Positions 1 to 64,000 of a stretch of DNA of 64,000 bases are shown here, one piece after another. The first letter of the stretch is position 1. The number at the start of each line of letters is the position of its first letter. This DNA comes from Rahnella aceris. Lineage in GTDB: Bacteria; Pseudomonadota; Gammaproteobacteria; Enterobacterales; Enterobacteriaceae. Below the pieces are notes generated by a model. That model was given only the letters and a program-made list of their open reading frames with translations. It did no database searches and was not told the DNA's origin. The stretch covers positions 868,001-932,000 of the forward strand of contig NZ_JAADJV010000001.1 of NCBI RefSeq assembly GCF_011684115.1, given 5' to 3'. A program made the translations under genes and the position numbers.

Positions 1-85
1 GGAAAACTTCCGCGACGCGTTCATCGAACGTCCAGTCGCCAAGCTTATCTATAGGTGCAGAAAACAGCGTATCGTGGTTTGCCAT
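1..85 (-). CDS. cmoA: CmoA N-terminus (partial, runs off the window)
   Basis: Only the first 28 codons are present, read from the ATG at 85 leftwards. They begin [18 protein letters not shown], which I recognise as the start of the carboxy-SAM synthase CmoA. That enzyme converts SAM and prephenate to carboxy-SAM, which CmoB uses to modify wobble uridine 34 of tRNA. The order yecD-yecE-yecN-cmoA on one strand is the same as in E. coli, which supports the call. The catalytic domain lies outside the window. Confidence 0.85.
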
Positions 86-221
86 AGCGGTGAGTCAGGC
101 CAAAAAGAATGTGGGTAAAAAGTTGAGGGCAGATTTTAGCAGATACTGGCGCAGGCAGATACCTGCGCGCCTGGGAGTTGTTTCAAAAGGGCATCAAATC
201 TGTCTGGCAAATGTTCCGTGC

Positions 222-617
222 TCAGTCAAAGTTGAGGAATTGCGACCACGGCAGATAGATAATATTGATCACCACCATCAGCACCAGAGAAATATAGGTG
301 GCAGCCATGCCATTACGGCGCCAGGCAAATTCGCGGTTTTTCAGCCCGTAATAATGGAATAACCGGCCGAGGATCAGTAACAGGCCGCAGGCGTGTACAG
401 TCCATATCGCCGCGCCGTTCATTTCCATATACAACAATAATAAACAGCCAATCGGCAGATATTCTACAGCGTTGCCGTGTACACGTATGGCGGTTTGTAA
501 TTCGTAGGATCCGCCGTCGCCGGTGGCGATACGGTATTGCATCCGCAGACGGACAACATCGAAAGAGAGTTTGATCAAAAGTATGGCGGCAAGCACGACA
601 TATAACGCGCTAATCAT
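222..617 (-). CDS. yecN: MAPEG-family inner-membrane protein YecN
   Basis: A 131-residue hydrophobic protein with about four membrane segments, resembling E. coli YecN over its whole length (start MISALYVVL, then FDVVRLRMQYR and IRVHGNAVEY). MAPEG proteins include glutathione-dependent detoxification enzymes, but no substrate is known to me for YecN. I chose the ATG at 617, preceded by AAGGAAG. An in-frame start 27 codons upstream would add a non-hydrophobic extension not seen in the family. It lies between yecE and cmoA in the conserved order. Confidence 0.85.
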   Translation of the reverse strand: MISALYVVLAAILLIKLSFDVVRLRMQYRIATGDGGSYELQTAIRVHGNAVEYLPIGCLLLLYMEMNGAAIWTVHACGLLLILGRLFHYYGLKNREFAWRRNGMAATYISLVLMVVINIIYLPWSQFLNFD

Positions 618-728
618 GATGACTTCCTTGGTTATTCCCTGTATCCCGGCGGAACAGCACTGATTTTCCGCTGCGTAGCCATGATAACGGGAAGGCATAA
701 AACTGTCGTCAGAAAAACCTGAATATTC

Positions 729-1547
729 TTAGAACAACGCATCCTGCTCCGGCCAGTCCGGCGCGGGCTGGACCGAAGGAATGTGCTGACGCAGATCCTG
801 CCACAGGTAGCGTGCCTGCTGGGGCGCGTCGGAACAATCGGGCGTATGAATAAACAGATACGGTGACAATCCCTGTGATTGCCAGTCGTTGAGTTTTGCA
901 ATCCACTGGCCGAAAAGTGGACGGTTTGCCTCAAGACTGTCGCCGCCGATAAAGCGGACAATCGGGCGGGAGGATGTCGCCAGCGCGTGCAGCGGCAGTA
1001 TCGGTTTTTTGCGTTTGGCTTCGAGCACCGCTTCGGTGGTGGAGGTTGAGCTGTGAACCGGGCGACTGTCAAGGATCGCACGATTAATGCCGCGCAGATG
1101 TAATCCCTGATTCAGCGCCCGTTCTTCCTCACCTTTATTGAAGAAATCCGCATGGCGCACTTCAACGCCGTAATCGAAACCGGCGGGCAGGGCATCAAGA
1201 AATTGCCACAGGCGATCAAGATGTACGGGCGCAAATGCGGCAGGAAGTTGCAGCCAGAGCTGGCCGATGCGTTCACCGAGCGGTTCGAGTGTGCGGTAAA
1301 ACATATCGACGTCTTCCTGACAATTCGCCAGTGCGGCTTTATGGCTGATGATGGAAGGAAATTTGAAACAAAAACGAAAGGTCTCCGGCGTCATGTCGCG
1401 CCAGCGCATCACCACATCCTGTTTGGGCAGGGCGTAAAAAGTCGTGTTGCCTTCGACACAATTGAAGTACCGCGCGTAATCCGCCAGATCACGTAAACCC
1501 ATCTTTGCCCAGGCGCTGTGATGCCATTGCGGTAAACCAATATACAT
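729..1547 (-). CDS. yecE: DUF72 family protein YecE
   Basis: A 272-residue DUF72 protein, the usual length. The family is predicted to fold as a TIM barrel, and its biochemical function is not established. Recognisable parts are MYIGLPQWHHSAW at the start, the FYALP segment near residue 37, FCFKFP near 60 and FIHTPD near 235. The ATG at 1547 is preceded by GGGAG at good spacing. It is 83 bp downstream of yecD, but a terminator between them suggests partly separate transcription. Confidence 0.85.
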   Translation of the reverse strand: MYIGLPQWHHSAWAKMGLRDLADYARYFNCVEGNTTFYALPKQDVVMRWRDMTPETFRFCFKFPSIISHKAALANCQEDVDMFYRTLEPLGERIGQLWLQLPAAFAPVHLDRLWQFLDALPAGFDYGVEVRHADFFNKGEEERALNQGLHLRGINRAILDSRPVHSSTSTTEAVLEAKRKKPILPLHALATSSRPIVRFIGGDSLEANRPLFGQWIAKLNDWQSQGLSPYLFIHTPDCSDAPQQARYLWQDLRQHIPSVQPAPDWPEQDALF

Positions 1548-1576
1548 ATCGATGCTCCCTTTTCCGGGCCAAATCC

Positions 1577-1607
1577 CAAATAAAACGCCGCCTCAGCGGG
1601 CGGCGTT
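1577..1607 (-). terminator. Rho-independent terminator after yecD
   Basis: Perfect 9-bp stem AACGCCGCC (1584-1592) / GGCGGCGTT (1599-1607) with a 6-nt loop. Read on the minus strand it is followed by TTTTATTT. It lies just past the yecD stop and before the yecE start. Confidence 0.75.
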
Positions 1608-1630
1608 CAGGCATGAAAATCAGGGTAACG

Positions 1631-2206
1631 TTACTCTGGCAACGCGGCAAGCACTTCGGCAGTGGAACGGACACGGCTGATACGCGGGAAAATAAACTGC
1701 ATGCTGGACTGATGATGGTCATTGTTGTGTGCGCTGCACGCATCTTCTGCGATCACCAGTTCATAGCCATGTTCCCAGGCATTACGGGCCGTAGATTCCA
1801 CGCCGATGTTGGTGGAAATACCGGCAAGCACGATGCTTTTAATGCCGCGGCGACGCAGTTGTAAATCCAGATCGGTGCCGTAAAACGCGCCCCACTGACG
1901 TTTGATCACCAGCAGATCGCTGTCGGTTACGCCCAGTTGTTCCGGGAATTCCCACCAGCTTGCCGGTAAACCGCCTTCCGGCGCAGCCGCAGGGACATCA
2001 ACCGGTTGTTTCAGCGCTTCGTCAAAAGAGTCAGACCAGCCCACGCGCACCATGACGACCGGCGCACCCAGTTTACGGAAACGGGTTGCCAGTTCAGTGG
2101 CATTATCCAGCACCTGCTGTGCGGTGTGCGGGCCGCCTGCGAACGGTAAAATTCCTTTCTGTAAGTCAATCAGTACCAGCGCGGTGTTTTTTGGATCAAG
2201 TTTCAT
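1631..2206 (-). CDS. yecD: Isochorismatase-like hydrolase YecD
   Basis: A 191-residue isochorismatase/cysteine-hydrolase fold protein. The N-terminal acidic residue is Asp14 in VLIDLQKG and the conserved lysine is probably Lys102. The position that holds the nucleophilic cysteine in most amidase-type members is Gly135 in [10 protein letters not shown]. From memory E. coli YecD and the vinyl-ether hydrolases related to PhzD also lack this cysteine, so it is not a thiol amidohydrolase. The physiological substrate is unknown. Start ATG at 2206, preceded by GGGAGC. Confidence 0.85.
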
Positions 2207-2541
2207 GTTTAGCTCCCGGTTTTCAAAATGGGTAATGAGAGAAAGGAATCATTTAGTGCGTGTACAAAGGGGATTGCGTGAGTCTATGCTAGCGCGGGGA
2301 GCAAAAAGATATAATTTTGTTAAATTATGTGTAGCCAGCAACACGAGTGAATTTCCGCGCCAGCGTTGACGTGTTCGCACTTATCCTTCGCCGGAAATTC
2401 CTTTATAATAGCCGCCTTTTTTCGACCTGAATAAAACCCATTCCGTGCGCTGCTGAGTTTTGCGGCGGGCGACCAGAGTCAATAACCGTTTCTGTGCCTG
2501 TGAGCCATGAGGCCGGGTAGTGGGATCAAAAGGATACCGTT
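2207..2541. promoter_or_regulatory. yecD/aspS divergent intergenic region
   Basis: This 335-bp gap separates the divergently read yecD and aspS. The clearest element is a TATAAT hexamer at 2404-2409 on the plus strand. A weak -35 (TTATCC, 2381-2386) sits 17 bp upstream, a plausible aspS promoter with a transcript leader of about 120 nt. An AT-rich stretch near 2310-2330 may hold the yecD promoter. I see no convincing small gene or riboswitch here. Confidence 0.5.
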
Positions 2542-4338
2542 ATGCGTACTGTATATTGTGGAAAACTGAATGCGTCCAATGTGGGCCAGGAAGTAACATT
2601 GTGTGGCTGGGTTAACCGTCGCCGCGATTTGGGTGGTTTGATTTTCATCGATATGCGTGACCGCGAAGGCATCGTTCAGGTTTTCTTCGACCCCGATCAG
2701 GCAGAAGCCTACAAGCTGGCGTCTGAACTGCGTAACGAGTTCTGCATCCAGTTAACCGGCACCGTGCGTGCACGTCCGGAAAGCCAGTTCAATAAAGACA
2801 TGGCGACCGGTGAAGTGGAAGTGTTCGCCAGTAATCTGAACATTATCAACCGTTCAGAATCGCTGCCGCTGGACTCCAACCACGTCAACACTGAAGAAGC
2901 GCGTCTAAAATACCGCTATCTGGATTTGCGTCGCCCTGAAATGGCTAACCGCCTGAAAGCGCGTGCAAAAATCACCAGCTTCGTACGCCGTTTCATGGAC
3001 AGCCATGACTTCCTCGACATCGAAACTCCGATGCTGACCAAAGCTACACCGGAAGGCGCGCGTGACTATCTGGTGCCAAGCCGTGTGCACAAAGGTAAGT
3101 TCTACGCCTTGCCGCAGTCTCCTCAGCTGTTCAAACAACTGCTGATGATGTCTGGTTTTGATCGTTATTATCAGATCGTAAAATGCTTCCGTGACGAAGA
3201 TTTACGTGCTGACCGTCAGCCTGAATTCACCCAGATCGATGTGGAAACCTCTTTCATGAGCGCCGAACAAGTGCGCGAAGTGATGGAGAAACTGGCCCGT
3301 GAACTGTGGCAGGAAGTGAAAGGCGTGGATCTGGGCGACTTCCCGATCATGACCTTCGCAGAGGCCATGCGTCGCTACGGTTCTGATAAACCGGACCTGC
3401 GCAACCCGATGGAAATGATGGATGTTGCGGACCTGATGAAAAACATCGAGTTCAAAGTGTTTGCTGATCCGGCCAACGATCCGAAAGGCCGCGTGGCTGC
3501 ATTGCGCGTTCCGGGCGGTGCCTCCCTGAGCCGTAAACAAATTGACGAATACGCCAAATTCATCGAAATCTACGGTGCGAAAGGCCTGGCTTATATCAAA
3601 GTGAATGAAGTGGCGAAAGGCCTGGAAGGTATCCAGAGCCCGGTGGCTAAATTCCTGAATGAAGAACTGCTGGCTGCCCTGATCGCACGCACTGGTGCAC
3701 AGGATGGCGACATGATCTTCTTCGGCGCAGCCAGCGCGAAGATTGTGACTGACGCGATTGGCGCACTGCGCCTTAAAGTCGGCCGTGACCTGAAAATCAC
3801 TAAAGAAGACATGTGGGCTCCGCTGTGGGTGATCGACTTCCCGATGTTTGAAGACACTGACGAAGGCGGCCTGAGCGCTATGCACCACCCGTTCACTGCA
3901 CCAAAAGACATGAGCGCAGAAGAACTGGCAGCGAACCCGGTTTCCGCTATCGCTAACGCCTACGACATGGTGATCAACGGCTACGAAGTGGGCGGCGGTT
4001 CTGTGCGTATTCACCGCAGCGAAATGCAGCAGACCGTGTTCAGCATTCTGGGTATTAACGAGCACGAACAGCGCGAGAAATTCGGCTTCCTGCTCGACGC
4101 CCTGAAATACGGTACGCCTCCGCACGCCGGTCTGGCATTTGGTCTCGATCGTCTGGTGATGTTGCTGACCGGCACGGATAACATCCGTGACGTGATCGCC
4201 TTCCCGAAAACTACCGCTGCGGCGTGTCTGATGACCGAAGCGCCAAGTTTTGCCAACCCTGCGTCGCTGCTGGAACTGGGCATTGCGGTTGTGGCGAAAA
4301 AAGAAGTGACACCAGACACAAATACAGAGAATAACTAA
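2542..4338 (+). CDS. aspS: Aspartyl-tRNA synthetase
   Basis: A 598-residue class II aminoacyl-tRNA synthetase that charges tRNA-Asp in the cytosol. The N-terminal OB-fold anticodon-binding domain (about 1-110) is followed by the catalytic core with motif 2 ([18 protein letters not shown], near 215-235). A bacterial GAD insertion occupies roughly 290-420, and the C-terminal motif 3 is GLAFGLDR near 530. The length matches the E. coli enzyme. It is the first gene of an aspS-nudB-yebC-ruvC run; its stop overlaps the nudB start. Confidence 0.98.
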
Positions 4339-4784
4339 TGAGCTATAAGCGTCCTGAGTCGATACTGTGCGTCATCTACGCCAGAAACACCGGCAGGGTG
4401 CTGATGCTTCAACGAAAGGATGACCCGAATTTCTGGCAGTCGGTGACCGGCAGTCTGGAAGACGGGGAATCCCCAAATCAAACCACGCAGCGTGAAGTCA
4501 TGGAAGAGGTCGGTATCGACATTGCAGGTGAAAACCTGACTCTGCAGGACTGCCATCGCTGCGAGGACTTTGAAATATTTGCGCATTTGCGCCATCGCTA
4601 TGCTCCCGGTGTGACCCGCAATAAAGAACATTGGTTCTGTCTGGCGTTACCCGACGAGCGTGATGTGGTTCTCACCGAACATCATGCGTACCGGTGGCTC
4701 GATAAACTGGCAGCGGCAGCGCTGACAGTCTCCCCGAGCAACCAGCAGGCGATTGAAGAATTTGTAAACTATTCGGTCTGTTAA
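4338..4784 (+). CDS. nudB: Dihydroneopterin triphosphate diphosphatase (Nudix)
   Basis: A 148-residue Nudix hydrolase that removes pyrophosphate from dihydroneopterin triphosphate, an early step of folate synthesis. The complete Nudix box runs from Gly38 to about residue 60, with Glu44, Arg52, Glu53, Glu56 and Glu57 in the metal-binding positions. The start ATG shares one base with the aspS stop (TAATG), so translation is probably coupled. Gene order aspS-nudB-yebC-ruvC is the common enterobacterial one. Confidence 0.95.
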
Positions 4785-4809
4785 GACTTTAGACTTTTTG
4801 GAGATATTT

Positions 4810-5553
4810 ATGGCAGGTCACAGTAAGTGGGCCAATACCAAGCACCGCAAAGCGGCGCAAGATTCTAAACGCGGCAAAATTTTTACCAAAATCATTCGTG
4901 AGCTGGTTACCGCTGCGCGTCTGGGTGGTGGCGATGCGGGTTCAAACCCACGTCTGCGTGCGGCTATCGATAAAGCGCTGTCCAACAACATGACCCGCGA
5001 TACCCTCAACCGGGCTATCGCACGTGGCGTGGGCGGTGACGAAGACACCAACATGGAAACCATCATTTATGAAGGTTACGGTCCTGGCGGTTCAGCCATC
5101 ATGGTTGAATGTCTGAGTGATAACCGCAACCGTACCGTGGCAGAAGTGCGTCATGCCTTCACCAAAACCGGTGGCAATTTGGGTACTGACGGTTCCGTGG
5201 CTTATCTGTTCTCCAAAAAAGGCGTGATCACTTTCGCTCCTGGTCTGGATGAAGACGTGCTGATGGAAGCCGCGCTTGAAGCGGGTGCTGAAGACATCAT
5301 TTCTTACGATGATGGCGCTATCGATGTGTTCACTGCCTGGGAAAATCTGGGCGAAGTGAAAGACGCGCTGGAAGCCGCCGGTTACAAAGCTGATTCCGCT
5401 GAAGTCACGATGATCCCATCGACCAAAGCCGACATGGATGCAGAAACTGCACCTAAACTGTTGCGCCTGATCGACATGCTGGAAGATTGTGACGATGTGC
5501 AGGAGGTTTACCACAACGGTGAAATCTCCGACGAGATCGCAGAAACCCTGTAA
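4810..5553 (+). CDS. yebC: YebC/TACO1-family translation/transcription factor
   Basis: A 247-residue YebC protein beginning [18 protein letters not shown], the family hallmark. YebC proteins have been described as DNA-binding regulators and, more recently, as ribosome-associated factors that help synthesis of difficult peptide stretches; which role applies here cannot be read from sequence. The start at 4810 is preferred over the in-frame ATG at 4798, because GGAG lies just before it and the family begins MAGHSKW. It is followed 108 bp later by ruvC. Confidence 0.95.
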
Positions 5554-5563
5554 TCTCAGTGCC

Positions 5564-5582
5564 GCCGGTGGCTACCACCGGC
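5564..5582. repeat. Stem-loop between yebC and ruvC
   Basis: Perfect 8-bp inverted repeat GCCGGTGG / CCACCGGC with a 3-nt loop, starting 10 nt after the yebC stop. No T-run follows, so it is more likely an RNA-processing or stability element than a terminator. Confidence 0.5.
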
Positions 5583-5661
5583 TGGCTATCCTGTTGTCCC
5601 TCAGCAGTTTATACTCTCCCCAACTTTCCAAAAAAACGACAACACAAGGCGTTGACTGGCT

Positions 5662-6183
5662 ATGGCTATTATTCTGGGGATCGACCCCGGTTCGCGTATT
5701 ACCGGCTATGGCATTATCCGCCAGACAGGGCGTCAGCTCAGCTATCTCGGCAGCGGCTGTATCCGCACCGTGGTGGACGATATGCCGGGACGTCTGAAAC
5801 TGATTTACGCCGGTGTGTCGGAAATCATTACGCAATTTCAGCCTGATTTTTTTGCCATCGAATCCGTGTTTATGGCGAAGAACGCCGACTCCGCGTTAAA
5901 GCTCGGGCAGGCACGCGGTGCGGCAATTGTCGCTGCTGTCAATCAGGATCTGCCGGTGTTTGAGTATGCGGCGAGGCAGGTCAAACAGACCGTCGTCGGT
6001 ACCGGTGCGGCAGAAAAAGCGCAGGTTCAGCATATGGTGCGGTCAATCCTGAAATTACCGGCTAACCCGCAGGCCGATGCCGCCGATGCGCTGGCAATTG
6101 CCATAACGCATTGTCATATGAGTCAGAATGCTATCCGGCTCAGCAGTGACAAATTACAGATGGCGCGCGGACGGATGCGATAG
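5662..6183 (+). CDS. ruvC: Holliday junction resolvase RuvC
   Basis: A 173-residue endonuclease that cleaves Holliday junctions during recombinational repair, acting with the RuvAB motor. The RNase H-like fold carries the acidic active site: Asp8 in LGIDPGSR, a glutamate in FAIESVFM near residue 67, and two aspartates in [10 protein letters not shown] near 140. The length matches E. coli. It is separated from ruvA by an 87-bp gap containing the LexA-type palindrome, so the SOS control is directed at ruvAB rather than ruvC. Confidence 0.98.
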
Positions 6184-6200
6184 ACGCCGCAAGTCCATTA

Positions 6201-6226
6201 GGCTGGATATCCATCCAGCCTTTTTT
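6201..6226 (+). promoter_or_regulatory. LexA (SOS) box of ruvAB, doubling as a terminator-like hairpin
   Basis: The 20-bp palindrome GGCTGGATATCCATCCAGCC (6201-6220) fits the LexA rule CTG-N10-CAG and resembles the E. coli ruvAB operator as I remember it. TATGAT/TATAAA sequences at about 6226-6236 provide the -10 region just downstream. The same palindrome forms an 8-bp stem followed by six Ts, so it could also terminate ruvC transcripts. Confidence 0.85.
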
Positions 6227-6270
6227 ATGATATAAACATCGCTGCTTTTGACCTGATAAGGAAAATGAAC

Positions 6271-6885
6271 GTGATAGGCAGACTACGAGGCATTATTCTG
6301 GAAAAACAGCCCCCTTTGGTGCTGCTTGAAACCAACGGCGTGGGCTATGAAGTGCATATGCCGATGACCTGTTTTTATGAATTGCCGGAACTGGGTCAGG
6401 AAGCTATCATCTTCACGCAATTTATCGTCCGTGAAGATGCCCAGTTGCTCTACGGATTTAACGATAAACAAGAGCGCGCGCTGTTCCGCGAGCTGATTAA
6501 AGTCAACGGCGTTGGGCCGAAGCTGGCGCTGGCGATTCTGTCAGGCATGTCGGCGCAGCAGTTTGTCAGTGCGGTAGAAAAGGAAGAAATCACCGCATTA
6601 ATTAAGTTACCTGGCGTCGGTAAGAAAACCGCAGAACGCCTGGTCGTCGAAATGAAAGACCGGTTTAAAGGATTAAACGGTGATCTATTTAACAATCATA
6701 CTGATATCACGCTACCTGCATCGGCGTCGAAAGCTAAAGAATCTGACGCCGAAGGCGAAGCCGTTGCAGCCCTGATATCCCTCGGATATAAACCACCGGA
6801 AGCCAGCCGCATGATCAGCAAGGTGGCCAAATCGGGCGCAGAATCTGAAACGTTGATTAGAGAAGCGCTGCGCGCAGCGCTGTGA
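6271..6885 (+). CDS. ruvA: Holliday junction DNA helicase subunit RuvA
   Basis: RuvA binds the four-way junction as a tetramer and loads the RuvB motor. It has an N-terminal OB fold (1-62), a helix-hairpin-helix domain ([14 protein letters not shown] and [12 protein letters not shown], about 65-145), and a flexible linker. The C-terminal RuvB-contacting domain ends [10 protein letters not shown] favour the GTG at 6271 (MIGRLRG) because AAGGA lies about 8 nt before it and the family begins this way. The ATG at 6265 would add two residues. It is followed 8 nt later by ruvB. Confidence 0.95.
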
Positions 6886-6893
6886 GGTAAACG

Positions 6894-7901
6894 ATGATTG
6901 AAGCTGACCGCCTGATTTCTTCCGAAGTTTTCAGTGAAGAAGAGGTCATTGACCGTGCGATCCGCCCGAAGTTGCTCAGCGAATACGTTGGACAGCCGCA
7001 TGTGCGTTCGCAAATGGAAATCTTTATTCAGGCGGCTAAGCAACGCAAAGATGCGCTCGATCACCTGTTGATTTTCGGACCGCCGGGACTGGGTAAAACC
7101 ACGCTGGCCAACATCGTGGCGAACGAGATGGGCGTGAATTTACGTACCACGTCGGGGCCGGTGCTGGAAAAAGCCGGTGATCTGGCCGCGATGCTGACCA
7201 ACCTCGAGCCGCATGATGTGCTTTTTATTGATGAAATCCACCGTCTCTCACCGGTCGTCGAAGAAATTCTCTATCCGGCGATGGAAGACTATCAGCTGGA
7301 TATCATGATTGGTGAAGGTCCTGCGGCACGCTCCATCAAACTCGATTTACCGCCGTTTACCCTGATTGGTGCGACGACCCGCGCCGGTTCCCTGACGTCA
7401 CCGTTACGTGACCGTTTCGGTATCGTACAGCGTCTGGAGTTCTATCAGGTGGCTGATTTGCAGCACATCGTCGGGCGTAGCGCCTCCTGCCTCGGGCTGG
7501 AGTTGTCGGAAGAGGGCGCGCATCAGATAGCCCGCCGTTCACGCGGAACGCCGCGTATCGCTAACCGCTTATTACGCCGTGTGCGTGACTTCGCGGAAGT
7601 GAAAGGCGACGGTACCATTAATGGTGATGTGGCTAACGGCGCGCTGGATATGCTGGATGTTGATGCCGAAGGTTTCGATTACATGGACCGCAAACTGTTG
7701 CTGGCCATTATCGATAAGTTCAGCGGCGGGCCGGTCGGGCTGGATAACTTAGCCGCGGCGATTGGCGAAGAGCGCGAGACGATTGAAGACGTCATCGAAC
7801 CCTTCCTGATCCAGCAGGGGTTTATTCAGCGCACACCGCGCGGGCGTATGGCGACCAATCATGCGTATAAGCATTTCGGTATTGCCAGAGAATCTGAGTA
7901 A
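6894..7901 (+). CDS. ruvB: Holliday junction branch-migration ATPase RuvB
   Basis: A 335-residue AAA+ motor that drives branch migration with RuvA. Visible motifs are Walker [10 protein letters not shown] (about residues 62-70), Walker [10 protein letters not shown] (about 110) and sensor [17 protein letters not shown] (about 155-170). The C-terminal winged-helix domain includes RGR near 318. It overlaps nothing and ends at a strong bidirectional terminator. In E. coli the znu genes lie next to ruvB; here the neighbour is a glycosidase operon instead. Confidence 0.98.
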
Positions 7902-7920
7902 CAGATCTCCTGAGCATAAA

Positions 7921-7947
7921 AAAACGGACGCCCTGAGCGTCCGTTTT
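7921..7947. terminator. Bidirectional terminator between ruvB and the GH3 gene
   Basis: Perfect 11-bp stem AAAACGGACGC (7921-7931) / GCGTCCGTTTT (7937-7947), loop CCTGA. The A-run and T-run flanks make it work in both directions, fitting the convergent genes. Confidence 0.9.
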
Positions 7948-7965
7948 GCTTTCCCTCATCAGGTA

Positions 7966-10344
7966 TTAACGACTGACTTCACAGCGGCTGACCATCCGCC
8001 AGTTACGTGGCAACTCGCGTACTTCACCCGCCAGAATCACCTTTCCTGTTGCATGAATATCGGCGCTTGAAGAGCCCACCTGAACTTCAACAGAACCCGG
8101 TTCGACGATGCGCTTACCGGCGTGACTGGTGAAATTCAGCATATCGGTCGGAATGCTGAAACTGAGCGTCGCAGTTTGTCCGGCATCCAGTTCAACGCGT
8201 TCAAAGGCTTTGAGTTCCTGCATCGGGCGTACCAGTGATGCCACACAGTCACGCAGATAAACCTGCACCACCTCGCTGCCCGCCTGATTTCCGGTATTGG
8301 TGACTTTGATTTGTACTGCAATATCGCCATTTTCGATGGCGACCGGTTGCTGATTGAGTTGCAGGTCGTGATAGCGGAACGTGGTGCCGCTCAGCCCGAA
8401 GCCAAACGGGTATTTTGCGCCAAAGTGGAAGGCGATCGGCGTGCCGCCACTTTTCAGTTTGTGATTGTAGTAATACGGCATCGCACCGGCGCTTTTCGGT
8501 ACGGAAACCACCAGCCGCCCGGACGGAGCCTGTTTGCCACTGATAATGTCGCTGATGGCGCGTCCCCCTTCCTGTCCGGGGGCAAATGCCATCAGGTATC
8601 CGGCGACTTTTTCTTCCAGCCCGCCAAGGGAATACGGACGACCGCCGGTCATTATCACAATGGTCGGTTTGCCGGTTGCGATCACGGCTTCCAGCAACTG
8701 CTGCTGAACGCCCGGCAGTTGCAGGCTGTCTGTATCAGAGCCTTCGCCGACAGTACCGCTCTGGAATAAACCGGCCAGATCGCCGACAAACACCAGTGCG
8801 ACGTCACTTTCCTGCGCCAGTTTTACGGCCTGCGGGATCAGCGCGGTACTTCGTGATACCGGCGAGCTTTGCATGGGTGTTGCGGCATCGCCGGGGAAGA
8901 CCGGCGCACCTGCCGTACGTTTTTCGAGAATATGGCAACCTTTGGTATAACGGATATTTTGCTCACCATAGGCCTCGCGTAATGCCTGTAATGGCGTAAT
9001 GATCTGTTCTGTCTGCGCCTGCATTTCGCTGATGATCAGATGCACCGGGAAACTGTAACCGCTGAGCAACGCCAGCGGATCATCTGCCGTCGGGCCGATC
9101 ACCGCGATTTTTTGGCCGGATGTGGGTTTCAGCGGCAGGATGCCATTATTTTCCAGCAGAGTGATTGAGCGGACCGCGGCTTTCCAGGCCAGTTCCCGCG
9201 TGGCAGGTTGCTGAAGCTGCGGCTCAGGCTCAATGGCGTAAGGCTGTTCAAACAGGCCAAGGCGAAATTTTTCAGTCAGCACGCGTGCGACAATTTCGTC
9301 AATTTTCGCCATATCAATCAGGCCACGCGAAACGGCATCCGCCAGATGTTGTGCGCAGTCACCTTTCGGTAATTCAATATCCAGACCCGCATTGAACGAC
9401 AGCGCGGCGGATTCGGCATCGTCATGGCTGACACCGTGATGCTGATGCAGCAGGCTGACACCACCGTAATCGGCAACAATCAGACCGTCGAACCCCCATT
9501 GTTCACGCAAGATTTCGGTCAGCAGGAAGTGATCGCTGTGGCAAGGCTGACCATCAATGTCGTGATATGCCGGCATCACAGAACCGGCATTCGCCAGCTT
9601 CACCGCCATCTCAAACGGCAGCAGGAAAGTGTCATTCAGCTCGCGAAAACCAAGATGAACCGGCGCATGGTTGCGCGCCCCTTCGCTGAAAGAGTGCCCG
9701 ACATAATGTTTCAGCGTGGCCAGCAGGTCCCGCGCTTCGCCCTGTAATCCGCGCACGTAAGCGGTCGCCATCACGCCGACCAGATACGGGTCTTCACCAA
9801 AGGTTTCCTCGGTACGTCCCCAGCGCACATCGCGCGACACATCCAGAACCGGTGCCAGCCCCTGATGACAACCAACGCTTTGTGCTTCCTGACGGATAGC
9901 ACCTGCAATTTGCTCCATCAGTTGCGGATCCCACGTTGAGGCGTAGCTCAGGGACGAGGGAAACAGTGTGGCGTCTTTGCACAATAAGCCGACCAGACAT
10001 TCTTCGTGGAACATCGCCGGAATACCCAGCCGGGTGTCTTCTACCAGCGTTTTTTGCAGCCGGTTCAGCGCCTGTACGCCTTCTGCCGGGCTGACCACGT
10101 GCGTGCCGAGCGGACGGGTGATTTGCCCGGCGCCAAGTGCCAGTTGCTGTTCCAGCGCCTGACTCTGTTTGTGACCGGAAAAATCATCGCTCAGATCGGT
10201 ACGTTCTTTGTGATTGCCGTTGCTGTCGAGGATCAGCCAGAACGCATGCATCTGCGCGAATTTTTCCTCCGGCGTCATGCGTGCCAGAAGATCGGCGACG
10301 CGGCGGGCAACGGGCTGTGAAGCATCCTGATAAAGATAAGTCAT
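7966..10344 (-). CDS. Glycoside hydrolase family 3 (beta-glucosidase/beta-xylosidase type)
   Basis: A 792-residue GH3 enzyme. It has the (beta/alpha)8 domain (1-about 330) with Lys212-His213 and the catalytic nucleophile Asp292 in GLIVADYGG. A second alpha/beta sandwich domain (about 370-610, GGRPYSLGG) and a C-terminal fibronectin III-like domain (about 690-780) follow. No signal peptide is visible, so it should act in the cytoplasm on sugars brought in by the symporter encoded upstream; the two genes overlap by 4 bp (ATGA). Exact substrate (beta-glucosides or beta-xylosides) cannot be decided. Confidence 0.9.
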   Translation of the reverse strand: MTYLYQDASQPVARRVADLLARMTPEEKFAQMHAFWLILDSNGNHKERTDLSDDFSGHKQSQALEQQLALGAGQITRPLGTHVVSPAEGVQALNRLQKTLVEDTRLGIPAMFHEECLVGLLCKDATLFPSSLSYASTWDPQLMEQIAGAIRQEAQSVGCHQGLAPVLDVSRDVRWGRTEETFGEDPYLVGVMATAYVRGLQGEARDLLATLKHYVGHSFSEGARNHAPVHLGFRELNDTFLLPFEMAVKLANAGSVMPAYHDIDGQPCHSDHFLLTEILREQWGFDGLIVADYGGVSLLHQHHGVSHDDAESAALSFNAGLDIELPKGDCAQHLADAVSRGLIDMAKIDEIVARVLTEKFRLGLFEQPYAIEPEPQLQQPATRELAWKAAVRSITLLENNGILPLKPTSGQKIAVIGPTADDPLALLSGYSFPVHLIISEMQAQTEQIITPLQALREAYGEQNIRYTKGCHILEKRTAGAPVFPGDAATPMQSSPVSRSTALIPQAVKLAQESDVALVFVGDLAGLFQSGTVGEGSDTDSLQLPGVQQQLLEAVIATGKPTIVIMTGGRPYSLGGLEEKVAGYLMAFAPGQEGGRAISDIISGKQAPSGRLVVSVPKSAGAMPYYYNHKLKSGGTPIAFHFGAKYPFGFGLSGTTFRYHDLQLNQQPVAIENGDIAVQIKVTNTGNQAGSEVVQVYLRDCVASLVRPMQELKAFERVELDAGQTATLSFSIPTDMLNFTSHAGKRIVEPGSVEVQVGSSSADIHATGKVILAGEVRELPRNWRMVSRCEVSR

Positions 10345-11753
10345 CTTACATCTCCTTGATTAATCAAAGGGCGTGAACCGCTGAGCACGGGGTCATCGTC
10401 GCCCCCGAAAGAACGTCGCGTTGCGAGGGATAAGGCGATAGTTTGCATGGTGCGGCTGTTGAGTTTGTAGGTAAAAAGCAGCGCGGCCATCAGCAGGAAT
10501 AACGCACAGGGCACCAGTGTGAACAGTGAATTGATGGTCAGCATCACCGAAGCACTTTGCGTGGCGCCGTTCGGCAGGTAACCGACCATACCAAGCACCC
10601 AGCCGACGATGGCACCGCCCAGTGCCAGCCCGAATTTGATGGCAAACAGCGCAGTGGAGAATACCAGCCCGTCAAGCCGGCGGCCGGTGCGGGATTCTTC
10701 GTGATCCACAACGTCGGAGAACATCGTCCATTGCAGCGGCGTGGTCAGGTTTTGGATAAAACTGAACACAAGATTGAGGGCGAAAATAAGACTGACGGAA
10801 GGGGAGGGAATAAAGAAAATCGCTGCATTACACACCACAAAAGTCAGAATTGTCCATTGATAGGATTTAATCCGGTCGAATTTACCCAGTATTTTCTCAG
10901 ACAATAGTGCGCCAAATAACGAGGCGATCATGCCAAAAACAATAAAATTAAAAATCAGATCCGGGCGGCCTAGCACATATTTCACATAATACATGGTGGC
11001 GGAACCACGGATAACGACGGCACATAATAGTAAGATATTAAAAATAAAAACAATGCGCCATTGTGAGTTATTCCACAGTAATTTCAGGTCGCTCAGCATT
11101 GAACCGGAGGTGTCATTGCGCGGTTGATAACGCTCACGCGTCAGTGCGAAACAACAGAAAAATAATACGATACCGAGTAATCCCATCAGGCTCATGGCAT
11201 AGAAATAGCCTTTCTGCGGGTTACCTGCGCCGAGTTTTGCCACCAGCGGCAGGGCGATCACTGTTACCACCAGCCCCCCGACAAATGACAGTCCGAAGCG
11301 CCACGACTGCAGCGAATGGCGTTCGCGCGGGTCGAGTGTTAACGCCCCCGGCATGGCACAATACGGCACATTGATGGCGGAATACACCAGGCTGAGTAAT
11401 GTATAAGTGACTGCTGCATAAATAATTTTACCGGTCGGTGATATGTCTGGTACATAAAATGTGATCAGGCAACAGACCCCAAACGGTATTGCAAACCACA
11501 GCAGCCACGGACGGAATTTTCCATAGCGTGTTGTGGTGCGATCAACCAGCGCACCGATGCAGGGATCTACGCAGGCATCCACGGCGCGTACCACTAAAAA
11601 TAGTGTGCCCATGATCGCGGCGGGTAAACCAAAAACATCTGTGTAGAAATAAGCGAGAAATAAAGTCGCAGTTTGCCAGACCAGCGCACTGGCCATATCG
11701 CCGAGTCCGTAGCCAATCTTATCTTTTACTGAAAGAACCGGAGTGATCACCAT
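10341..11753 (-). CDS. Glycoside-pentoside-hexuronide (GPH) cation symporter
   Basis: A 470-residue 12-helix transporter of the MelB/XylP/YicJ group. Family marks are KIGYGLGD near residue 12, the VDACVDPCIGALVDRT stretch near 57-75, and YGKFRPWLLW between helices 2 and 3. Members import glycosides or pentosides with H+ or Na+. The downstream GH3 gene overlaps its stop, so the pair forms an import-and-hydrolyse unit for a plant-type oligosaccharide or glycoside. In contrast to the PTS route nearby, sugar would enter unphosphorylated. Confidence 0.88.
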   Translation of the reverse strand: MVITPVLSVKDKIGYGLGDMASALVWQTATLFLAYFYTDVFGLPAAIMGTLFLVVRAVDACVDPCIGALVDRTTTRYGKFRPWLLWFAIPFGVCCLITFYVPDISPTGKIIYAAVTYTLLSLVYSAINVPYCAMPGALTLDPRERHSLQSWRFGLSFVGGLVVTVIALPLVAKLGAGNPQKGYFYAMSLMGLLGIVLFFCCFALTRERYQPRNDTSGSMLSDLKLLWNNSQWRIVFIFNILLLCAVVIRGSATMYYVKYVLGRPDLIFNFIVFGMIASLFGALLSEKILGKFDRIKSYQWTILTFVVCNAAIFFIPSPSVSLIFALNLVFSFIQNLTTPLQWTMFSDVVDHEESRTGRRLDGLVFSTALFAIKFGLALGGAIVGWVLGMVGYLPNGATQSASVMLTINSLFTLVPCALFLLMAALLFTYKLNSRTMQTIALSLATRRSFGGDDDPVLSGSRPLINQGDVR

Positions 11754-11933
11754 TATTTGTTACCTGCTTTCTGTAAGGAGAGATAACCGACGGAAAATAA
11801 TTCATGTCTTTAACGGAAAAAAAGATAAACAGCCTGGGAAGTAAAATGGTGCCAAAAGTATTGTGAATAGAACTCAGGTAAACAATTGAGGAAATGAATA
11901 TGCAATTTACGTTTTTTGATTTTGTTTTTTATT

Positions 11934-11949
11934 TGTGAACGGGATCAAA
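11934..11949 (-). promoter_or_regulatory. CRP-like site upstream of the GPH-GH3 operon
   Basis: TGTGA-ACGGGA-TCAAA matches the CRP pattern TGTGA-N6-TCACA with one mismatch in the right half. It lies about 180 bp upstream of the symporter start, in the 284-bp gap (11754-12037) that must hold the operon promoter. Very AT-rich DNA (11880-11935) follows towards the gene. Catabolite control is inferred. Confidence 0.4.
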
Positions 11950-12037
11950 CTGACGGTGGTGTTTGCTTCATCGGCGCGGGGATCCGGACTGGCAAAGGCC
12001 CGCGTTGAGCGGGATGCCATCTCCGGTGAAAGGGGGT

Positions 12038-12940
12038 TTATAACTCTTCCCGCCAGCGGAAATAACCAGTCACCGCTTTTAATGCGGCGGGCAACTGGCG
12101 GTGGCCGGGGTAATAGAGAAAGAATCCGGGAAAGGTGACCGACCAGTCTTCAAGCACCCGGATCAGCTTACCTTCCGCCACCAGCGCATCATGTTCAGCA
12201 CTCTGCGCGCTGTACACCAGCCCGATTCCATCGAGCGCAATGCGGGTCATCATGCTGACGCTGTCGACCACCAGCGGCCCGCTGACGGGCACGGTAATCT
12301 GTCGCCCATTTTTTTCGAACTCCCAGCGGTACAGCGAACCGCTGGCAATTTCCCGACGCCCAATGCAGGCATGGTTTTTCAAATCGGCAGGCGTTTGTGG
12401 TTGCGGGCAGCGGGCGAAATAATCCGGCGAACCGTACACCGCAGAGTGAAAATCGGCGGTCAGGCGTACCGCACTCATGTCCTGCTGAACATCGCCCCTG
12501 ATGCGTACGCCTGCATCAAACCCCTCACTGATGATGTCCACGAAACCGTCATTGGTGGCAAGTTCCAGGGTGATATCCGGGAACGCCTGACAAAATTTGG
12601 GCAACTGCGGCAGGAAAACCATGTCAGCAGCGATGCGTGGCGTATTAATACGCACCGTGCCTTTGGGTATCCCCCGTAAAGCGTTCACTTTCTCCATCGC
12701 ATCAGAGATGACTGATAATGCCGGCACCACTTCCGCCAGCAATGCGTAACCCGCTTCGGTGGGCGATACCTGCCGCGTTGTGCGGTTCAGCAATCTGACG
12801 CCCAGACGCTCTTCCAGCGAACGTAAGGAATGGCTCAGCGTTGAAGCGGTTAAATTTAGCCGCGCCGCGGCTTTGCGGAAACTCTTCTCTTCCGCTACGG
12901 CGACAAATGCTCTCAGTTCTCCGAATTCGTGGGTGCGCAT
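12038..12940 (-). CDS. LysR-family transcriptional regulator
   Basis: A 300-residue LysR regulator: N-terminal winged helix-turn-helix (about 5-65, SFRKAAARLNLTASTLSHSLRSLEERLG region) and a C-terminal effector-binding domain. I chose the ATG at 12940 (MRTHEFGELRAF), preceded by AGGAAA and giving the family's usual length; an upstream ATG at 12988 would add 16 residues. It is divergent from a short-chain dehydrogenase 118 bp away, the typical arrangement for a LysR protein and its target. Effector unknown. Confidence 0.88.
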   Translation of the reverse strand: MRTHEFGELRAFVAVAEEKSFRKAAARLNLTASTLSHSLRSLEERLGVRLLNRTTRQVSPTEAGYALLAEVVPALSVISDAMEKVNALRGIPKGTVRINTPRIAADMVFLPQLPKFCQAFPDITLELATNDGFVDIISEGFDAGVRIRGDVQQDMSAVRLTADFHSAVYGSPDYFARCPQPQTPADLKNHACIGRREIASGSLYRWEFEKNGRQITVPVSGPLVVDSVSMMTRIALDGIGLVYSAQSAEHDALVAEGKLIRVLEDWSVTFPGFFLYYPGHRQLPAALKAVTGYFRWREEL

Positions 12941-12981
12941 CAGTTTCCTATTGATGAATAAAAGCCAGTAAAGCATGCGAT

Positions 12982-12995
12982 ATAACATGGCTTAT
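12982..12995. promoter_or_regulatory. Candidate LysR-box dyad
   Basis: ATAACATGGCTTAT is a perfect ATAA-N6-TTAT dyad in the gap between the divergent LysR gene and the dehydrogenase, the place where LysR regulators usually bind. Such short dyads are common, so this is only a candidate. Confidence 0.3.
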
Positions 12996-13058
12996 TCACA
13001 ATAATCAATGCGCTTATAGTCAGGCCTCGGTTTGGAAAATTCATCAACGGAGAAAAAT

Positions 13059-13832
13059 ATGTCGCAAACATTACGGTTACAGGGGCGGGTTGCGCTGGTC
13101 ACGGGCGGTGGCTCAGGCATCGGGCGGGCAGCCGCACTGGCGTTTTCACGCGATGGTGCGAAAGTCGTGGTGGCAGGAAGACGGGAAACGGCGCTCCAGG
13201 AAACGGTGATGATGATCCGTGAACGGGGCGGTGATGCCCTGGCGGTGCCGACCGATGTGTCAGACAGCGCACAGGTCCGGCATCTTATTGCCGCGACGCT
13301 GGCGCATTACGGGCGACTGGACGCCGCGTTTAATAATGCGGGTGTGGAAGGTTTTGCGCCAGTCAGTGACATGACAGAAGCGGAATTTGACCGGGTGATT
13401 GCCACCAATCTGAAAGGCGTCTGGCTGTCAGTGAAATATCAGCTGGAAGCCATGACCGCCGCAGGGCGTGGCGGTGCGATTGTGAATACCTCTTCCTGGC
13501 TGGCGCACGGAGCCAGTATTGGCTCTGCTGCGTATTCCGCCAGCAAAGGCGGGCTTGACGCGATGATCCGCGCTATAGCGCTGGAAACCGGTGCGCAGAA
13601 TATCCGCATCAATAACGTTAATCCCGGCATTATCGATACCCCGATGGCGCGGCGGATGGGCGCAAATGAAGAAACGCTGATCCCTTTTGTACGCCTGACA
13701 CCCGCAGGGCGCGTGGGCGAACCGGCAGATGTCGCGGATGTTGTGGCGTGGTTGTGCAGTGATGAAGCGCGATTTGTGACCGGTCAGAATCTGCTGGTCG
13801 ATGGCGGATTTACGGTGGCGGGGCTGCGTTAG
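13059..13832 (+). CDS. Short-chain dehydrogenase/reductase (SDR)
   Basis: A 257-residue classical SDR oxidoreductase. The dinucleotide-binding motif is TGGGSGIGRA near residue 15, followed by NNAG near 92, the catalytic serine in NTSSW near 143, and the Tyr-Lys pair in YSASK near 157-161. It ends LLVDGGFTVAG, usual for cofactor-proximal tails of the glucose/3-oxoacyl dehydrogenase-like group. Start at 13059 follows GGAG; an upstream in-frame ATG at 13032 lacks this. It is divergent from, and probably regulated by, the LysR gene. Substrate unknown. Confidence 0.88.
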   Translation: MSQTLRLQGRVALVTGGGSGIGRAAALAFSRDGAKVVVAGRRETALQETVMMIRERGGDALAVPTDVSDSAQVRHLIAATLAHYGRLDAAFNNAGVEGFAPVSDMTEAEFDRVIATNLKGVWLSVKYQLEAMTAAGRGGAIVNTSSWLAHGASIGSAAYSASKGGLDAMIRAIALETGAQNIRINNVNPGIIDTPMARRMGANEETLIPFVRLTPAGRVGEPADVADVVAWLCSDEARFVTGQNLLVDGGFTVAGLR

Positions 13833-13882
13833 TCAGTACAAAAAAGACCGAGGCTCAGGGACGGGCGTCAGTCTGCACAAAG

Positions 13883-13898
13883 TCTGAAGCCGATCACA
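13883..13898 (+). promoter_or_regulatory. CRP-like site of the bgl operon
   Basis: TCTGA-AGCCGA-TCACA fits TGTGA-N6-TCACA with one mismatch. It lies upstream of the antitermination leader of the beta-glucoside PTS operon, as expected for catabolite activation of bgl-type operons. The rest of the 304-bp gap 13833-14136 holds the leader described below. Confidence 0.45.
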
Positions 13899-13969
13899 GT
13901 TTCATCATCCGGCGAATATTACGACTTGTTTCTGTTTCCGATTCGCCCGAGAATCCGTTTCAGAAAGCA

Positions 13970-13997
13970 GGATTGTTACTGTCTGACAGGCAAAACC
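13970..13997 (+). promoter_or_regulatory. RAT (ribonucleic antiterminator) site for BglG
   Basis: GGATTGTTACTG at 13970-13981 followed by CAGGCAAAACC (13987-13997) matches the BglG/LicT/SacY RAT consensus. Its 3' end overlaps the 5' arm of the terminator at 13992-14053, the standard mutually exclusive arrangement. Binding of the dephosphorylated PRD antiterminator would stabilise the RAT hairpin and let transcription enter bglF. Confidence 0.88.
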
Positions 13998-14053
13998 TAA
14001 ACTTCTCGTTTCTTCGTGTATGACGAAGAGACCGGACGTTTAGGTTTTTTTTT
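13992..14053 (+). terminator. Antitermination-controlled terminator before bglF
   Basis: Arms AAAACCTAAAC (13992-14002) and GTTTAGGTTTT (14038-14048) enclose a further imperfect stem, followed by a T-run to 14053. The 5' arm is shared with the RAT element. Confidence 0.88.
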
Positions 14054-14127
14054 GGCCTGAATTCAGGGGCAGGCCGCCCCTTTGCAACGCAACGGCAATG
14101 TCGTGCACGACGCCCTTACTCTGATGA

Positions 14128-17431
<3,304 letters not shown>

Positions 17432-17494
17432 TCTGATCCGGTCTGAAGGGACTTAAGGCCATCGTCACGTTTTGAGGGCAAAATTTACGTCTGA

Positions 17495-18448
<954 letters not shown>

Positions 18449-18678
18449 GCGCACGCAAGCGCAAAATTTGCTGCGCGAAATATGACTGTTCACAATTTTT
18501 AATGACGGTTTTTTTTGCCACGGTTAGTGAGAACAGGTAGCATCCTTCGCCGTTATTGCACCAAAACAGTTCCGGCTAAAAAAACTACAGTGGGTAAACC
18601 CCATAAACGGCGAGGCTTGCAATCGTTTGCTTGCAGCACCCGGCGTCAGGTGAAGGTTATTTTGGAGAACAACTCATA
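18449..18678. other. bglG-ansP gap
   Basis: A 230-bp region. An inverted GCACGC/GCGCG-rich segment (18451-18477) follows the bglG stop, then an 8-T run near 18510. A purine-rich AAAAAAACTACAG stretch lies near 18580. No tRNA, small gene or confident promoter was identified; the ansP promoter must lie here. Confidence 0.4.
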
Positions 18679-20160
18679 ATGAAGTCTCATAAAAAAACGG
18701 CAGAGGCGAAGCACGCGGCTAAACGGCGCTGGCTGGACTCTCACGATCATGGTTATCACAAGAGTATGGGCAACCGTCAGGTTCAGATGATTGCCATTGG
18801 TGGTTCTATCGGTACCGGTCTGTTTCTCGGCGCGGGTGCGCGTTTACAGATGGCGGGTCCGGCGCTGGCTATCGTGTATGCGGTGTGTGGTATTTTCTCA
18901 TTCTTTATCCTGCGTGCACTGGGCGAACTGGTTTTACACCGTCCGACCAGTGGCAGCTTCGTATCCTATGCCCGTGAATTCCTGGGTGAAAAAGCGTCTT
19001 ACGTAGCAGGCTGGATGTACTTCCTGAACTGGGCGATGACCGGCATTGTCGATATCACCGCAGTGGCTCTGTACATGCACTACTGGGGAACCTTCGGTGA
19101 TGTTCCGCAATGGATGTTTGCGTTGGGCGCACTGGCGATAGTGGCAACCATGAACATGATCGGCGTGAAGTGGTTCGCTGAGATGGAATTCTGGTTTGCG
19201 CTGATCAAAGTGGCGGCGATTGCTATCTTCCTGGTGGTTGGCGTGGTGTTCCTCGGCACCGGCAAACAACTGGACGGTAACACCACCGGTCTGCATCTGA
19301 TCACCGACAACGGCGGTATTTTCCCGCACGGTCTGTTACCGGCGCTGGTTTTGGTGCAGGGCGTGGTCTTTGCGTTCGCGGCCATTGAGCTGGTCGGTAC
19401 GGCGGCGGGCGAAACCAAAGATCCTGAGAAAGTGCTGCCGAAAGCCATTAACAGCGTGATCTGGCGTATCGCTTTGTTCTACGTCGGCTCCGTGGTGTTA
19501 CTGGTGCTGTTGCTGCCGTGGAATGCCTATCAGGCGGGCCAAAGTCCGTTTGTCACCTTCTTCAGCAAGCTGGGCGTGCCTTACATCGGTACCATCATGA
19601 ATATCGTGGTTCTGACTGCAGCGCTGTCGAGCCTCAACTCCGGCTTGTATTCCACCGGTCGTATTCTGCGTTCCCTGTCGATGGGCGGTTCAGCACCGAA
19701 ATTCATGTCGAAGATGAGTGCGCAGCAGGTGCCGTACGCCGGTATTCTGGTCACTGTCGGCATTTATGTGATCGGTGTAGTGCTCAACTATTACGTGCCT
19801 TCGCAGGTGTTTGAGATTGTCCTGAACGTCGCCTCACTCGGCATCCTCAGTTCATGGGCTTTCATCATTGTCTGTCAGATGAAACTGCGTACTGCAATCA
19901 AAGAAGGTCGTGCGAAAGACGTTTCCTTCAAAATGCCGTGGGCACCGGTGACCTCGTGGCTGACGCTGGCCTTCCTGGCGGGCGTTCTGATCCTGATGGC
20001 GTTTGACTACCCGAACGGCACCTACACGGTGGCGACCATTCCGGTGCTGATCATTCTGCTGGTACTGGGCTGGATAGGTCTGCGCAAACGTGCTGCTGAA
20101 GTGCATGCCGAACAGGCTGCGCAGGAAGAAGCACATCAGGAAAGTATTGAAGCGAAGTAA
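18679..20160 (+). CDS. ansP: L-asparagine permease
   Basis: A 493-residue amino acid/proton symporter with 12 predicted membrane helices (APC superfamily, AAT family). The match to E. coli AnsP as I recall it is extensive: HAAKRRWL near the N-terminus, QMIAIGGSIGTGLFLGAG in helix 1, ALGELVLHRPTSGSFVSYAREFLG near 80-105, and FDYPNGTYT near the C-terminus. Start ATG 18679 follows GGAG; an upstream in-frame ATG at 18631 would add 16 residues without a ribosome site. A single-gene unit ending at a clear terminator. Confidence 0.93.
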   Translation: MKSHKKTAEAKHAAKRRWLDSHDHGYHKSMGNRQVQMIAIGGSIGTGLFLGAGARLQMAGPALAIVYAVCGIFSFFILRALGELVLHRPTSGSFVSYAREFLGEKASYVAGWMYFLNWAMTGIVDITAVALYMHYWGTFGDVPQWMFALGALAIVATMNMIGVKWFAEMEFWFALIKVAAIAIFLVVGVVFLGTGKQLDGNTTGLHLITDNGGIFPHGLLPALVLVQGVVFAFAAIELVGTAAGETKDPEKVLPKAINSVIWRIALFYVGSVVLLVLLLPWNAYQAGQSPFVTFFSKLGVPYIGTIMNIVVLTAALSSLNSGLYSTGRILRSLSMGGSAPKFMSKMSAQQVPYAGILVTVGIYVIGVVLNYYVPSQVFEIVLNVASLGILSSWAFIIVCQMKLRTAIKEGRAKDVSFKMPWAPVTSWLTLAFLAGVLILMAFDYPNGTYTVATIPVLIILLVLGWIGLRKRAAEVHAEQAAQEEAHQESIEAK

Positions 20161-20180
20161 TTCGTTTCGCAGATTCCAGC

Positions 20181-20210
20181 AAAGGGCTGCCGTCATGGCG
20201 GCCCTTTTTC
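20181..20210 (+). terminator. Terminator of ansP
   Basis: AAAGGGC (20181-20187) pairs with GCCCTTT (20201-20207), with additional TGCCG/CGGC-type pairing inside, followed by TTTTT. It starts 20 nt after the ansP stop. Confidence 0.85.
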
Positions 20211-20294
20211 ATTCCTGCCCGTAAAAAATCTGAAACAGCCACAATGTCTCTTTCCTTTGACTAGGCTTATTCTTTTATGATGAGAGGCAAACCT

Positions 20295-20492
20295 ATGTTG
20301 AAGATTGTTTTACAAATATTTTCCAGCCCGGAAAAATTTCTCGGACTGTTCAGTGCCGCAGACATGGAAAATACTCTGGAAGAGGGCGAGCGTATTCTGA
20401 TTGATGAAAACGGTACGGCATCAGTCAATCCGGCTAATCAGGAGATGCAGCAAGACTTTGCCCGCCACGTCAAACGCATGAGCGTGCTGTAA
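20295..20492 (+). CDS. Small hypothetical protein, first of a coupled pair
   Basis: A 65-residue acidic-to-neutral protein (MLKIVLQIFSSPEKFLGLFSA start) that I do not recognise. Its N-terminal third is hydrophobic/amphipathic and the rest charged (EEGERILIDENGT). The ATG at 20295 follows GAGAGG at about 7 nt; an in-frame ATG at 20277 is possible. The stop overlaps the start of the following membrane protein gene (TAATG), so the two proteins are probably made together and may interact. Confidence 0.6.
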   Translation: MLKIVLQIFSSPEKFLGLFSAADMENTLEEGERILIDENGTASVNPANQEMQQDFARHVKRMSVL

Positions 20493-21298
20493 TGGCGACA
20501 GCCGTTTTCATGGTGTTAATGGTCTGCGGCTACTGGTATACCACCCGCGACATTTCATCGCGCTTCAAACTTAAACGCACCTTTGGCTGGGACGTCTATT
20601 TTCTGGTGGCGCTGTATGGCTGTATTTTTGTCCTGCAGGGTGTACTGGTCATAGCACTGCTATATCTGGCGCTGTGGGGGATTTCCGGTGTTATCAACTG
20701 GCTGCCCGCCTTGCCGCATTTGCATCAGGATGTGCACTACCAGCGTGATTTCATCAACTGGAGTTTCTTAGGCATTCAGGCACCGGTGGTGATTATGCTT
20801 GCCGTCTCCGTGATGCTGTGTCTGGTCCGCACTACCTGGTCACCGGGCTTGCGCCTTAATACTGCCGGACGCAGAGAGTTGTACAAACAACTTACCCGCG
20901 CCAACGGCGTGGAAGGGCTGTTATATCAGTGTATGGAAGAGGGCGATATGGTATTCATCACCCTGCAGTCGCGGCGTGTTTATATCGGCATGGTGCATAC
21001 CGCAAGGTGTGAAACAAGTTCGTCGGACAATGTGGTCGTGATCCCGATGGTCAGCGGTTATCGCGATAAAGACACACTGGAGCTGCGCGTTGAGCATAAT
21101 TATGCACGCTATTATCAGGAACATGGCATCACGCCGGTGTCAGATCCGGTGAGCGCGCTGAAGTTTCGTAAGGTGATTTTACTGAGCCAGATAGAAACGC
21201 TGTCGCTGTTTGACCCGTCAAGTGCCTGTGCGTTCGAGAAGCTTATTCCGCTGGTTGAAGAAGAAATGGCCCGGAAAATTGGTGAGAAGGACGCCTGA
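20492..21298 (+). CDS. Uncharacterised membrane protein with C-terminal soluble domain
   Basis: A 268-residue protein of unknown function. Membrane segments appear at about 2-17, 33-70 (probably two passes) and 90-112. A soluble region of about 150 residues follows, beginning RTTWSPGLRLNTAGRRELY. That region contains a short beta-strand-like block (MVFITLQSRRVYIGMVH) and ends in a charged helix. Translation is coupled to the 65-residue protein upstream. The gene ends 20 bp from the convergent FAH-family gene. I can offer no family name with confidence. Confidence 0.7.
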   Translation: MATAVFMVLMVCGYWYTTRDISSRFKLKRTFGWDVYFLVALYGCIFVLQGVLVIALLYLALWGISGVINWLPALPHLHQDVHYQRDFINWSFLGIQAPVVIMLAVSVMLCLVRTTWSPGLRLNTAGRRELYKQLTRANGVEGLLYQCMEEGDMVFITLQSRRVYIGMVHTARCETSSSDNVVVIPMVSGYRDKDTLELRVEHNYARYYQEHGITPVSDPVSALKFRKVILLSQIETLSLFDPSSACAFEKLIPLVEEEMARKIGEKDA

Positions 21299-21318
21299 AA
21301 TAAGGCGTCCTGCATGCA

Positions 21319-22008
21319 TTACACGATAGTGAAGCTGAAATCACTCAGACCTTCGATGCCGCCGGTGATCACATCACCGCGCACTACCGGACCCACACCT
21401 GCTGGCGTGCCGGTATAGATCAGATCACCGGGCTTGAGTTCAACCGCCTGAGAGAGATAGCTGATGACGTCCGCTACCTGCCAGATCTGGTCGCTCAAAT
21501 CACCGCGCTGACGTTTTTCACCGTTCACATCAAGCCAGATTTTACCGGCAGCCGGATGACCTGTCTGACTCACGGGTTGCAGCGGATTCGCCGGTGCGGA
21601 ATCATCAAACCCTTTGGCGAAATCCCACGGACGTCCCAGTTTCTTGGCCTGCGCCTGAATATCACGACGGGTTAAATCTACGCCCACGGTATAACCCCAG
21701 ACGTGTGACAGTGCGTCTTCAGCGGCAATATCTTTACCGCCTCTGGCAATCGCAACGACCAGTTCTACTTCATAATGCAGATCGTCGGTCAGCGTCGGGT
21801 ACGGCACATTGCCGCTGGCGGGAACCACGGCATCCGCCGGTTTGCCAAAAAAGAAAGGCGGTTCGCGGTCAGGATCATGACCCATCTCACGGGCGTGCTC
21901 GGAATAGTTACGGCCAACACAATACACGCGGCGCAACGGAAAGCGGGCGCTCTGGCCTTCGACGGCGAGAGACGGAACTTCGGGTGCAGCAATTACATAT
22001 TCAGTCAT
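21319..22008 (-). CDS. Fumarylacetoacetate hydrolase-family protein
   Basis: A 229-residue FAH-fold C-C bond hydrolase or decarboxylase. Family marks are YCVGRNYSEHAREMG near residue 30, the metal-ligand region LHYEVELVVAI near 80, GYTVGVDLTRRDIQ near 110, and the C-terminal GDLIYTGTPAGVGPV. Small bacterial members act on fumarylpyruvate, oxaloacetate or related diketo acids. Without aromatic-degradation neighbours the substrate cannot be fixed. I chose the ATG at 22008; the GTG at 22017 is an alternative three codons upstream. Confidence 0.88.
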   Translation of the reverse strand: MTEYVIAAPEVPSLAVEGQSARFPLRRVYCVGRNYSEHAREMGHDPDREPPFFFGKPADAVVPASGNVPYPTLTDDLHYEVELVVAIARGGKDIAAEDALSHVWGYTVGVDLTRRDIQAQAKKLGRPWDFAKGFDDSAPANPLQPVSQTGHPAAGKIWLDVNGEKRQRGDLSDQIWQVADVISYLSQAVELKPGDLIYTGTPAGVGPVVRGDVITGGIEGLSDFSFTIV

Positions 22009-22100
22009 CGTATTCACTTCACAAAGTTATCGAATTAACATATTTGCAAAGCGAATCAACATTGACCAGTAAATTTATGTTACTGGTCAATGTGTCACTG

Positions 22101-22895
22101 TCAGGCCTTGTAACGCGGTGCGGCGTGAGCCTGCAGGAAGTTCGGTACCATTGCACTGCGCAGGGCATCAAATTCATCCCACTGTTTTTCGTCCTGCAAT
22201 GGTGGAATGGTGATTTTTTCTTTGCGGTCAAAGCCCAGCAAGGCGGCATCCACCAGTTCACCCACTTCCATTACACCCGGCACTTCATCGATATTTTTGC
22301 CCGAACGTTCCCAGATTTCTGTACGCGTTGCGGCAGGTAATACGGCCTGAACGTACAGACCGCGCTCGGCCATTTCAAATTGCAGCGTCTGGCTGAAAGT
22401 CAGCACAAAGGCTTTGGTGGCGGAATACACCGCAGATTGCAACTCTGGCGTCAGCGCCATCACGGACGCGATATTAATAATCGCCCCGTCTTTATGCTTG
22501 ATCAGACCGTCGAAAGCGACGCGTGAAAGACGCGCCACCGAGGTGACGTTCAGGGTGATCAGATTCCCGATGGCGTCGGCATCGCTGTTTTCAAAACCGG
22601 CTTTCAGCGAAGCCCCGGCGTTATTGATCAGCAGGGAAATCTGCGGTGTTGCACGGATAAAATCCTCAACGCGTGCCAGATCTTCGCTGCGGGTTAAGTC
22701 AGCGGGTAACACGGTGATTTTTACGCCGGTTTCATCCTGCAGGCGTTCAGCCAGTGTTTTCAGGCGCGTTGCATCACGGGCAACCAGCACTAAATCATAA
22801 CCGCGTTTCGCCAGACGGTCGGCGTAAGTGGCCCCGATGCCGCTTGATGCGCCGGTGATTAAGGCCACGGACTGAGTGCGAATTGTATCTGACAT
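22101..22895 (-). CDS. Short-chain dehydrogenase/reductase
   Basis: A 264-residue SDR: cofactor motif TGASSGIG near residue 15, NNAG near 93, active-site Tyr-Lys in YSATK near 160. The tail ends in a family-typical ALLGFDRKEKITIPP region seen in SDRs of the SadH/YqjQ-like group. Start ATG 22895 follows GAGG. It is divergent from the HxlR regulator gene, with a 103-bp gap holding two near-identical 19-bp dyads. HxlR control in response to a reactive electrophile is the likely theme. Substrate unknown. Confidence 0.88.
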   Translation of the reverse strand: MSDTIRTQSVALITGASSGIGATYADRLAKRGYDLVLVARDATRLKTLAERLQDETGVKITVLPADLTRSEDLARVEDFIRATPQISLLINNAGASLKAGFENSDADAIGNLITLNVTSVARLSRVAFDGLIKHKDGAIINIASVMALTPELQSAVYSATKAFVLTFSQTLQFEMAERGLYVQAVLPAATRTEIWERSGKNIDEVPGVMEVGELVDAALLGFDRKEKITIPPLQDEKQWDEFDALRSAMVPNFLQAHAAPRYKA

Positions 22896-22920
22896 AATAA
22901 AACCTCGGTGTTGGATAGGG

Positions 22921-22939
22921 TGGTTTAATAATAAAACCA
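22921..22939. promoter_or_regulatory. Operator 1 (dehydrogenase side)
   Basis: TGGTTTAATAATAAAACCA: half-sites TGGTTT/AAACCA. Read on the minus strand it contains TATTAT, a suitable -10 for the dehydrogenase gene 26 bp away. It matches operator 2 in length and half-sites. Confidence 0.7.
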
Positions 22940-22957
22940 GATGATTTTTAGCATCGG

Positions 22958-22976
22958 TGGTTTTATAATGCAACCA
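22958..22976. promoter_or_regulatory. Operator 2 (hxlR side)
   Basis: TGGTTTTATAATGCAACCA: the same 19-bp dyad in the opposite sense, overlapping TATAAT at 22964-22969, a good -10 for the regulator gene starting at 22999. Centres of the two operators are 37 bp apart. Confidence 0.7.
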
Positions 22977-22998
22977 GATTCTTTAAGCAGGAGGTGCC

Positions 22999-23445
22999 AT
23001 GAAACGAACCCGGCTGGAAAACACGCCTTGTCCGGCTGGCCGTGCGCTGGATTTAATCGGCGACTGGTGGACGTTGCTGATTGTCCGCGATGCGATGTAC
23101 GGCCTCTCACGATTCAGTGAATTTCAGCGCAGTCTGGGGGCGGCGAAGAACATTCTCAGTTCCCGCCTGAAAGCGCTGGTTGCCGAAGGCATTATGAAGA
23201 TTGAACCGGCGGCAGATGGTTCGGCGTATCAGGATTACGTGCTGACGGAAAAAGGGCTGGCGCTGCAACCGGTGCTGGTTGCGCTGGGGCAGTGGGGAAG
23301 TGAATATCTGTTTGAAGCCGGCGAAGCCTGCACGCAACTGGTAGATATCGAAAATCGCCAGCCGCTGCGTAAGCTGGAAATCCATGCGCAGGACGGGCGG
23401 GTGCTGGAAAGCCGGGATATAAAGGCGATTATTCCTGAATCTTGA
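22999..23445 (+). CDS. HxlR-family winged-helix regulator
   Basis: A 148-residue MarR-like HxlR/DUF24 regulator. The N-terminal Cys (NTPCPAGRALDLIGDWWTLLIVRDA) at residue about 11 is the conserved redox/electrophile-sensing cysteine of many HxlR proteins. The helix-turn-helix and wing follow (FSEFQRSLGAAKNILSSRL and a TEKGLAL wing, about 35-85). Start follows AGGAGG. It probably represses itself and the divergent dehydrogenase through the two matched operators; inducer unknown. Confidence 0.9.
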   Translation: MKRTRLENTPCPAGRALDLIGDWWTLLIVRDAMYGLSRFSEFQRSLGAAKNILSSRLKALVAEGIMKIEPAADGSAYQDYVLTEKGLALQPVLVALGQWGSEYLFEAGEACTQLVDIENRQPLRKLEIHAQDGRVLESRDIKAIIPES

Positions 23446-23461
23446 TCGAGAATTCGGTCGA

Positions 23462-23587
23462 CTCCCTCCCCTGCGAAGGGTGGGGTGGGGTGGGGTATTA
23501 AAGTTAAATCAATAAGTTGAAGTTTACTTAAACGAGGTGTCAGCCCTTAAAACCCCCTCCCGGCCTCCCCCTTCGCAGGGGGAGGAG
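23462..23587. repeat. REP-bounded repeat element, copy 1
   Basis: A 126-bp element whose ends are inverted copies of a GC-rich palindrome (CTCCCTCCCCTGCGAAGG at the left, CCTTCGCAGGGGGAGGAG at the right). They enclose an AT-rich core with GGGGTATTAA and TTGAAGTTT. It lies between the 3' ends of the HxlR gene and the convergent CocE gene. A second copy is at 34059-34185. Confidence 0.85.
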
Positions 23588-23623
23588 CAAGGCAAAATCA
23601 CGGCTTATGGGAGCAAAAAAACA

Positions 23624-25651
23624 TTACCGCGCAATCCTCTCGTGCCAGTATTTGGTGAATTCCTCTTCGCCGTTCAGGCTGACCACCATATCGCCGCTGA
23701 CGATAAAGTGCGTCAGGTCGCTGCGTAGTTCGAGGGTGATTTCTGCTTCCATCCACCAGCCTTCACGTCCCATCTTCATAGTCTGCGTCAGCAGATAGCG
23801 CGCGGATAACGGATCACTGTTACTGACCGTCAGCTCGCGCCGCAGATTGTGATCGACCGTCGTGTCGATATCATCGAAGCGGTAAACGCCTTCACCGAAA
23901 ACGCCACCCACGCCGTTGGTCACGCTGGTCCAGCTATCGGTGAGGAAATCGTAAGTGATGTTGCGATCCACGCGCCCTGGCGACAGCACAGTTTGCGGTG
24001 TCAGCGGCGCGCTTTGTGGCTCAGCAATCGGGCCGTCGATGGATACCGGCTGTTCGCACACCGGCAGGCTGAGCTGCGCGCTGTGCAAATCCAGCGTCAA
24101 CGTGGCGACCTCCGCCATCGGCCAGATCATCGGCCAGAAGGTGGTCGCCAGCGAGAGTCGCATCCGGTGACCGGTGGCAAAGCGGTGCGCGACACCATCC
24201 AGTTGTACCGGTACTTTGACTTTCTGACCGGTGATAAGCGGCACAGATTGATCATGGCCGTGCAGATGCGACAGATTCAGCCAGCCGTGCGTGACACGGT
24301 TTACCGAACCGTCCGGTGCAACGTCAGAAAGCCGGACGTACAACATCGCAGCCGGTTTATCGCTGCTCAGTTCGACGCTAAATTCCGGGAAGCCAAAAAT
24401 GGTCAGCGGCTCGGCCAGCGGTTCGCCATCAAAGATTTCTGCCATGCCGTCATCGACACGCTGATCCGGCGGCATTTCGCCGGGCACACCGGCCCCCATC
24501 CATTCACCGGCCATCAGACCGTGATTCTGCGGTGAACAGATATTGATAACGCCTGCGTCAACGTCCGGCTGAGTATTGAGCTGGCCTCGCGTGAGCCAGC
24601 GCGGGATGTGATTGATATTGCTGGCGGTGCCGCGATCAAATCCCACCCATTCACCACGGCTGACCGGACGCATCGCCGAGGGCGGCTGGCTGTCCTGCAA
24701 CCAGGTCTGGATCATCGGGCCTGCCATCGCGCCGTTGTCTTCGCCTTTCAGCCAGTGATCCCACCAGCGCACGGCTTCCTGCAAGAAACCGATCGCCGGT
24801 TCCGGCGTGCCATCCTGCGGATAGATATGCGCCCACGGACCGAGAATGGCGCGGCGTGGCACTTTCAGATTGTCCATCAGGCGGAACACTGCATTGCTGT
24901 AGGCATCTGCCCAGCCGCCGATGGCCATCACCGGACACTGAATGGCGGACCAGTCTTCGCACACCGAACCATGCTGCCAGTATGCGTCGCGCAGCGGATG
25001 TTCCATCCACAATGCCGGGAAGAATGGCATGTTTTCCAGACGGTTCAGCCAGTCTTTGTACCACCTTTCACCGACCAGTGCGGGGTCGGAAGGTCGGCTC
25101 TGGTACGCCAGCATGATGCCGCCCCACCAGAGATTGTCATTAAGCAGGCAGCCGCCTTTGTAGTGAATATCGTCGCGGTAACGGTCGTCAGTTGAACACA
25201 CGGTGATGATGGCTTTCAGGGCGGCAGGGCGGCGGGCGGCGACCTGCAGGCTGTTAAAGCCGCCCCAGGATTTCCCCATCATGCCGACGTTGCCGCTGCA
25301 CCAGCGTTGTTCGGTGATCCACTCAATGACTTCCAGCGCATCGTCCTGTTCCTGCAACAGATATTCATCCGCCAGCAGTCCGTCGGATTCGCCGCTGCCG
25401 CGCATATCCACACGTACGACTGCGTAGCCGTTTCCGGCGAAAAAGCCGTGCATCGGTTCGTCGCGGGTGCGGGTGCCGTCGCGTTTGCGGTAAGGAATGT
25501 ATTCGAGAATGGCCGGAACCGGCTGGTGTTCAGCGTCATCCGGCAGCCACAGGCGGGCAGCGAGACGTGTGCCGTCACTCAGCGGGATCCACAGATGTTC
25601 AGTCACGGTGACGGCGTGAGGGAATTCAGTCACGATGCGTTTGGTGCTCAT
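23624..25651 (-). CDS. CocE/NonD-family serine hydrolase (X-Pro dipeptidyl-peptidase S15-like)
   Basis: A 675-residue alpha/beta hydrolase of the cocaine esterase/glutaryl-7-ACA acylase/S15 peptidase group. The probable triad is Ser128 (GKSWGG), Asp249 (GGWADAY) and His275 (GPWAH). A cap domain lies between about 140 and 230 and a C-terminal jelly-roll from about 330. No signal peptide, so cytoplasmic. Its start overlaps the stop of the ABC ATPase gene by 4 bp. It should therefore act on whatever the importer brings in, probably a small peptide, amide or ester. Confidence 0.88.
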   Translation of the reverse strand: MSTKRIVTEFPHAVTVTEHLWIPLSDGTRLAARLWLPDDAEHQPVPAILEYIPYRKRDGTRTRDEPMHGFFAGNGYAVVRVDMRGSGESDGLLADEYLLQEQDDALEVIEWITEQRWCSGNVGMMGKSWGGFNSLQVAARRPAALKAIITVCSTDDRYRDDIHYKGGCLLNDNLWWGGIMLAYQSRPSDPALVGERWYKDWLNRLENMPFFPALWMEHPLRDAYWQHGSVCEDWSAIQCPVMAIGGWADAYSNAVFRLMDNLKVPRRAILGPWAHIYPQDGTPEPAIGFLQEAVRWWDHWLKGEDNGAMAGPMIQTWLQDSQPPSAMRPVSRGEWVGFDRGTASNINHIPRWLTRGQLNTQPDVDAGVINICSPQNHGLMAGEWMGAGVPGEMPPDQRVDDGMAEIFDGEPLAEPLTIFGFPEFSVELSSDKPAAMLYVRLSDVAPDGSVNRVTHGWLNLSHLHGHDQSVPLITGQKVKVPVQLDGVAHRFATGHRMRLSLATTFWPMIWPMAEVATLTLDLHSAQLSLPVCEQPVSIDGPIAEPQSAPLTPQTVLSPGRVDRNITYDFLTDSWTSVTNGVGGVFGEGVYRFDDIDTTVDHNLRRELTVSNSDPLSARYLLTQTMKMGREGWWMEAEITLELRSDLTHFIVSGDMVVSLNGEEEFTKYWHERIAR

Positions 25652-27291
25652 AAGACTCCTGTCGAAGAAATGGCTGCCGCAGGAAGCGCCGTGCCGCGCA
25701 GGGCGAGAACCTCGTCCAGCCAGCTGGTGCGCATTTCCGGTACGGAGGTCAGCAGTTTTTCAGTGTAGCTGTGCATTGGCGCGCTGAAGACCACGTCGGT
25801 ATCGCCGCTGGCGACCACCTGCCCCTGATACATCACCGCCACCTGATGGGCAATCCGTTTTACCGTGCCCAGATCATGCGTGATAAACAGATACGACAGC
25901 CCGAGCTGTTGCTGTAAGCGGCGCAGCAGATTCAACACTTCTTCCGCTACCAGCGGATCGAGCGCCGACGTGGCTTCATCGCAGATAATCAGTTCCGGCT
26001 GTGCGGCCAGTGCGCGGGCGATACAGACGCGCTGCTTCTGCCCGCCGGAAAGCTCGCCGGGACGACGGTCGATCAGTTTAAGCGGCAGTTCAGTCAGGCG
26101 GAGTAACTCTTCCACGCGCTCGCGCACCTGTTTTTTGTTCATCCCAAAGTAGAAGGTCAGAGGACGGCCAATGATATCCAGCAGCGTCTGACGCGGATTC
26201 AGCGCCACGTCAGGCAGCTGATAAATCATCTGCATACGGCGCAGCGTTTCTTTATTGCGCTGGTGAAAATTATGCGAAAGCGCAATGCCGTCGAAATCCA
26301 CCGTACCTTCGGTGTCGGGTAGCAATCCGACCAGCGCCCGTGCCAGCGTACTTTTGCCGCTGCCGGATTCGCCGATAATCGCCAGCGTTTTGCCACGCGG
26401 CAGTTGCAGGCTGACGTCGTGTACCACCCGTTTGCCATTGTAGCCGGTGCTCAGTTTTTGCAGGGTCAGCAGCGGCTGACCGGCAGATTCATGACCATCG
26501 GCCAGCGGTGTTAGTGCGTGTTCACGCTCTGCCACCAGACGCCGCGTATATTCCTGCTGCGGGTTTTCCAGAATGGTTTGCGTACTGCCGGTTTCCACCT
26601 CTTTGCCGTGGCGCAGCACCATAATGCGGTCGGCAAGTTGTGCGACAACGGCCAGATCGTGGGTGATATACAGCGCGGCGGTGTTGAATTCACGCACCAG
26701 TTTGCGCAGCATCACCAGCACTTCAATTTGCGTGGTGACGTCCAGCGCGGTGGTCGGTTCATCCATGATCAGCAAATCAGGTTTACAGGACATCGCCATC
26801 GCGGCCATTGCGCGCTGAAGCTGGCCGCCGGAAAGCTGATGCGGATAGCGTTTGCCGATGTTTTCCGGATCCGGCAAATCCAGTGAGCGGAACAGTGAAA
26901 TTGCCCACTGGCGGCTTTCTTCTTTGTTCATCAGACCGTGGCGGATCGGGCCTTCGCAGACCTGTTTTTCGATGGTCAGCGCCGGATTAAATGACGCCGC
27001 CGCGCTTTGCGCCACATACGCCACGCGCCTGCCGCGCCATTCGCGCTTTACGCTGGAAGGCTGAGAAACGATATCGGTGCCATCCAGGAAAACTTCGCCA
27101 CCGGCAATGCGGCAGCCCTGACGCGCATAGCCTAACGCTGCCAGACCAATAGTGGATTTCCCCGCCCCGGATTCACCAATCAGACCGAGCACTTCACCCG
27201 CCGCCAGTTTCAGGGAAATATCCTGCACCAGCGGCGAACCGTCGAGGGTTTCGATGCGCAGCCCGCGCATTTCTAAAATTGTGCGTGTCAT
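25648..27291 (-). CDS. Duplicated-domain ABC ATPase of a dipeptide-type importer
   Basis: A 547-residue protein containing two complete ATP-binding cassettes, equivalent to DppD and DppF fused. The first cassette has Walker A GESGAGKST near 40 and signature LSGGQLQR near 165. The second has Walker A GESGSGKST near 310 and signature LSGGQKQR near 425. It powers import through the two permeases encoded upstream in the operon. It overlaps both the preceding permease gene and the following hydrolase gene by 4 bp (ATGA). YejF and GsiA have the same fused layout. Confidence 0.93.
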   Translation of the reverse strand: MTRTILEMRGLRIETLDGSPLVQDISLKLAAGEVLGLIGESGAGKSTIGLAALGYARQGCRIAGGEVFLDGTDIVSQPSSVKREWRGRRVAYVAQSAAASFNPALTIEKQVCEGPIRHGLMNKEESRQWAISLFRSLDLPDPENIGKRYPHQLSGGQLQRAMAAMAMSCKPDLLIMDEPTTALDVTTQIEVLVMLRKLVREFNTAALYITHDLAVVAQLADRIMVLRHGKEVETGSTQTILENPQQEYTRRLVAEREHALTPLADGHESAGQPLLTLQKLSTGYNGKRVVHDVSLQLPRGKTLAIIGESGSGKSTLARALVGLLPDTEGTVDFDGIALSHNFHQRNKETLRRMQMIYQLPDVALNPRQTLLDIIGRPLTFYFGMNKKQVRERVEELLRLTELPLKLIDRRPGELSGGQKQRVCIARALAAQPELIICDEATSALDPLVAEEVLNLLRRLQQQLGLSYLFITHDLGTVKRIAHQVAVMYQGQVVASGDTDVVFSAPMHSYTEKLLTSVPEMRTSWLDEVLALRGTALPAAAISSTGVL

Positions 27292-28115
27292 GCTTCATCT
27301 CCATGCGGCAGACTATTCCGCGCCAGCAGCCAGTCGACCACCAGATTGACGCCAATCGTCAGCAGGGCAATCGCCGCTGCCGGATACAACGGCGCGAACT
27401 GACCAAAGTTAATCGCCTGCGCGTTGTCGCGCACCATGCTGCCCCAGTCGGCATATGGCGGCTGAATGCCCAGACCTAAGAAACTTAAGCCCGCAATAAA
27501 CAGGAAGGTAAAGCAGAAGCGCATGCCAAACTCAGCCAGCAGCGGCGGCAGGGCGTTGGGCAGAATTTCTTTGAACAGCACCCAGCGCAACCCTTCGCCA
27601 CGAAGACGCGCAGCTTCGACGTATTCCTGACAAACAATCGCCTGCGCCACCAGCCGTGCCAGACGGAACACGCGGGTGGCGTCGAGCAGGGCGATGGTTA
27701 GCACCAGTACGGGAATGGACGTGCCCATCACCGACAATACGATCAGCGCGAAAATCAGCACCGGAATCGACATCACGGTATCGACGATACGTGACAGCAC
27801 CACATCCACCCATTTGCCGTAAATTGCCGCCGTAAAGCCGGTGATAATGCCGATGATAAAAGAACTGAAAGTGATGGTCAGCGCGATGGCAATGGTGGTG
27901 CGTGCGCCAAACAGAATGCGGGAAAGCATATCGCGCCCGAGACTGTCAGTGCCAAACGGCGTGGCGGCGGAAGGCAGCAGCCAGATGTCGCCGACCTGTT
28001 CGGTTTCGCTGTGCGGGGCGAGCCATGGCGCAAAAATAGCTGCCAGCAGGTTCACCGCAATAATCACAATCCCTATCCAGGCCGACAGCGGGATGTTAAT
28101 GAAATATCGGTTCAT
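27288..28115 (-). CDS. DppC-like ABC permease
   Basis: A 275-residue inner-membrane permease with five to six helices. The family's PFGTDSLGRDMLSR motif is near residue 52 and the cytoplasmic EAA loop (EYVEAARLRGEG) near 170. It pairs with the DppB-like permease to form the channel of the importer. Start ATG 28115 follows AGGGGG; a longer in-frame start at 28157 would overlap the previous gene and add 14 non-hydrophobic residues. Confidence 0.9.
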   Translation of the reverse strand: MNRYFINIPLSAWIGIVIIAVNLLAAIFAPWLAPHSETEQVGDIWLLPSAATPFGTDSLGRDMLSRILFGARTTIAIALTITFSSFIIGIITGFTAAIYGKWVDVVLSRIVDTVMSIPVLIFALIVLSVMGTSIPVLVLTIALLDATRVFRLARLVAQAIVCQEYVEAARLRGEGLRWVLFKEILPNALPPLLAEFGMRFCFTFLFIAGLSFLGLGIQPPYADWGSMVRDNAQAINFGQFAPLYPAAAIALLTIGVNLVVDWLLARNSLPHGDEA

Positions 28116-28126
28116 GTGTCCCCCTT

Positions 28127-29074
28127 TTAGCGCGCATGGCGCAGGCGTGGATTGCACCAGATCGCCAGTAAGTCGGCGGTGGTGTTGAGGAAAATGTAAG
28201 TGCCGCCAAACAGCAGGCCACAGGCCTGAACCACCGGCAGGTCGCGCTTGGTTACCGCATCCACCATGTATTGCCCGATACCCGGATAGACAAACACCAC
28301 TTCCACCAGGATCACACCGACCACCAGATAGGCCAGATTGAATGCCACCACGTTGATGATCGGTGCAAGGGCGTTTGGCAGCGCGTGCGCGACCACGATG
28401 CGCCAGCGCGGAATGCCTTTAAGCACCGCGCTTTCAATATATGGGCTGGCCATCACCGCAGTGACTGAGGCGCGCGTCATGCGCAGCATGTGTGCCAGCA
28501 CCACCAGCGTCAGGGTGAGCATCGGCAGGGTGCAGACGTAAAGCCGGTCGATGAACGACGAACTGCTGTCGACCATTGCCAGACTCGGGAACCAGGTCAG
28601 ACGAATGGCGAAGGCGATCACCAGAATGTAGCCGACAAAAAACTCCGGCACCGAAATGCTGATGAGCGTCAGGGTATTTGCCAGCCGGTCAAAAACGGAA
28701 CCGCGCCAGATGGCTGATGCGATCCCCAAACCGACAGCCAGCGGAATAGCGATCACCGCAGCGTATCCGGCGAGGAACAGCGTGTTCGCCAGACGTGGCA
28801 GCAGTTCGTCGCTGATGGCGCGACCGTTCGCCAGCGAATGCCCTAAGTCGCCGTGCATAATACCCGCCAGCCAGTGCAGATAGCGCAGCACAGACGGTTC
28901 ATCCAGCCCGAGTTGCAGGCGCAACGCGGCAACGGTTTCAGGCGTGGCGCTCTGGCCTAAAATGGCCGTCGCGACGTCGCCGGGCAGCATTTCCGTGCCG
29001 ATAAAAATCAGCACAGAAACCAGCCACAGCGTGATAATGCCTAACAGGATCCGCTGTAAAATCCGTTTTTTCAT
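28127..29074 (-). CDS. DppB-like ABC permease
   Basis: A 315-residue permease starting MKKRILQRILLGI. It has the DppB-type N-terminal helix followed by the periplasmic LGLDEPSVLRYLHWL segment near 60-75. The EAA loop is SPYIESAVLKGI, near 210. The second of two adjacent ATGs (29074) gives better spacing from GGAGG; the first (29077) adds one residue. The start overlaps the stop of the binding-protein gene. Confidence 0.9.
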   Translation of the reverse strand: MKKRILQRILLGIITLWLVSVLIFIGTEMLPGDVATAILGQSATPETVAALRLQLGLDEPSVLRYLHWLAGIMHGDLGHSLANGRAISDELLPRLANTLFLAGYAAVIAIPLAVGLGIASAIWRGSVFDRLANTLTLISISVPEFFVGYILVIAFAIRLTWFPSLAMVDSSSSFIDRLYVCTLPMLTLTLVVLAHMLRMTRASVTAVMASPYIESAVLKGIPRWRIVVAHALPNALAPIINVVAFNLAYLVVGVILVEVVFVYPGIGQYMVDAVTKRDLPVVQACGLLFGGTYIFLNTTADLLAIWCNPRLRHAR

Positions 29075-30657
29075 CATGCCTCCAGCCAGACGCGCTCGGC
29101 CAGACGACCACCCATGAAGTTGAACATCGGATGTGGCCTGATACCGCCGACTTTTTTGCTGGCTGCATCAAGATAATCGCCAAACAGCGGGATCATTGCA
29201 CCGCCGTCGTCGCGCACGATACTTTGCAGTTCACCATAGATTTCAGCGCGTTTGCCTTCATCAAGCAGGGAACGTGCCTGCAACAGCAGGGCATCAAACT
29301 TCTCATCTTTCCAGTGGGTGTCGTTCCATTTGGCAGTCGACTGATAAGCGGTGGAGAACATCTGGTCAGCCGTCGGACGTCCGCCCCAGTAACCCATGCT
29401 GAACGGGGCTTTCATCCATACATCGTCCCAGTAGCTGTCGGCGGGCTGGCGTTTGATGTTGACCTGAATGCCGCCTTTTTGTGCTTGCCCCTGGAACAGG
29501 GCGGCCGCGTCGAGCGCACCGGCAAAAGCGGCGTCAGAGGAGGACAGTTCGATGTTGAGATCCGTCAGACCGGCTTTTTTCAGGTAGAACTTCGATTTGT
29601 CCGGATCGTAAACGCGCTGTTCCAGGCTGTGATTGAAGAAGCGGTCTGTCTTCGGGATCGGATGGTCGTTGCCCAGCGAACCGTAGCCGCGCAGCACGGT
29701 ATCGAGGATTTTCTGACGGTCGATGCCGTGTTTAATTGCCATGCGCACATCGTTGTTGTTGTACGGTGCGACGCTGCAATCCATCAGGAAGGTGAAATGC
29801 TGACCGCCGGATGAACGCACAATGTTCAGTGCCGGGCTGCGTTTAAGGAAATCGACGGTTTTGAAATCGACACGGTTAATCGCGTGAACCTGGCCGGAAA
29901 TCAGGGCATTGGTGCGGGCGGTCGGGTCGTTGATGACCAGCACTTCCACGGCATCAACAAAGGCGCGATCCGGCTTCCAGTAGTTCGGGTTGCGCTTGAA
30001 CAGCGATCGCACGCCCGGTTCGTACTGATCAAAGATAAAACCGCCGGTACCGATCGGATGCGACCAGTCGGTAAAGCCGTTGGGTACCACCACCAGATGG
30101 TAATCCGCCAGCAGATACGGCAGGTCGGCGTTGCCACTTTCAAGCGTGATCAGGATCTGGTTGTCGCCCTGTTTGGTCAGACCGGTAATCGGGGCCAGTT
30201 GAGTTTTGATGGCGCTTTTGGATTTGTCGCCGCGATGCAGGTTGATGGAATAAAGAATGTCATCTGCATCCAGTTTTTTACCATTATGGAAGGTGACGCC
30301 ATCACGAACGGTAAACACCCACTCGGTGGCACCGGGTTTGGCTTCCCAGGCGGAGAACAATTCAGGCGTGGCTTTGCTATTTTCATCAATTTCAATCAGG
30401 CCGTTCATCAGCATATATGCCTGATTTAATGGCACCCAGTCGCTGAATAATGTCGGGTCCAGCGTATCACTGGTATTTCCCCCTGACATACCCAGTTTTA
30501 ATATGCCGCCTTTTTTCGGCTCAGCAGCAAAAGCAGAGAATGGTGAAAAGCCCATAGCACTGGTAATACCCACAGCAGAAACGCTGGTAATAAAGCCGCG
30601 ACGGCTAAGTTGTGCATCCTGCATTAATTTCGTCAAAGGGGAATTATTATCTTTCAT
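29074..30657 (-). CDS. Family 5 solute-binding protein with Tat signal
   Basis: A 527-residue periplasmic binding protein of the dipeptide/oligopeptide type (SBP_bac_5). It carries a twin-arginine signal (SRRGFI, Arg19-Arg20) with cleavage likely after about residue 44-45 (AFA-A). This implies it is exported folded. The mature protein shows the family's DPTLF.DW and GTGGF.FDQYEPG segments. It is the first gene of a five-gene unit with all junctions overlapping or within 12 bp (binding protein, two permeases, double ATPase, CocE hydrolase). Ligand unknown. Confidence 0.9.
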   Translation of the reverse strand: MKDNNSPLTKLMQDAQLSRRGFITSVSAVGITSAMGFSPFSAFAAEPKKGGILKLGMSGGNTSDTLDPTLFSDWVPLNQAYMLMNGLIEIDENSKATPELFSAWEAKPGATEWVFTVRDGVTFHNGKKLDADDILYSINLHRGDKSKSAIKTQLAPITGLTKQGDNQILITLESGNADLPYLLADYHLVVVPNGFTDWSHPIGTGGFIFDQYEPGVRSLFKRNPNYWKPDRAFVDAVEVLVINDPTARTNALISGQVHAINRVDFKTVDFLKRSPALNIVRSSGGQHFTFLMDCSVAPYNNNDVRMAIKHGIDRQKILDTVLRGYGSLGNDHPIPKTDRFFNHSLEQRVYDPDKSKFYLKKAGLTDLNIELSSSDAAFAGALDAAALFQGQAQKGGIQVNIKRQPADSYWDDVWMKAPFSMGYWGGRPTADQMFSTAYQSTAKWNDTHWKDEKFDALLLQARSLLDEGKRAEIYGELQSIVRDDGGAMIPLFGDYLDAASKKVGGIRPHPMFNFMGGRLAERVWLEA

Positions 30658-30876
30658 TAATTATCTCCATAGTACGTGCTGGAATTTTATAGGTGCAGGC
30701 GAAATACCCCGGGTGTTTCTAAATTGGCGCAATGGATTGCCTTGATGATTTATATCAAAACCCCCTGTTGAACTTGCATGAGAATTTATCATGAGGGTAT
30801 GCGAAAAATGCGCGGCAGAACACCCTGAAAAGCTTTATTTTTCTCAGCTATCAACGTCTGGAAAGGGAAGTGACCG
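30658..30876. other. Divergent promoter region of the ABC operon
   Basis: A 219-bp gap between the binding-protein gene (minus) and a small membrane protein gene (plus). It is AT-rich with several possible -10 elements but none clearly better than the others. No operator dyad stands out. Confidence 0.35.
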
Positions 30877-31158
30877 GTGGAACTGCATACGGTTGTCGGT
30901 TTAATTGGCGTGTTTTGCTATCTTCTGGCTTATGCGCTGGTTCAAATGCGCAGGCTAGCGGTTGATGCTAACAGTTACGCCTATCTTAATATAATCGGCG
31001 GCGTGTTTGGCCTGTATTCGTTAAGTCATGATTTCAACCTTGCATCCTGTATTTCGCAGTCATGCTGGCTGTTATTCACATTAATTGGTATGAATTCTGC
31101 GAGAAAACGCAGATATCTGGAGAAAAACAAAATACCGCCAGCCGATGTCAATTCATAA
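30877..31158 (+). CDS. Small membrane protein, CBU_0592-like
   Basis: A 93-residue protein with three hydrophobic segments (about 4-22, 36-55 and 58-75) and a positively charged tail. The layout (VGLIGVFCYLLAYALVQM, then NIIGGVFGLYSL, then CWLLFTLIG) resembles the CBU_0592 family of unknown function. It begins with GTG, preceded by AGGGAAG. Its neighbours give no hint of role. Confidence 0.65.
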   Translation: MELHTVVGLIGVFCYLLAYALVQMRRLAVDANSYAYLNIIGGVFGLYSLSHDFNLASCISQSCWLLFTLIGMNSARKRRYLEKNKIPPADVNS

Positions 31159-31238
31159 TATTTTATTATGACGTCGGATTATTATTATTTTTCATAAATC
31201 ACTGTGAACATGATCTCGTCAATCCTGCTGAATATTCA

Positions 31239-31266
31239 TTGCCAGACCGGATATCCGGCCTGGCAA
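31239..31266. repeat. 28-bp palindrome between convergent genes
   Basis: TTGCCAGACCGGAT pairs with ATCCGGCCTGGCAA with one mismatch. It sits between the small membrane protein gene and the convergent LysR gene, probably a transcription-ending stem-loop for both, although no T-run follows. Confidence 0.6.
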
Positions 31267-31277
31267 ATTCATTCACT

Positions 31278-32168
31278 TTACGGCTGTTTTAACCAGTTAA
31301 TGACTTTATGCACCACAGGTTTGAGGAACCGGTCCTGCGGCGTCAGCATGTAGCATTTTCCGGTGGCAGCCAGTTTGCCGGGATGTGCGGCGACCAGTTG
31401 GCCGTTATTGATGTAATCCTGCACCAGTCCTTCCCAGCCCAGCAAAATCCCATCTCCCAGCACCGCCGACTGCACCAGAAACGGATAGTTGTTGGCCCGC
31501 CATGTTCTGCGCGGCGTGACGAAGCTGACGTCCTGCGACGCAAACCAGTCGCGCCAGCCGGTCCATTCGCGTTGCGGGTCATCCTGAATAAGCAATGTCT
31601 GTTCAAGTAAATCGGCGGCGCTGGCGTCAGGTGGCATACGGCTGAGGAATGACGGCGAGCACATCGGATAACAGACTTCGTCAAACAGCGCCTGTACGTG
31701 ATAACCGGGCGGTGGCTCGCGCAGATAGAAGATAGCCAGATCAAATTCTGATGACTTGAGATCTGAAAAGCTGTCGGAAATCTTCATGCGGATTTGCAGG
31801 TCGGGCAGCAACTGGCGCAACGAGGAAAGACGCGACGAAAGCCACAGGCCGCTCATGGCGCTGGTGCAGGCCAGCGTGACCTGCGGCAAACCGTTCCAGC
31901 CCATGACTTCCGCCGTGGATTGCGAAATATCACCCAGTAATTTACGCACTTGTTGCGCATAGGTTTCACCGCGCGGCGTCAGGGTCGTTTTACGCTGGGC
32001 GCGCTGGAAAAGCTTACAACCGAGCATTTCCTCCAGTTGAATGATCTGGCGGCTGATGGCGCTTTGGGTAAGATTCAGCTCGTCGGCTGCCCGGGAAAAA
32101 CTGCAATAACGCGCCACGCATTCAAAAGCCACCAGCGTGTTCAGTGGCGGTAACGGTTCTATCTGCAC
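31278..32168 (-). CDS. LysR-family regulator (GcvA-like)
   Basis: A 296-residue LysR regulator. The helix-turn-helix is in residues about 10-60 (SFSRAADELNLTQSAISRQIIQLEE region), followed by an effector domain with LRMKISDSFSDL-type and WFASQDV segments. The PLPPLNTLVAFE start is usual for GcvA-type regulators of amino-acid or beta-lactamase genes. No divergent target gene is adjacent; upstream, after a 25-bp gap, is the end of the MocR gene on the same strand. Confidence 0.88.
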   Translation of the reverse strand: MQIEPLPPLNTLVAFECVARYCSFSRAADELNLTQSAISRQIIQLEEMLGCKLFQRAQRKTTLTPRGETYAQQVRKLLGDISQSTAEVMGWNGLPQVTLACTSAMSGLWLSSRLSSLRQLLPDLQIRMKISDSFSDLKSSEFDLAIFYLREPPPGYHVQALFDEVCYPMCSPSFLSRMPPDASAADLLEQTLLIQDDPQREWTGWRDWFASQDVSFVTPRRTWRANNYPFLVQSAVLGDGILLGWEGLVQDYINNGQLVAAHPGKLAATGKCYMLTPQDRFLKPVVHKVINWLKQP

Positions 32169-32193
32169 GGTAAAAGTGTCTCCGGATGGACGT

Positions 32194-33612
32194 TTAGCAG
32201 TTTTCCAGCATCTGAGAAATCGTCAGGCCCACCTGCTGGATGGCGCGTTCAGTTTTTGCTGTCAGGGGCTGTGCATAATTGATGCGCAGGCAATTGCGGT
32301 ATTTGCCAGAAGCAGAGAATATCGAACCGATGGCAATTTGCACTAAATGCTCTTCGAGCAGCCGGTTCAGCCGCTGTGTATCCACGCGTTCATCAAGTTC
32401 GATCCACAGCAAAAAACCGCCCTGGGGGCGGCTAACCCGGGAGCCGCACGGAAAATATTTCATCACCCAGTCAGTCATGGTGCACAGATTGCGCTGGTAC
32501 TGGTTACGTATCCGGCGCATGTGCTGCAGATAATGCCCCTGTTTGATGAAATCCGCGATAGCGATTTGTGGCAGCGTAGCCGAGGCGCCGGTGGTGATGT
32601 ATTTCATGTGCAGCGCACGGTCGTGATAGCGACCCGGCGCGATCCAGCCGACGCGTAAACCGGGCGCCAGCGTTTTGGAAAACGAACTGCACAGCAATAC
32701 GCGGCCATCTTCATCGAAAGAGGTAATGGTGGCAGGGCGCGGATACTGATACGCCAGTTCACCATAAACATCGTCTTCGATAATGGCGATATCGTAGCGT
32801 TGCGCCAGACGCAGCAGGCTTTTCTTACGGTCATCAGGCATGTTGTAACCGAGCGGATTATTGCAGTTGGGCGTCAGTTGTATGGCTTTGACCGGCCACT
32901 GTTCCAGTGCCATTTCCAGCGCTTCCAGACTGATCCCGGTCACCGGATCGGTCGGGATTTCCAGCGCTTTCATGCCAAAACCTTTCAGGGTTTGCATCGC
33001 CCCGTGAAAACTCGGCGAATCCACCGCCACGATATCGCCGTGTTCGCAGACCGAACGGATGGCGATAGACAGCGCTTCATGACAACCGGTGGTGATCAGA
33101 ATATTGCTGGCATCCATATGGCTGCCGCTGTCAATCATCAGACGGGCGATCTGTTCGCGTAATTCTTCTGAGCCGTAAATGCTGTCGTAATGAAACGCGT
33201 TGAGATTCTGATGCTGGCCGGCGCGCCCCATCAGGCGGCTGAGGGGCCTGAGCGTGGCAGCCGTAACATCCGGCGAGCCCCGCCCGAGCTGCACCACGCC
33301 GGGACGGTGCGGGGAAGTAATCAGTTCGAGTACCTGATCCCACTGGGAAATATCCACCGGACGTTGCGTCGGGCGGCAAACTGCCGGAAGCGCTGCCTGC
33401 AAGCGTGCATCTTTGACAAAGTAGCCTGATTTTGGTCGTGCCTCCACCAGCTGTTTTTCTTCCAGCACGCGGTAGGCCTGCTGAACCGTGCTGACGCTGA
33501 CGCCATGTTCACTGCTTAACACCCGCACCGAAGGCAGCCGGATACCCGCCGGATACAGCCCCTGCTCAATACGGTCACTCAAGACATTTGCCAGATTTTC
33601 GTAACGATTCAT
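32194..33612 (-). CDS. MocR-type regulator: GntR helix-turn-helix fused to aminotransferase domain
   Basis: A 472-residue MocR/PdxR-type protein. It has an N-terminal GntR winged helix (1-about 70, RLPSVRVLSSEHGVSVSTVQQAYRVLE region) and a fold-type I aminotransferase domain (about 85-465). The PLP lysine is Lys313 in SSFSKTLAPG. Such proteins use PLP or an amino-compound adduct as effector. I chose the ATG at 33612 (MNRYENLANV) after TGAGGAAA; an in-frame start at 33681 adds 23 residues. Three related direct repeats upstream are candidate binding sites. Confidence 0.92.
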   Translation of the reverse strand: MNRYENLANVLSDRIEQGLYPAGIRLPSVRVLSSEHGVSVSTVQQAYRVLEEKQLVEARPKSGYFVKDARLQAALPAVCRPTQRPVDISQWDQVLELITSPHRPGVVQLGRGSPDVTAATLRPLSRLMGRAGQHQNLNAFHYDSIYGSEELREQIARLMIDSGSHMDASNILITTGCHEALSIAIRSVCEHGDIVAVDSPSFHGAMQTLKGFGMKALEIPTDPVTGISLEALEMALEQWPVKAIQLTPNCNNPLGYNMPDDRKKSLLRLAQRYDIAIIEDDVYGELAYQYPRPATITSFDEDGRVLLCSSFSKTLAPGLRVGWIAPGRYHDRALHMKYITTGASATLPQIAIADFIKQGHYLQHMRRIRNQYQRNLCTMTDWVMKYFPCGSRVSRPQGGFLLWIELDERVDTQRLNRLLEEHLVQIAIGSIFSASGKYRNCLRINYAQPLTAKTERAIQQVGLTISQMLENC

Positions 33613-33668
33613 TATCTTTTCCTCAACGCCTGCGCAAAGAAAGCAGTACAGATGGACACAATCTAACG

Positions 33669-33726
33669 CTGAATCTGTCATCAGATCCAGATCTGTATGG
33701 TCGAAATATAAAAAAACTGAATCTGT
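33669..33726. promoter_or_regulatory. Three direct repeats upstream of the MocR gene
   Basis: CTGAATCTGT (33669-33678), CCAGATCTGT (33687-33696) and CTGAATCTGT (33717-33726) share the core (A)ATCTGT in the same orientation, spaced 18 and 30 bp apart. They lie between the divergent MocR and DUF1127 genes. MocR regulators typically bind direct repeats. Confidence 0.55.
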
Positions 33727-33780
33727 AATGTTTTTACTGTTTGTAAGATCCTGATGTCAGGTCGTCAACGGGAGCAGAAT

Positions 33781-34053
33781 ATGAAAAATATCATTGAAGA
33801 ACGGCAGTTTGCCGGATGTGAGACACGCGCTTGTGCTGATATCTTGGGGGCGGATAGGGCAGTACAGATGCCGCAAAAAAAGAGCGGATGGATAAAACAG
33901 TTGTTTGCTATCGTGCATGGCTGGAATGAGCGCCGCGTCAGCCGCAAGATTTTGCATTCGCTGAGTGCTGATCAATTGAAAGATATCGGGCTGGCGAAAT
34001 CGGATATCGACAGAGAGTATCCGAAAGCCATTTGGCCGAACTGGCCGAAGTGA
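33781..34053 (+). CDS. DUF1127 small protein
   Basis: A 90-residue protein whose C-terminal half carries the DUF1127 arginine-rich motif (RRVSRKILHSLSADQLKDIGL, about 52-72, ending in a SDIDREYP segment). DUF1127 proteins are small basic proteins; some bind RNA and affect phosphate metabolism or C/N turnover, but no role can be assigned here. Start ATG 33781 follows GGGAG. It is divergent from the MocR gene, which may control it, and is followed within 6 bp by a REP-bounded repeat. Confidence 0.8.
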   Translation: MKNIIEERQFAGCETRACADILGADRAVQMPQKKSGWIKQLFAIVHGWNERRVSRKILHSLSADQLKDIGLAKSDIDREYPKAIWPNWPK

Positions 34054-34058
34054 TTATG

Positions 34059-34185
34059 CTCCCTCCCCTGCGAAGGGGAGGGCCGGGGTGGGGTATTAAG
34101 GTCAAAAAAATAAGCTGAAGTTTCTCCAACTCTTTATTTTGTCTGTAAAACCCCCTCCCAACCTCCCCCTTCGCAGGGGGAGGAG
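34059..34185. repeat. REP-bounded repeat element, copy 2
   Basis: A 127-bp element with the same inverted GC-rich ends as 23462-23587 (CTCCCTCCCCTGCGAAGG and CCTTCGCAGGGGGAGGAG). The core is similar (GGGGTATTAAGGTC, AAGCTGAAGTTT). It fills almost the entire space between the DUF1127 gene and the convergent metG. Confidence 0.85.
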
Positions 34186-34197
34186 CAGTCATGAGTT

Positions 34198-36228
34198 TTA
34201 TTTAACCTGCATACCCGGCTGTGCGCCGGAATCCGGGCTGAGCAGGAAGATGTCTTTTCCGCCTGGGCCCGCCGCCATCACCATTCCTTCAGAGATGCCG
34301 AAGCGCATTTTACGCGGTGCGAGGTTAGCGACCATGATGGTCAGACGGCCTTCCAGTGCTTTCGGATCAGGATACGCAGAGCGGATACCGGAGAAAATCT
34401 GACGGGTTTCACCGCCCAGATCCAGTTGCAAACGAAGCAGTTTGTCTGAACCTTCCACGAAATCAGCGCTCTTGATCAGGGCAATACGCATATCCACTTT
34501 GGCGAAATCATCAAACGTGATGGTTTCCTGAATCGGGTCATCGGCCAGCGGACCGGTTGTCGGTACTTTGGCAGCTGCGATGTCTTCTTTCGAGGCATCA
34601 ACCATCGCGGTGACTTTATCCAGTTCGATACGGTTAAACAGCGCTTTGAACGGATTTACCTGATGCGACAACAATGGTTGGGCAATCGCGTCCCAGTCCA
34701 GTGTGGTATTCAGGAAGGCTTCTGTGCGCTCTGACAGTGAAGGCAGAACCGGCTTCAGATAGGTCATCAGTACGCGGAACAGGTTGATGCCCATTGAGCA
34801 GATGGCCTGCAGGTCGGCATCACGGCCTTCCTGTTTTGCGACAACCCACGGTGCCTGTTCATCGACATAACGGTTTGCCAGGTCAGCCAGCGCCATGATT
34901 TCGCGGATTGCACGGCCTGATTCACGGCTGTCATACGCCTGAGCAATGCTTTCAGCGGCATCGGTGAAGGTTTTGTACAGCGTTTCATCGGCCAGCGTGT
35001 CAGCCAGTTTGCCGTCAAAACGTTTGGCGATGAAACCGGCATTACGTGAGGCCAGGTTAACCACTTTGTTCACGATATCAGCGTTAACGCGCTGCACGAA
35101 ATCTTCCAGATTCAGGTCGATATCGTCGATGCGTGAAGACAGTTTCGCGGTGTAGTAATAACGCAGGCAGTCCGCATCCAGATGGTTCAGATAAGTGCTG
35201 GCTTTGATGAACGTGCCACGAGACTTGGACATTTTTGCGCCGTTGACGGTGACATAACCGTGCACAAACAGGTTGGTCGGCTTGCGGAAACCGCTGCCTT
35301 CCAGCATGGCAGGCCAGAACAGGCTGTGGAAATAAACGATGTCTTTACCAATAAAGTGATACAGCTCGGTGGTGGAATCTTTTTTCCAGAACTCGTCAAA
35401 ATTCAGGTCACTGCGGCGGTCGCACAGGTTTTTGAATGAACCCATGTAGCCGATTGGCGCATCCAGCCAGACGTAGAAATATTTGCCCGGCGCATCAGGA
35501 ATTTCAAAGCCGAAGTATGGCGCATCGCGTGAGATATCCCACTGTTGCAGACCATGCTCGAACCACTCCTGCATTTTGTTTGCCACTTGTTCCTGCAACG
35601 CGCCCGAACGGGTCCACGCCTGCAACATCGCGCTGAATTCAGGTAAGTCAAAGAAGTAGTGCTCGGAATCACGCAACACCGGCGTCGCACCGGAGACCAC
35701 AGATTTCGGGTCAATCAGTTCCGTCGGGCTGTAGGTTGCGCCACACACTTCACAGTTATCGCCGTACTGATCCGGTGATTTACATTTCGGGCAGGTGCCT
35801 TTAACGAAACGGTCTGGCAGGAACATGCCTTTCTCAGGATCGTACAACTGCGAAATGGTGCGGTTTTTGATAAAACCGTTTTCTTTCAGACGACCATAAA
35901 TCAGCGCAGACAGCTCACGGTTTTCGTCGCTGTGCGTGGAGTGATAGTTGTCGTAGCTGATGCCGAAGCCGGCGAAATCTTTCTGATGCTCCTGGCTCAT
36001 TTCGGCAATCATCTCTTCCGGCCTGATACCGAGCTGCTGCGCTTTCAGCATGATCGGGGTGCCGTGTGCATCGTCCGCACAGATGAAATGCACTTCATTG
36101 CCGCGCATTCGCTGGTAACGGACCCAGACGTCAGCCTGGATGTGCTCGAGCATGTGACCGAGATGGATGGATCCGTTGGCGTACGGAAGTGCACAGGTTA
36201 CCAAAATTTTTTTCGCGACTTGAGCCAT
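34198..36228 (-). CDS. metG: Methionyl-tRNA synthetase
   Basis: A 676-residue class I aminoacyl-tRNA synthetase. Motifs are HLGH near residue 24 (class I HIGH), the zinc-binding cysteines in [17 protein letters not shown] near 145-161, and KMSKSRGT near 332. The C-terminal EMAP/Trbp-like tRNA-binding domain occupies about 575-676. Start ATG 36228 ([19 protein letters not shown]) matches E. coli; a longer open frame upstream is not coding. Divergent from mrp, 152 bp away, as in E. coli. Confidence 0.97.
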
Positions 36229-36380
36229 AGTAAGAGCTTGCTTTCTGTAGTTGAAATCAGGGGCATTGATGTTAACCGAAAGCGCCGCCCCGCGTAAACA
36301 AACGGGGGATCTCCTTACGTGTGTTCTGTTATGCTTATGGATAGATAAATAGTCTGATAACCCCCTTTCAAGGAGCCGGG

Positions 36381-37493
36381 ATGACATCTCAATCCCCACA
36401 GCAGACCACACCCGCAGGGCTGCGCGCACTCGTGACCGGCGTACTGGCCACCTTCCGCCATTCCACACTGCAAAAAGATTTGCCCGCGATGAAAGCGTTG
36501 CATCACTGCGTGTTAATGGATGACGTTTTACATATTGATCTGACCCTGCCGTTCGCCTGGAACAGTGGTTTTGATGTATTAAAAGAACAAACCAGCAGCG
36601 AATTGTTGCGGGTGACCGGCGCTTCGGCCATTCAGTGGAATCTGCGCCACGATATTGCCACCATCAAACGGGCAAACGATCAGCCGGGTATCAAAGGTGT
36701 GCGCAATATTCTGGCGGTCAGTTCGGGTAAAGGCGGGGTAGGGAAATCGACCACGGCGGTGAACCTGGCGCTGGCGCTGGCAGCAGAAGGTGCCAAAGTC
36801 GGTATTCTGGACGCCGATATTTACGGCCCGTCAGTACCGAATATGCTGGGCACTGAGGAAGAACGCCCGACCTCGCCGGACGGCGTGCACATGTCGCCGA
36901 TTATGGCACACGGCCTGGCGACCAACTCGATTGGCTATCTGGTGACGGATGAAAATGCCATGGTGTGGCGCGGGCCGATGGCCAGTAAAGCGCTGATGCA
37001 GATGCTTCAGGATACGCTGTGGCCTGATCTGGATTATCTGGTCATCGATTTGCCGCCGGGTACGGGTGATATTCAGCTGACGCTGTCGCAAAACATCCCG
37101 GTTACCGCCGCCTTAGTGGTCACGACGCCGCAGGATATTGCGCTGCTCGATGCAATGAAAGGCATCGTGATGTTTGAAAAAGTGCATGTGCCGGTTCTGG
37201 GGATTGTAGAGAACATGAGTATGCATGTGTGCAGCAACTGCGGGCATCACGAACCGATTTTCGGTACCGGTGGCGCACAACGTCTGGCTGAGAAATACCG
37301 CTGTGATTTACTGGCGCAATTGCCGCTGCATATTTCGTTGCGTGAAGATTTAGATCGTGGTGAGCCAACAGTTGTTTCCAATCCTGAAAGTGAATTCACG
37401 GCAATTTACCGTGAGCTGGCGGCAAAAATTGCGTCACAACTGTTCTGGAAAGGCGATGCCATCCCGACAGAAATTGCCTTCAGAGCCGTTTAA
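36381..37493 (+). CDS. mrp: Fe-S carrier ATPase Mrp (ApbC)
   Basis: A 370-residue P-loop NTPase that carries Fe-S clusters to apoproteins. It has an N-terminal MIP18-like domain (about 1-95), then the deviant Walker [10 protein letters not shown] near 117-125. The cluster-binding CxxC is [12 protein letters not shown], near 285. Length is the same as the E. coli protein to within a residue. The metG-mrp divergon is conserved. Confidence 0.95.
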
Positions 37494-37514
37494 TCCCCCA
37501 ACTCTGTGAATTAT

Positions 37515-37559
37515 TGCCTGATGTCAGCGATTACACAGCCTTAACGCTGGCATCGGGCA
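37515..37559. repeat. Imperfect inverted repeat after mrp
   Basis: TGCCTGATGTCAGCG pairs with CGCTGGCATCGGGCA (G-U pairs and few mismatches) 21 nt after the mrp stop. It lacks a T-run, so it is a stem-loop of uncertain role, possibly transcript-end processing. Confidence 0.45.
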
Positions 37560-37639
37560 GTGTGTTGTACTTATAATTGGCGCGTTCAAAGCATATATCT
37601 GTGCTTGCCTTCCAACTTCCAAATCAGGTCTTTAATTTT

Positions 37640-38281
37640 ATGTCTGACAAATTCCATCAGTGTGTCATCGTGGGTATCGCTGGCGCATCTGCTTCGGGAA
37701 AAAGCCTCATCGCCAGTACGTTATACCGTGAACTTCGTGATCAGGTCGGTGATGAGCATATCGGGGTGATCCCGGAAGATTGCTACTATAAAGACCAAAG
37801 TCACATGACCATGGAAGAGCGGGTCAAAACCAACTACGACCATCCCAGTGCGATGGACCACAATTTGCTGTTCCAGCATTTACAGGCAATGAAGTCTGGT
37901 CAGGCGATTGAATTGCCAAGCTACAGTTTCATTGAGCATACCCGTCTGCCTGAGACGGTGACCCTTAAACCGAAGAAAGTGATTATCCTGGAAGGGATCC
38001 TGCTCCTGACCGATGCACGTTTGCGTGACGAAATGAATTTCTCCATTTTCGTCGATACTCCGCTGGATATCTGTCTGATGCGCCGTATGAAGCGTGACGT
38101 CAATGAACGTGGTCGTTCGATGGATTCTGTGATGGCGCAGTATCAGAAAACGGTTCGTCCAATGTTCCTGCAATTTATCGAGCCTTCAAAACAATACGCA
38201 GACATCATTGTGCCGCGCGGCGGCAAAAACCGGATTGCGATTGATATCCTCAAGGCTAAAATCAGCCAGTTCTTCAATTAA
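37640..38281 (+). CDS. udk: Uridine kinase
   Basis: A 213-residue kinase that phosphorylates uridine and cytidine in pyrimidine salvage. The P-loop is GASASGKS near residue 16, followed by DCYYKDQ near 48, NYDHPSAMD near 65 and [13 protein letters not shown] near 150 (lid). Start ATG 37640 ([15 protein letters not shown]) matches E. coli; the open frame extends 21 codons further upstream without a ribosome site. Followed 37 bp later by dcd, as in E. coli. Confidence 0.96.
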
Positions 38282-38318
38282 TCGCGGAACAATCCGTTAA
38301 AACCATACCGGAGATACG

Positions 38319-38900
38319 ATGAGACTTTGCGACCGAGATATAGAGGCCTGGCTGGACAGCGGCAAATTAGGTATTTCACCCCGTCCTCCGGTCGAACGGA
38401 TTAATGGTGCAACGGTAGATGTGCGTCTGGGTAACGGATTTCGCGTTTTCCTCGGGCACAATGCGGGTTATATCGATCTGAGTGGCCCTAAAGACGAAGT
38501 CAGCGCTGCACTCGATAAAGTGATGAGTGATGAGATTGTGTTGCCGGAAGGCGAGGCGTTCTTCCTGCATCCGGGCGAACTGGCACTGGCGGTGACCTTT
38601 GAGTCTGTCACCATTCCTGACGATCTGGTGGGCTGGCTGGACGGACGCTCTTCACTGGCGCGTCTCGGGCTGATGGTGCACGTGACCGCACACCGCATTG
38701 ATCCGGGCTGGCAGGGGCGTATTGTTCTCGAGTTTTATAATTCAGGTAAGCTCCCGCTGGCGCTTCGCCCGGGAATGTTGATTGGCGCGCTGAGTTTTGA
38801 ACCGTTATCCGGTTCTGCTGCACGGCCATACAATAGCCGTCAGGACGCGAAATACCGCGACCAGCAAAGCGCTATTGCCAGTCGTATTGATAAAGACTGA
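38319..38900 (+). CDS. dcd: dCTP deaminase
   Basis: A 193-residue trimeric enzyme that turns dCTP into dUTP, the main source of dTMP precursor in enterobacteria. Signature [11 protein letters not shown] near residue 108-118 and the catalytic glutamate in IVLEFYNSG near 138. Length equals the E. coli enzyme. Between udk and asmA in conserved order. Confidence 0.97.
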
Positions 38901-38905
38901 TTCTG

Positions 38906-38931
38906 TTTTTTATCCGTTTACCGGATAAAAA
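38906..38931. terminator. Stem-loop between dcd and asmA
   Basis: TTTTTATCCG (38907-38916) pairs perfectly with CGGATAAAAA (38922-38931), loop TTTAC. A short bidirectional-type hairpin 6 nt after the dcd stop, which may reduce read-through into asmA. Confidence 0.5.
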
Positions 38932-38943
38932 CGTGAGGAAGGC

Positions 38944-40794
38944 ATGAGAAGACTCCTGACAACACTGGTGATTTTACTGGTGGTTATCATTGCCGGTATG
39001 ACTTCGCTGGTATTCCTGATTAACCCGAACGATTTCCGCCAGTACATGGTAGAGAGGGTCGAGGTGAAAAGCGGCTATCAACTGGCTATCAACGGTTCCC
39101 TGCGCTGGCATGTCTGGCCGCAGCTCAGCATCATTGCCGGACAGACCTCTCTGACCGCGCCTGGGGCTAAGGCACCGGTTGTCAGCGCTGAGAACATGCG
39201 GCTGGATGTCAAACTCTGGCCTCTTATTTCTCATCAGCTCGCGGTTAAGCAGGTTCTGCTGAAAAACGCCGTCATTCGTTTAACGCCGGAAACGGAAGAG
39301 AATCAGCCCAATGCACCGGTCGCACCTTCTACGCCAACGCCTGTTGCGCCCGGCGCATCCGAACTTGAAGCGGGCTGGAAATTTGATATTGATAAAATCA
39401 GCGTGGCTGACAGTTTACTCATCTGGCAGCGCGGTGATGACGAGCAGATCAACGTGCGTGATATCAATCTGGAAATGGAAAAGAATGACAACCGTCAGGC
39501 TAGTATCCAGCTTTCAAGTCGCATAAACCGCGACCAGCGCGATCTGTCGTTCACCATGAAAGCCGACCTGGATATGCAGCACTATCCGCAGGCTGTCGCT
39601 GCCAGCATCAGCAAGTTCACTTATCAACTGAACGGTGCCGATATCCCGGTGAAAGGCCTTCAGGGGAATGGTTCCATGCAGGTGAGCTATCAGCGTGATA
39701 ACAATATGCTGACGCTGAACCAGCTGGCGCTGTCGGCCAATGATAATCAGATCTCCGGCACGGCCTCTGCGAAGCTGGGAGAACTGGCGGATTATCAGCT
39801 CAATTTAACCGCTGATAAGCTTGATCTTGATGCGCTTTCCGGCTGGCAGCCTGATACGCAGGAAGAATCGTCGCAAACCGCGCAGTCTGTGACGTCAGCA
39901 CCCGTTATCGCCCGTGATGTGGATGAACAGCCAAACGGGCTGAATGATTTGCAAACCTTCAATGCTACCCTGGCGCTGAAAGTTGCTGATCTCACTTATC
40001 GCGGTATGAAAATCCAGAACCTTGCCCTGAATGCGGTCAATCATCAGGGCCAGGTTTCCTTGCCGGCATTTAGCGGCAACCTGGGAACAGGGCGCTTTTC
40101 TCTGCCAGGCACCCTGGATGTCACGGGGAATAAAATTCAGGTCCATCTGACACCGGATGTGGACAGCATTGAACTGGGTGATTTACTGACAGCTTACGGG
40201 TTACCGAAAGTCCTTACCGGGAGCTTCTCTATGCAAGGGAATGTTAACGGAGAAGGGTTGTCGGCCGTTGATTTTGCACGGCGATGGCAAGGCGAGGGGC
40301 AGCTTTCAATGGATAACGCGCGTCTGAATGGCCTTAATATTCAGCAACTCATTCAGCAGGCGGTCAGCCGTAATACCAGTAATGTTCAGGGGCTTGAAAA
40401 GTATGAGCACTATAGCCAGATCGATACGCTGAAAGCGCAGGGACATCTGGCCGAAGGTACACTGACGCTGAATAATCTTGAAGGTCAGTCGCCAATGGTG
40501 TCTGCGAAAGGTGACGGAACAATCGATATGTCGAATCAAAAGGTGGATATGAACCTGCTGATCCGCGTTACCGGTGGCTGGAAAGGTGACAATAATCTGA
40601 TCAATACCCTGAAAACGACAGACATCCCGTTGCGGGTTTACGGACCCTGGGCTCAGATGGGATATCAGCTGCAGGTGGACCAGATACTGAGGCGTACGTT
40701 TGAACAAAGCGCTCGCAGCGCCCTTCAGAACTGGGTCGACAAGCGTAAGGACAGTAAAGAAAAAAGCGATGTTGAGAAATTACTCAACAAATAA
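38944..40794 (+). CDS. asmA: Outer-membrane assembly/lipid transport protein AsmA
   Basis: A 616-residue AsmA-like protein: one N-terminal membrane anchor (about residues 4-27, LTTLVILLVVIIAGMTSLVFL) followed by a long periplasmic beta-rich chain. AsmA-family proteins are now viewed as bridge-like lipid carriers between the membranes. A Pro/Ala-rich linker (PNAPVAPSTPTPVAPGA, about 122-138) interrupts the chain. The C-terminal conserved block (LIRVTGGW, then LRVYGPW) is typical. Convergent with yegH across a strong terminator. Confidence 0.94.
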   Translation: MRRLLTTLVILLVVIIAGMTSLVFLINPNDFRQYMVERVEVKSGYQLAINGSLRWHVWPQLSIIAGQTSLTAPGAKAPVVSAENMRLDVKLWPLISHQLAVKQVLLKNAVIRLTPETEENQPNAPVAPSTPTPVAPGASELEAGWKFDIDKISVADSLLIWQRGDDEQINVRDINLEMEKNDNRQASIQLSSRINRDQRDLSFTMKADLDMQHYPQAVAASISKFTYQLNGADIPVKGLQGNGSMQVSYQRDNNMLTLNQLALSANDNQISGTASAKLGELADYQLNLTADKLDLDALSGWQPDTQEESSQTAQSVTSAPVIARDVDEQPNGLNDLQTFNATLALKVADLTYRGMKIQNLALNAVNHQGQVSLPAFSGNLGTGRFSLPGTLDVTGNKIQVHLTPDVDSIELGDLLTAYGLPKVLTGSFSMQGNVNGEGLSAVDFARRWQGEGQLSMDNARLNGLNIQQLIQQAVSRNTSNVQGLEKYEHYSQIDTLKAQGHLAEGTLTLNNLEGQSPMVSAKGDGTIDMSNQKVDMNLLIRVTGGWKGDNNLINTLKTTDIPLRVYGPWAQMGYQLQVDQILRRTFEQSARSALQNWVDKRKDSKEKSDVEKLLNK

Positions 40795-40821
40795 TCTCTT
40801 TTCTAAGCCAATTCTGAGCAT

Positions 40822-40861
40822 AAACAAAACGGGGTGCCATCGCAGGCACCCCGTTTTGTTT
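40822..40861. terminator. Bidirectional terminator between asmA and yegH
   Basis: Perfect 17-bp stem (40822-40838 with 40845-40861), core ACGGGGTGCC/GGCACCCCGT, loop ATCGCA. A-rich and T-rich flanks serve both convergent genes. Confidence 0.92.
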
Positions 40862-40872
40862 ACAGGATTGAG

Positions 40873-42462
40873 TCAGACTTCGTAATCGTCTTCAGAGGCG
40901 GTATCAGGTGGCGTGATCTTCACTTTTAAAATGCGGTGACTGCTGACTTCTAAAGGCTCAAACAGATAGTCATTAATGTGTATCTGCGCGCCCACCTGCG
41001 GGATACTTTGGGTATATTCCATCAGCAGACCGGCCAGCGTGTGATATTCCCTTTTTTCATCCACCGGCAGGGAAATATACATCACCAGATCGTCAAGCGG
41101 CATGTAGCCGTTGGCTATCCAGCTTCCATCCTCCTGCTGCTGGATATCATGCCGTGCATCAGGCGTTTCGTCAGACTCTGGCAGGTTACCGGCAATGGTT
41201 TCCATCACATCCGTCAGGGTCACGATCCCTTCGACAGAACCAAATTCATCGACCACGAAAGCAAAATGCGTTTTTGCCTGGCGGAATTGTTCAAGGGCCA
41301 TCAGCAGAGAAAGCTGTTCCGGGAAAATCAGAGGCTGGCGGATCAGCGCCTTAAGATCCAGTTCATTTTGCAGCAGTTGTTGTTTGAGCAGGTCGACAAC
41401 GTGCACAACGCCAAGCGGTTCGTCGGTGGAGCTGTCTTCGGTGACCAGCATACGGGTATGTTGGTTATCAGCGATTTGCTGCGTCAGCACGTCGACAGGG
41501 TCATTAAGTTCAAGATGGTCTACGTCGTGGCGGGAGGTCATTACGCTGCTGACGGTGCGTTGCCCGAGTCCCAGCACGCGTTCAATCATGTGACGCTCCT
41601 GCTGGTTGAAAATTGCATCTTCTTCGTCAGCGCTGTCTGCAATCATGTTTGAGGAGTGAGCATCAAGTTCGGCTTCTTCATGTTTGCCACGCAAGACGCG
41701 CAATACGGTTTCTGCAGTGCGTTCACGCAGAGAGCGGCGCGAGGATAAAAAGCGTTTGCGGTTAAACTGTGCCAGCTGATTCAGCCCTTCAATGATCACG
41801 GAGAAACCGATCGCGGCATACAAATACCCTTTCGGGATAACATAGCCAAAACCTTCGGCAACCAGGCTGAAGCCGATCATCAGCAGGAAACTGAGACATA
41901 AGATGACGATAGTCGGATGCGCATTCACGAAACGTGTCAGTGGTTTACTGGCTAACAGCATCAGGCCGATAGCAATACACACCGCCACCATCATGACGGC
42001 CAGATGCTCAACCATCCCGACCGCGGTAATCACTGAGTCGAGTGAAAAGACCGCATCCAGCACGACAATCTGAGCAACGACCGGCCAGAATTTAGCACCG
42101 CGCTGCTGATGGCTTTGTTCTTCATCTTTGCCTTCGAGTCGTTCATTAAGCTCCATCGTCGCCTTGAACAACAGGAATATCCCCCCCGCAAGCATAATCA
42201 TATCGCGCGCGCTGAACGGATGCCCGAGCACGGCAATAAGAGGGCGGGTCAGTGTCGAAAGCCAGGAAATGCAGGCCAGCAGAAGTAAGCGCATGACGAG
42301 GGCCAGTAAAAGCCCGGTGACGCGAGCCTTGTCACGCTGCTGACGCGGAAGTTTTTCCGCCAGGATGGCAATGAAAATGAGATTGTCTATCCCCAGGACA
42401 ATTTCGAGAACTACCAGGGTCGCAAGCCCGGCCCAAATCGAGGGATCGGCGATCCATTCCAT
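40873..42462 (-). CDS. yegH: TerC/CBS/CorC-domain inner-membrane protein YegH
   Basis: A 529-residue protein. It has an N-terminal TerC-type membrane domain (about 1-235, [13 protein letters not shown] with its acidic intramembrane residues), then two CBS domains (about 305-425). The C-terminal CorC/HlyC domain spans about 440-520. TerC-family proteins are linked to Mn2+ or other metal export during protein secretion; CBS/CorC domains suggest regulation by nucleotides or ions. Position next to asmA agrees with E. coli yegH. Start ATG at 42462; the longer open frame upstream has no support. Confidence 0.9.
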
Positions 42463-42756
42463 ATTGCGTTTTTCACCTTTGGTTACACGACGATTGTCGC
42501 ACGTTGAATAATGGGCGCCAGCGCCCCAAATTTCAAATCTAAAACAGCGGTCTAGGCAAACTGGCAAGGGGGCCCGGGGGAAGAAGGATGAGATGTGATA
42601 AAAAGCCGTCAGGACTGATTTGGAAAGCAGCAAGTTACGATTATTAAATCACCGAACAGGTATAACATTCCTAAAAATAAGCCTTTAGCTTACTGTTTGG
42701 TGCGGCTTACTGGTATCGTAACTGAATTAACATAATCGTGTTTGAGTCCTAAAGTC

Positions 42757-42800
42757 ATGAGTATGGTCTCCCTAAACCAAATCACAGAGACTATACTCAT
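42757..42800. repeat. Inverted repeat covering the start of the 40-codon frame
   Basis: ATGAGTATGGTCTC (42757-42770) pairs with GAGACTATACTCAT (42787-42800), 13 of 14 bases, with a 16-nt loop. The outer arms contain the first and third ATG codons of the small frame, so the RNA hairpin would occlude its start. Confidence 0.7.
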
Positions 42801-42879
42801 GGAAGAACTATCGGATTGGGAATTTAAATCAATTTTACAATTTCAGTTCAGAGAAATCCCTGACGCGTTTGGATGGTAA
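42757..42879 (+). CDS. Possible 40-residue small protein
   Basis: An open frame from ATG 42757 to TAA 42877-42879, with internal Met codons at residues 3 and 15. The peptide is acidic and aromatic-rich (contains LSDWEFKSILQFQFREIP and ends DAFGW) and is not one I recognise. No strong ribosome site precedes 42757; a weak AGAG lies before the third Met (42799). It could be a real small protein, a leader peptide for the downstream gene, or a gene remnant. Confidence 0.3.
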   Translation: MSMVSLNQITETILMEELSDWEFKSILQFQFREIPDAFGW

Positions 42880-42924
42880 CTGACTGAATTTACACACCAT
42901 AGGTTTCAAGGAGTATCCTTTACA

Positions 42925-43812
42925 ATGTTAAAAGCTGTTATCCCTGTTGCCGGTCTGGGCACACGTATGTTGCCAGCGACGAAAGCCATTCCAAAAGAAA
43001 TGCTGCCTATCGTCGATAAGCCTTTGATCCAGTACATCGTTAATGAATGTGCTGCGGCGGGCATCAAAGAAATCATTCTGGTCACACACTCTTCGAAAAA
43101 CGCGATCGAAAACCACTTCGATACCTCTTTCGAGCTGGAAAGTATGCTTGAATCCCGTGTGAAACGTCAGCTGCTGGAAGAAGTGCAGTCTATCTGCCCG
43201 AAAGGCGTGACCATCATGAACGTACGTCAGGGGCAATCAAAAGGCCTTGGGCATGCGGTTCTGTGTGCAAAACCTCTGATTGGTAATTCTCCTTTCGCGG
43301 TTATTCTGCCAGACGTTTTGATGGATGATTCCACCAGCGATCTGCGTAAAGATAACCTTGCTGCCATGCTTCGTCGCTTCCAGGAAACTGGCAACAGCCA
43401 GGTCATGGTTGAAGAAGTGCCGGAGAAAGACGTTTCCAAGTACGGTATTGTTAACTGCAACGGCGTAGAAGTTGAGCCGGGCGAAAGCGCGCCAATGACG
43501 GCTATCGTTGAAAAGCCGGAACTGAAGGACGCGCCATCAAACCTTGCGGTTGTCGGCCGTTATGTTCTGTCCGAAGCTATCTGGCCACTGCTGGCAGTGA
43601 CACCGTACGGTGCAGGTAATGAAATTCAGCTGACTGATGCCATTGCCATGCTGATGAAAAAACATACTGTTGAAGCCTTCTCCATGACTGGCCGTTCACA
43701 TGACTGTGGTGATAAGCTCGGTTATATGAAGGCGTTTGTTGAGTATGGTATTCGCCATAACACGCAGGGCGAAGCGTTCAAGGCATGGTTGAAAGAGTTT
43801 GCCGAAGAGTAA
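42925..43812 (+). CDS. galU: UTP-glucose-1-phosphate uridylyltransferase, GalU type at the galF position
   Basis: A 295-residue nucleotidyltransferase that makes UDP-glucose. By position (between yegH and the O-antigen genes) it corresponds to galF, but the sequence is GalU-like. The nucleotide loop reads [17 protein letters not shown], keeping the Thr-Arg that E. coli GalF has replaced with Met-His, and the C-terminal half follows GalU ([10 protein letters not shown]). An active enzyme is therefore expected. A second galU elsewhere in the genome is likely. Start ATG 42925 after AAGGAG. Confidence 0.88.
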
Positions 43813-43834
43813 AAATTGATTGACTTCGAGCAAT

Positions 43835-43865
43835 AAAAAGCACCGAATTTTCGGTGCTTTTTTTT
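43835..43865. terminator. Bidirectional terminator between the galU-like gene and rmlA
   Basis: AAAAAGCACCGA (43835-43846) pairs with TCGGTGCTTTTT (43851-43862), loop ATTT, followed by more Ts. It separates the convergent galU-like and rmlA genes. Confidence 0.9.
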
Positions 43866-43926
43866 ATCTGAAGTGATATTTAGAAAATAATTCAGGCCGG
43901 ACTAGCCCATCAGCCTGAATTTATAA

Positions 43927-44799
43927 TCAGTTATGTTCGTTAAGTAGTTGGGTCAGATACGCGCCATAAGCAGTTTTGCTCATTAATGCAGCTTGTTCAG
44001 CAACACGCTCTTTGCTCAACCATCCTTTACGAAACGCAATCTCTTCCAGACAAGCTACTTTAAAACCTTGTCGTTTCTCAATGGTGTGGACGAATTGTGA
44101 AGCCTCAATCAGGCTATCATGTGTTCCTGTATCGAGCCACGCAAAACCTCGGCCCAGAAGCTCCACCTGCAATTGACCTTTCTCAAGATACATTTCGTTT
44201 AATGTCGTTATCTCAAGCTCACCACGATGAGATGGCTTAACTTGTTTAGCCATTTCAACGATATTTTTGTCATAGAAATAGAGTCCGGTCACTGCCCACT
44301 GAGATTTTGGTTTTAATGGTTTTTCCTCAATGGAAAGTGCTTTAAAGTCCTTATCAAATTCAACCACGCCAAAACGCTCGGGGTCTTGAACCTGATAGCC
44401 GAAGACTGTTGCGCCCGTTTCTCGTTTAGCAACGGCTTCAAGCTGTTTGCCAAAGCTTTGACCAAAATAGATATTGTCGCCAAGAACAAGTGCACAACGT
44501 TCGCCGTTTATAAACTCTTCACCGATGATGAATGCCTGGGCAAGGCCGTCTGGAGATGGCTGTACTGCATACTCGAGTTTAATGCCGAATTGAGAACCAT
44601 CACCCAGTAAGCGTTGAAAGGATGGCATATCTTCAGGGGTAGAAATCACCAATATTTCATTAATACCTGCCAGCATAAGCACAGATATTGGATAATAAAT
44701 CATCGGTTTATCATAAATCGGTAACAGCTGTTTCGATACACCGCGGGTTAGGGGGTACAAGCGTGTGCCTGAACCGCCAGCTAAAACGATACCTTTCAC
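43927..44799 (-). CDS. rmlA: Glucose-1-phosphate thymidylyltransferase
   Basis: A 290-residue RmlA/RfbA that makes dTDP-glucose, the first step to dTDP-L-rhamnose. The nucleotide loop [21 protein letters not shown] (residues about 8-28) is standard, as are DNIYFGQSF near 110 and [14 protein letters not shown] near 220. The start lies 19 bp after the rmlB stop on the same strand, so rmlBA is one unit. Feedback inhibition by dTDP-rhamnose is a family property. Confidence 0.96.
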
Positions 44800-44818
44800 T
44801 AGATTCTTCTCCTTAAAA

Positions 44819-45883
44819 TTAGTTAGTCAAGCCAAGACGTTCACCGGCATAAGAACCATCCTGAACCCGGCGCCACCAATTTTCATTGTTCAGATACCAT
44901 TCAACCGTTTTACGAATTCCGCTTTCGAAAGTTTCTTGTGGTTTCCAGCCTAACTCTTGCTCGATCTTACTGGCATCAATGGCGTAACGCATATCGTGAC
45001 CAGGACGATCTTTCACAAATGTAATCAGTTCGGAGAACTTGGCGATCCCATTTGGTTTTGCGGAAATCAGTTCATCGAGCAACTCACAAATGGTTTTAAC
45101 GACGTCAATATTTTTGCGCTCATTGTGACCACCAATGTTATAGGTTTCGCCTACGACACCCTCGGTAACCACTTTATAAAGTGCACGGGCATGATCTTCA
45201 ACATACAGCCAGTCGCGCACCTGTGCGCCATCACCGTATACCGGTAATGCTTTACCTGAAAGTGCGTTAAGAATGATGAGTGGAATGAGTTTTTCCGGGA
45301 AATGATAAGGACCGTAATTATTCGAACAATTTGTCACAATAGTAGGGAAGCCGTAAGTGCGCTGCCAGGCTCGCACTAAATGATCGCTGGAGGCCTTAGA
45401 TGCAGAGTAGGGACTGCTTGGCGCATACGGCGTCGTTTCAGTGAAAAGATCCGTTGTGCCGTGCAAATCGCCATACACCTCATCCGTTGAAATATGATGG
45501 AAGCGGAAAGCCGATTTTTCCTCTTCAGGCAGAGAAAGCCAAAAATGTCGGGCTGCTTCCAGAAGCACATAAGTGCCAACAATGTTGGTTTCGATGAAGG
45601 CTGCCGGGCCATCAATCGAGCGATCAACATGGCTTTCAGCAGCAAGATGCATAACAGCATCCGGTTGGAAGTCAGTAAAAAGAGTATCCAGTTCTGTGCG
45701 ATCACAAATATTTGCCTGCGCAAACTGATAGCGGGGATCAGATGATACGGGAAGGAGTGACTCAAGATTGCCCGCGTATGTGAGGCTATCGACAACCAGG
45801 ACACTATCCTTTGTATTATCAATAATGTGACGAACAACTGCTGAACCGATGAAACCGGCACCACCGGTGATCAAAATTTTCAT
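44819..45883 (-). CDS. rmlB: dTDP-glucose 4,6-dehydratase
   Basis: A 354-residue extended SDR that catalyses the second step of dTDP-L-rhamnose synthesis. NAD-binding GGAGFIGS near residue 7-14, catalytic Asp-Glu in STDEVYGD near 132-139, Tyr-Lys in YSASK near 158-162. First gene of the leftward rmlBA unit, divergent from rmlCD across a 611-bp gap. Confidence 0.96.
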
Positions 45884-46494
45884 ATATACGTACTCATTTA
45901 TTAAGTGTTAGCTTTTTCACATGCCCAAAAAATCAGCTATTTCGCTTTTGTCGCGAATAAGAACATAGCGTAGCGCAGAGTTAGTGTAAGCGCAGCTATA
46001 ATCAGGTGATTCCTGCATTTTCATGCTAAATATTTCTGCAAGCTATATTTAACTAAAATATATCAACGGTCTGTTTGAAAAGTACCCTGCTGTTGTGGGG
46101 GGCACACACACAAAATCTTCTGCCAGAACTGGACAGGTATCATATTACTTGTGACTCAGGGTTCTTGTAGGAATTGTCCAATTTGCAGCAAAAACTTGGT
46201 TTCAGAGAGGGGGGGCTGTCTCATTATCGGTCACGGTGCTCTGCTGGTCAGTGTATTGCAAATTGCGGATGAGTTTGTAAGCAACGAACCGTATAGTAAA
46301 GATACAGTTAGCCGAGAAATGAACTTTTAGCCAGATTCTGAGTGAGCCGCAATAGGCATTTGTGGTACGATTTTTTAGAAAATGGGAATGGCTGAATGCT
46401 TCATAAATGGAATTTGTAAGAACGGCATCAACAACCGTTTATACAGCAAAGGTAACGTGTCGTTGGATAATTGCATAACGAGTGAGCTATAAAA
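45884..46494. promoter_or_regulatory. Long divergent region between rmlBA and rmlCD
   Basis: A 611-bp gene-free stretch holding the promoters of two opposing rhamnose units. Near 46096-46114 is a run of six Gs followed by a CA repeat, and near 46209-46215 a run of seven Gs. These are candidate slippage tracts but lie outside any gene. No JUMPStart/ops sequence, tRNA or convincing gene is visible. A stop-delimited frame ending at about 46330 lacks a proper start. Confidence 0.5.
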
Positions 46495-47031
46495 ATGAAT
46501 GTTATTGACACAGAAGTTATTGGCGTAAAATTAGTAGAACCTAAAGTTTTCGGTGATGATCGCGGATTCTTTTTGGAAACATTTCAGCAAAATCGCTACA
46601 AGGAAATGTTAGAAATCGATCTGGATTTTGTTCAGGATAACCACTCCCGTTCATCGAAAAACGTTCTTCGTGGCTTACATTTTCAAACGTCTAAACCGCA
46701 GGGCAAGTTGGTTCGTGTTGTCCGTGGTGAAGTATTTGATGTTGTGGTTGATATCCGTCCAGAGTCCGCAACTTTCGGTAAGTGGGTAGGTGTATATCTT
46801 TCGGAAGACAATAAGAATCAGCTGTGGGTACCACCCGGTCTTGCCCATGGCTTTGTGGTGATTTCAGACTTCGCCGATTTTGAGTATAAATGCACTGATT
46901 ACTATGATCCTCGCAATGAAGGATGTTTGATCTGGAACGATCCTGAAGTCGGGGTAAAATGGCCTGTTGAAAGCCCATTACTTTCGGAAAAAGATGGTAA
47001 AGGTAAATCGTTCGGAGAGCTTTTCAAATGA
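46495..47031 (+). CDS. rmlC: dTDP-4-dehydrorhamnose 3,5-epimerase
   Basis: A 178-residue cupin-fold epimerase, third step of dTDP-L-rhamnose synthesis. Catalytic His62 in LRGLHFQ and the Tyr-rich KCTDYYDP near 132-138 are in place. Its stop overlaps the rmlD start by 4 bp (ATGA). Confidence 0.96.
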   Translation: MNVIDTEVIGVKLVEPKVFGDDRGFFLETFQQNRYKEMLEIDLDFVQDNHSRSSKNVLRGLHFQTSKPQGKLVRVVRGEVFDVVVDIRPESATFGKWVGVYLSEDNKNQLWVPPGLAHGFVVISDFADFEYKCTDYYDPRNEGCLIWNDPEVGVKWPVESPLLSEKDGKGKSFGELFK

Positions 47032-47900
47032 GAGTCTTGCTGACGGGAGCAGAGGGGCAACTGGGGCGCTGTTTTAGTGATCGCGCTGGCGAATCATTGG
47101 AAATATTAGCCACTGACAGAAAGCAACTTGATATTACCGACCTTGTTGCAGTTCAAAAAGTTATTGATAGTTTCAAGCCTGATGCCATTGTTAATGCGGC
47201 AGCTTATACCGCTGTAGATAAAGCTGAATCTGATTACGATGCCGCCTTTGCCATTAACTGTCAGGCTGTCAAGAATCTGGCAAGCCAGGCCGGTAAGCTC
47301 AATATTCCTTTCATCCATGTTTCAACGGATTACGTGTTTAATGGTGAAAGTAAAATTGCCTACAGTGAATCAGACAACTGTGACCCTAAAAGTGTCTATG
47401 GGGTGACAAAGCGGGCTGGTGAACTGGAAGTTTTACAATCACCTAAAGGGATTGTGATCCGCACATCGTGGGTATTTAGCGAATATGGTAATAATTTTGT
47501 TAAAACAATGCTTCGCCTCGGCGCTCAACGCGATGCTTTGAGTATTGTCGGTGATCAGTACGGTTGTCCAACTTATGCGGGTGATCTGGCTCAGGCTATT
47601 ATCGAAATACTGTCGATACCTAATTTCAAGCCGGGTTTATATCACTATAGTGGCGATGAAAGCGTTAGCTGGTATCAGTTTGCCCTGAGTATCTTCGCCA
47701 CTGCGCATGCTTCAGGTTCATATCCCCGGATACCGGCATTATCTTCGATTACTACTGAAGAGTATCCAACACCGGCTGCTCGTCCGCGTTATTCAGTCAT
47801 GAATACCAATAAACTGAATGCTGCAGGTATTGCACCAGGAAACTGGAAGAAACAACTGGAAACGATTATCCCTAAAATATTGAATGAAGTCAGTGCATAA
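47028..47900 (+). CDS. rmlD: dTDP-4-dehydrorhamnose reductase
   Basis: A 290-residue reductase that completes dTDP-L-rhamnose. Cofactor motif TGAEGQLG (6-13), VSTDYVFNG near 98-106 and the Tyr124/Lys128 pair in YGVTK. Translationally coupled to rmlC. A 123-bp gap with a small hairpin (47988-48009, ATCCCCT/AGGGGAT) separates it from the first glycosyltransferase gene. Confidence 0.96.
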   Translation: MRVLLTGAEGQLGRCFSDRAGESLEILATDRKQLDITDLVAVQKVIDSFKPDAIVNAAAYTAVDKAESDYDAAFAINCQAVKNLASQAGKLNIPFIHVSTDYVFNGESKIAYSESDNCDPKSVYGVTKRAGELEVLQSPKGIVIRTSWVFSEYGNNFVKTMLRLGAQRDALSIVGDQYGCPTYAGDLAQAIIEILSIPNFKPGLYHYSGDESVSWYQFALSIFATAHASGSYPRIPALSSITTEEYPTPAARPRYSVMNTNKLNAAGIAPGNWKKQLETIIPKILNEVSA

Positions 47901-48023
47901 ACGTCGGACGGGTAATTGAGGTTGGTTCAGCCTGCCTCAATTAAATATCAGTGTTAAAAATCATTTCTGTTTTTGATTGAATATAAAATCCCCTCACATA
48001 TCAGGGGATAGGAAGTGTAAATC

Positions 48024-48857
48024 ATGGTTGCTGACTTAGTGAAATCAGACGTCATTGCCTCGATCGTCTTATTCAATCATACCTATGCCCAGATTGAGCG
48101 TACTATCAATTCTCTGCTTCGTGAGCCGCAGATAGCCAAGATTGTATTAGTTGACAATGGTGGTTGCGGCTGGGCATTTTCCCTTAACAATCCGCGTATT
48201 ATAGTTCTTAAATCCAACAAAAACTGTGGCTTTGGCCACGGGCATAACCAGGCAATGGCGGAGTTTCTACCTCAGTGTGAGTACTTTTTAATCTGTAATC
48301 CCGACGTATATTTTAATGAGGGCGTTGTTTCTTATTTATTGGAAGAGTGCCGTTGTCATGGCTACAAATTTGTTTCTCCTCCAATCCGTTATTCAGATGG
48401 CTCCAAGCAATATAGCTGTAAACTCTTGCCGACTCCGCTGAATCTCTTTTTAAGACGTTTCATGCCGTCGTTAGCGAAGAAAATGGATCAGCGATATGAA
48501 ATACAAGATGCCGATTTTAGCAGGAACTTTTCTGTCCCTTCGGTTTCGGGTTGTTTTATGCTAATTTCTTCTGATTTATTAATAAAGCTCAAAGGTTTTG
48601 ACGAAAGGTACTTTATGTATCTTGAAGATGTTGATCTATGTCGACGAGCGCTGGACCATACTGAAATAATGTATTGTTCAGGTAAAGAAATCATTCATGA
48701 GTTTGGTAAGGGGTCATACAAAAATACATCTTTATTAATGTGTCATATTAAATCTTCGATCCTTTATTTTAATAAATGGGGTTGGATTTTTGACAGGAAA
48801 AGAAAAGAAGTCAATAAAACTTGCCTGTCCGCGCTCCCGGTGTGTACAAAGAAATGA
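48024..48857 (+). CDS. Family 2 glycosyltransferase, WbbL-like (probable rhamnosyltransferase)
   Basis: A 277-residue GT-A fold enzyme. The N-terminal nucleotide-sugar region (ASIVLFNHTY, VDNGG, then CGFGHGHNQAM near 72-82) and the acidic metal site CNPDV near 95 resemble E. coli WbbL. So do the acceptor-domain YLEDVDLCRRA near 205. From memory, WbbL adds rhamnose to GlcNAc on the lipid carrier. A similar adaptor role is inferred, supported by the rml genes just upstream. AT-rich compared with the core genes. Confidence 0.82.
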   Translation: MVADLVKSDVIASIVLFNHTYAQIERTINSLLREPQIAKIVLVDNGGCGWAFSLNNPRIIVLKSNKNCGFGHGHNQAMAEFLPQCEYFLICNPDVYFNEGVVSYLLEECRCHGYKFVSPPIRYSDGSKQYSCKLLPTPLNLFLRRFMPSLAKKMDQRYEIQDADFSRNFSVPSVSGCFMLISSDLLIKLKGFDERYFMYLEDVDLCRRALDHTEIMYCSGKEIIHEFGKGSYKNTSLLMCHIKSSILYFNKWGWIFDRKRKEVNKTCLSALPVCTKK

Positions 48858-48907
48858 GTCACGTCATACCTGACGGTTTTGGTTGCTGGGAAATAGGGAA
48901 GTGATGC

Positions 48908-49804
48908 ATGTTGTGTGAAAAAATAAAACCGGCTGCCGTTATTGTCTCTTATCAACCGATAATTAATGACCTCATGCATCTCATTGATTCACTCAAAAGA
49001 CAGGGTGTCGAATCTATCGTCGTGGATAATGGCAGTCTGGGCCGTGAAAAATTTGCAAACTTACGCGAGATTTGCGTCTTTATTGAGCTTGAAAAAAACC
49101 TTGGGATTGCGGCAGCACAAAATATAGGTATCAGAAAGGCAGAAGAAAAGGGCGCTGAGTACATCGTATTCTTTGATCAGGACAGTAAAATTGATGAGAA
49201 TTACATCCGAGCGCTGACACAAGATTTTTTGAGAGTCAGACAATATGACTCCAAAATAGCGACTATAGGACCAGTGTTTACGGATTCCAGGCATGGTTTT
49301 TACTATAAAGTTATTGATATTAATCGGTTTGGTTTACGTAAAAAAATAAATCCTGAAAATTATAGTGCCCCTTTTGCAACATCACTGATTATTTCGTCAG
49401 GGTCAATGATACCTATCGACGCTATACGTCAGATAGGCTATATGAATGAATCACTTTTTATTGATTATGTCGATACGGAATGGTGTTTGAGAGCAACTAG
49501 CCAAGGATACACTATTTATGTAGGGACCTCTGCCCGTATGACACATTCTATTGGCGATAAGATCGTTAGATTTTTCATGTTCAATATTCCCGTACATTCG
49601 CCATTCAGAAGATATTATCGTGTACGTAATGCTTTCTTTTTGTTACGAATGAAGCATGTACCTAAACTGATGGTCGTTCGTGAGTTTATTTTCAATTTTA
49701 TACATCAGGTTATTTTGATTCTTACCCAAAAGAGTAAAAAGAGAGAATACCTACATAGCTTTTTACGAGCTATTAAAGATGGTTTCTTAAATCGCAGACA
49801 TTGA
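48908..49804 (+). CDS. Family 2 glycosyltransferase, RfbF-like rhamnosyltransferase
   Basis: A 298-residue GT-A enzyme similar to RfbF-type dTDP-rhamnosyltransferases. It shows AAVIVSYQP near 10, VDNGS near 40, the metal site FFDQDSKID near 91, and the IDYVDTEWCLRA catalytic segment near 187. The C-terminal third is basic and amphipathic (FRRYYRVRNAFFLL), suited to membrane association. Last gene of the rightward unit. It meets the big multidomain gene convergently across a perfect terminator palindrome. Confidence 0.85.
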   Translation: MLCEKIKPAAVIVSYQPIINDLMHLIDSLKRQGVESIVVDNGSLGREKFANLREICVFIELEKNLGIAAAQNIGIRKAEEKGAEYIVFFDQDSKIDENYIRALTQDFLRVRQYDSKIATIGPVFTDSRHGFYYKVIDINRFGLRKKINPENYSAPFATSLIISSGSMIPIDAIRQIGYMNESLFIDYVDTEWCLRATSQGYTIYVGTSARMTHSIGDKIVRFFMFNIPVHSPFRRYYRVRNAFFLLRMKHVPKLMVVREFIFNFIHQVILILTQKSKKREYLHSFLRAIKDGFLNRRH

Positions 49805-49824
49805 CGTGTATTACTTATTCAAAT

Positions 49825-49857
49825 GATAAAGCCAACAATTGTTGGCTTTATCTGTTT
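49825..49857. terminator. Bidirectional terminator between converging polysaccharide genes
   Basis: A perfect 28-nt palindrome (49825-49852, arms GATAAAGCCAACAA / TTGTTGGCTTTATC) followed by TGTTTT. It ends both the rightward glycosyltransferase unit and the leftward exporter/polymerase unit. Confidence 0.88.
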
Positions 49858-49873
49858 TAAATGCTAGATAAAC

Positions 49874-52800
49874 TTAGTCAGGAATTTTAGTGCTTAATAT
49901 TTTATCAAAAATATGCTGTAATTCGACTGCTTGTTGTTCAAAGGTAGTAATTGTATTGCTCGGCAATACAACTTCACCTTGCGCATAGCGCTCTGAATAG
50001 ATAGCAACTGTTTTATTAATGGCTGCATATAGAGCTTCACCTTTATCCTGAAGAGGTATGATAAAACCATTTTCCCCCTCAATAATGTCTTCAGTCACAC
50101 CACCAGCATCCGTGACGATGACCCAGACATTACGGATTAACGCTTCTCTAACCGTTAGGCCAAAACTTTCCTTCCATTGAGTAGGGAAAAGTAATACATC
50201 AATATTGGAGAAGAAATCGTCAATATTTTGCTGAGTATATCCAGGAACAAGAATAGTATTGTCGAAGAAATCAAGCTCAGACTCCGTGAAAGAGGAATAC
50301 CCAAGATTTGTTGTATTATCGACAATGCTAAGGCTGATGTCTTTATCTGAAAGCTTAGTGAATGCCTTGCGGATAAGGTGGAAACCTTTAACTTCAGTAT
50401 TACCGCCAACGTAGCCAAATCTTAGTGTGTTACCTGAGCGTACATGCTTGGTGCTTTTAGGCTTCAGGATGCCATTTTTATTAATAATGACATCTTTAAA
50501 GCCATTGGCAATATGGAAATCGGCAAAATATTTGCTTGGTGATAATATGGCTGCTGCTGCATTGAGAGTTCCTCTTACCCGCGAATCCCTAAGGAAATTG
50601 AAATGCTTATTAGCAATGTTTCCAGTCTCACGCTCAGCATCAATCATCGCCTGACCGACATAAACGCCATTTGTGTCAATCATAAACTGGTTTGTGCTGA
50701 GCCACCATGCGTCATGAAGGGTAACAACATATGGAACATTAAATTGATTACATATGTCTAACATGCTGACACCCATTCCCTGAATACAATGGAAATGAAC
50801 AATATCTGGTTTAGTGACCTTTACAATATCTTCAAATACCGACGTGATATTTAGGTTATCAAAGCTTTCTCTTGAGCTTAAATTATCCGGAATGCCAATG
50901 CCAAATGCATTCATTCCATCAGTTTCATAGCGCTTACATTGGTACGATGCTACGTCGCGGTCAGAAAATGCAGTGACCACATGTACAATTGTTCCGTTAT
51001 TACGAAGCTCTTTGTTAATTTCCTGAGCAACTATCGTTGCACCACCGAATGAACGTGGGGAATAATAACAGTTCACGGAAAGAATTGTTTGTCGTCTTTT
51101 TTCACTAAAAATATGGTCAATAAAAGGTTGAACTTGATCTTGTGCAATACTCACTGGTGAATAGTGAGACATTACATTTTGATAGGCTCTTTCACCTATT
51201 TCAATACGTTTTTGTTTATCTTCAATTAATGAACTGAATGCCATGATCCATTCAGATTCACTGTTGCAAAGATAACCATTTTTTTCATGCATGATGGCCT
51301 GAGTAAATGCAGAGCGCGGTGAACATATTGATGGTATATGAAGTGATGAGGCTTCAATATATTTGATATTGCTTTTTGAATCGTTGAAAATATAATTTTC
51401 CAGTGGTGCAATACTGATATCGCATTCAGAGAGTAGCACCAAATACTCTTCATATGTACAGGTAGGGAAAAATTCTACCTGTGAGATATGTTTTGATAAA
51501 TAATCGGGTAAATCCAGTTGACCGATCACTCTAAATTTCACATTAGGATATTTTGCCAAAATTACTGCAATAGCCGGTGCCGCTTCTTCAAAATCAATAT
51601 TATGTGTATTAGTTCCTGAACCGTAAACTATACGTACATATTCATCTGACTTAGTTGAACTTATTGCTGAATTATTGATCTCATCGGCCGTCACCATAGT
51701 TTGGTGATCAAGCGCATTTTCGATGATTACAACATCTTTTACTCCGGCTTCCTGCATTGCTTTTGCCAGGCCGGGAGTCGAGGCGATACCACCATCGCAG
51801 GCCAACATAGTGCTCCGATAAAGTGTTGCACCATTGATGAGATCTTTTAAAACAGTAGGATCAAGGCCCTGAAGCGTTTTACTGTTTCTCAGTATCTCTT
51901 CATCAAAAATTAGGTCATCAACGTCCCAGTAAGTCTTAATGTTCAGTCTCTTCGCTTCGGCAATCACATGCATGACACTTTCGAAGCCTGGAACTCGGTA
52001 GAAAATGACCACGGAATGCCGCTGTAATGCTTCGAAAGCCCCGGCGATATCATTCCAGTCTAGAATATTGCACTCATATCCTCTTTGGCGGAACATTTCT
52101 TGTTTTTGAAGTACACGATATTTTTTGCATTGAGGAATACTGAGTTCCCCAATGATTAGTACCCGCGGCACTAAAATCTTTTCGGCGGGTAACGTGATCT
52201 GTTCTTTTAAAATAGGGTAAGTCGGGTGAATAAAGTTTTCAGAGGGCAGGTGATGCGCAACTGAGCGTAAGCGTCTGCGGATCCCCATAAGTCCATCTCG
52301 GCGATAAACTCCGACTGCTTTTCTGAATGTGCTGGATACGCCGCCACCTCGTTTAATAGATGGACCAATTAGACGAGAAAGTAATTTTGCTCTGCGCAGG
52401 CTAATGAAGAACCAACGAATAGGCTTGGTTATCTTCCAGCTTTTCGATTTCCAGATTTCATTAATTTGTTTTTCTAAATCAATGACTCGGCTTTCGAGTT
52501 GAGATGCACGGTTTTGTAAATGGCTCGTCGTTGAATTGGCCTTGTCGAGTAAATGATGCAAATCCACATTATCAGCCAGGACTTGCATACATTTTTCCTG
52601 AACCTTACTGTTCTCTGCTTTGAGCTGTTCTAATTCATGCAGGCTCTGCTCATGCTCTGTTGTCAGACTGGCTAAGCTTTCGTTCATCTCAAGCCACTGG
52701 GCAGCAGGAGAATGCAGCATGGTAGACCAGATATTGTCATTCTGAGGGGGGGAGTTAAGAAGAGTTTTGTGGTAGTTCTTGTTACCCACAACAACGGACT

Positions 52801-53509
52801 CTTCCTCCCCGGCAATGTATCGCTCACCCAGAATGTTCTGTTCATGTTCTTTTTTGCGGATGACGCAGATAGAGTTTATAAATTCGACAGAATGAATTTT
52901 TGATAAAATTTCGTCATCGATTTCAACTTGATAGTGCTCTTTAAATTCATCAAGTACGCTTCCGGATGCTTTATCAACTCCCCAGTGCTCATGATTGATG
53001 ATATCGACAAGTCTTTTGAAGAACGAAATGGAAGAATAGGGATGGTAGATACCCCCTTCGTAATTCTCCCAGTAACTACAATGCAGGTCCTCAGCAATAA
53101 ACACACCGCCATTCCTAATGGTGCCGAAATATTTACAAAAGGCACGAATAATATCAGGTGATGTATGCGAGCCATCATCGATAACAATATCGAGTTCAGG
53201 TTGGAAATTGATAATTTTTTTACTGGTGCTCTCGGAGGTGGCGTCTCCCACAAAAACGCTAATGCGAGGATCGGTATATTCTAAATTTCCGCATAACTCG
53301 TCGATATCACAACCAATAATTTTTTCAGCATGAGGGAAATAGTTTGACCAGGCTTCAAGAGATCCGCCGTTCTGAACACCAATCTCAAGCATGGTGACTG
53401 CTTTATTACGATAGGGAGCCATGATGTTATCGTAAGCATCAAAATAAATATTCCATTTATCTGAAATTTTACCTGTGCTTTCTTCGTACAAATCGTAAAG
53501 TTTTTTCAT
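49874..53509 (-). CDS. Methyltransferase-coiled coil-GT4-GT4 multidomain enzyme (WsaE-like)
   Basis: A 1211-residue protein with four parts. Residues about 1-220 form a CmcI/rhamnosyl-O-methyltransferase-type SAM domain (MLEIGVQNGGS near 40-50, IDDGSHTSPDI near 110-120, GGVFIAEDLH near 134-143). Residues about 275-355 are heptad-like and charged, a probable coiled coil. Residues about 445-800 are one GT-B glycosyltransferase, and about 808-1205 a second one of family GT4 (LLFPTQWKESFGL near 1106-1118). It resembles the trifunctional WsaE rhamnan enzyme of Geobacillus as I recall it. Probable role: build and methyl-cap a rhamnose polymer. Its start overlaps the wzt stop. Confidence 0.82.
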   Translation of the reverse strand: MKKLYDLYEESTGKISDKWNIYFDAYDNIMAPYRNKAVTMLEIGVQNGGSLEAWSNYFPHAEKIIGCDIDELCGNLEYTDPRISVFVGDATSESTSKKIINFQPELDIVIDDGSHTSPDIIRAFCKYFGTIRNGGVFIAEDLHCSYWENYEGGIYHPYSSISFFKRLVDIINHEHWGVDKASGSVLDEFKEHYQVEIDDEILSKIHSVEFINSICVIRKKEHEQNILGERYIAGEEESVVVGNKNYHKTLLNSPPQNDNIWSTMLHSPAAQWLEMNESLASLTTEHEQSLHELEQLKAENSKVQEKCMQVLADNVDLHHLLDKANSTTSHLQNRASQLESRVIDLEKQINEIWKSKSWKITKPIRWFFISLRRAKLLSRLIGPSIKRGGGVSSTFRKAVGVYRRDGLMGIRRRLRSVAHHLPSENFIHPTYPILKEQITLPAEKILVPRVLIIGELSIPQCKKYRVLQKQEMFRQRGYECNILDWNDIAGAFEALQRHSVVIFYRVPGFESVMHVIAEAKRLNIKTYWDVDDLIFDEEILRNSKTLQGLDPTVLKDLINGATLYRSTMLACDGGIASTPGLAKAMQEAGVKDVVIIENALDHQTMVTADEINNSAISSTKSDEYVRIVYGSGTNTHNIDFEEAAPAIAVILAKYPNVKFRVIGQLDLPDYLSKHISQVEFFPTCTYEEYLVLLSECDISIAPLENYIFNDSKSNIKYIEASSLHIPSICSPRSAFTQAIMHEKNGYLCNSESEWIMAFSSLIEDKQKRIEIGERAYQNVMSHYSPVSIAQDQVQPFIDHIFSEKRRQTILSVNCYYSPRSFGGATIVAQEINKELRNNGTIVHVVTAFSDRDVASYQCKRYETDGMNAFGIGIPDNLSSRESFDNLNITSVFEDIVKVTKPDIVHFHCIQGMGVSMLDICNQFNVPYVVTLHDAWWLSTNQFMIDTNGVYVGQAMIDAERETGNIANKHFNFLRDSRVRGTLNAAAAILSPSKYFADFHIANGFKDVIINKNGILKPKSTKHVRSGNTLRFGYVGGNTEVKGFHLIRKAFTKLSDKDISLSIVDNTTNLGYSSFTESELDFFDNTILVPGYTQQNIDDFFSNIDVLLFPTQWKESFGLTVREALIRNVWVIVTDAGGVTEDIIEGENGFIIPLQDKGEALYAAINKTVAIYSERYAQGEVVLPSNTITTFEQQAVELQHIFDKILSTKIPD

Positions 53510-54897
53510 ACTATGGCTCTCAGATCAACTTTTGAAAAATTAATACCAACCAGTCCCCAGCGAACTTTGCTTGAAGAGACATTTATAATAAGGGCATCAT
53601 GCAGGAAATGGTGCTGAACATGATCGTGAATATCACCATTAGCAAGTGATGCCATGACGACATATTGACCGTTAGGCAGCATGGGGAGTTTAAATTTAAA
53701 TTCTCCCTCAATATTCTGCCCAGGTTCAATTTCTTTTGGATGTAAGTTGGTGAAAGGGAGAGTATTCTCACCAAATAAATCCTGACCTAATCTGTCTTTG
53801 ACAATAAAACCCAGAATAGGGCGGTCAAAATGGGTTTCAACTTTGGCTTTGATCACCAACTTGACTGATTCTCCACCCTGATACACCGTTTTCGTTTCAT
53901 TGTTATAAGTGGTCAGTTCGACAGCGGTAATCTCTCCGGCACCACTTTTCCAGCCATTCGCTTGACTCAGATTATCCGTAACCTTAATTTTACTTTCGTA
54001 ATCGAGAAGTATTGGCTCATTAGCTTCGAAGGCTTCGTCAAGAGCCTGGTTGGCATTTCCGGTCGATTCCGCTAATGCCTGGAGTTTGGCATCCTCACCG
54101 TAGACTTCCTGCAATGTGTACTGCAGGTAATCTTCTGCGATTTCTTTGGCTGATCCCGTTTTTACTAAATCACCTTTATGAAGCCATACGGCATCCTGAC
54201 AAAGATTCAGTACCGAGTTCATGTCGTGGCTGACAAAAATCAGTGTACCCGTTTCTTTAAATTTACGAATAAAACGCATACATTTTTGCGTAAATACTGC
54301 ATCACCAACGGCAAGTGCTTCATCAATAACCAGGATGTCAGCATCCACATGCGCAATGACAGCAAACGCAAGTCGTACATACATTCCGCTTGAATAATTT
54401 TTGACTGGCTGATCGATATGCTCGCCAATATCTGCAAATGTTTCAATTAAATGGAATCGTTTCGTCACTTCTTCACGACTTAAGCCATAGAGCGAGGCCG
54501 CCATGTAGACGTTGTCACGCCCGGTAAATTCGGGGTTAAAACCTGCCCCCAATTCTAAAAGGGCAGCGACCTTGCCCTGAACAGTGACATTACCAACCGT
54601 TGGGTTTAATGTTCCACAAATCATCTGAAGGAGTGTGGATTTACCTGAACCATTGCGGCCAATAATCCCTACAGTTTCCCCTTTGCGTACTTTAAAGGAA
54701 ACATCCCGTAATGCCCAAAATTCTCTAAAGAAGTTTTTGCGACCACGAAAAAATATTTGTAGGAGGCGATCCCGGGGTTTTTCATAAATTTGATAACATT
54801 TCCCCAGACCTTCGACACTAATAGCAATTTCTTCTGTGCGGACATCAATATCTGCAGCCTTAACGTCTATCGAAGAATCGATGGAATTACAAGACAT
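53506..54897 (-). CDS. wzt: O-polysaccharide ABC exporter ATPase with C-terminal glycan-binding domain
   Basis: A 463-residue Wzt. Residues about 25-275 are the ATP-binding cassette (Walker A GRNGSGKST 80-88, signature YSSGMYVRLAFA near 170, Walker B LVIDEAL near 190). Residues about 310-463 are an extra beta-sandwich domain of the type that, in E. coli O9a, recognises the capped chain end before export. Start ATG 54897 after AAGGGG; it overlaps the permease gene by 11 bp. Overlap with the multidomain gene suggests coordinated capping and export. Confidence 0.93.
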   Translation of the reverse strand: MSCNSIDSSIDVKAADIDVRTEEIAISVEGLGKCYQIYEKPRDRLLQIFFRGRKNFFREFWALRDVSFKVRKGETVGIIGRNGSGKSTLLQMICGTLNPTVGNVTVQGKVAALLELGAGFNPEFTGRDNVYMAASLYGLSREEVTKRFHLIETFADIGEHIDQPVKNYSSGMYVRLAFAVIAHVDADILVIDEALAVGDAVFTQKCMRFIRKFKETGTLIFVSHDMNSVLNLCQDAVWLHKGDLVKTGSAKEIAEDYLQYTLQEVYGEDAKLQALAESTGNANQALDEAFEANEPILLDYESKIKVTDNLSQANGWKSGAGEITAVELTTYNNETKTVYQGGESVKLVIKAKVETHFDRPILGFIVKDRLGQDLFGENTLPFTNLHPKEIEPGQNIEGEFKFKLPMLPNGQYVVMASLANGDIHDHVQHHFLHDALIINVSSSKVRWGLVGINFSKVDLRAIV

Positions 54898-55705
54898 CGG
54901 CAAACCCCTTTCTTGTTTTTTGGAACCATGCAAAACCGAGCCAGGCTACCAGGCTACAAGCTGCAAAATAAATGCAGAAAGAACTGATCTTTGGGATCCC
55001 ACCGAAGTACAGAACGTCGCGCATTTCAGCGATAGCGGGTGCCAGCGGATTCATCTTCAATAAAGGACGATAATGTTCCGGCAATGCTTCAATAGGGAAG
55101 AAAATTGGCGATAAAAACATCAGGACTGTCGTCAGTACCGCAACAAGTTGTGAAACGTCGCGTAAATAAACACCCAGGGATGCCAGAGCCCAGCTCACAC
55201 CAACAGAAAGCAGAACTAATGGAATAATTGTTATCGGGAGTAACAGAATAGTTAAATGCGGAACTCCGACGACGAAAATGTAGAAGATGACCCAGACGAT
55301 GATGCTGATCATTGCATGAAATAGTGCTGAACCGACCGACACCCAAGGAAGGATTTCTAAAGGGAAAACAACTTTTTTAACATAGTTAGCATTAGCAAGT
55401 ACCAGACCCGGCGCACGATTGAAACAGTCTGCAAATAAATTGAAAACTATTAGCCCTGCAAACAGTATAAGTGCAAATTCTGTTTTTGACTGACCACCAC
55501 CTGCCCATCTCGCATTAAATACGACACTAAAAACGAAGGTATAAACGGCCAGCATAAATACAGGGTTAAAAAACGACCAAAGTATACCCAGCATTGAGCC
55601 TTTATATCGCCCAACAACTTCCCTTTTGACCAGGTTATAAATTAATGCTCGGTTGCGTACAGCGCTTGCCACGAATTCTCGGGGGGACGCGTTGAAAGAT
55701 TGCAT
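54887..55705 (-). CDS. wzm: O-polysaccharide ABC exporter permease
   Basis: A 272-residue ABC-2 type permease with six hydrophobic segments and the family's amphipathic N-terminal region (LVKREVVGRYKGSMLGILWSFFNPVF, about 27-52). The C-terminal PLLKMNPLAPAIAEMRDVL near 222-240 is typical for O-antigen and teichoic acid exporters. First gene of the leftward wzm-wzt-multidomain unit. With Wzt it moves the finished lipid-linked polymer across the inner membrane. Confidence 0.93.
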   Translation of the reverse strand: MQSFNASPREFVASAVRNRALIYNLVKREVVGRYKGSMLGILWSFFNPVFMLAVYTFVFSVVFNARWAGGGQSKTEFALILFAGLIVFNLFADCFNRAPGLVLANANYVKKVVFPLEILPWVSVGSALFHAMISIIVWVIFYIFVVGVPHLTILLLPITIIPLVLLSVGVSWALASLGVYLRDVSQLVAVLTTVLMFLSPIFFPIEALPEHYRPLLKMNPLAPAIAEMRDVLYFGGIPKISSFCIYFAACSLVAWLGFAWFQKTRKGFADVL

Positions 55706-56208
55706 TAGGCAACTACCTCATAACTCATAAAAACCTCATTATGCTTCTACTATAGGGGGTCTTAATAGACAACACTTTACCCTTAGCCGGTAATTTTAAC
55801 CCCAAAGTTGGGCTAAAGGATACATGCCTTATGTTGGTTTATCCCCTCAGATAAATCTAACTTGTCGCAGCCCCAATTGGAGGAGGTAACTTTATATGCC
55901 AATCGTACAGAAACGCTGCTCTAAGCGGCTTGATAGAGGCAACAAAACTTTCGCTGTCACTTTAGCTCTTTTTTACCTGCATTCCCCACATGTTACCGGT
56001 AAAGTAAAGCTGGCCTCTGAGAAGGGCGAAGCAGGGGATTGCTGGCATGTGCGATCAGAATATTGTTATGGCTGCAATAGGTTCACCCTTCGCCATTCTC
56101 ATGTACAATGCTTGTGTTCATTTGTATGGCTCAGTGCAGTTAAACTCACTGTTTACAGGGGTTTAGACTAAAAACTGGGCGATCAACTATTTCAGACAGG
56201 AGTTGCTA
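55706..56208. promoter_or_regulatory. wzm/gnd divergent region
   Basis: A 503-bp gap. It contains a local inverted repeat (CCCTTAGCC near 55790 with GGGCTAAAGG near 55810-55820) and a very strong ribosome-site-like GGAGGAGGTAAC at 55878-55889 leading into a 91-codon frame listed separately. The gnd promoter and leader should be in the right-hand half. No JUMPStart element found on either strand. Confidence 0.4.
55896..56171 (+). CDS. Doubtful 91-codon open frame
   Basis: An open frame ([15 protein letters not shown] start) preceded by a near-perfect Shine-Dalgarno sequence at 7 nt. The peptide is cysteine-rich in its second half ([16 protein letters not shown]) and matches no family I know. 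The composition looks like chance translation. The good ribosome site is the only positive evidence; it may instead belong to an RNA element in the gnd leader. Confidence 0.2.
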
Positions 56209-57618
56209 ATGTCCAAACAACAGATCGGCGTTGTCGGTATGGCGGTCATGGGCCGTAACCTCGCGCTTAACATTGAAAGCCGTGGTTATTCCGTTTCCAT
56301 TTTTAACCGTTCAGGCGACAAGACTGATGAAGTCATCGCTGAAAATCCGGGTAAAAATCTGGTTCCGCACTACACCGTCGAAGAGTTTGTTGACTCGCTG
56401 GAAAAACCTCGTCGTATCTTGCTGATGGTGAAAGCCGGTGAAGCAACTGATAAAACCATCGCATCCCTGACTCCGCACCTGGATAAAGGCGACATCCTGA
56501 TCGATGGCGGTAACACCTATTACAAAGACACCATTCGCCGTAACCGCGAACTGTCCGAGCAAGGTTTCAACTTCATCGGTACCGGCGTTTCCGGCGGTGA
56601 AGAGGGCGCACTGAAAGGCCCGTCTATCATGCCTGGCGGTCAGAAAGAAGCCTACGCGCTGGTAGCACCTATTCTTGAAAAAATCGCAGCCCGCGCTGAG
56701 GATGGCGACGCTTGTGTGGCTTACATCGGTGCAGATGGTGCCGGTCACTACGTCAAAATGGTTCACAACGGTATCGAATACGGCGACATGCAGCTGATCG
56801 CAGAAGCGTATTCTCTGCTGAAGCAGTCCCTGAACCTGAGCAACGAAGAGCTGGCGACCACCTTTGCTGACTGGAACAAAGGCGAGCTGAGCAGCTACCT
56901 GATCGACATCACCAAAGACATCTTCACTAAGAAAGACGAAGAAGGTAAATACCTGGTCGATGTGATCCTGGATGAAGCAGCGAACAAGGGCACCGGTAAA
57001 TGGACCAGCCAGAGCTCACTGGATCTGGGCGAACCACTGACGCTGATCACCGAGTCTGTGTTTGCCCGTTACTTGTCTTCCCTGAAAGACCAGCGTGTTG
57101 CGGCTTCTAAAGTACTGTCCGGCCCGGCGGTGAAACCTTTCTCTGGCGACAAAGCGGAGTTCATCGAGAAAGTGCGTCGTGCTCTGTATCTGGGCAAACT
57201 CGTTTCTTACGCGCAAGGCTTCTCACAGCTGAAAGCCGCATCAGATGAGAACAACTGGGATCTGAACTACGGTGAAATCGCGAAGATTTTCCGTGCGGGT
57301 TGTATTATTCGTGCACAGTTCCTGCAGAAAATTACCGATGCGTATGCTGAAAATGCCTCTATCGCTAACCTGCTGCTGGCTCCGTACTTCAAAAACATTG
57401 CTGATGAATATCAGCAAGCGCTGCGTGATGTCGTGTCTTATGCCGTTCAGAACGGTATCCCGACGCCAACCTTCTCTGCTGCGATCAACTACTACGACAG
57501 CTACCGTTCTGCGGTTCTGCCCGCCAACCTGATCCAGGCACAGCGTGACTACTTCGGTGCGCATACTTACAAACGTACCGACAAAGATGGCGTATTCCAT
57601 ACCGAATGGTTGGATTAA
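56209..57618 (+). CDS. gnd: 6-phosphogluconate dehydrogenase, decarboxylating
   Basis: A 469-residue enzyme of the oxidative pentose phosphate pathway making ribulose-5-phosphate and NADPH. Cofactor motif [11 protein letters not shown] near 9-19, substrate-binding SGGEEGA near 128-134 and HNGIEYGD near 186-193 are intact; the C-terminus ends VFHTEWLD. Start ATG 56209 follows AGGAG by 7 nt. It marks the edge of the polysaccharide locus as in other enterobacteria; ugd and wzz, which follow it in E. coli, are absent. Confidence 0.97.
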
Positions 57619-57625
57619 TTGCCTG

Positions 57626-57650
57626 ACCGGCACGTGTTAAGCGTGCCGGT
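57626..57650 (+). repeat. GC-rich stem-loop after gnd
   Basis: ACCGGCACG (57626-57634) pairs with CGTGCCGGT (57642-57650), 7-nt loop, 7 nt past the gnd stop. Probably part of the transcript-end structure upstream of the main terminator. Confidence 0.6.
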
Positions 57651-57666
57651 GTTGTCACGTCGAGAC

Positions 57667-57706
57667 AAAAAAAGCCGCCAATGCATCAGCAAAGGCGGCT
57701 TTTTTA
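57667..57706. terminator. Bidirectional terminator between gnd and hisI
   Basis: AAAAAAGCCGCC (ending at 57679) pairs with GGCGGCTTTTTT (57694-57705) around a 14-nt loop. It serves gnd and the converging his operon. Confidence 0.88.
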
Positions 57707-57737
57707 CGTCTGAACTTTTACTTTTGAATTTTCGACG

Positions 57738-58375
57738 TTATTTCTTATGACGCTGACGCAGATTCTCAATGACCGCACTCAGGTTCAGATCCTGATCCTG
57801 CAGCAATACCAGCAGGTGATAAATGAGATCTGAGGCTTCGTTTTTCAGTTCAAAGCGGTCGTTGACGGTGGCGGCCAGCGCAGTTTCAACGCCTTCTTCA
57901 CCGACTTTTTGTGCGATGCGTTTGGTACCGCTGGCGTAAAGTTTGGCGGTATACGAGCTTTCCGGATCGGCGGTTTTGCGCGAGGCGAGCAGTTCTTCGA
58001 GCTGATACAGAAACGCCCAGTCGGTTTCAGCAGGGTGGAAGCAGCTGTTATTGCCTTTATGGCAGGTCGGGCCAACCGGATTGACCAACACCAGCAGCGT
58101 GTCGTTATCGCAATCCGGGGTGATGCTGACGACGTTCAGATAGTTTTCTGACGTTTCGCCTTTGGTCCACAGACGCTCTTTGGTGCGTGAATAAAACGTT
58201 ACCTTGCCGGAAGACTGCGTAACGCCCAGTGCTTCCTGATTCATATATCCGAGCATCAGCACTTCACCCGACACCGCGTGCTGGATGATGGCTGGCATCA
58301 GGTTATCCACTTTTTCCCAGTCGAGCTGGCTAATCTGTTCATCGGTCAGCAGACCGGTTTTTACATCCTGATTAC

Positions 58376-58379
<4 letters not shown>
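57738..58379 (-). CDS. hisI: Phosphoribosyl-AMP cyclohydrolase / phosphoribosyl-ATP diphosphatase
   Basis: A 213-residue bifunctional HisIE enzyme, steps two and three of histidine synthesis. The N-terminal cyclohydrolase (about 1-115) has the metal ligands in CDND and CHKGNNSCF near 90-115. The C-terminal helical diphosphatase (about 120-210) carries [15 protein letters not shown]. Last gene of the his operon; its start overlaps the hisF stop by 4 bp. Confidence 0.96.
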
Positions 58380-63989
<5,610 letters not shown>

Positions 63990-63992
63990 GGC

Positions 63993-64000
63993 TTACTCCA
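63993..64000 (-). CDS. hisG: HisG C-terminal end (partial)
   Basis: On the minus strand GAG-TAA immediately precedes hisD, agreeing with the ...Met-Glu-stop ending of enterobacterial ATP phosphoribosyltransferase and with hisG as the normal upstream gene. Only one full codon and the stop are in the window, so this rests on context. Confidence 0.55.

What the first reader, a model, noticed from the sequence alone, without database searches (positions are those of the whole stretch)
48024..55705. Possible self-contained methyl-capped rhamnan O-polysaccharide system
Seen: all four rml genes, two rhamnosyltransferase-like GT2 enzymes, Wzm/Wzt with a C-terminal glycan-binding domain, and a single protein joining a CmcI/rhamnosyl-O-methyltransferase domain, a coiled-coil stretch and two glycosyltransferases. 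No other sugar-nucleotide gene, Wzx, Wzy or Wzz is in the locus. Known: in E. coli O9a a methyl/phosphate cap added by WbdD, whose coiled coil acts as a ruler, is recognised by the Wzt C-domain. In Geobacillus, WsaE combines methylation and rhamnosyl transfer. Inference: WecA starts, the WbbL-like and RfbF-like enzymes add adaptor rhamnoses, and the large protein polymerises and caps. Its own coiled coil may measure length, fusing polymerase, terminator and ruler in one chain.
Basis: partly seen in the sequence, partly recalled or inferred. Interest (0 to 1): 0.72.

Follow-up and report, generated by a model that had tools for sequence, protein, structure and literature searches.

The report
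Methyl-capped O-antigen enzyme with built-in ruler
One protein in this bacterium appears to build a surface sugar chain, measure it with a rod-shaped helix and stop it with a methyl cap; single-chain machines of this kind are known, but this combination of parts looks uncharacterised, and relatives' rods mostly differ in length by exact seven-residue steps.

Summary
Between galF and gnd lie rmlABCD, two GT2 genes, wzm, wzt (with Wzt_C domain) and a 1211-residue protein: N-terminal methyltransferase, one long helix, two C-terminal glycosyltransferases. The methyltransferase is a Mg-type deoxysugar O-methyltransferase (MycE/SpnK fold, key residues kept) without room for a kinase, so a plain O-methyl cap on a 6-deoxyhexose is the best reading. 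The glycosyltransferases are GT-B/GT4. All 7 named-genome loci found with the same head also have wzm-wzt, and the Wzt cap-binding domain tracks head type in the loci compared, with one counter-example. Fusing polymerase, terminator and ruler is not new (Klebsiella O12 WbbB, O7 ORF6; Geobacillus WsaE for cap plus polymerase). The head-polymerase combination is a new variant, biochemically untested. My own addition: coil length in relatives changes in whole heptads (58 of 70 tree-independent differences are multiples of 7; 1 of 41 in the adjacent control span), over 34 to 209 residues and with GT4 or GT2 polymerases, so the head is held in fixed register on a ruler of variable length. A pure rhamnan is plausible but unproven; a rhamnose heteropolymer fits the genes too.

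The parts
43927..44799 (-). rmlA, glucose-1-phosphate thymidylyltransferase
   Evidence: TIGR01207 516 bits
44819..45883 (-). rmlB, dTDP-glucose 4,6-dehydratase
   Evidence: TIGR01181 517 bits
46495..47031 (+). rmlC, dTDP-4-dehydrorhamnose 3,5-epimerase
   Evidence: TIGR01221 258 bits
47028..47900 (+). rmlD, dTDP-4-dehydrorhamnose reductase
   Evidence: TIGR01214 316 bits
48024..48857 (+). GT2 glycosyltransferase, candidate adaptor enzyme (WbbL-like not shown)
   Evidence: PF00535 and a weaker GT2 model only; no NCBIfam match; homologues in L026 and L039, 2 of 7 loci with the same head
48908..49804 (+). GT2 rhamnosyltransferase (RfbF-like), candidate adaptor enzyme
   Evidence: TIGR01556 257 bits, cutoff 200.55; homologues in 5 of 7 loci with the same head
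49825..49852 (.). 12-pair inverted repeat between the two convergent gene ends, candidate two-way terminator
   Evidence: sequence; terminator scan as a whole 15 found against 11.4 (sd 3.5) in shuffles
49874..53509 (-). 1211-aa polymerase-ruler-terminator protein
52850..53509 (-). residues 1-220: Mg-type deoxysugar O-methyltransferase head (MycE/SpnK fold)
52448..52708 (-). residues 268-354: continuous helix, coiled-coil ruler
52250..52426 (-). residues 362-420: two helices after the S-x-S-W motif, candidate membrane-proximal base
   Evidence: AF2 helices 362-387 and 391-420; membrane role inferred from WbdD
51110..52192 (-). residues about 440-800: first GT-B/GT4 glycosyltransferase module
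49877..51097 (-). residues about 805-1211: second GT-B/GT4 module with E-x7-E (E1114, E1122) invariant in 59 of 59
53506..54933 (-). wzt, ABC transporter ATPase (first possible start; the true start may lie further in)
53545..53961 (-). Wzt C-terminal cap-binding domain
   Evidence: PF14524; related to A. aeolicus CBD 8dky
54887..55705 (-). wzm, ABC transporter membrane subunit
   Evidence: PF01061 95 bits

Best explanation
The locus makes a rhamnose-containing O-polysaccharide by the ABC-transporter route. dTDP-L-rhamnose comes from RmlABCD. The chain starts on a lipid-linked primer (WecA, inferred), the two GT2 enzymes add the adaptor sugars (inferred), and the two GT4 modules at the base of the 1211-residue protein polymerise the repeat. 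The MycE/SpnK-like head sits about 12-13 nm away on an in-register coiled coil and O-methylates (2- or 3-OH) the non-reducing rhamnose once the chain reaches it, which stops growth. The Wzt C-domain reads that cap and admits the chain to Wzm for export. Shown here: gene content, folds, kept catalytic residues, no kinase domain, coil, heptad quantisation in relatives, tracking of Wzt-C with head type in the loci compared. Inferred: the sugar identities, the methyl position, termination, length control, cap reading, membrane attachment.
For: Head: PDB profile hits MycE 5e-28 and 8ia9 (SpnK) 7e-21; Foldseek ranks 1-12 are MycE or SpnK chains, E 4e-14 to 1e-10. The MycE-family residues Asp275, His278, Asp304 (PMC9275233 passages) map to D112, H115, D141 (alignment; numbering offset inferred); H115 and D141 are invariant in 59 of 59 and D112 in 55 of 59. 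No kinase: the head columns span 254-261 aa in all 59 and the coil follows. Coil; heptad register. Cap reading: all 7 of the 80 kept loci that carry this head also have wzm and wzt; in 6 they lie directly upstream of the GT4-type protein, and in L025 a second methyltransferase-headed protein lies between. Wzt-C is 53-65% identical in these 7, against 38% (L027, L028) and 42% (L047) with other methyltransferase heads, 24% (L040) with a sulfotransferase-like head, and no C-domain in L043, where no head was recognised. Wzt-C is related to the A. aeolicus domain that binds a 3-O-methyl sugar (E 8.5e-7; PMC9445017 section 9): its Asn313 and His355 positions are kept and its Trp362 position is W in six of the seven relatives and F here. 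The own genome has one Wzt_C match, and WecA-family and ligase-family genes.
Against: No chemistry: no sugar, linkage or methyl analysis for this strain was found in what I searched. L033 has a methyltransferase-like head and a short Wzt without C-domain, so such a head does not always go with Wzt-C. The A. aeolicus His350 position, which touches the cap, is A here. Four of 59 relatives (P0052-P0055) carry D111S and D112N. Tyr208 of the MycE family falls in an alignment gap. WsaE methylated independently of chain length in vitro (PMC2943079 passages). The AF2 head-plus-coil model is of moderate confidence (pLDDT 77, pTM 0.57).
Confidence: 0.68

Rival explanations
1. Same machine, but the polymer is a heteropolysaccharide of rhamnose plus a household sugar (GlcNAc, Glc or Gal), as in Klebsiella O12, with one GT4 module using a UDP-sugar.
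For: Among the GT4 modules' nearest solved relatives are UDP-sugar enzymes (BshA and others), which says little at this distance; O12 is a GlcNAc-rhamnose polymer (PMC5320592 passage). The two GT modules are not detectably similar to each other by BLASTP, so two different reactions are likely.
Against: Only rhamnose genes are local, and the methyltransferase fits a 6-deoxyhexose terminus. Neither excludes this rival.
Confidence: 0.28
2. The head methylates the chain but does not control length or export (decoration, as the O1 pyruvyl group); length is set by the transporter to polymerase ratio.
For: [quoted passage not shown] Klebsiella O1 has a non-regulating terminal group (PMC11231755 passages); L033 has a methyltransferase-like head but no Wzt-C.
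Against: Wzt-C is present here and tracks head type in most loci compared; the coil keeps register over a wide range of lengths, which a mere tether would not need.
Confidence: 0.15
3. Heptad steps are only a by-product of DNA slippage in repeats that encode coil, with no constraint on register.
For: Some relatives show 14-residue tandem repeats in the coil (for example P0108, P0066; seen by eye).
Against: The window's coil DNA has no direct repeat of 12 bases or more, yet two near relatives differ from it by exactly 7 residues; register is the same in GT4 proteins and in the rest of the discovery set (40 of 46 and 45 of 49); the adjacent span does not follow it (1 of 41).
Confidence: 0.15

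Closest known systems
Klebsiella pneumoniae O7 ORF6 (PMC11231755)
   Same: N-terminal methyltransferase, coiled coil, two C-terminal rhamnosyltransferase modules in one chain; wzm, wzt and rml genes; ABC-type export
   Different: O7 has a kinase domain (methyl-phosphate cap), a CBM-like fold and GT2 modules, plus a separate ribofuranosyltransferase; here no kinase and GT4 modules
Klebsiella O12 / Raoultella WbbB
   Same: Polymerase, terminator and coiled-coil ruler in a single chain (PMC11231755); that its locus too has only rml sugar genes is recalled
   Different: WbbB caps with beta-Kdo (GT99) and uses GT102/GT103 modules
Geobacillus stearothermophilus WsaE (PMC2943079 passages)
   Same: N-terminal methyltransferase giving a 2-O-methyl cap on L-rhamnan, two GT modules in the same chain, wzm-wzt-wsaE gene order
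   Different: WsaE serves an S-layer glycan in a Gram-positive, makes alpha-1,2 and alpha-1,3 linkages (GT2 class recalled) and works with WsaF; here GT4 modules. WsaE itself was not fetched, so its coil was not tested
E. coli O8 / Klebsiella O5 WbdD
   Same: Methyl-only cap by a coiled-coil terminator, capped chain read by the transporter
   Different: Separate polymerase WbdA; mannan
MycE, SpnK, ThnM1 sugar O-methyltransferases
   Same: Head fold and metal/catalytic residues
   Different: Those are free-standing natural-product enzymes
Aquifex aeolicus Wzt CBD (PMC9445017)
   Same: Homologous cap-binding domain; recognises 3-O-methyl sugar
   Different: Pocket residues only partly kept here; D-sugar polymer

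Membership tests
ABC-transporter-dependent, cap-terminated O-polysaccharide systems | wzm and wzt in the locus, no wzx/wzy | tested here: met
ABC-transporter-dependent, cap-terminated O-polysaccharide systems | Wzt carries a C-terminal carbohydrate-binding domain | tested here: met
   PF14524 108 bits
ABC-transporter-dependent, cap-terminated O-polysaccharide systems | terminator enzyme with extended coiled coil | tested here: met
ABC-transporter-dependent, cap-terminated O-polysaccharide systems | only capped chains exported | not testable with these tools
   needs mutants and LPS analysis
WbbB / O7-ORF6 type single-chain polymerase-terminators | terminator head, coil and two GT modules in one chain | tested here: met
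Klebsiella O7 ORF6 in particular | kinase domain of about 223 aa between methyltransferase and coil | tested here: not met
   head columns span 254-261 aa in 59 of 59, helix from 268
WsaE family | N-terminal sugar O-methyltransferase | tested here: inconclusive
   head and coil are 39-45% identical over 28-37% of the query to the GT2-bearing proteins P0082-P0116; identity to WsaE itself not tested
WsaE family | two GT2 rhamnosyltransferase modules (class recalled) | tested here: not met
   GT-B/GT4 modules
MycE/SpnK metal-dependent sugar O-methyltransferases | fold | tested here: met
   Foldseek ranks 1-12
MycE/SpnK metal-dependent sugar O-methyltransferases | Asp275, His278, Asp304 | tested here: met
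   D112, H115, D141
MycE/SpnK metal-dependent sugar O-methyltransferases | Tyr208 | tested here: inconclusive
   falls in an alignment gap
rhamnan O-antigens | polymer of rhamnose only | not testable with these tools
   rml genes are the only local sugar genes; heteropolymer not excluded

The most novel reading that the evidence does not exclude
The methyltransferase-coil-base module is a portable, indexed ruler. Natural coils are cut in whole heptads so that the cap head keeps one rotational register relative to the membrane base whatever the length, and bacteria retune O-chain length by gaining or losing single heptads (about 1 nm) while swapping polymerases (GT4-GT4, GT2-GT2) below and cap heads above. 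The window protein is the 97-residue setting of that series; near relatives sit one heptad up (104) and one down (90).
Probability: 0.5. Interest if true: 0.72.

Novelty: new variant of a known kind. Interest (0 to 1): 0.52.

Why it matters
Length control of ABC-exported glycans by a coil has been shown in a few systems (E. coli O9a, Klebsiella O12). For WsaE it was left open because methylation did not depend on length in vitro and an additional factor was suspected (PMC2943079 passages). If the coil is that factor, nature already supplies a graded set of rulers differing by exact heptads with the same head and polymerase type, so the ruler model can be tested by comparing strains. The modular head, coil and polymerase grammar also lets cap chemistry be guessed from genome sequence together with the Wzt C-domain.

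Tried and rejected
Rejected: a hidden kinase as in Klebsiella O7 (no room). Rejected: a GT2 polymerase as in O7 and (recalled) WsaE. Rejected as novelty: 'polymerase, terminator and ruler in one chain' (WbbB, O7 ORF6).

Led nowhere: genome-contig scan with the single protein (none confirmed). Family genomes: 121 of 392 genomes, the own one included, had a match, but apart from the own genome the best covers residues 500-788 at 28% and none listed covers the whole protein; as a rule two candidates per genome were scored. E. coli genomes: 1197 of 5426 had a partial match, 0 covered 80% of the locus, the best row 15%. Sigma-70 promoter scan 27 against 29 expected. ops-like element with one mismatch: 4 against 3.3 expected, none inside the locus. 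K. oxytoca and E. cloacae papers (E. cloacae O23 has wzm/wzt but its other genes were not in the passages). First anchoring of the heptad test took a wrong upstream anchor for several rows, the window included (71 of 89 on one class), and was replaced. First anchoring for the second head type caught only 10 of 113; a looser one caught 48. Whether WsaE, WbdD, WbbB or O7 ORF6 follow the heptad rule was not tested.
Full report
WHAT IS THERE. Between galF and gnd the ORF list (100 aa or more) holds nine genes besides shadow frames: rmlA and rmlB on the minus strand, rmlC, rmlD and two GT2 genes on the plus strand, then a 1211-residue protein, wzt and wzm on the minus strand. As called from the first possible starts, wzm and wzt overlap by 47 bases and wzt and the big gene by 4. 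The two strands converge with a 12-pair inverted repeat between the gene ends (49825-49852). gnd is followed directly by the his genes, so no ugd or wzzB was seen there. The whole genome (5.23 Mb, 10 contigs) has one copy of the big protein, one Wzt_C match, three Wzz-family matches, all on other contigs, three WecA/MraY-family genes and two Wzy_C/ligase-family genes.

THE BIG PROTEIN. (a) Head, residues 1-220. Profile search of solved structures gives MycE (5e-28) and 8ia9 (7e-21), then, further down, CmcI (2e-7); Foldseek with the AlphaFold2 model gives MycE and SpnK chains as ranks 1-12 (TM-scores by target length 0.45-0.49, only part of the target being matched). MycE-family enzymes bind Mg through two aspartates and methylate a deoxysugar hydroxyl; ThnM1 methylates the 2-OH of L-rhamnose (PMC9275233, passages). 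That SpnK methylates the 3-OH of rhamnose is recalled; the reference list of that paper names a study of SpnH, SpnI and SpnK on permethylated rhamnose. Asp275, His278 and Asp304 map to D112, H115, D141 by the alignment, with a 20-residue tag offset that I inferred; Tyr208 falls in a gap. In 59 full-architecture sequences (the window and 58 relatives, 39-90% identical; alignment A1) H115, E140 and D141 are invariant and D112 is kept in 55; the four others are P0052-P0055. (b) Ruler, residues 268-354: one unbroken helix in the model, block-mean pLDDT 71-95. (c) A motif S-x-S-W followed by helices 362-387 and 391-420. (d) Two GT-B modules, model pLDDT 90, pTM 0.86; Foldseek finds a capsule multienzyme (8qoy) and GT4-like GT-B enzymes. 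The second module has the E-x7-E pair (E1114, E1122) in 59 of 59. The two modules do not resemble each other by BLASTP.

RELATIVES AND MODULARITY. A profile scan of named genomes found 304 stretches that encode a relative and kept the best 80. By tblastn with window proteins (E 1e-5) 7 of these 80 loci carry the same head (L021-L026, L039: Thiothrix, Rhodoferax, two Pseudomonas, Candidimonas, Pantoea, Enterobacter). All 7 have wzm and wzt hits; in 6 these lie directly upstream of the GT4-type protein, and in L025 a second methyltransferase-headed protein with GT2 modules stands between; 5 of 7 have all four rml genes. The other 73 loci matched with the GT4 pair but not with this head. I listed ORFs for 17 of the 80 loci, scanned big proteins of 7 with Pfam and compared Wzt of 14. 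Other heads on the same GT4 pair: Methyltransf_24 (L027, L033), Methyltransf_11 (L047), Sulfotransfer_3 (L040, E 1.7e-6), none recognised (L043, L088). Wzt nucleotide-binding domains are 35-75% identical to the window's. Wzt C-domains are 53-65% identical with the same head (7 loci), 38% (L027, L028) and 42% (L047) with other methyltransferases, 24% with the sulfotransferase head (L040), not detectable in L056 (head not determined) and missing in L043. Counter-example: L033 has a Methyltransf_24 head and a 250-aa Wzt without C-domain. Cap and reader therefore go together in most, not all, of the loci compared.

CAP READING. The Wzt C-domain matches the A. aeolicus domain (8dky, E 8.5e-7) and 2r5o (8e-5; that this is the E. 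coli O9a domain is recalled). In A. aeolicus Asn313, His350, the trap loop with His355, and a hydrophobic pocket with Trp362 hold the 3-O-methyl sugar (PMC9445017, abstract and sections 9 and 12). In the window the Asn313 and His355 positions are kept, Trp362 is F (W in L021, L023-L026, L039; Y in L022) and His350 is A. So the site is of the same kind but may be tuned to another sugar or position.

In A1 the head columns span 254-261 aa while the stretch from head to first GT varies from 121 to 238. Measured from the conserved W after the head (N-x-W, window W261) to the W of S-x-S-W (window W358), the window distance is 97. In the discovery set (121 proteins: the 120 listed plus the window) 95 could be anchored and 85 of these fall on 6 modulo 7. 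In a held-out set of 103 further proteins 85 could be anchored and 62 fall on 6 modulo 7; of the 23 others 18 fall on 3 modulo 7, and 17 of these 18 share the base motif W-[RK]-[AV]-T-[AS]-G, so they look like one group that differs by a single four-residue stutter. In-register distances run from 34 to 209 residues (147 of 180 anchored). The rule holds for GT4-GT4 proteins (40 of 46) and for the rest of the discovery set (45 of 49), much of which bears GT2 modules. Core residues L, I, V, M, F occupy 77% and 51% of two coil positions and 10-16% of the other five (86 representatives). On a FastTree tree of the head alone, 70 non-overlapping pairs differ in coil length and 58 of the differences are multiples of 7 (1/7 taken as expectation; binomial p 2e-37). 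The same procedure on the next span, from S-x-S-W to the first GT anchor (142 proteins), gives 41 differing pairs and 1 multiple of 7. A simpler similarity-based pairing gave 53 of 65 against 1 of 33 and 0 of 4. For another head type (proteins listed for query L027) 48 of 113 could be anchored; 24 fall on one class and 12 on another, and 11 of 20 pairs differ by multiples of 7 (p 2e-5), so the effect is weaker there. Near relatives of the window sit at 97 (P0001, P0002), 104 (P0003) and 90 (P0004); the window's coil DNA has no direct repeats. Rows that could not be anchored (26 of 121, 18 of 103, 65 of 113) were left out, so the rule is a statement about proteins that carry both motifs.

WHAT IS KNOWN. 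Kelly and others (PMC11231755; abstract, section 10, part 1 of sections 11 and 13, passages) show that Klebsiella O7 ORF6 joins methyltransferase, kinase, coil and two rhamnosyltransferase modules, and describe O12 WbbB as polymerase plus terminator in one enzyme. The WbdD coil is an established ruler that holds the head about 20 nm away (PMC5082667 passages; PMC3482155 passages). WsaE joins a 2-O-methyl cap domain with two rhamnosyltransferases; its methylation was length-independent in vitro (PMC2943079 passages). On heptad steps in these rulers: one search listed one paper holding both WbdD and heptad, the coiled-coil review PMC5082667, whose passages report insertions and truncations in WbdD but no natural heptad steps; one search counted 34 papers with at least 3 of 4 terms, of which 20 listings were seen. 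The 2015 ruler paper is not held, so I cannot say the point is unpublished.

VERDICT. A well-supported, uncharacterised variant of a known kind: kinase-free MycE/SpnK-type methyl head plus GT4 polymerase on one ruler. The heptad-indexed ruler is the part a specialist may find surprising.

Noticed in passing
L040:8933-12769; also P0256, P0263: Same coil and GT4-GT4 base with a sulfotransferase-like head (Sulfotransfer_3, E 1.7e-6, in L040; P0256 and P0263 begin with a similar G-M-H-R-S-G-T motif by eye but have no Pfam head match at 0.001): candidate sulfate-capping terminators.
   Followed up: partly
L025:6892-9894 and 10001-13612: Candidimonas humi has two methyltransferase-headed proteins side by side, one with GT2 modules and one with GT4 modules, behind one wzm-wzt.
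   Followed up: no
L033:8332-12655: Burkholderia pseudomultivorans: methyltransferase-like head but a short Wzt without cap-binding domain; the Burkholderiales loci L034, L035, L037, L038 gave weak Wzt hits and L036 none.
   Followed up: partly
P0052-P0055: Four relatives carry D111S and D112N at the metal site; the head may be inactive or altered.
   Followed up: no
window 56203-58379: gnd is followed directly by the his genes; ugd and wzzB, often found there (recalled), were not seen.
   Followed up: partly
window 43927-55705: Genes are split into inverted blocks, whereas in L026 and L039 rml, wzm, wzt, big gene and GT2 genes run in one direction.
   Followed up: partly
G000:C2:54235-88436: Two further Wzz-family matches in open frames of 721 and 739 aa and a WecA-family gene (C2:56848) suggest separate capsule or exopolysaccharide loci.
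   Followed up: no
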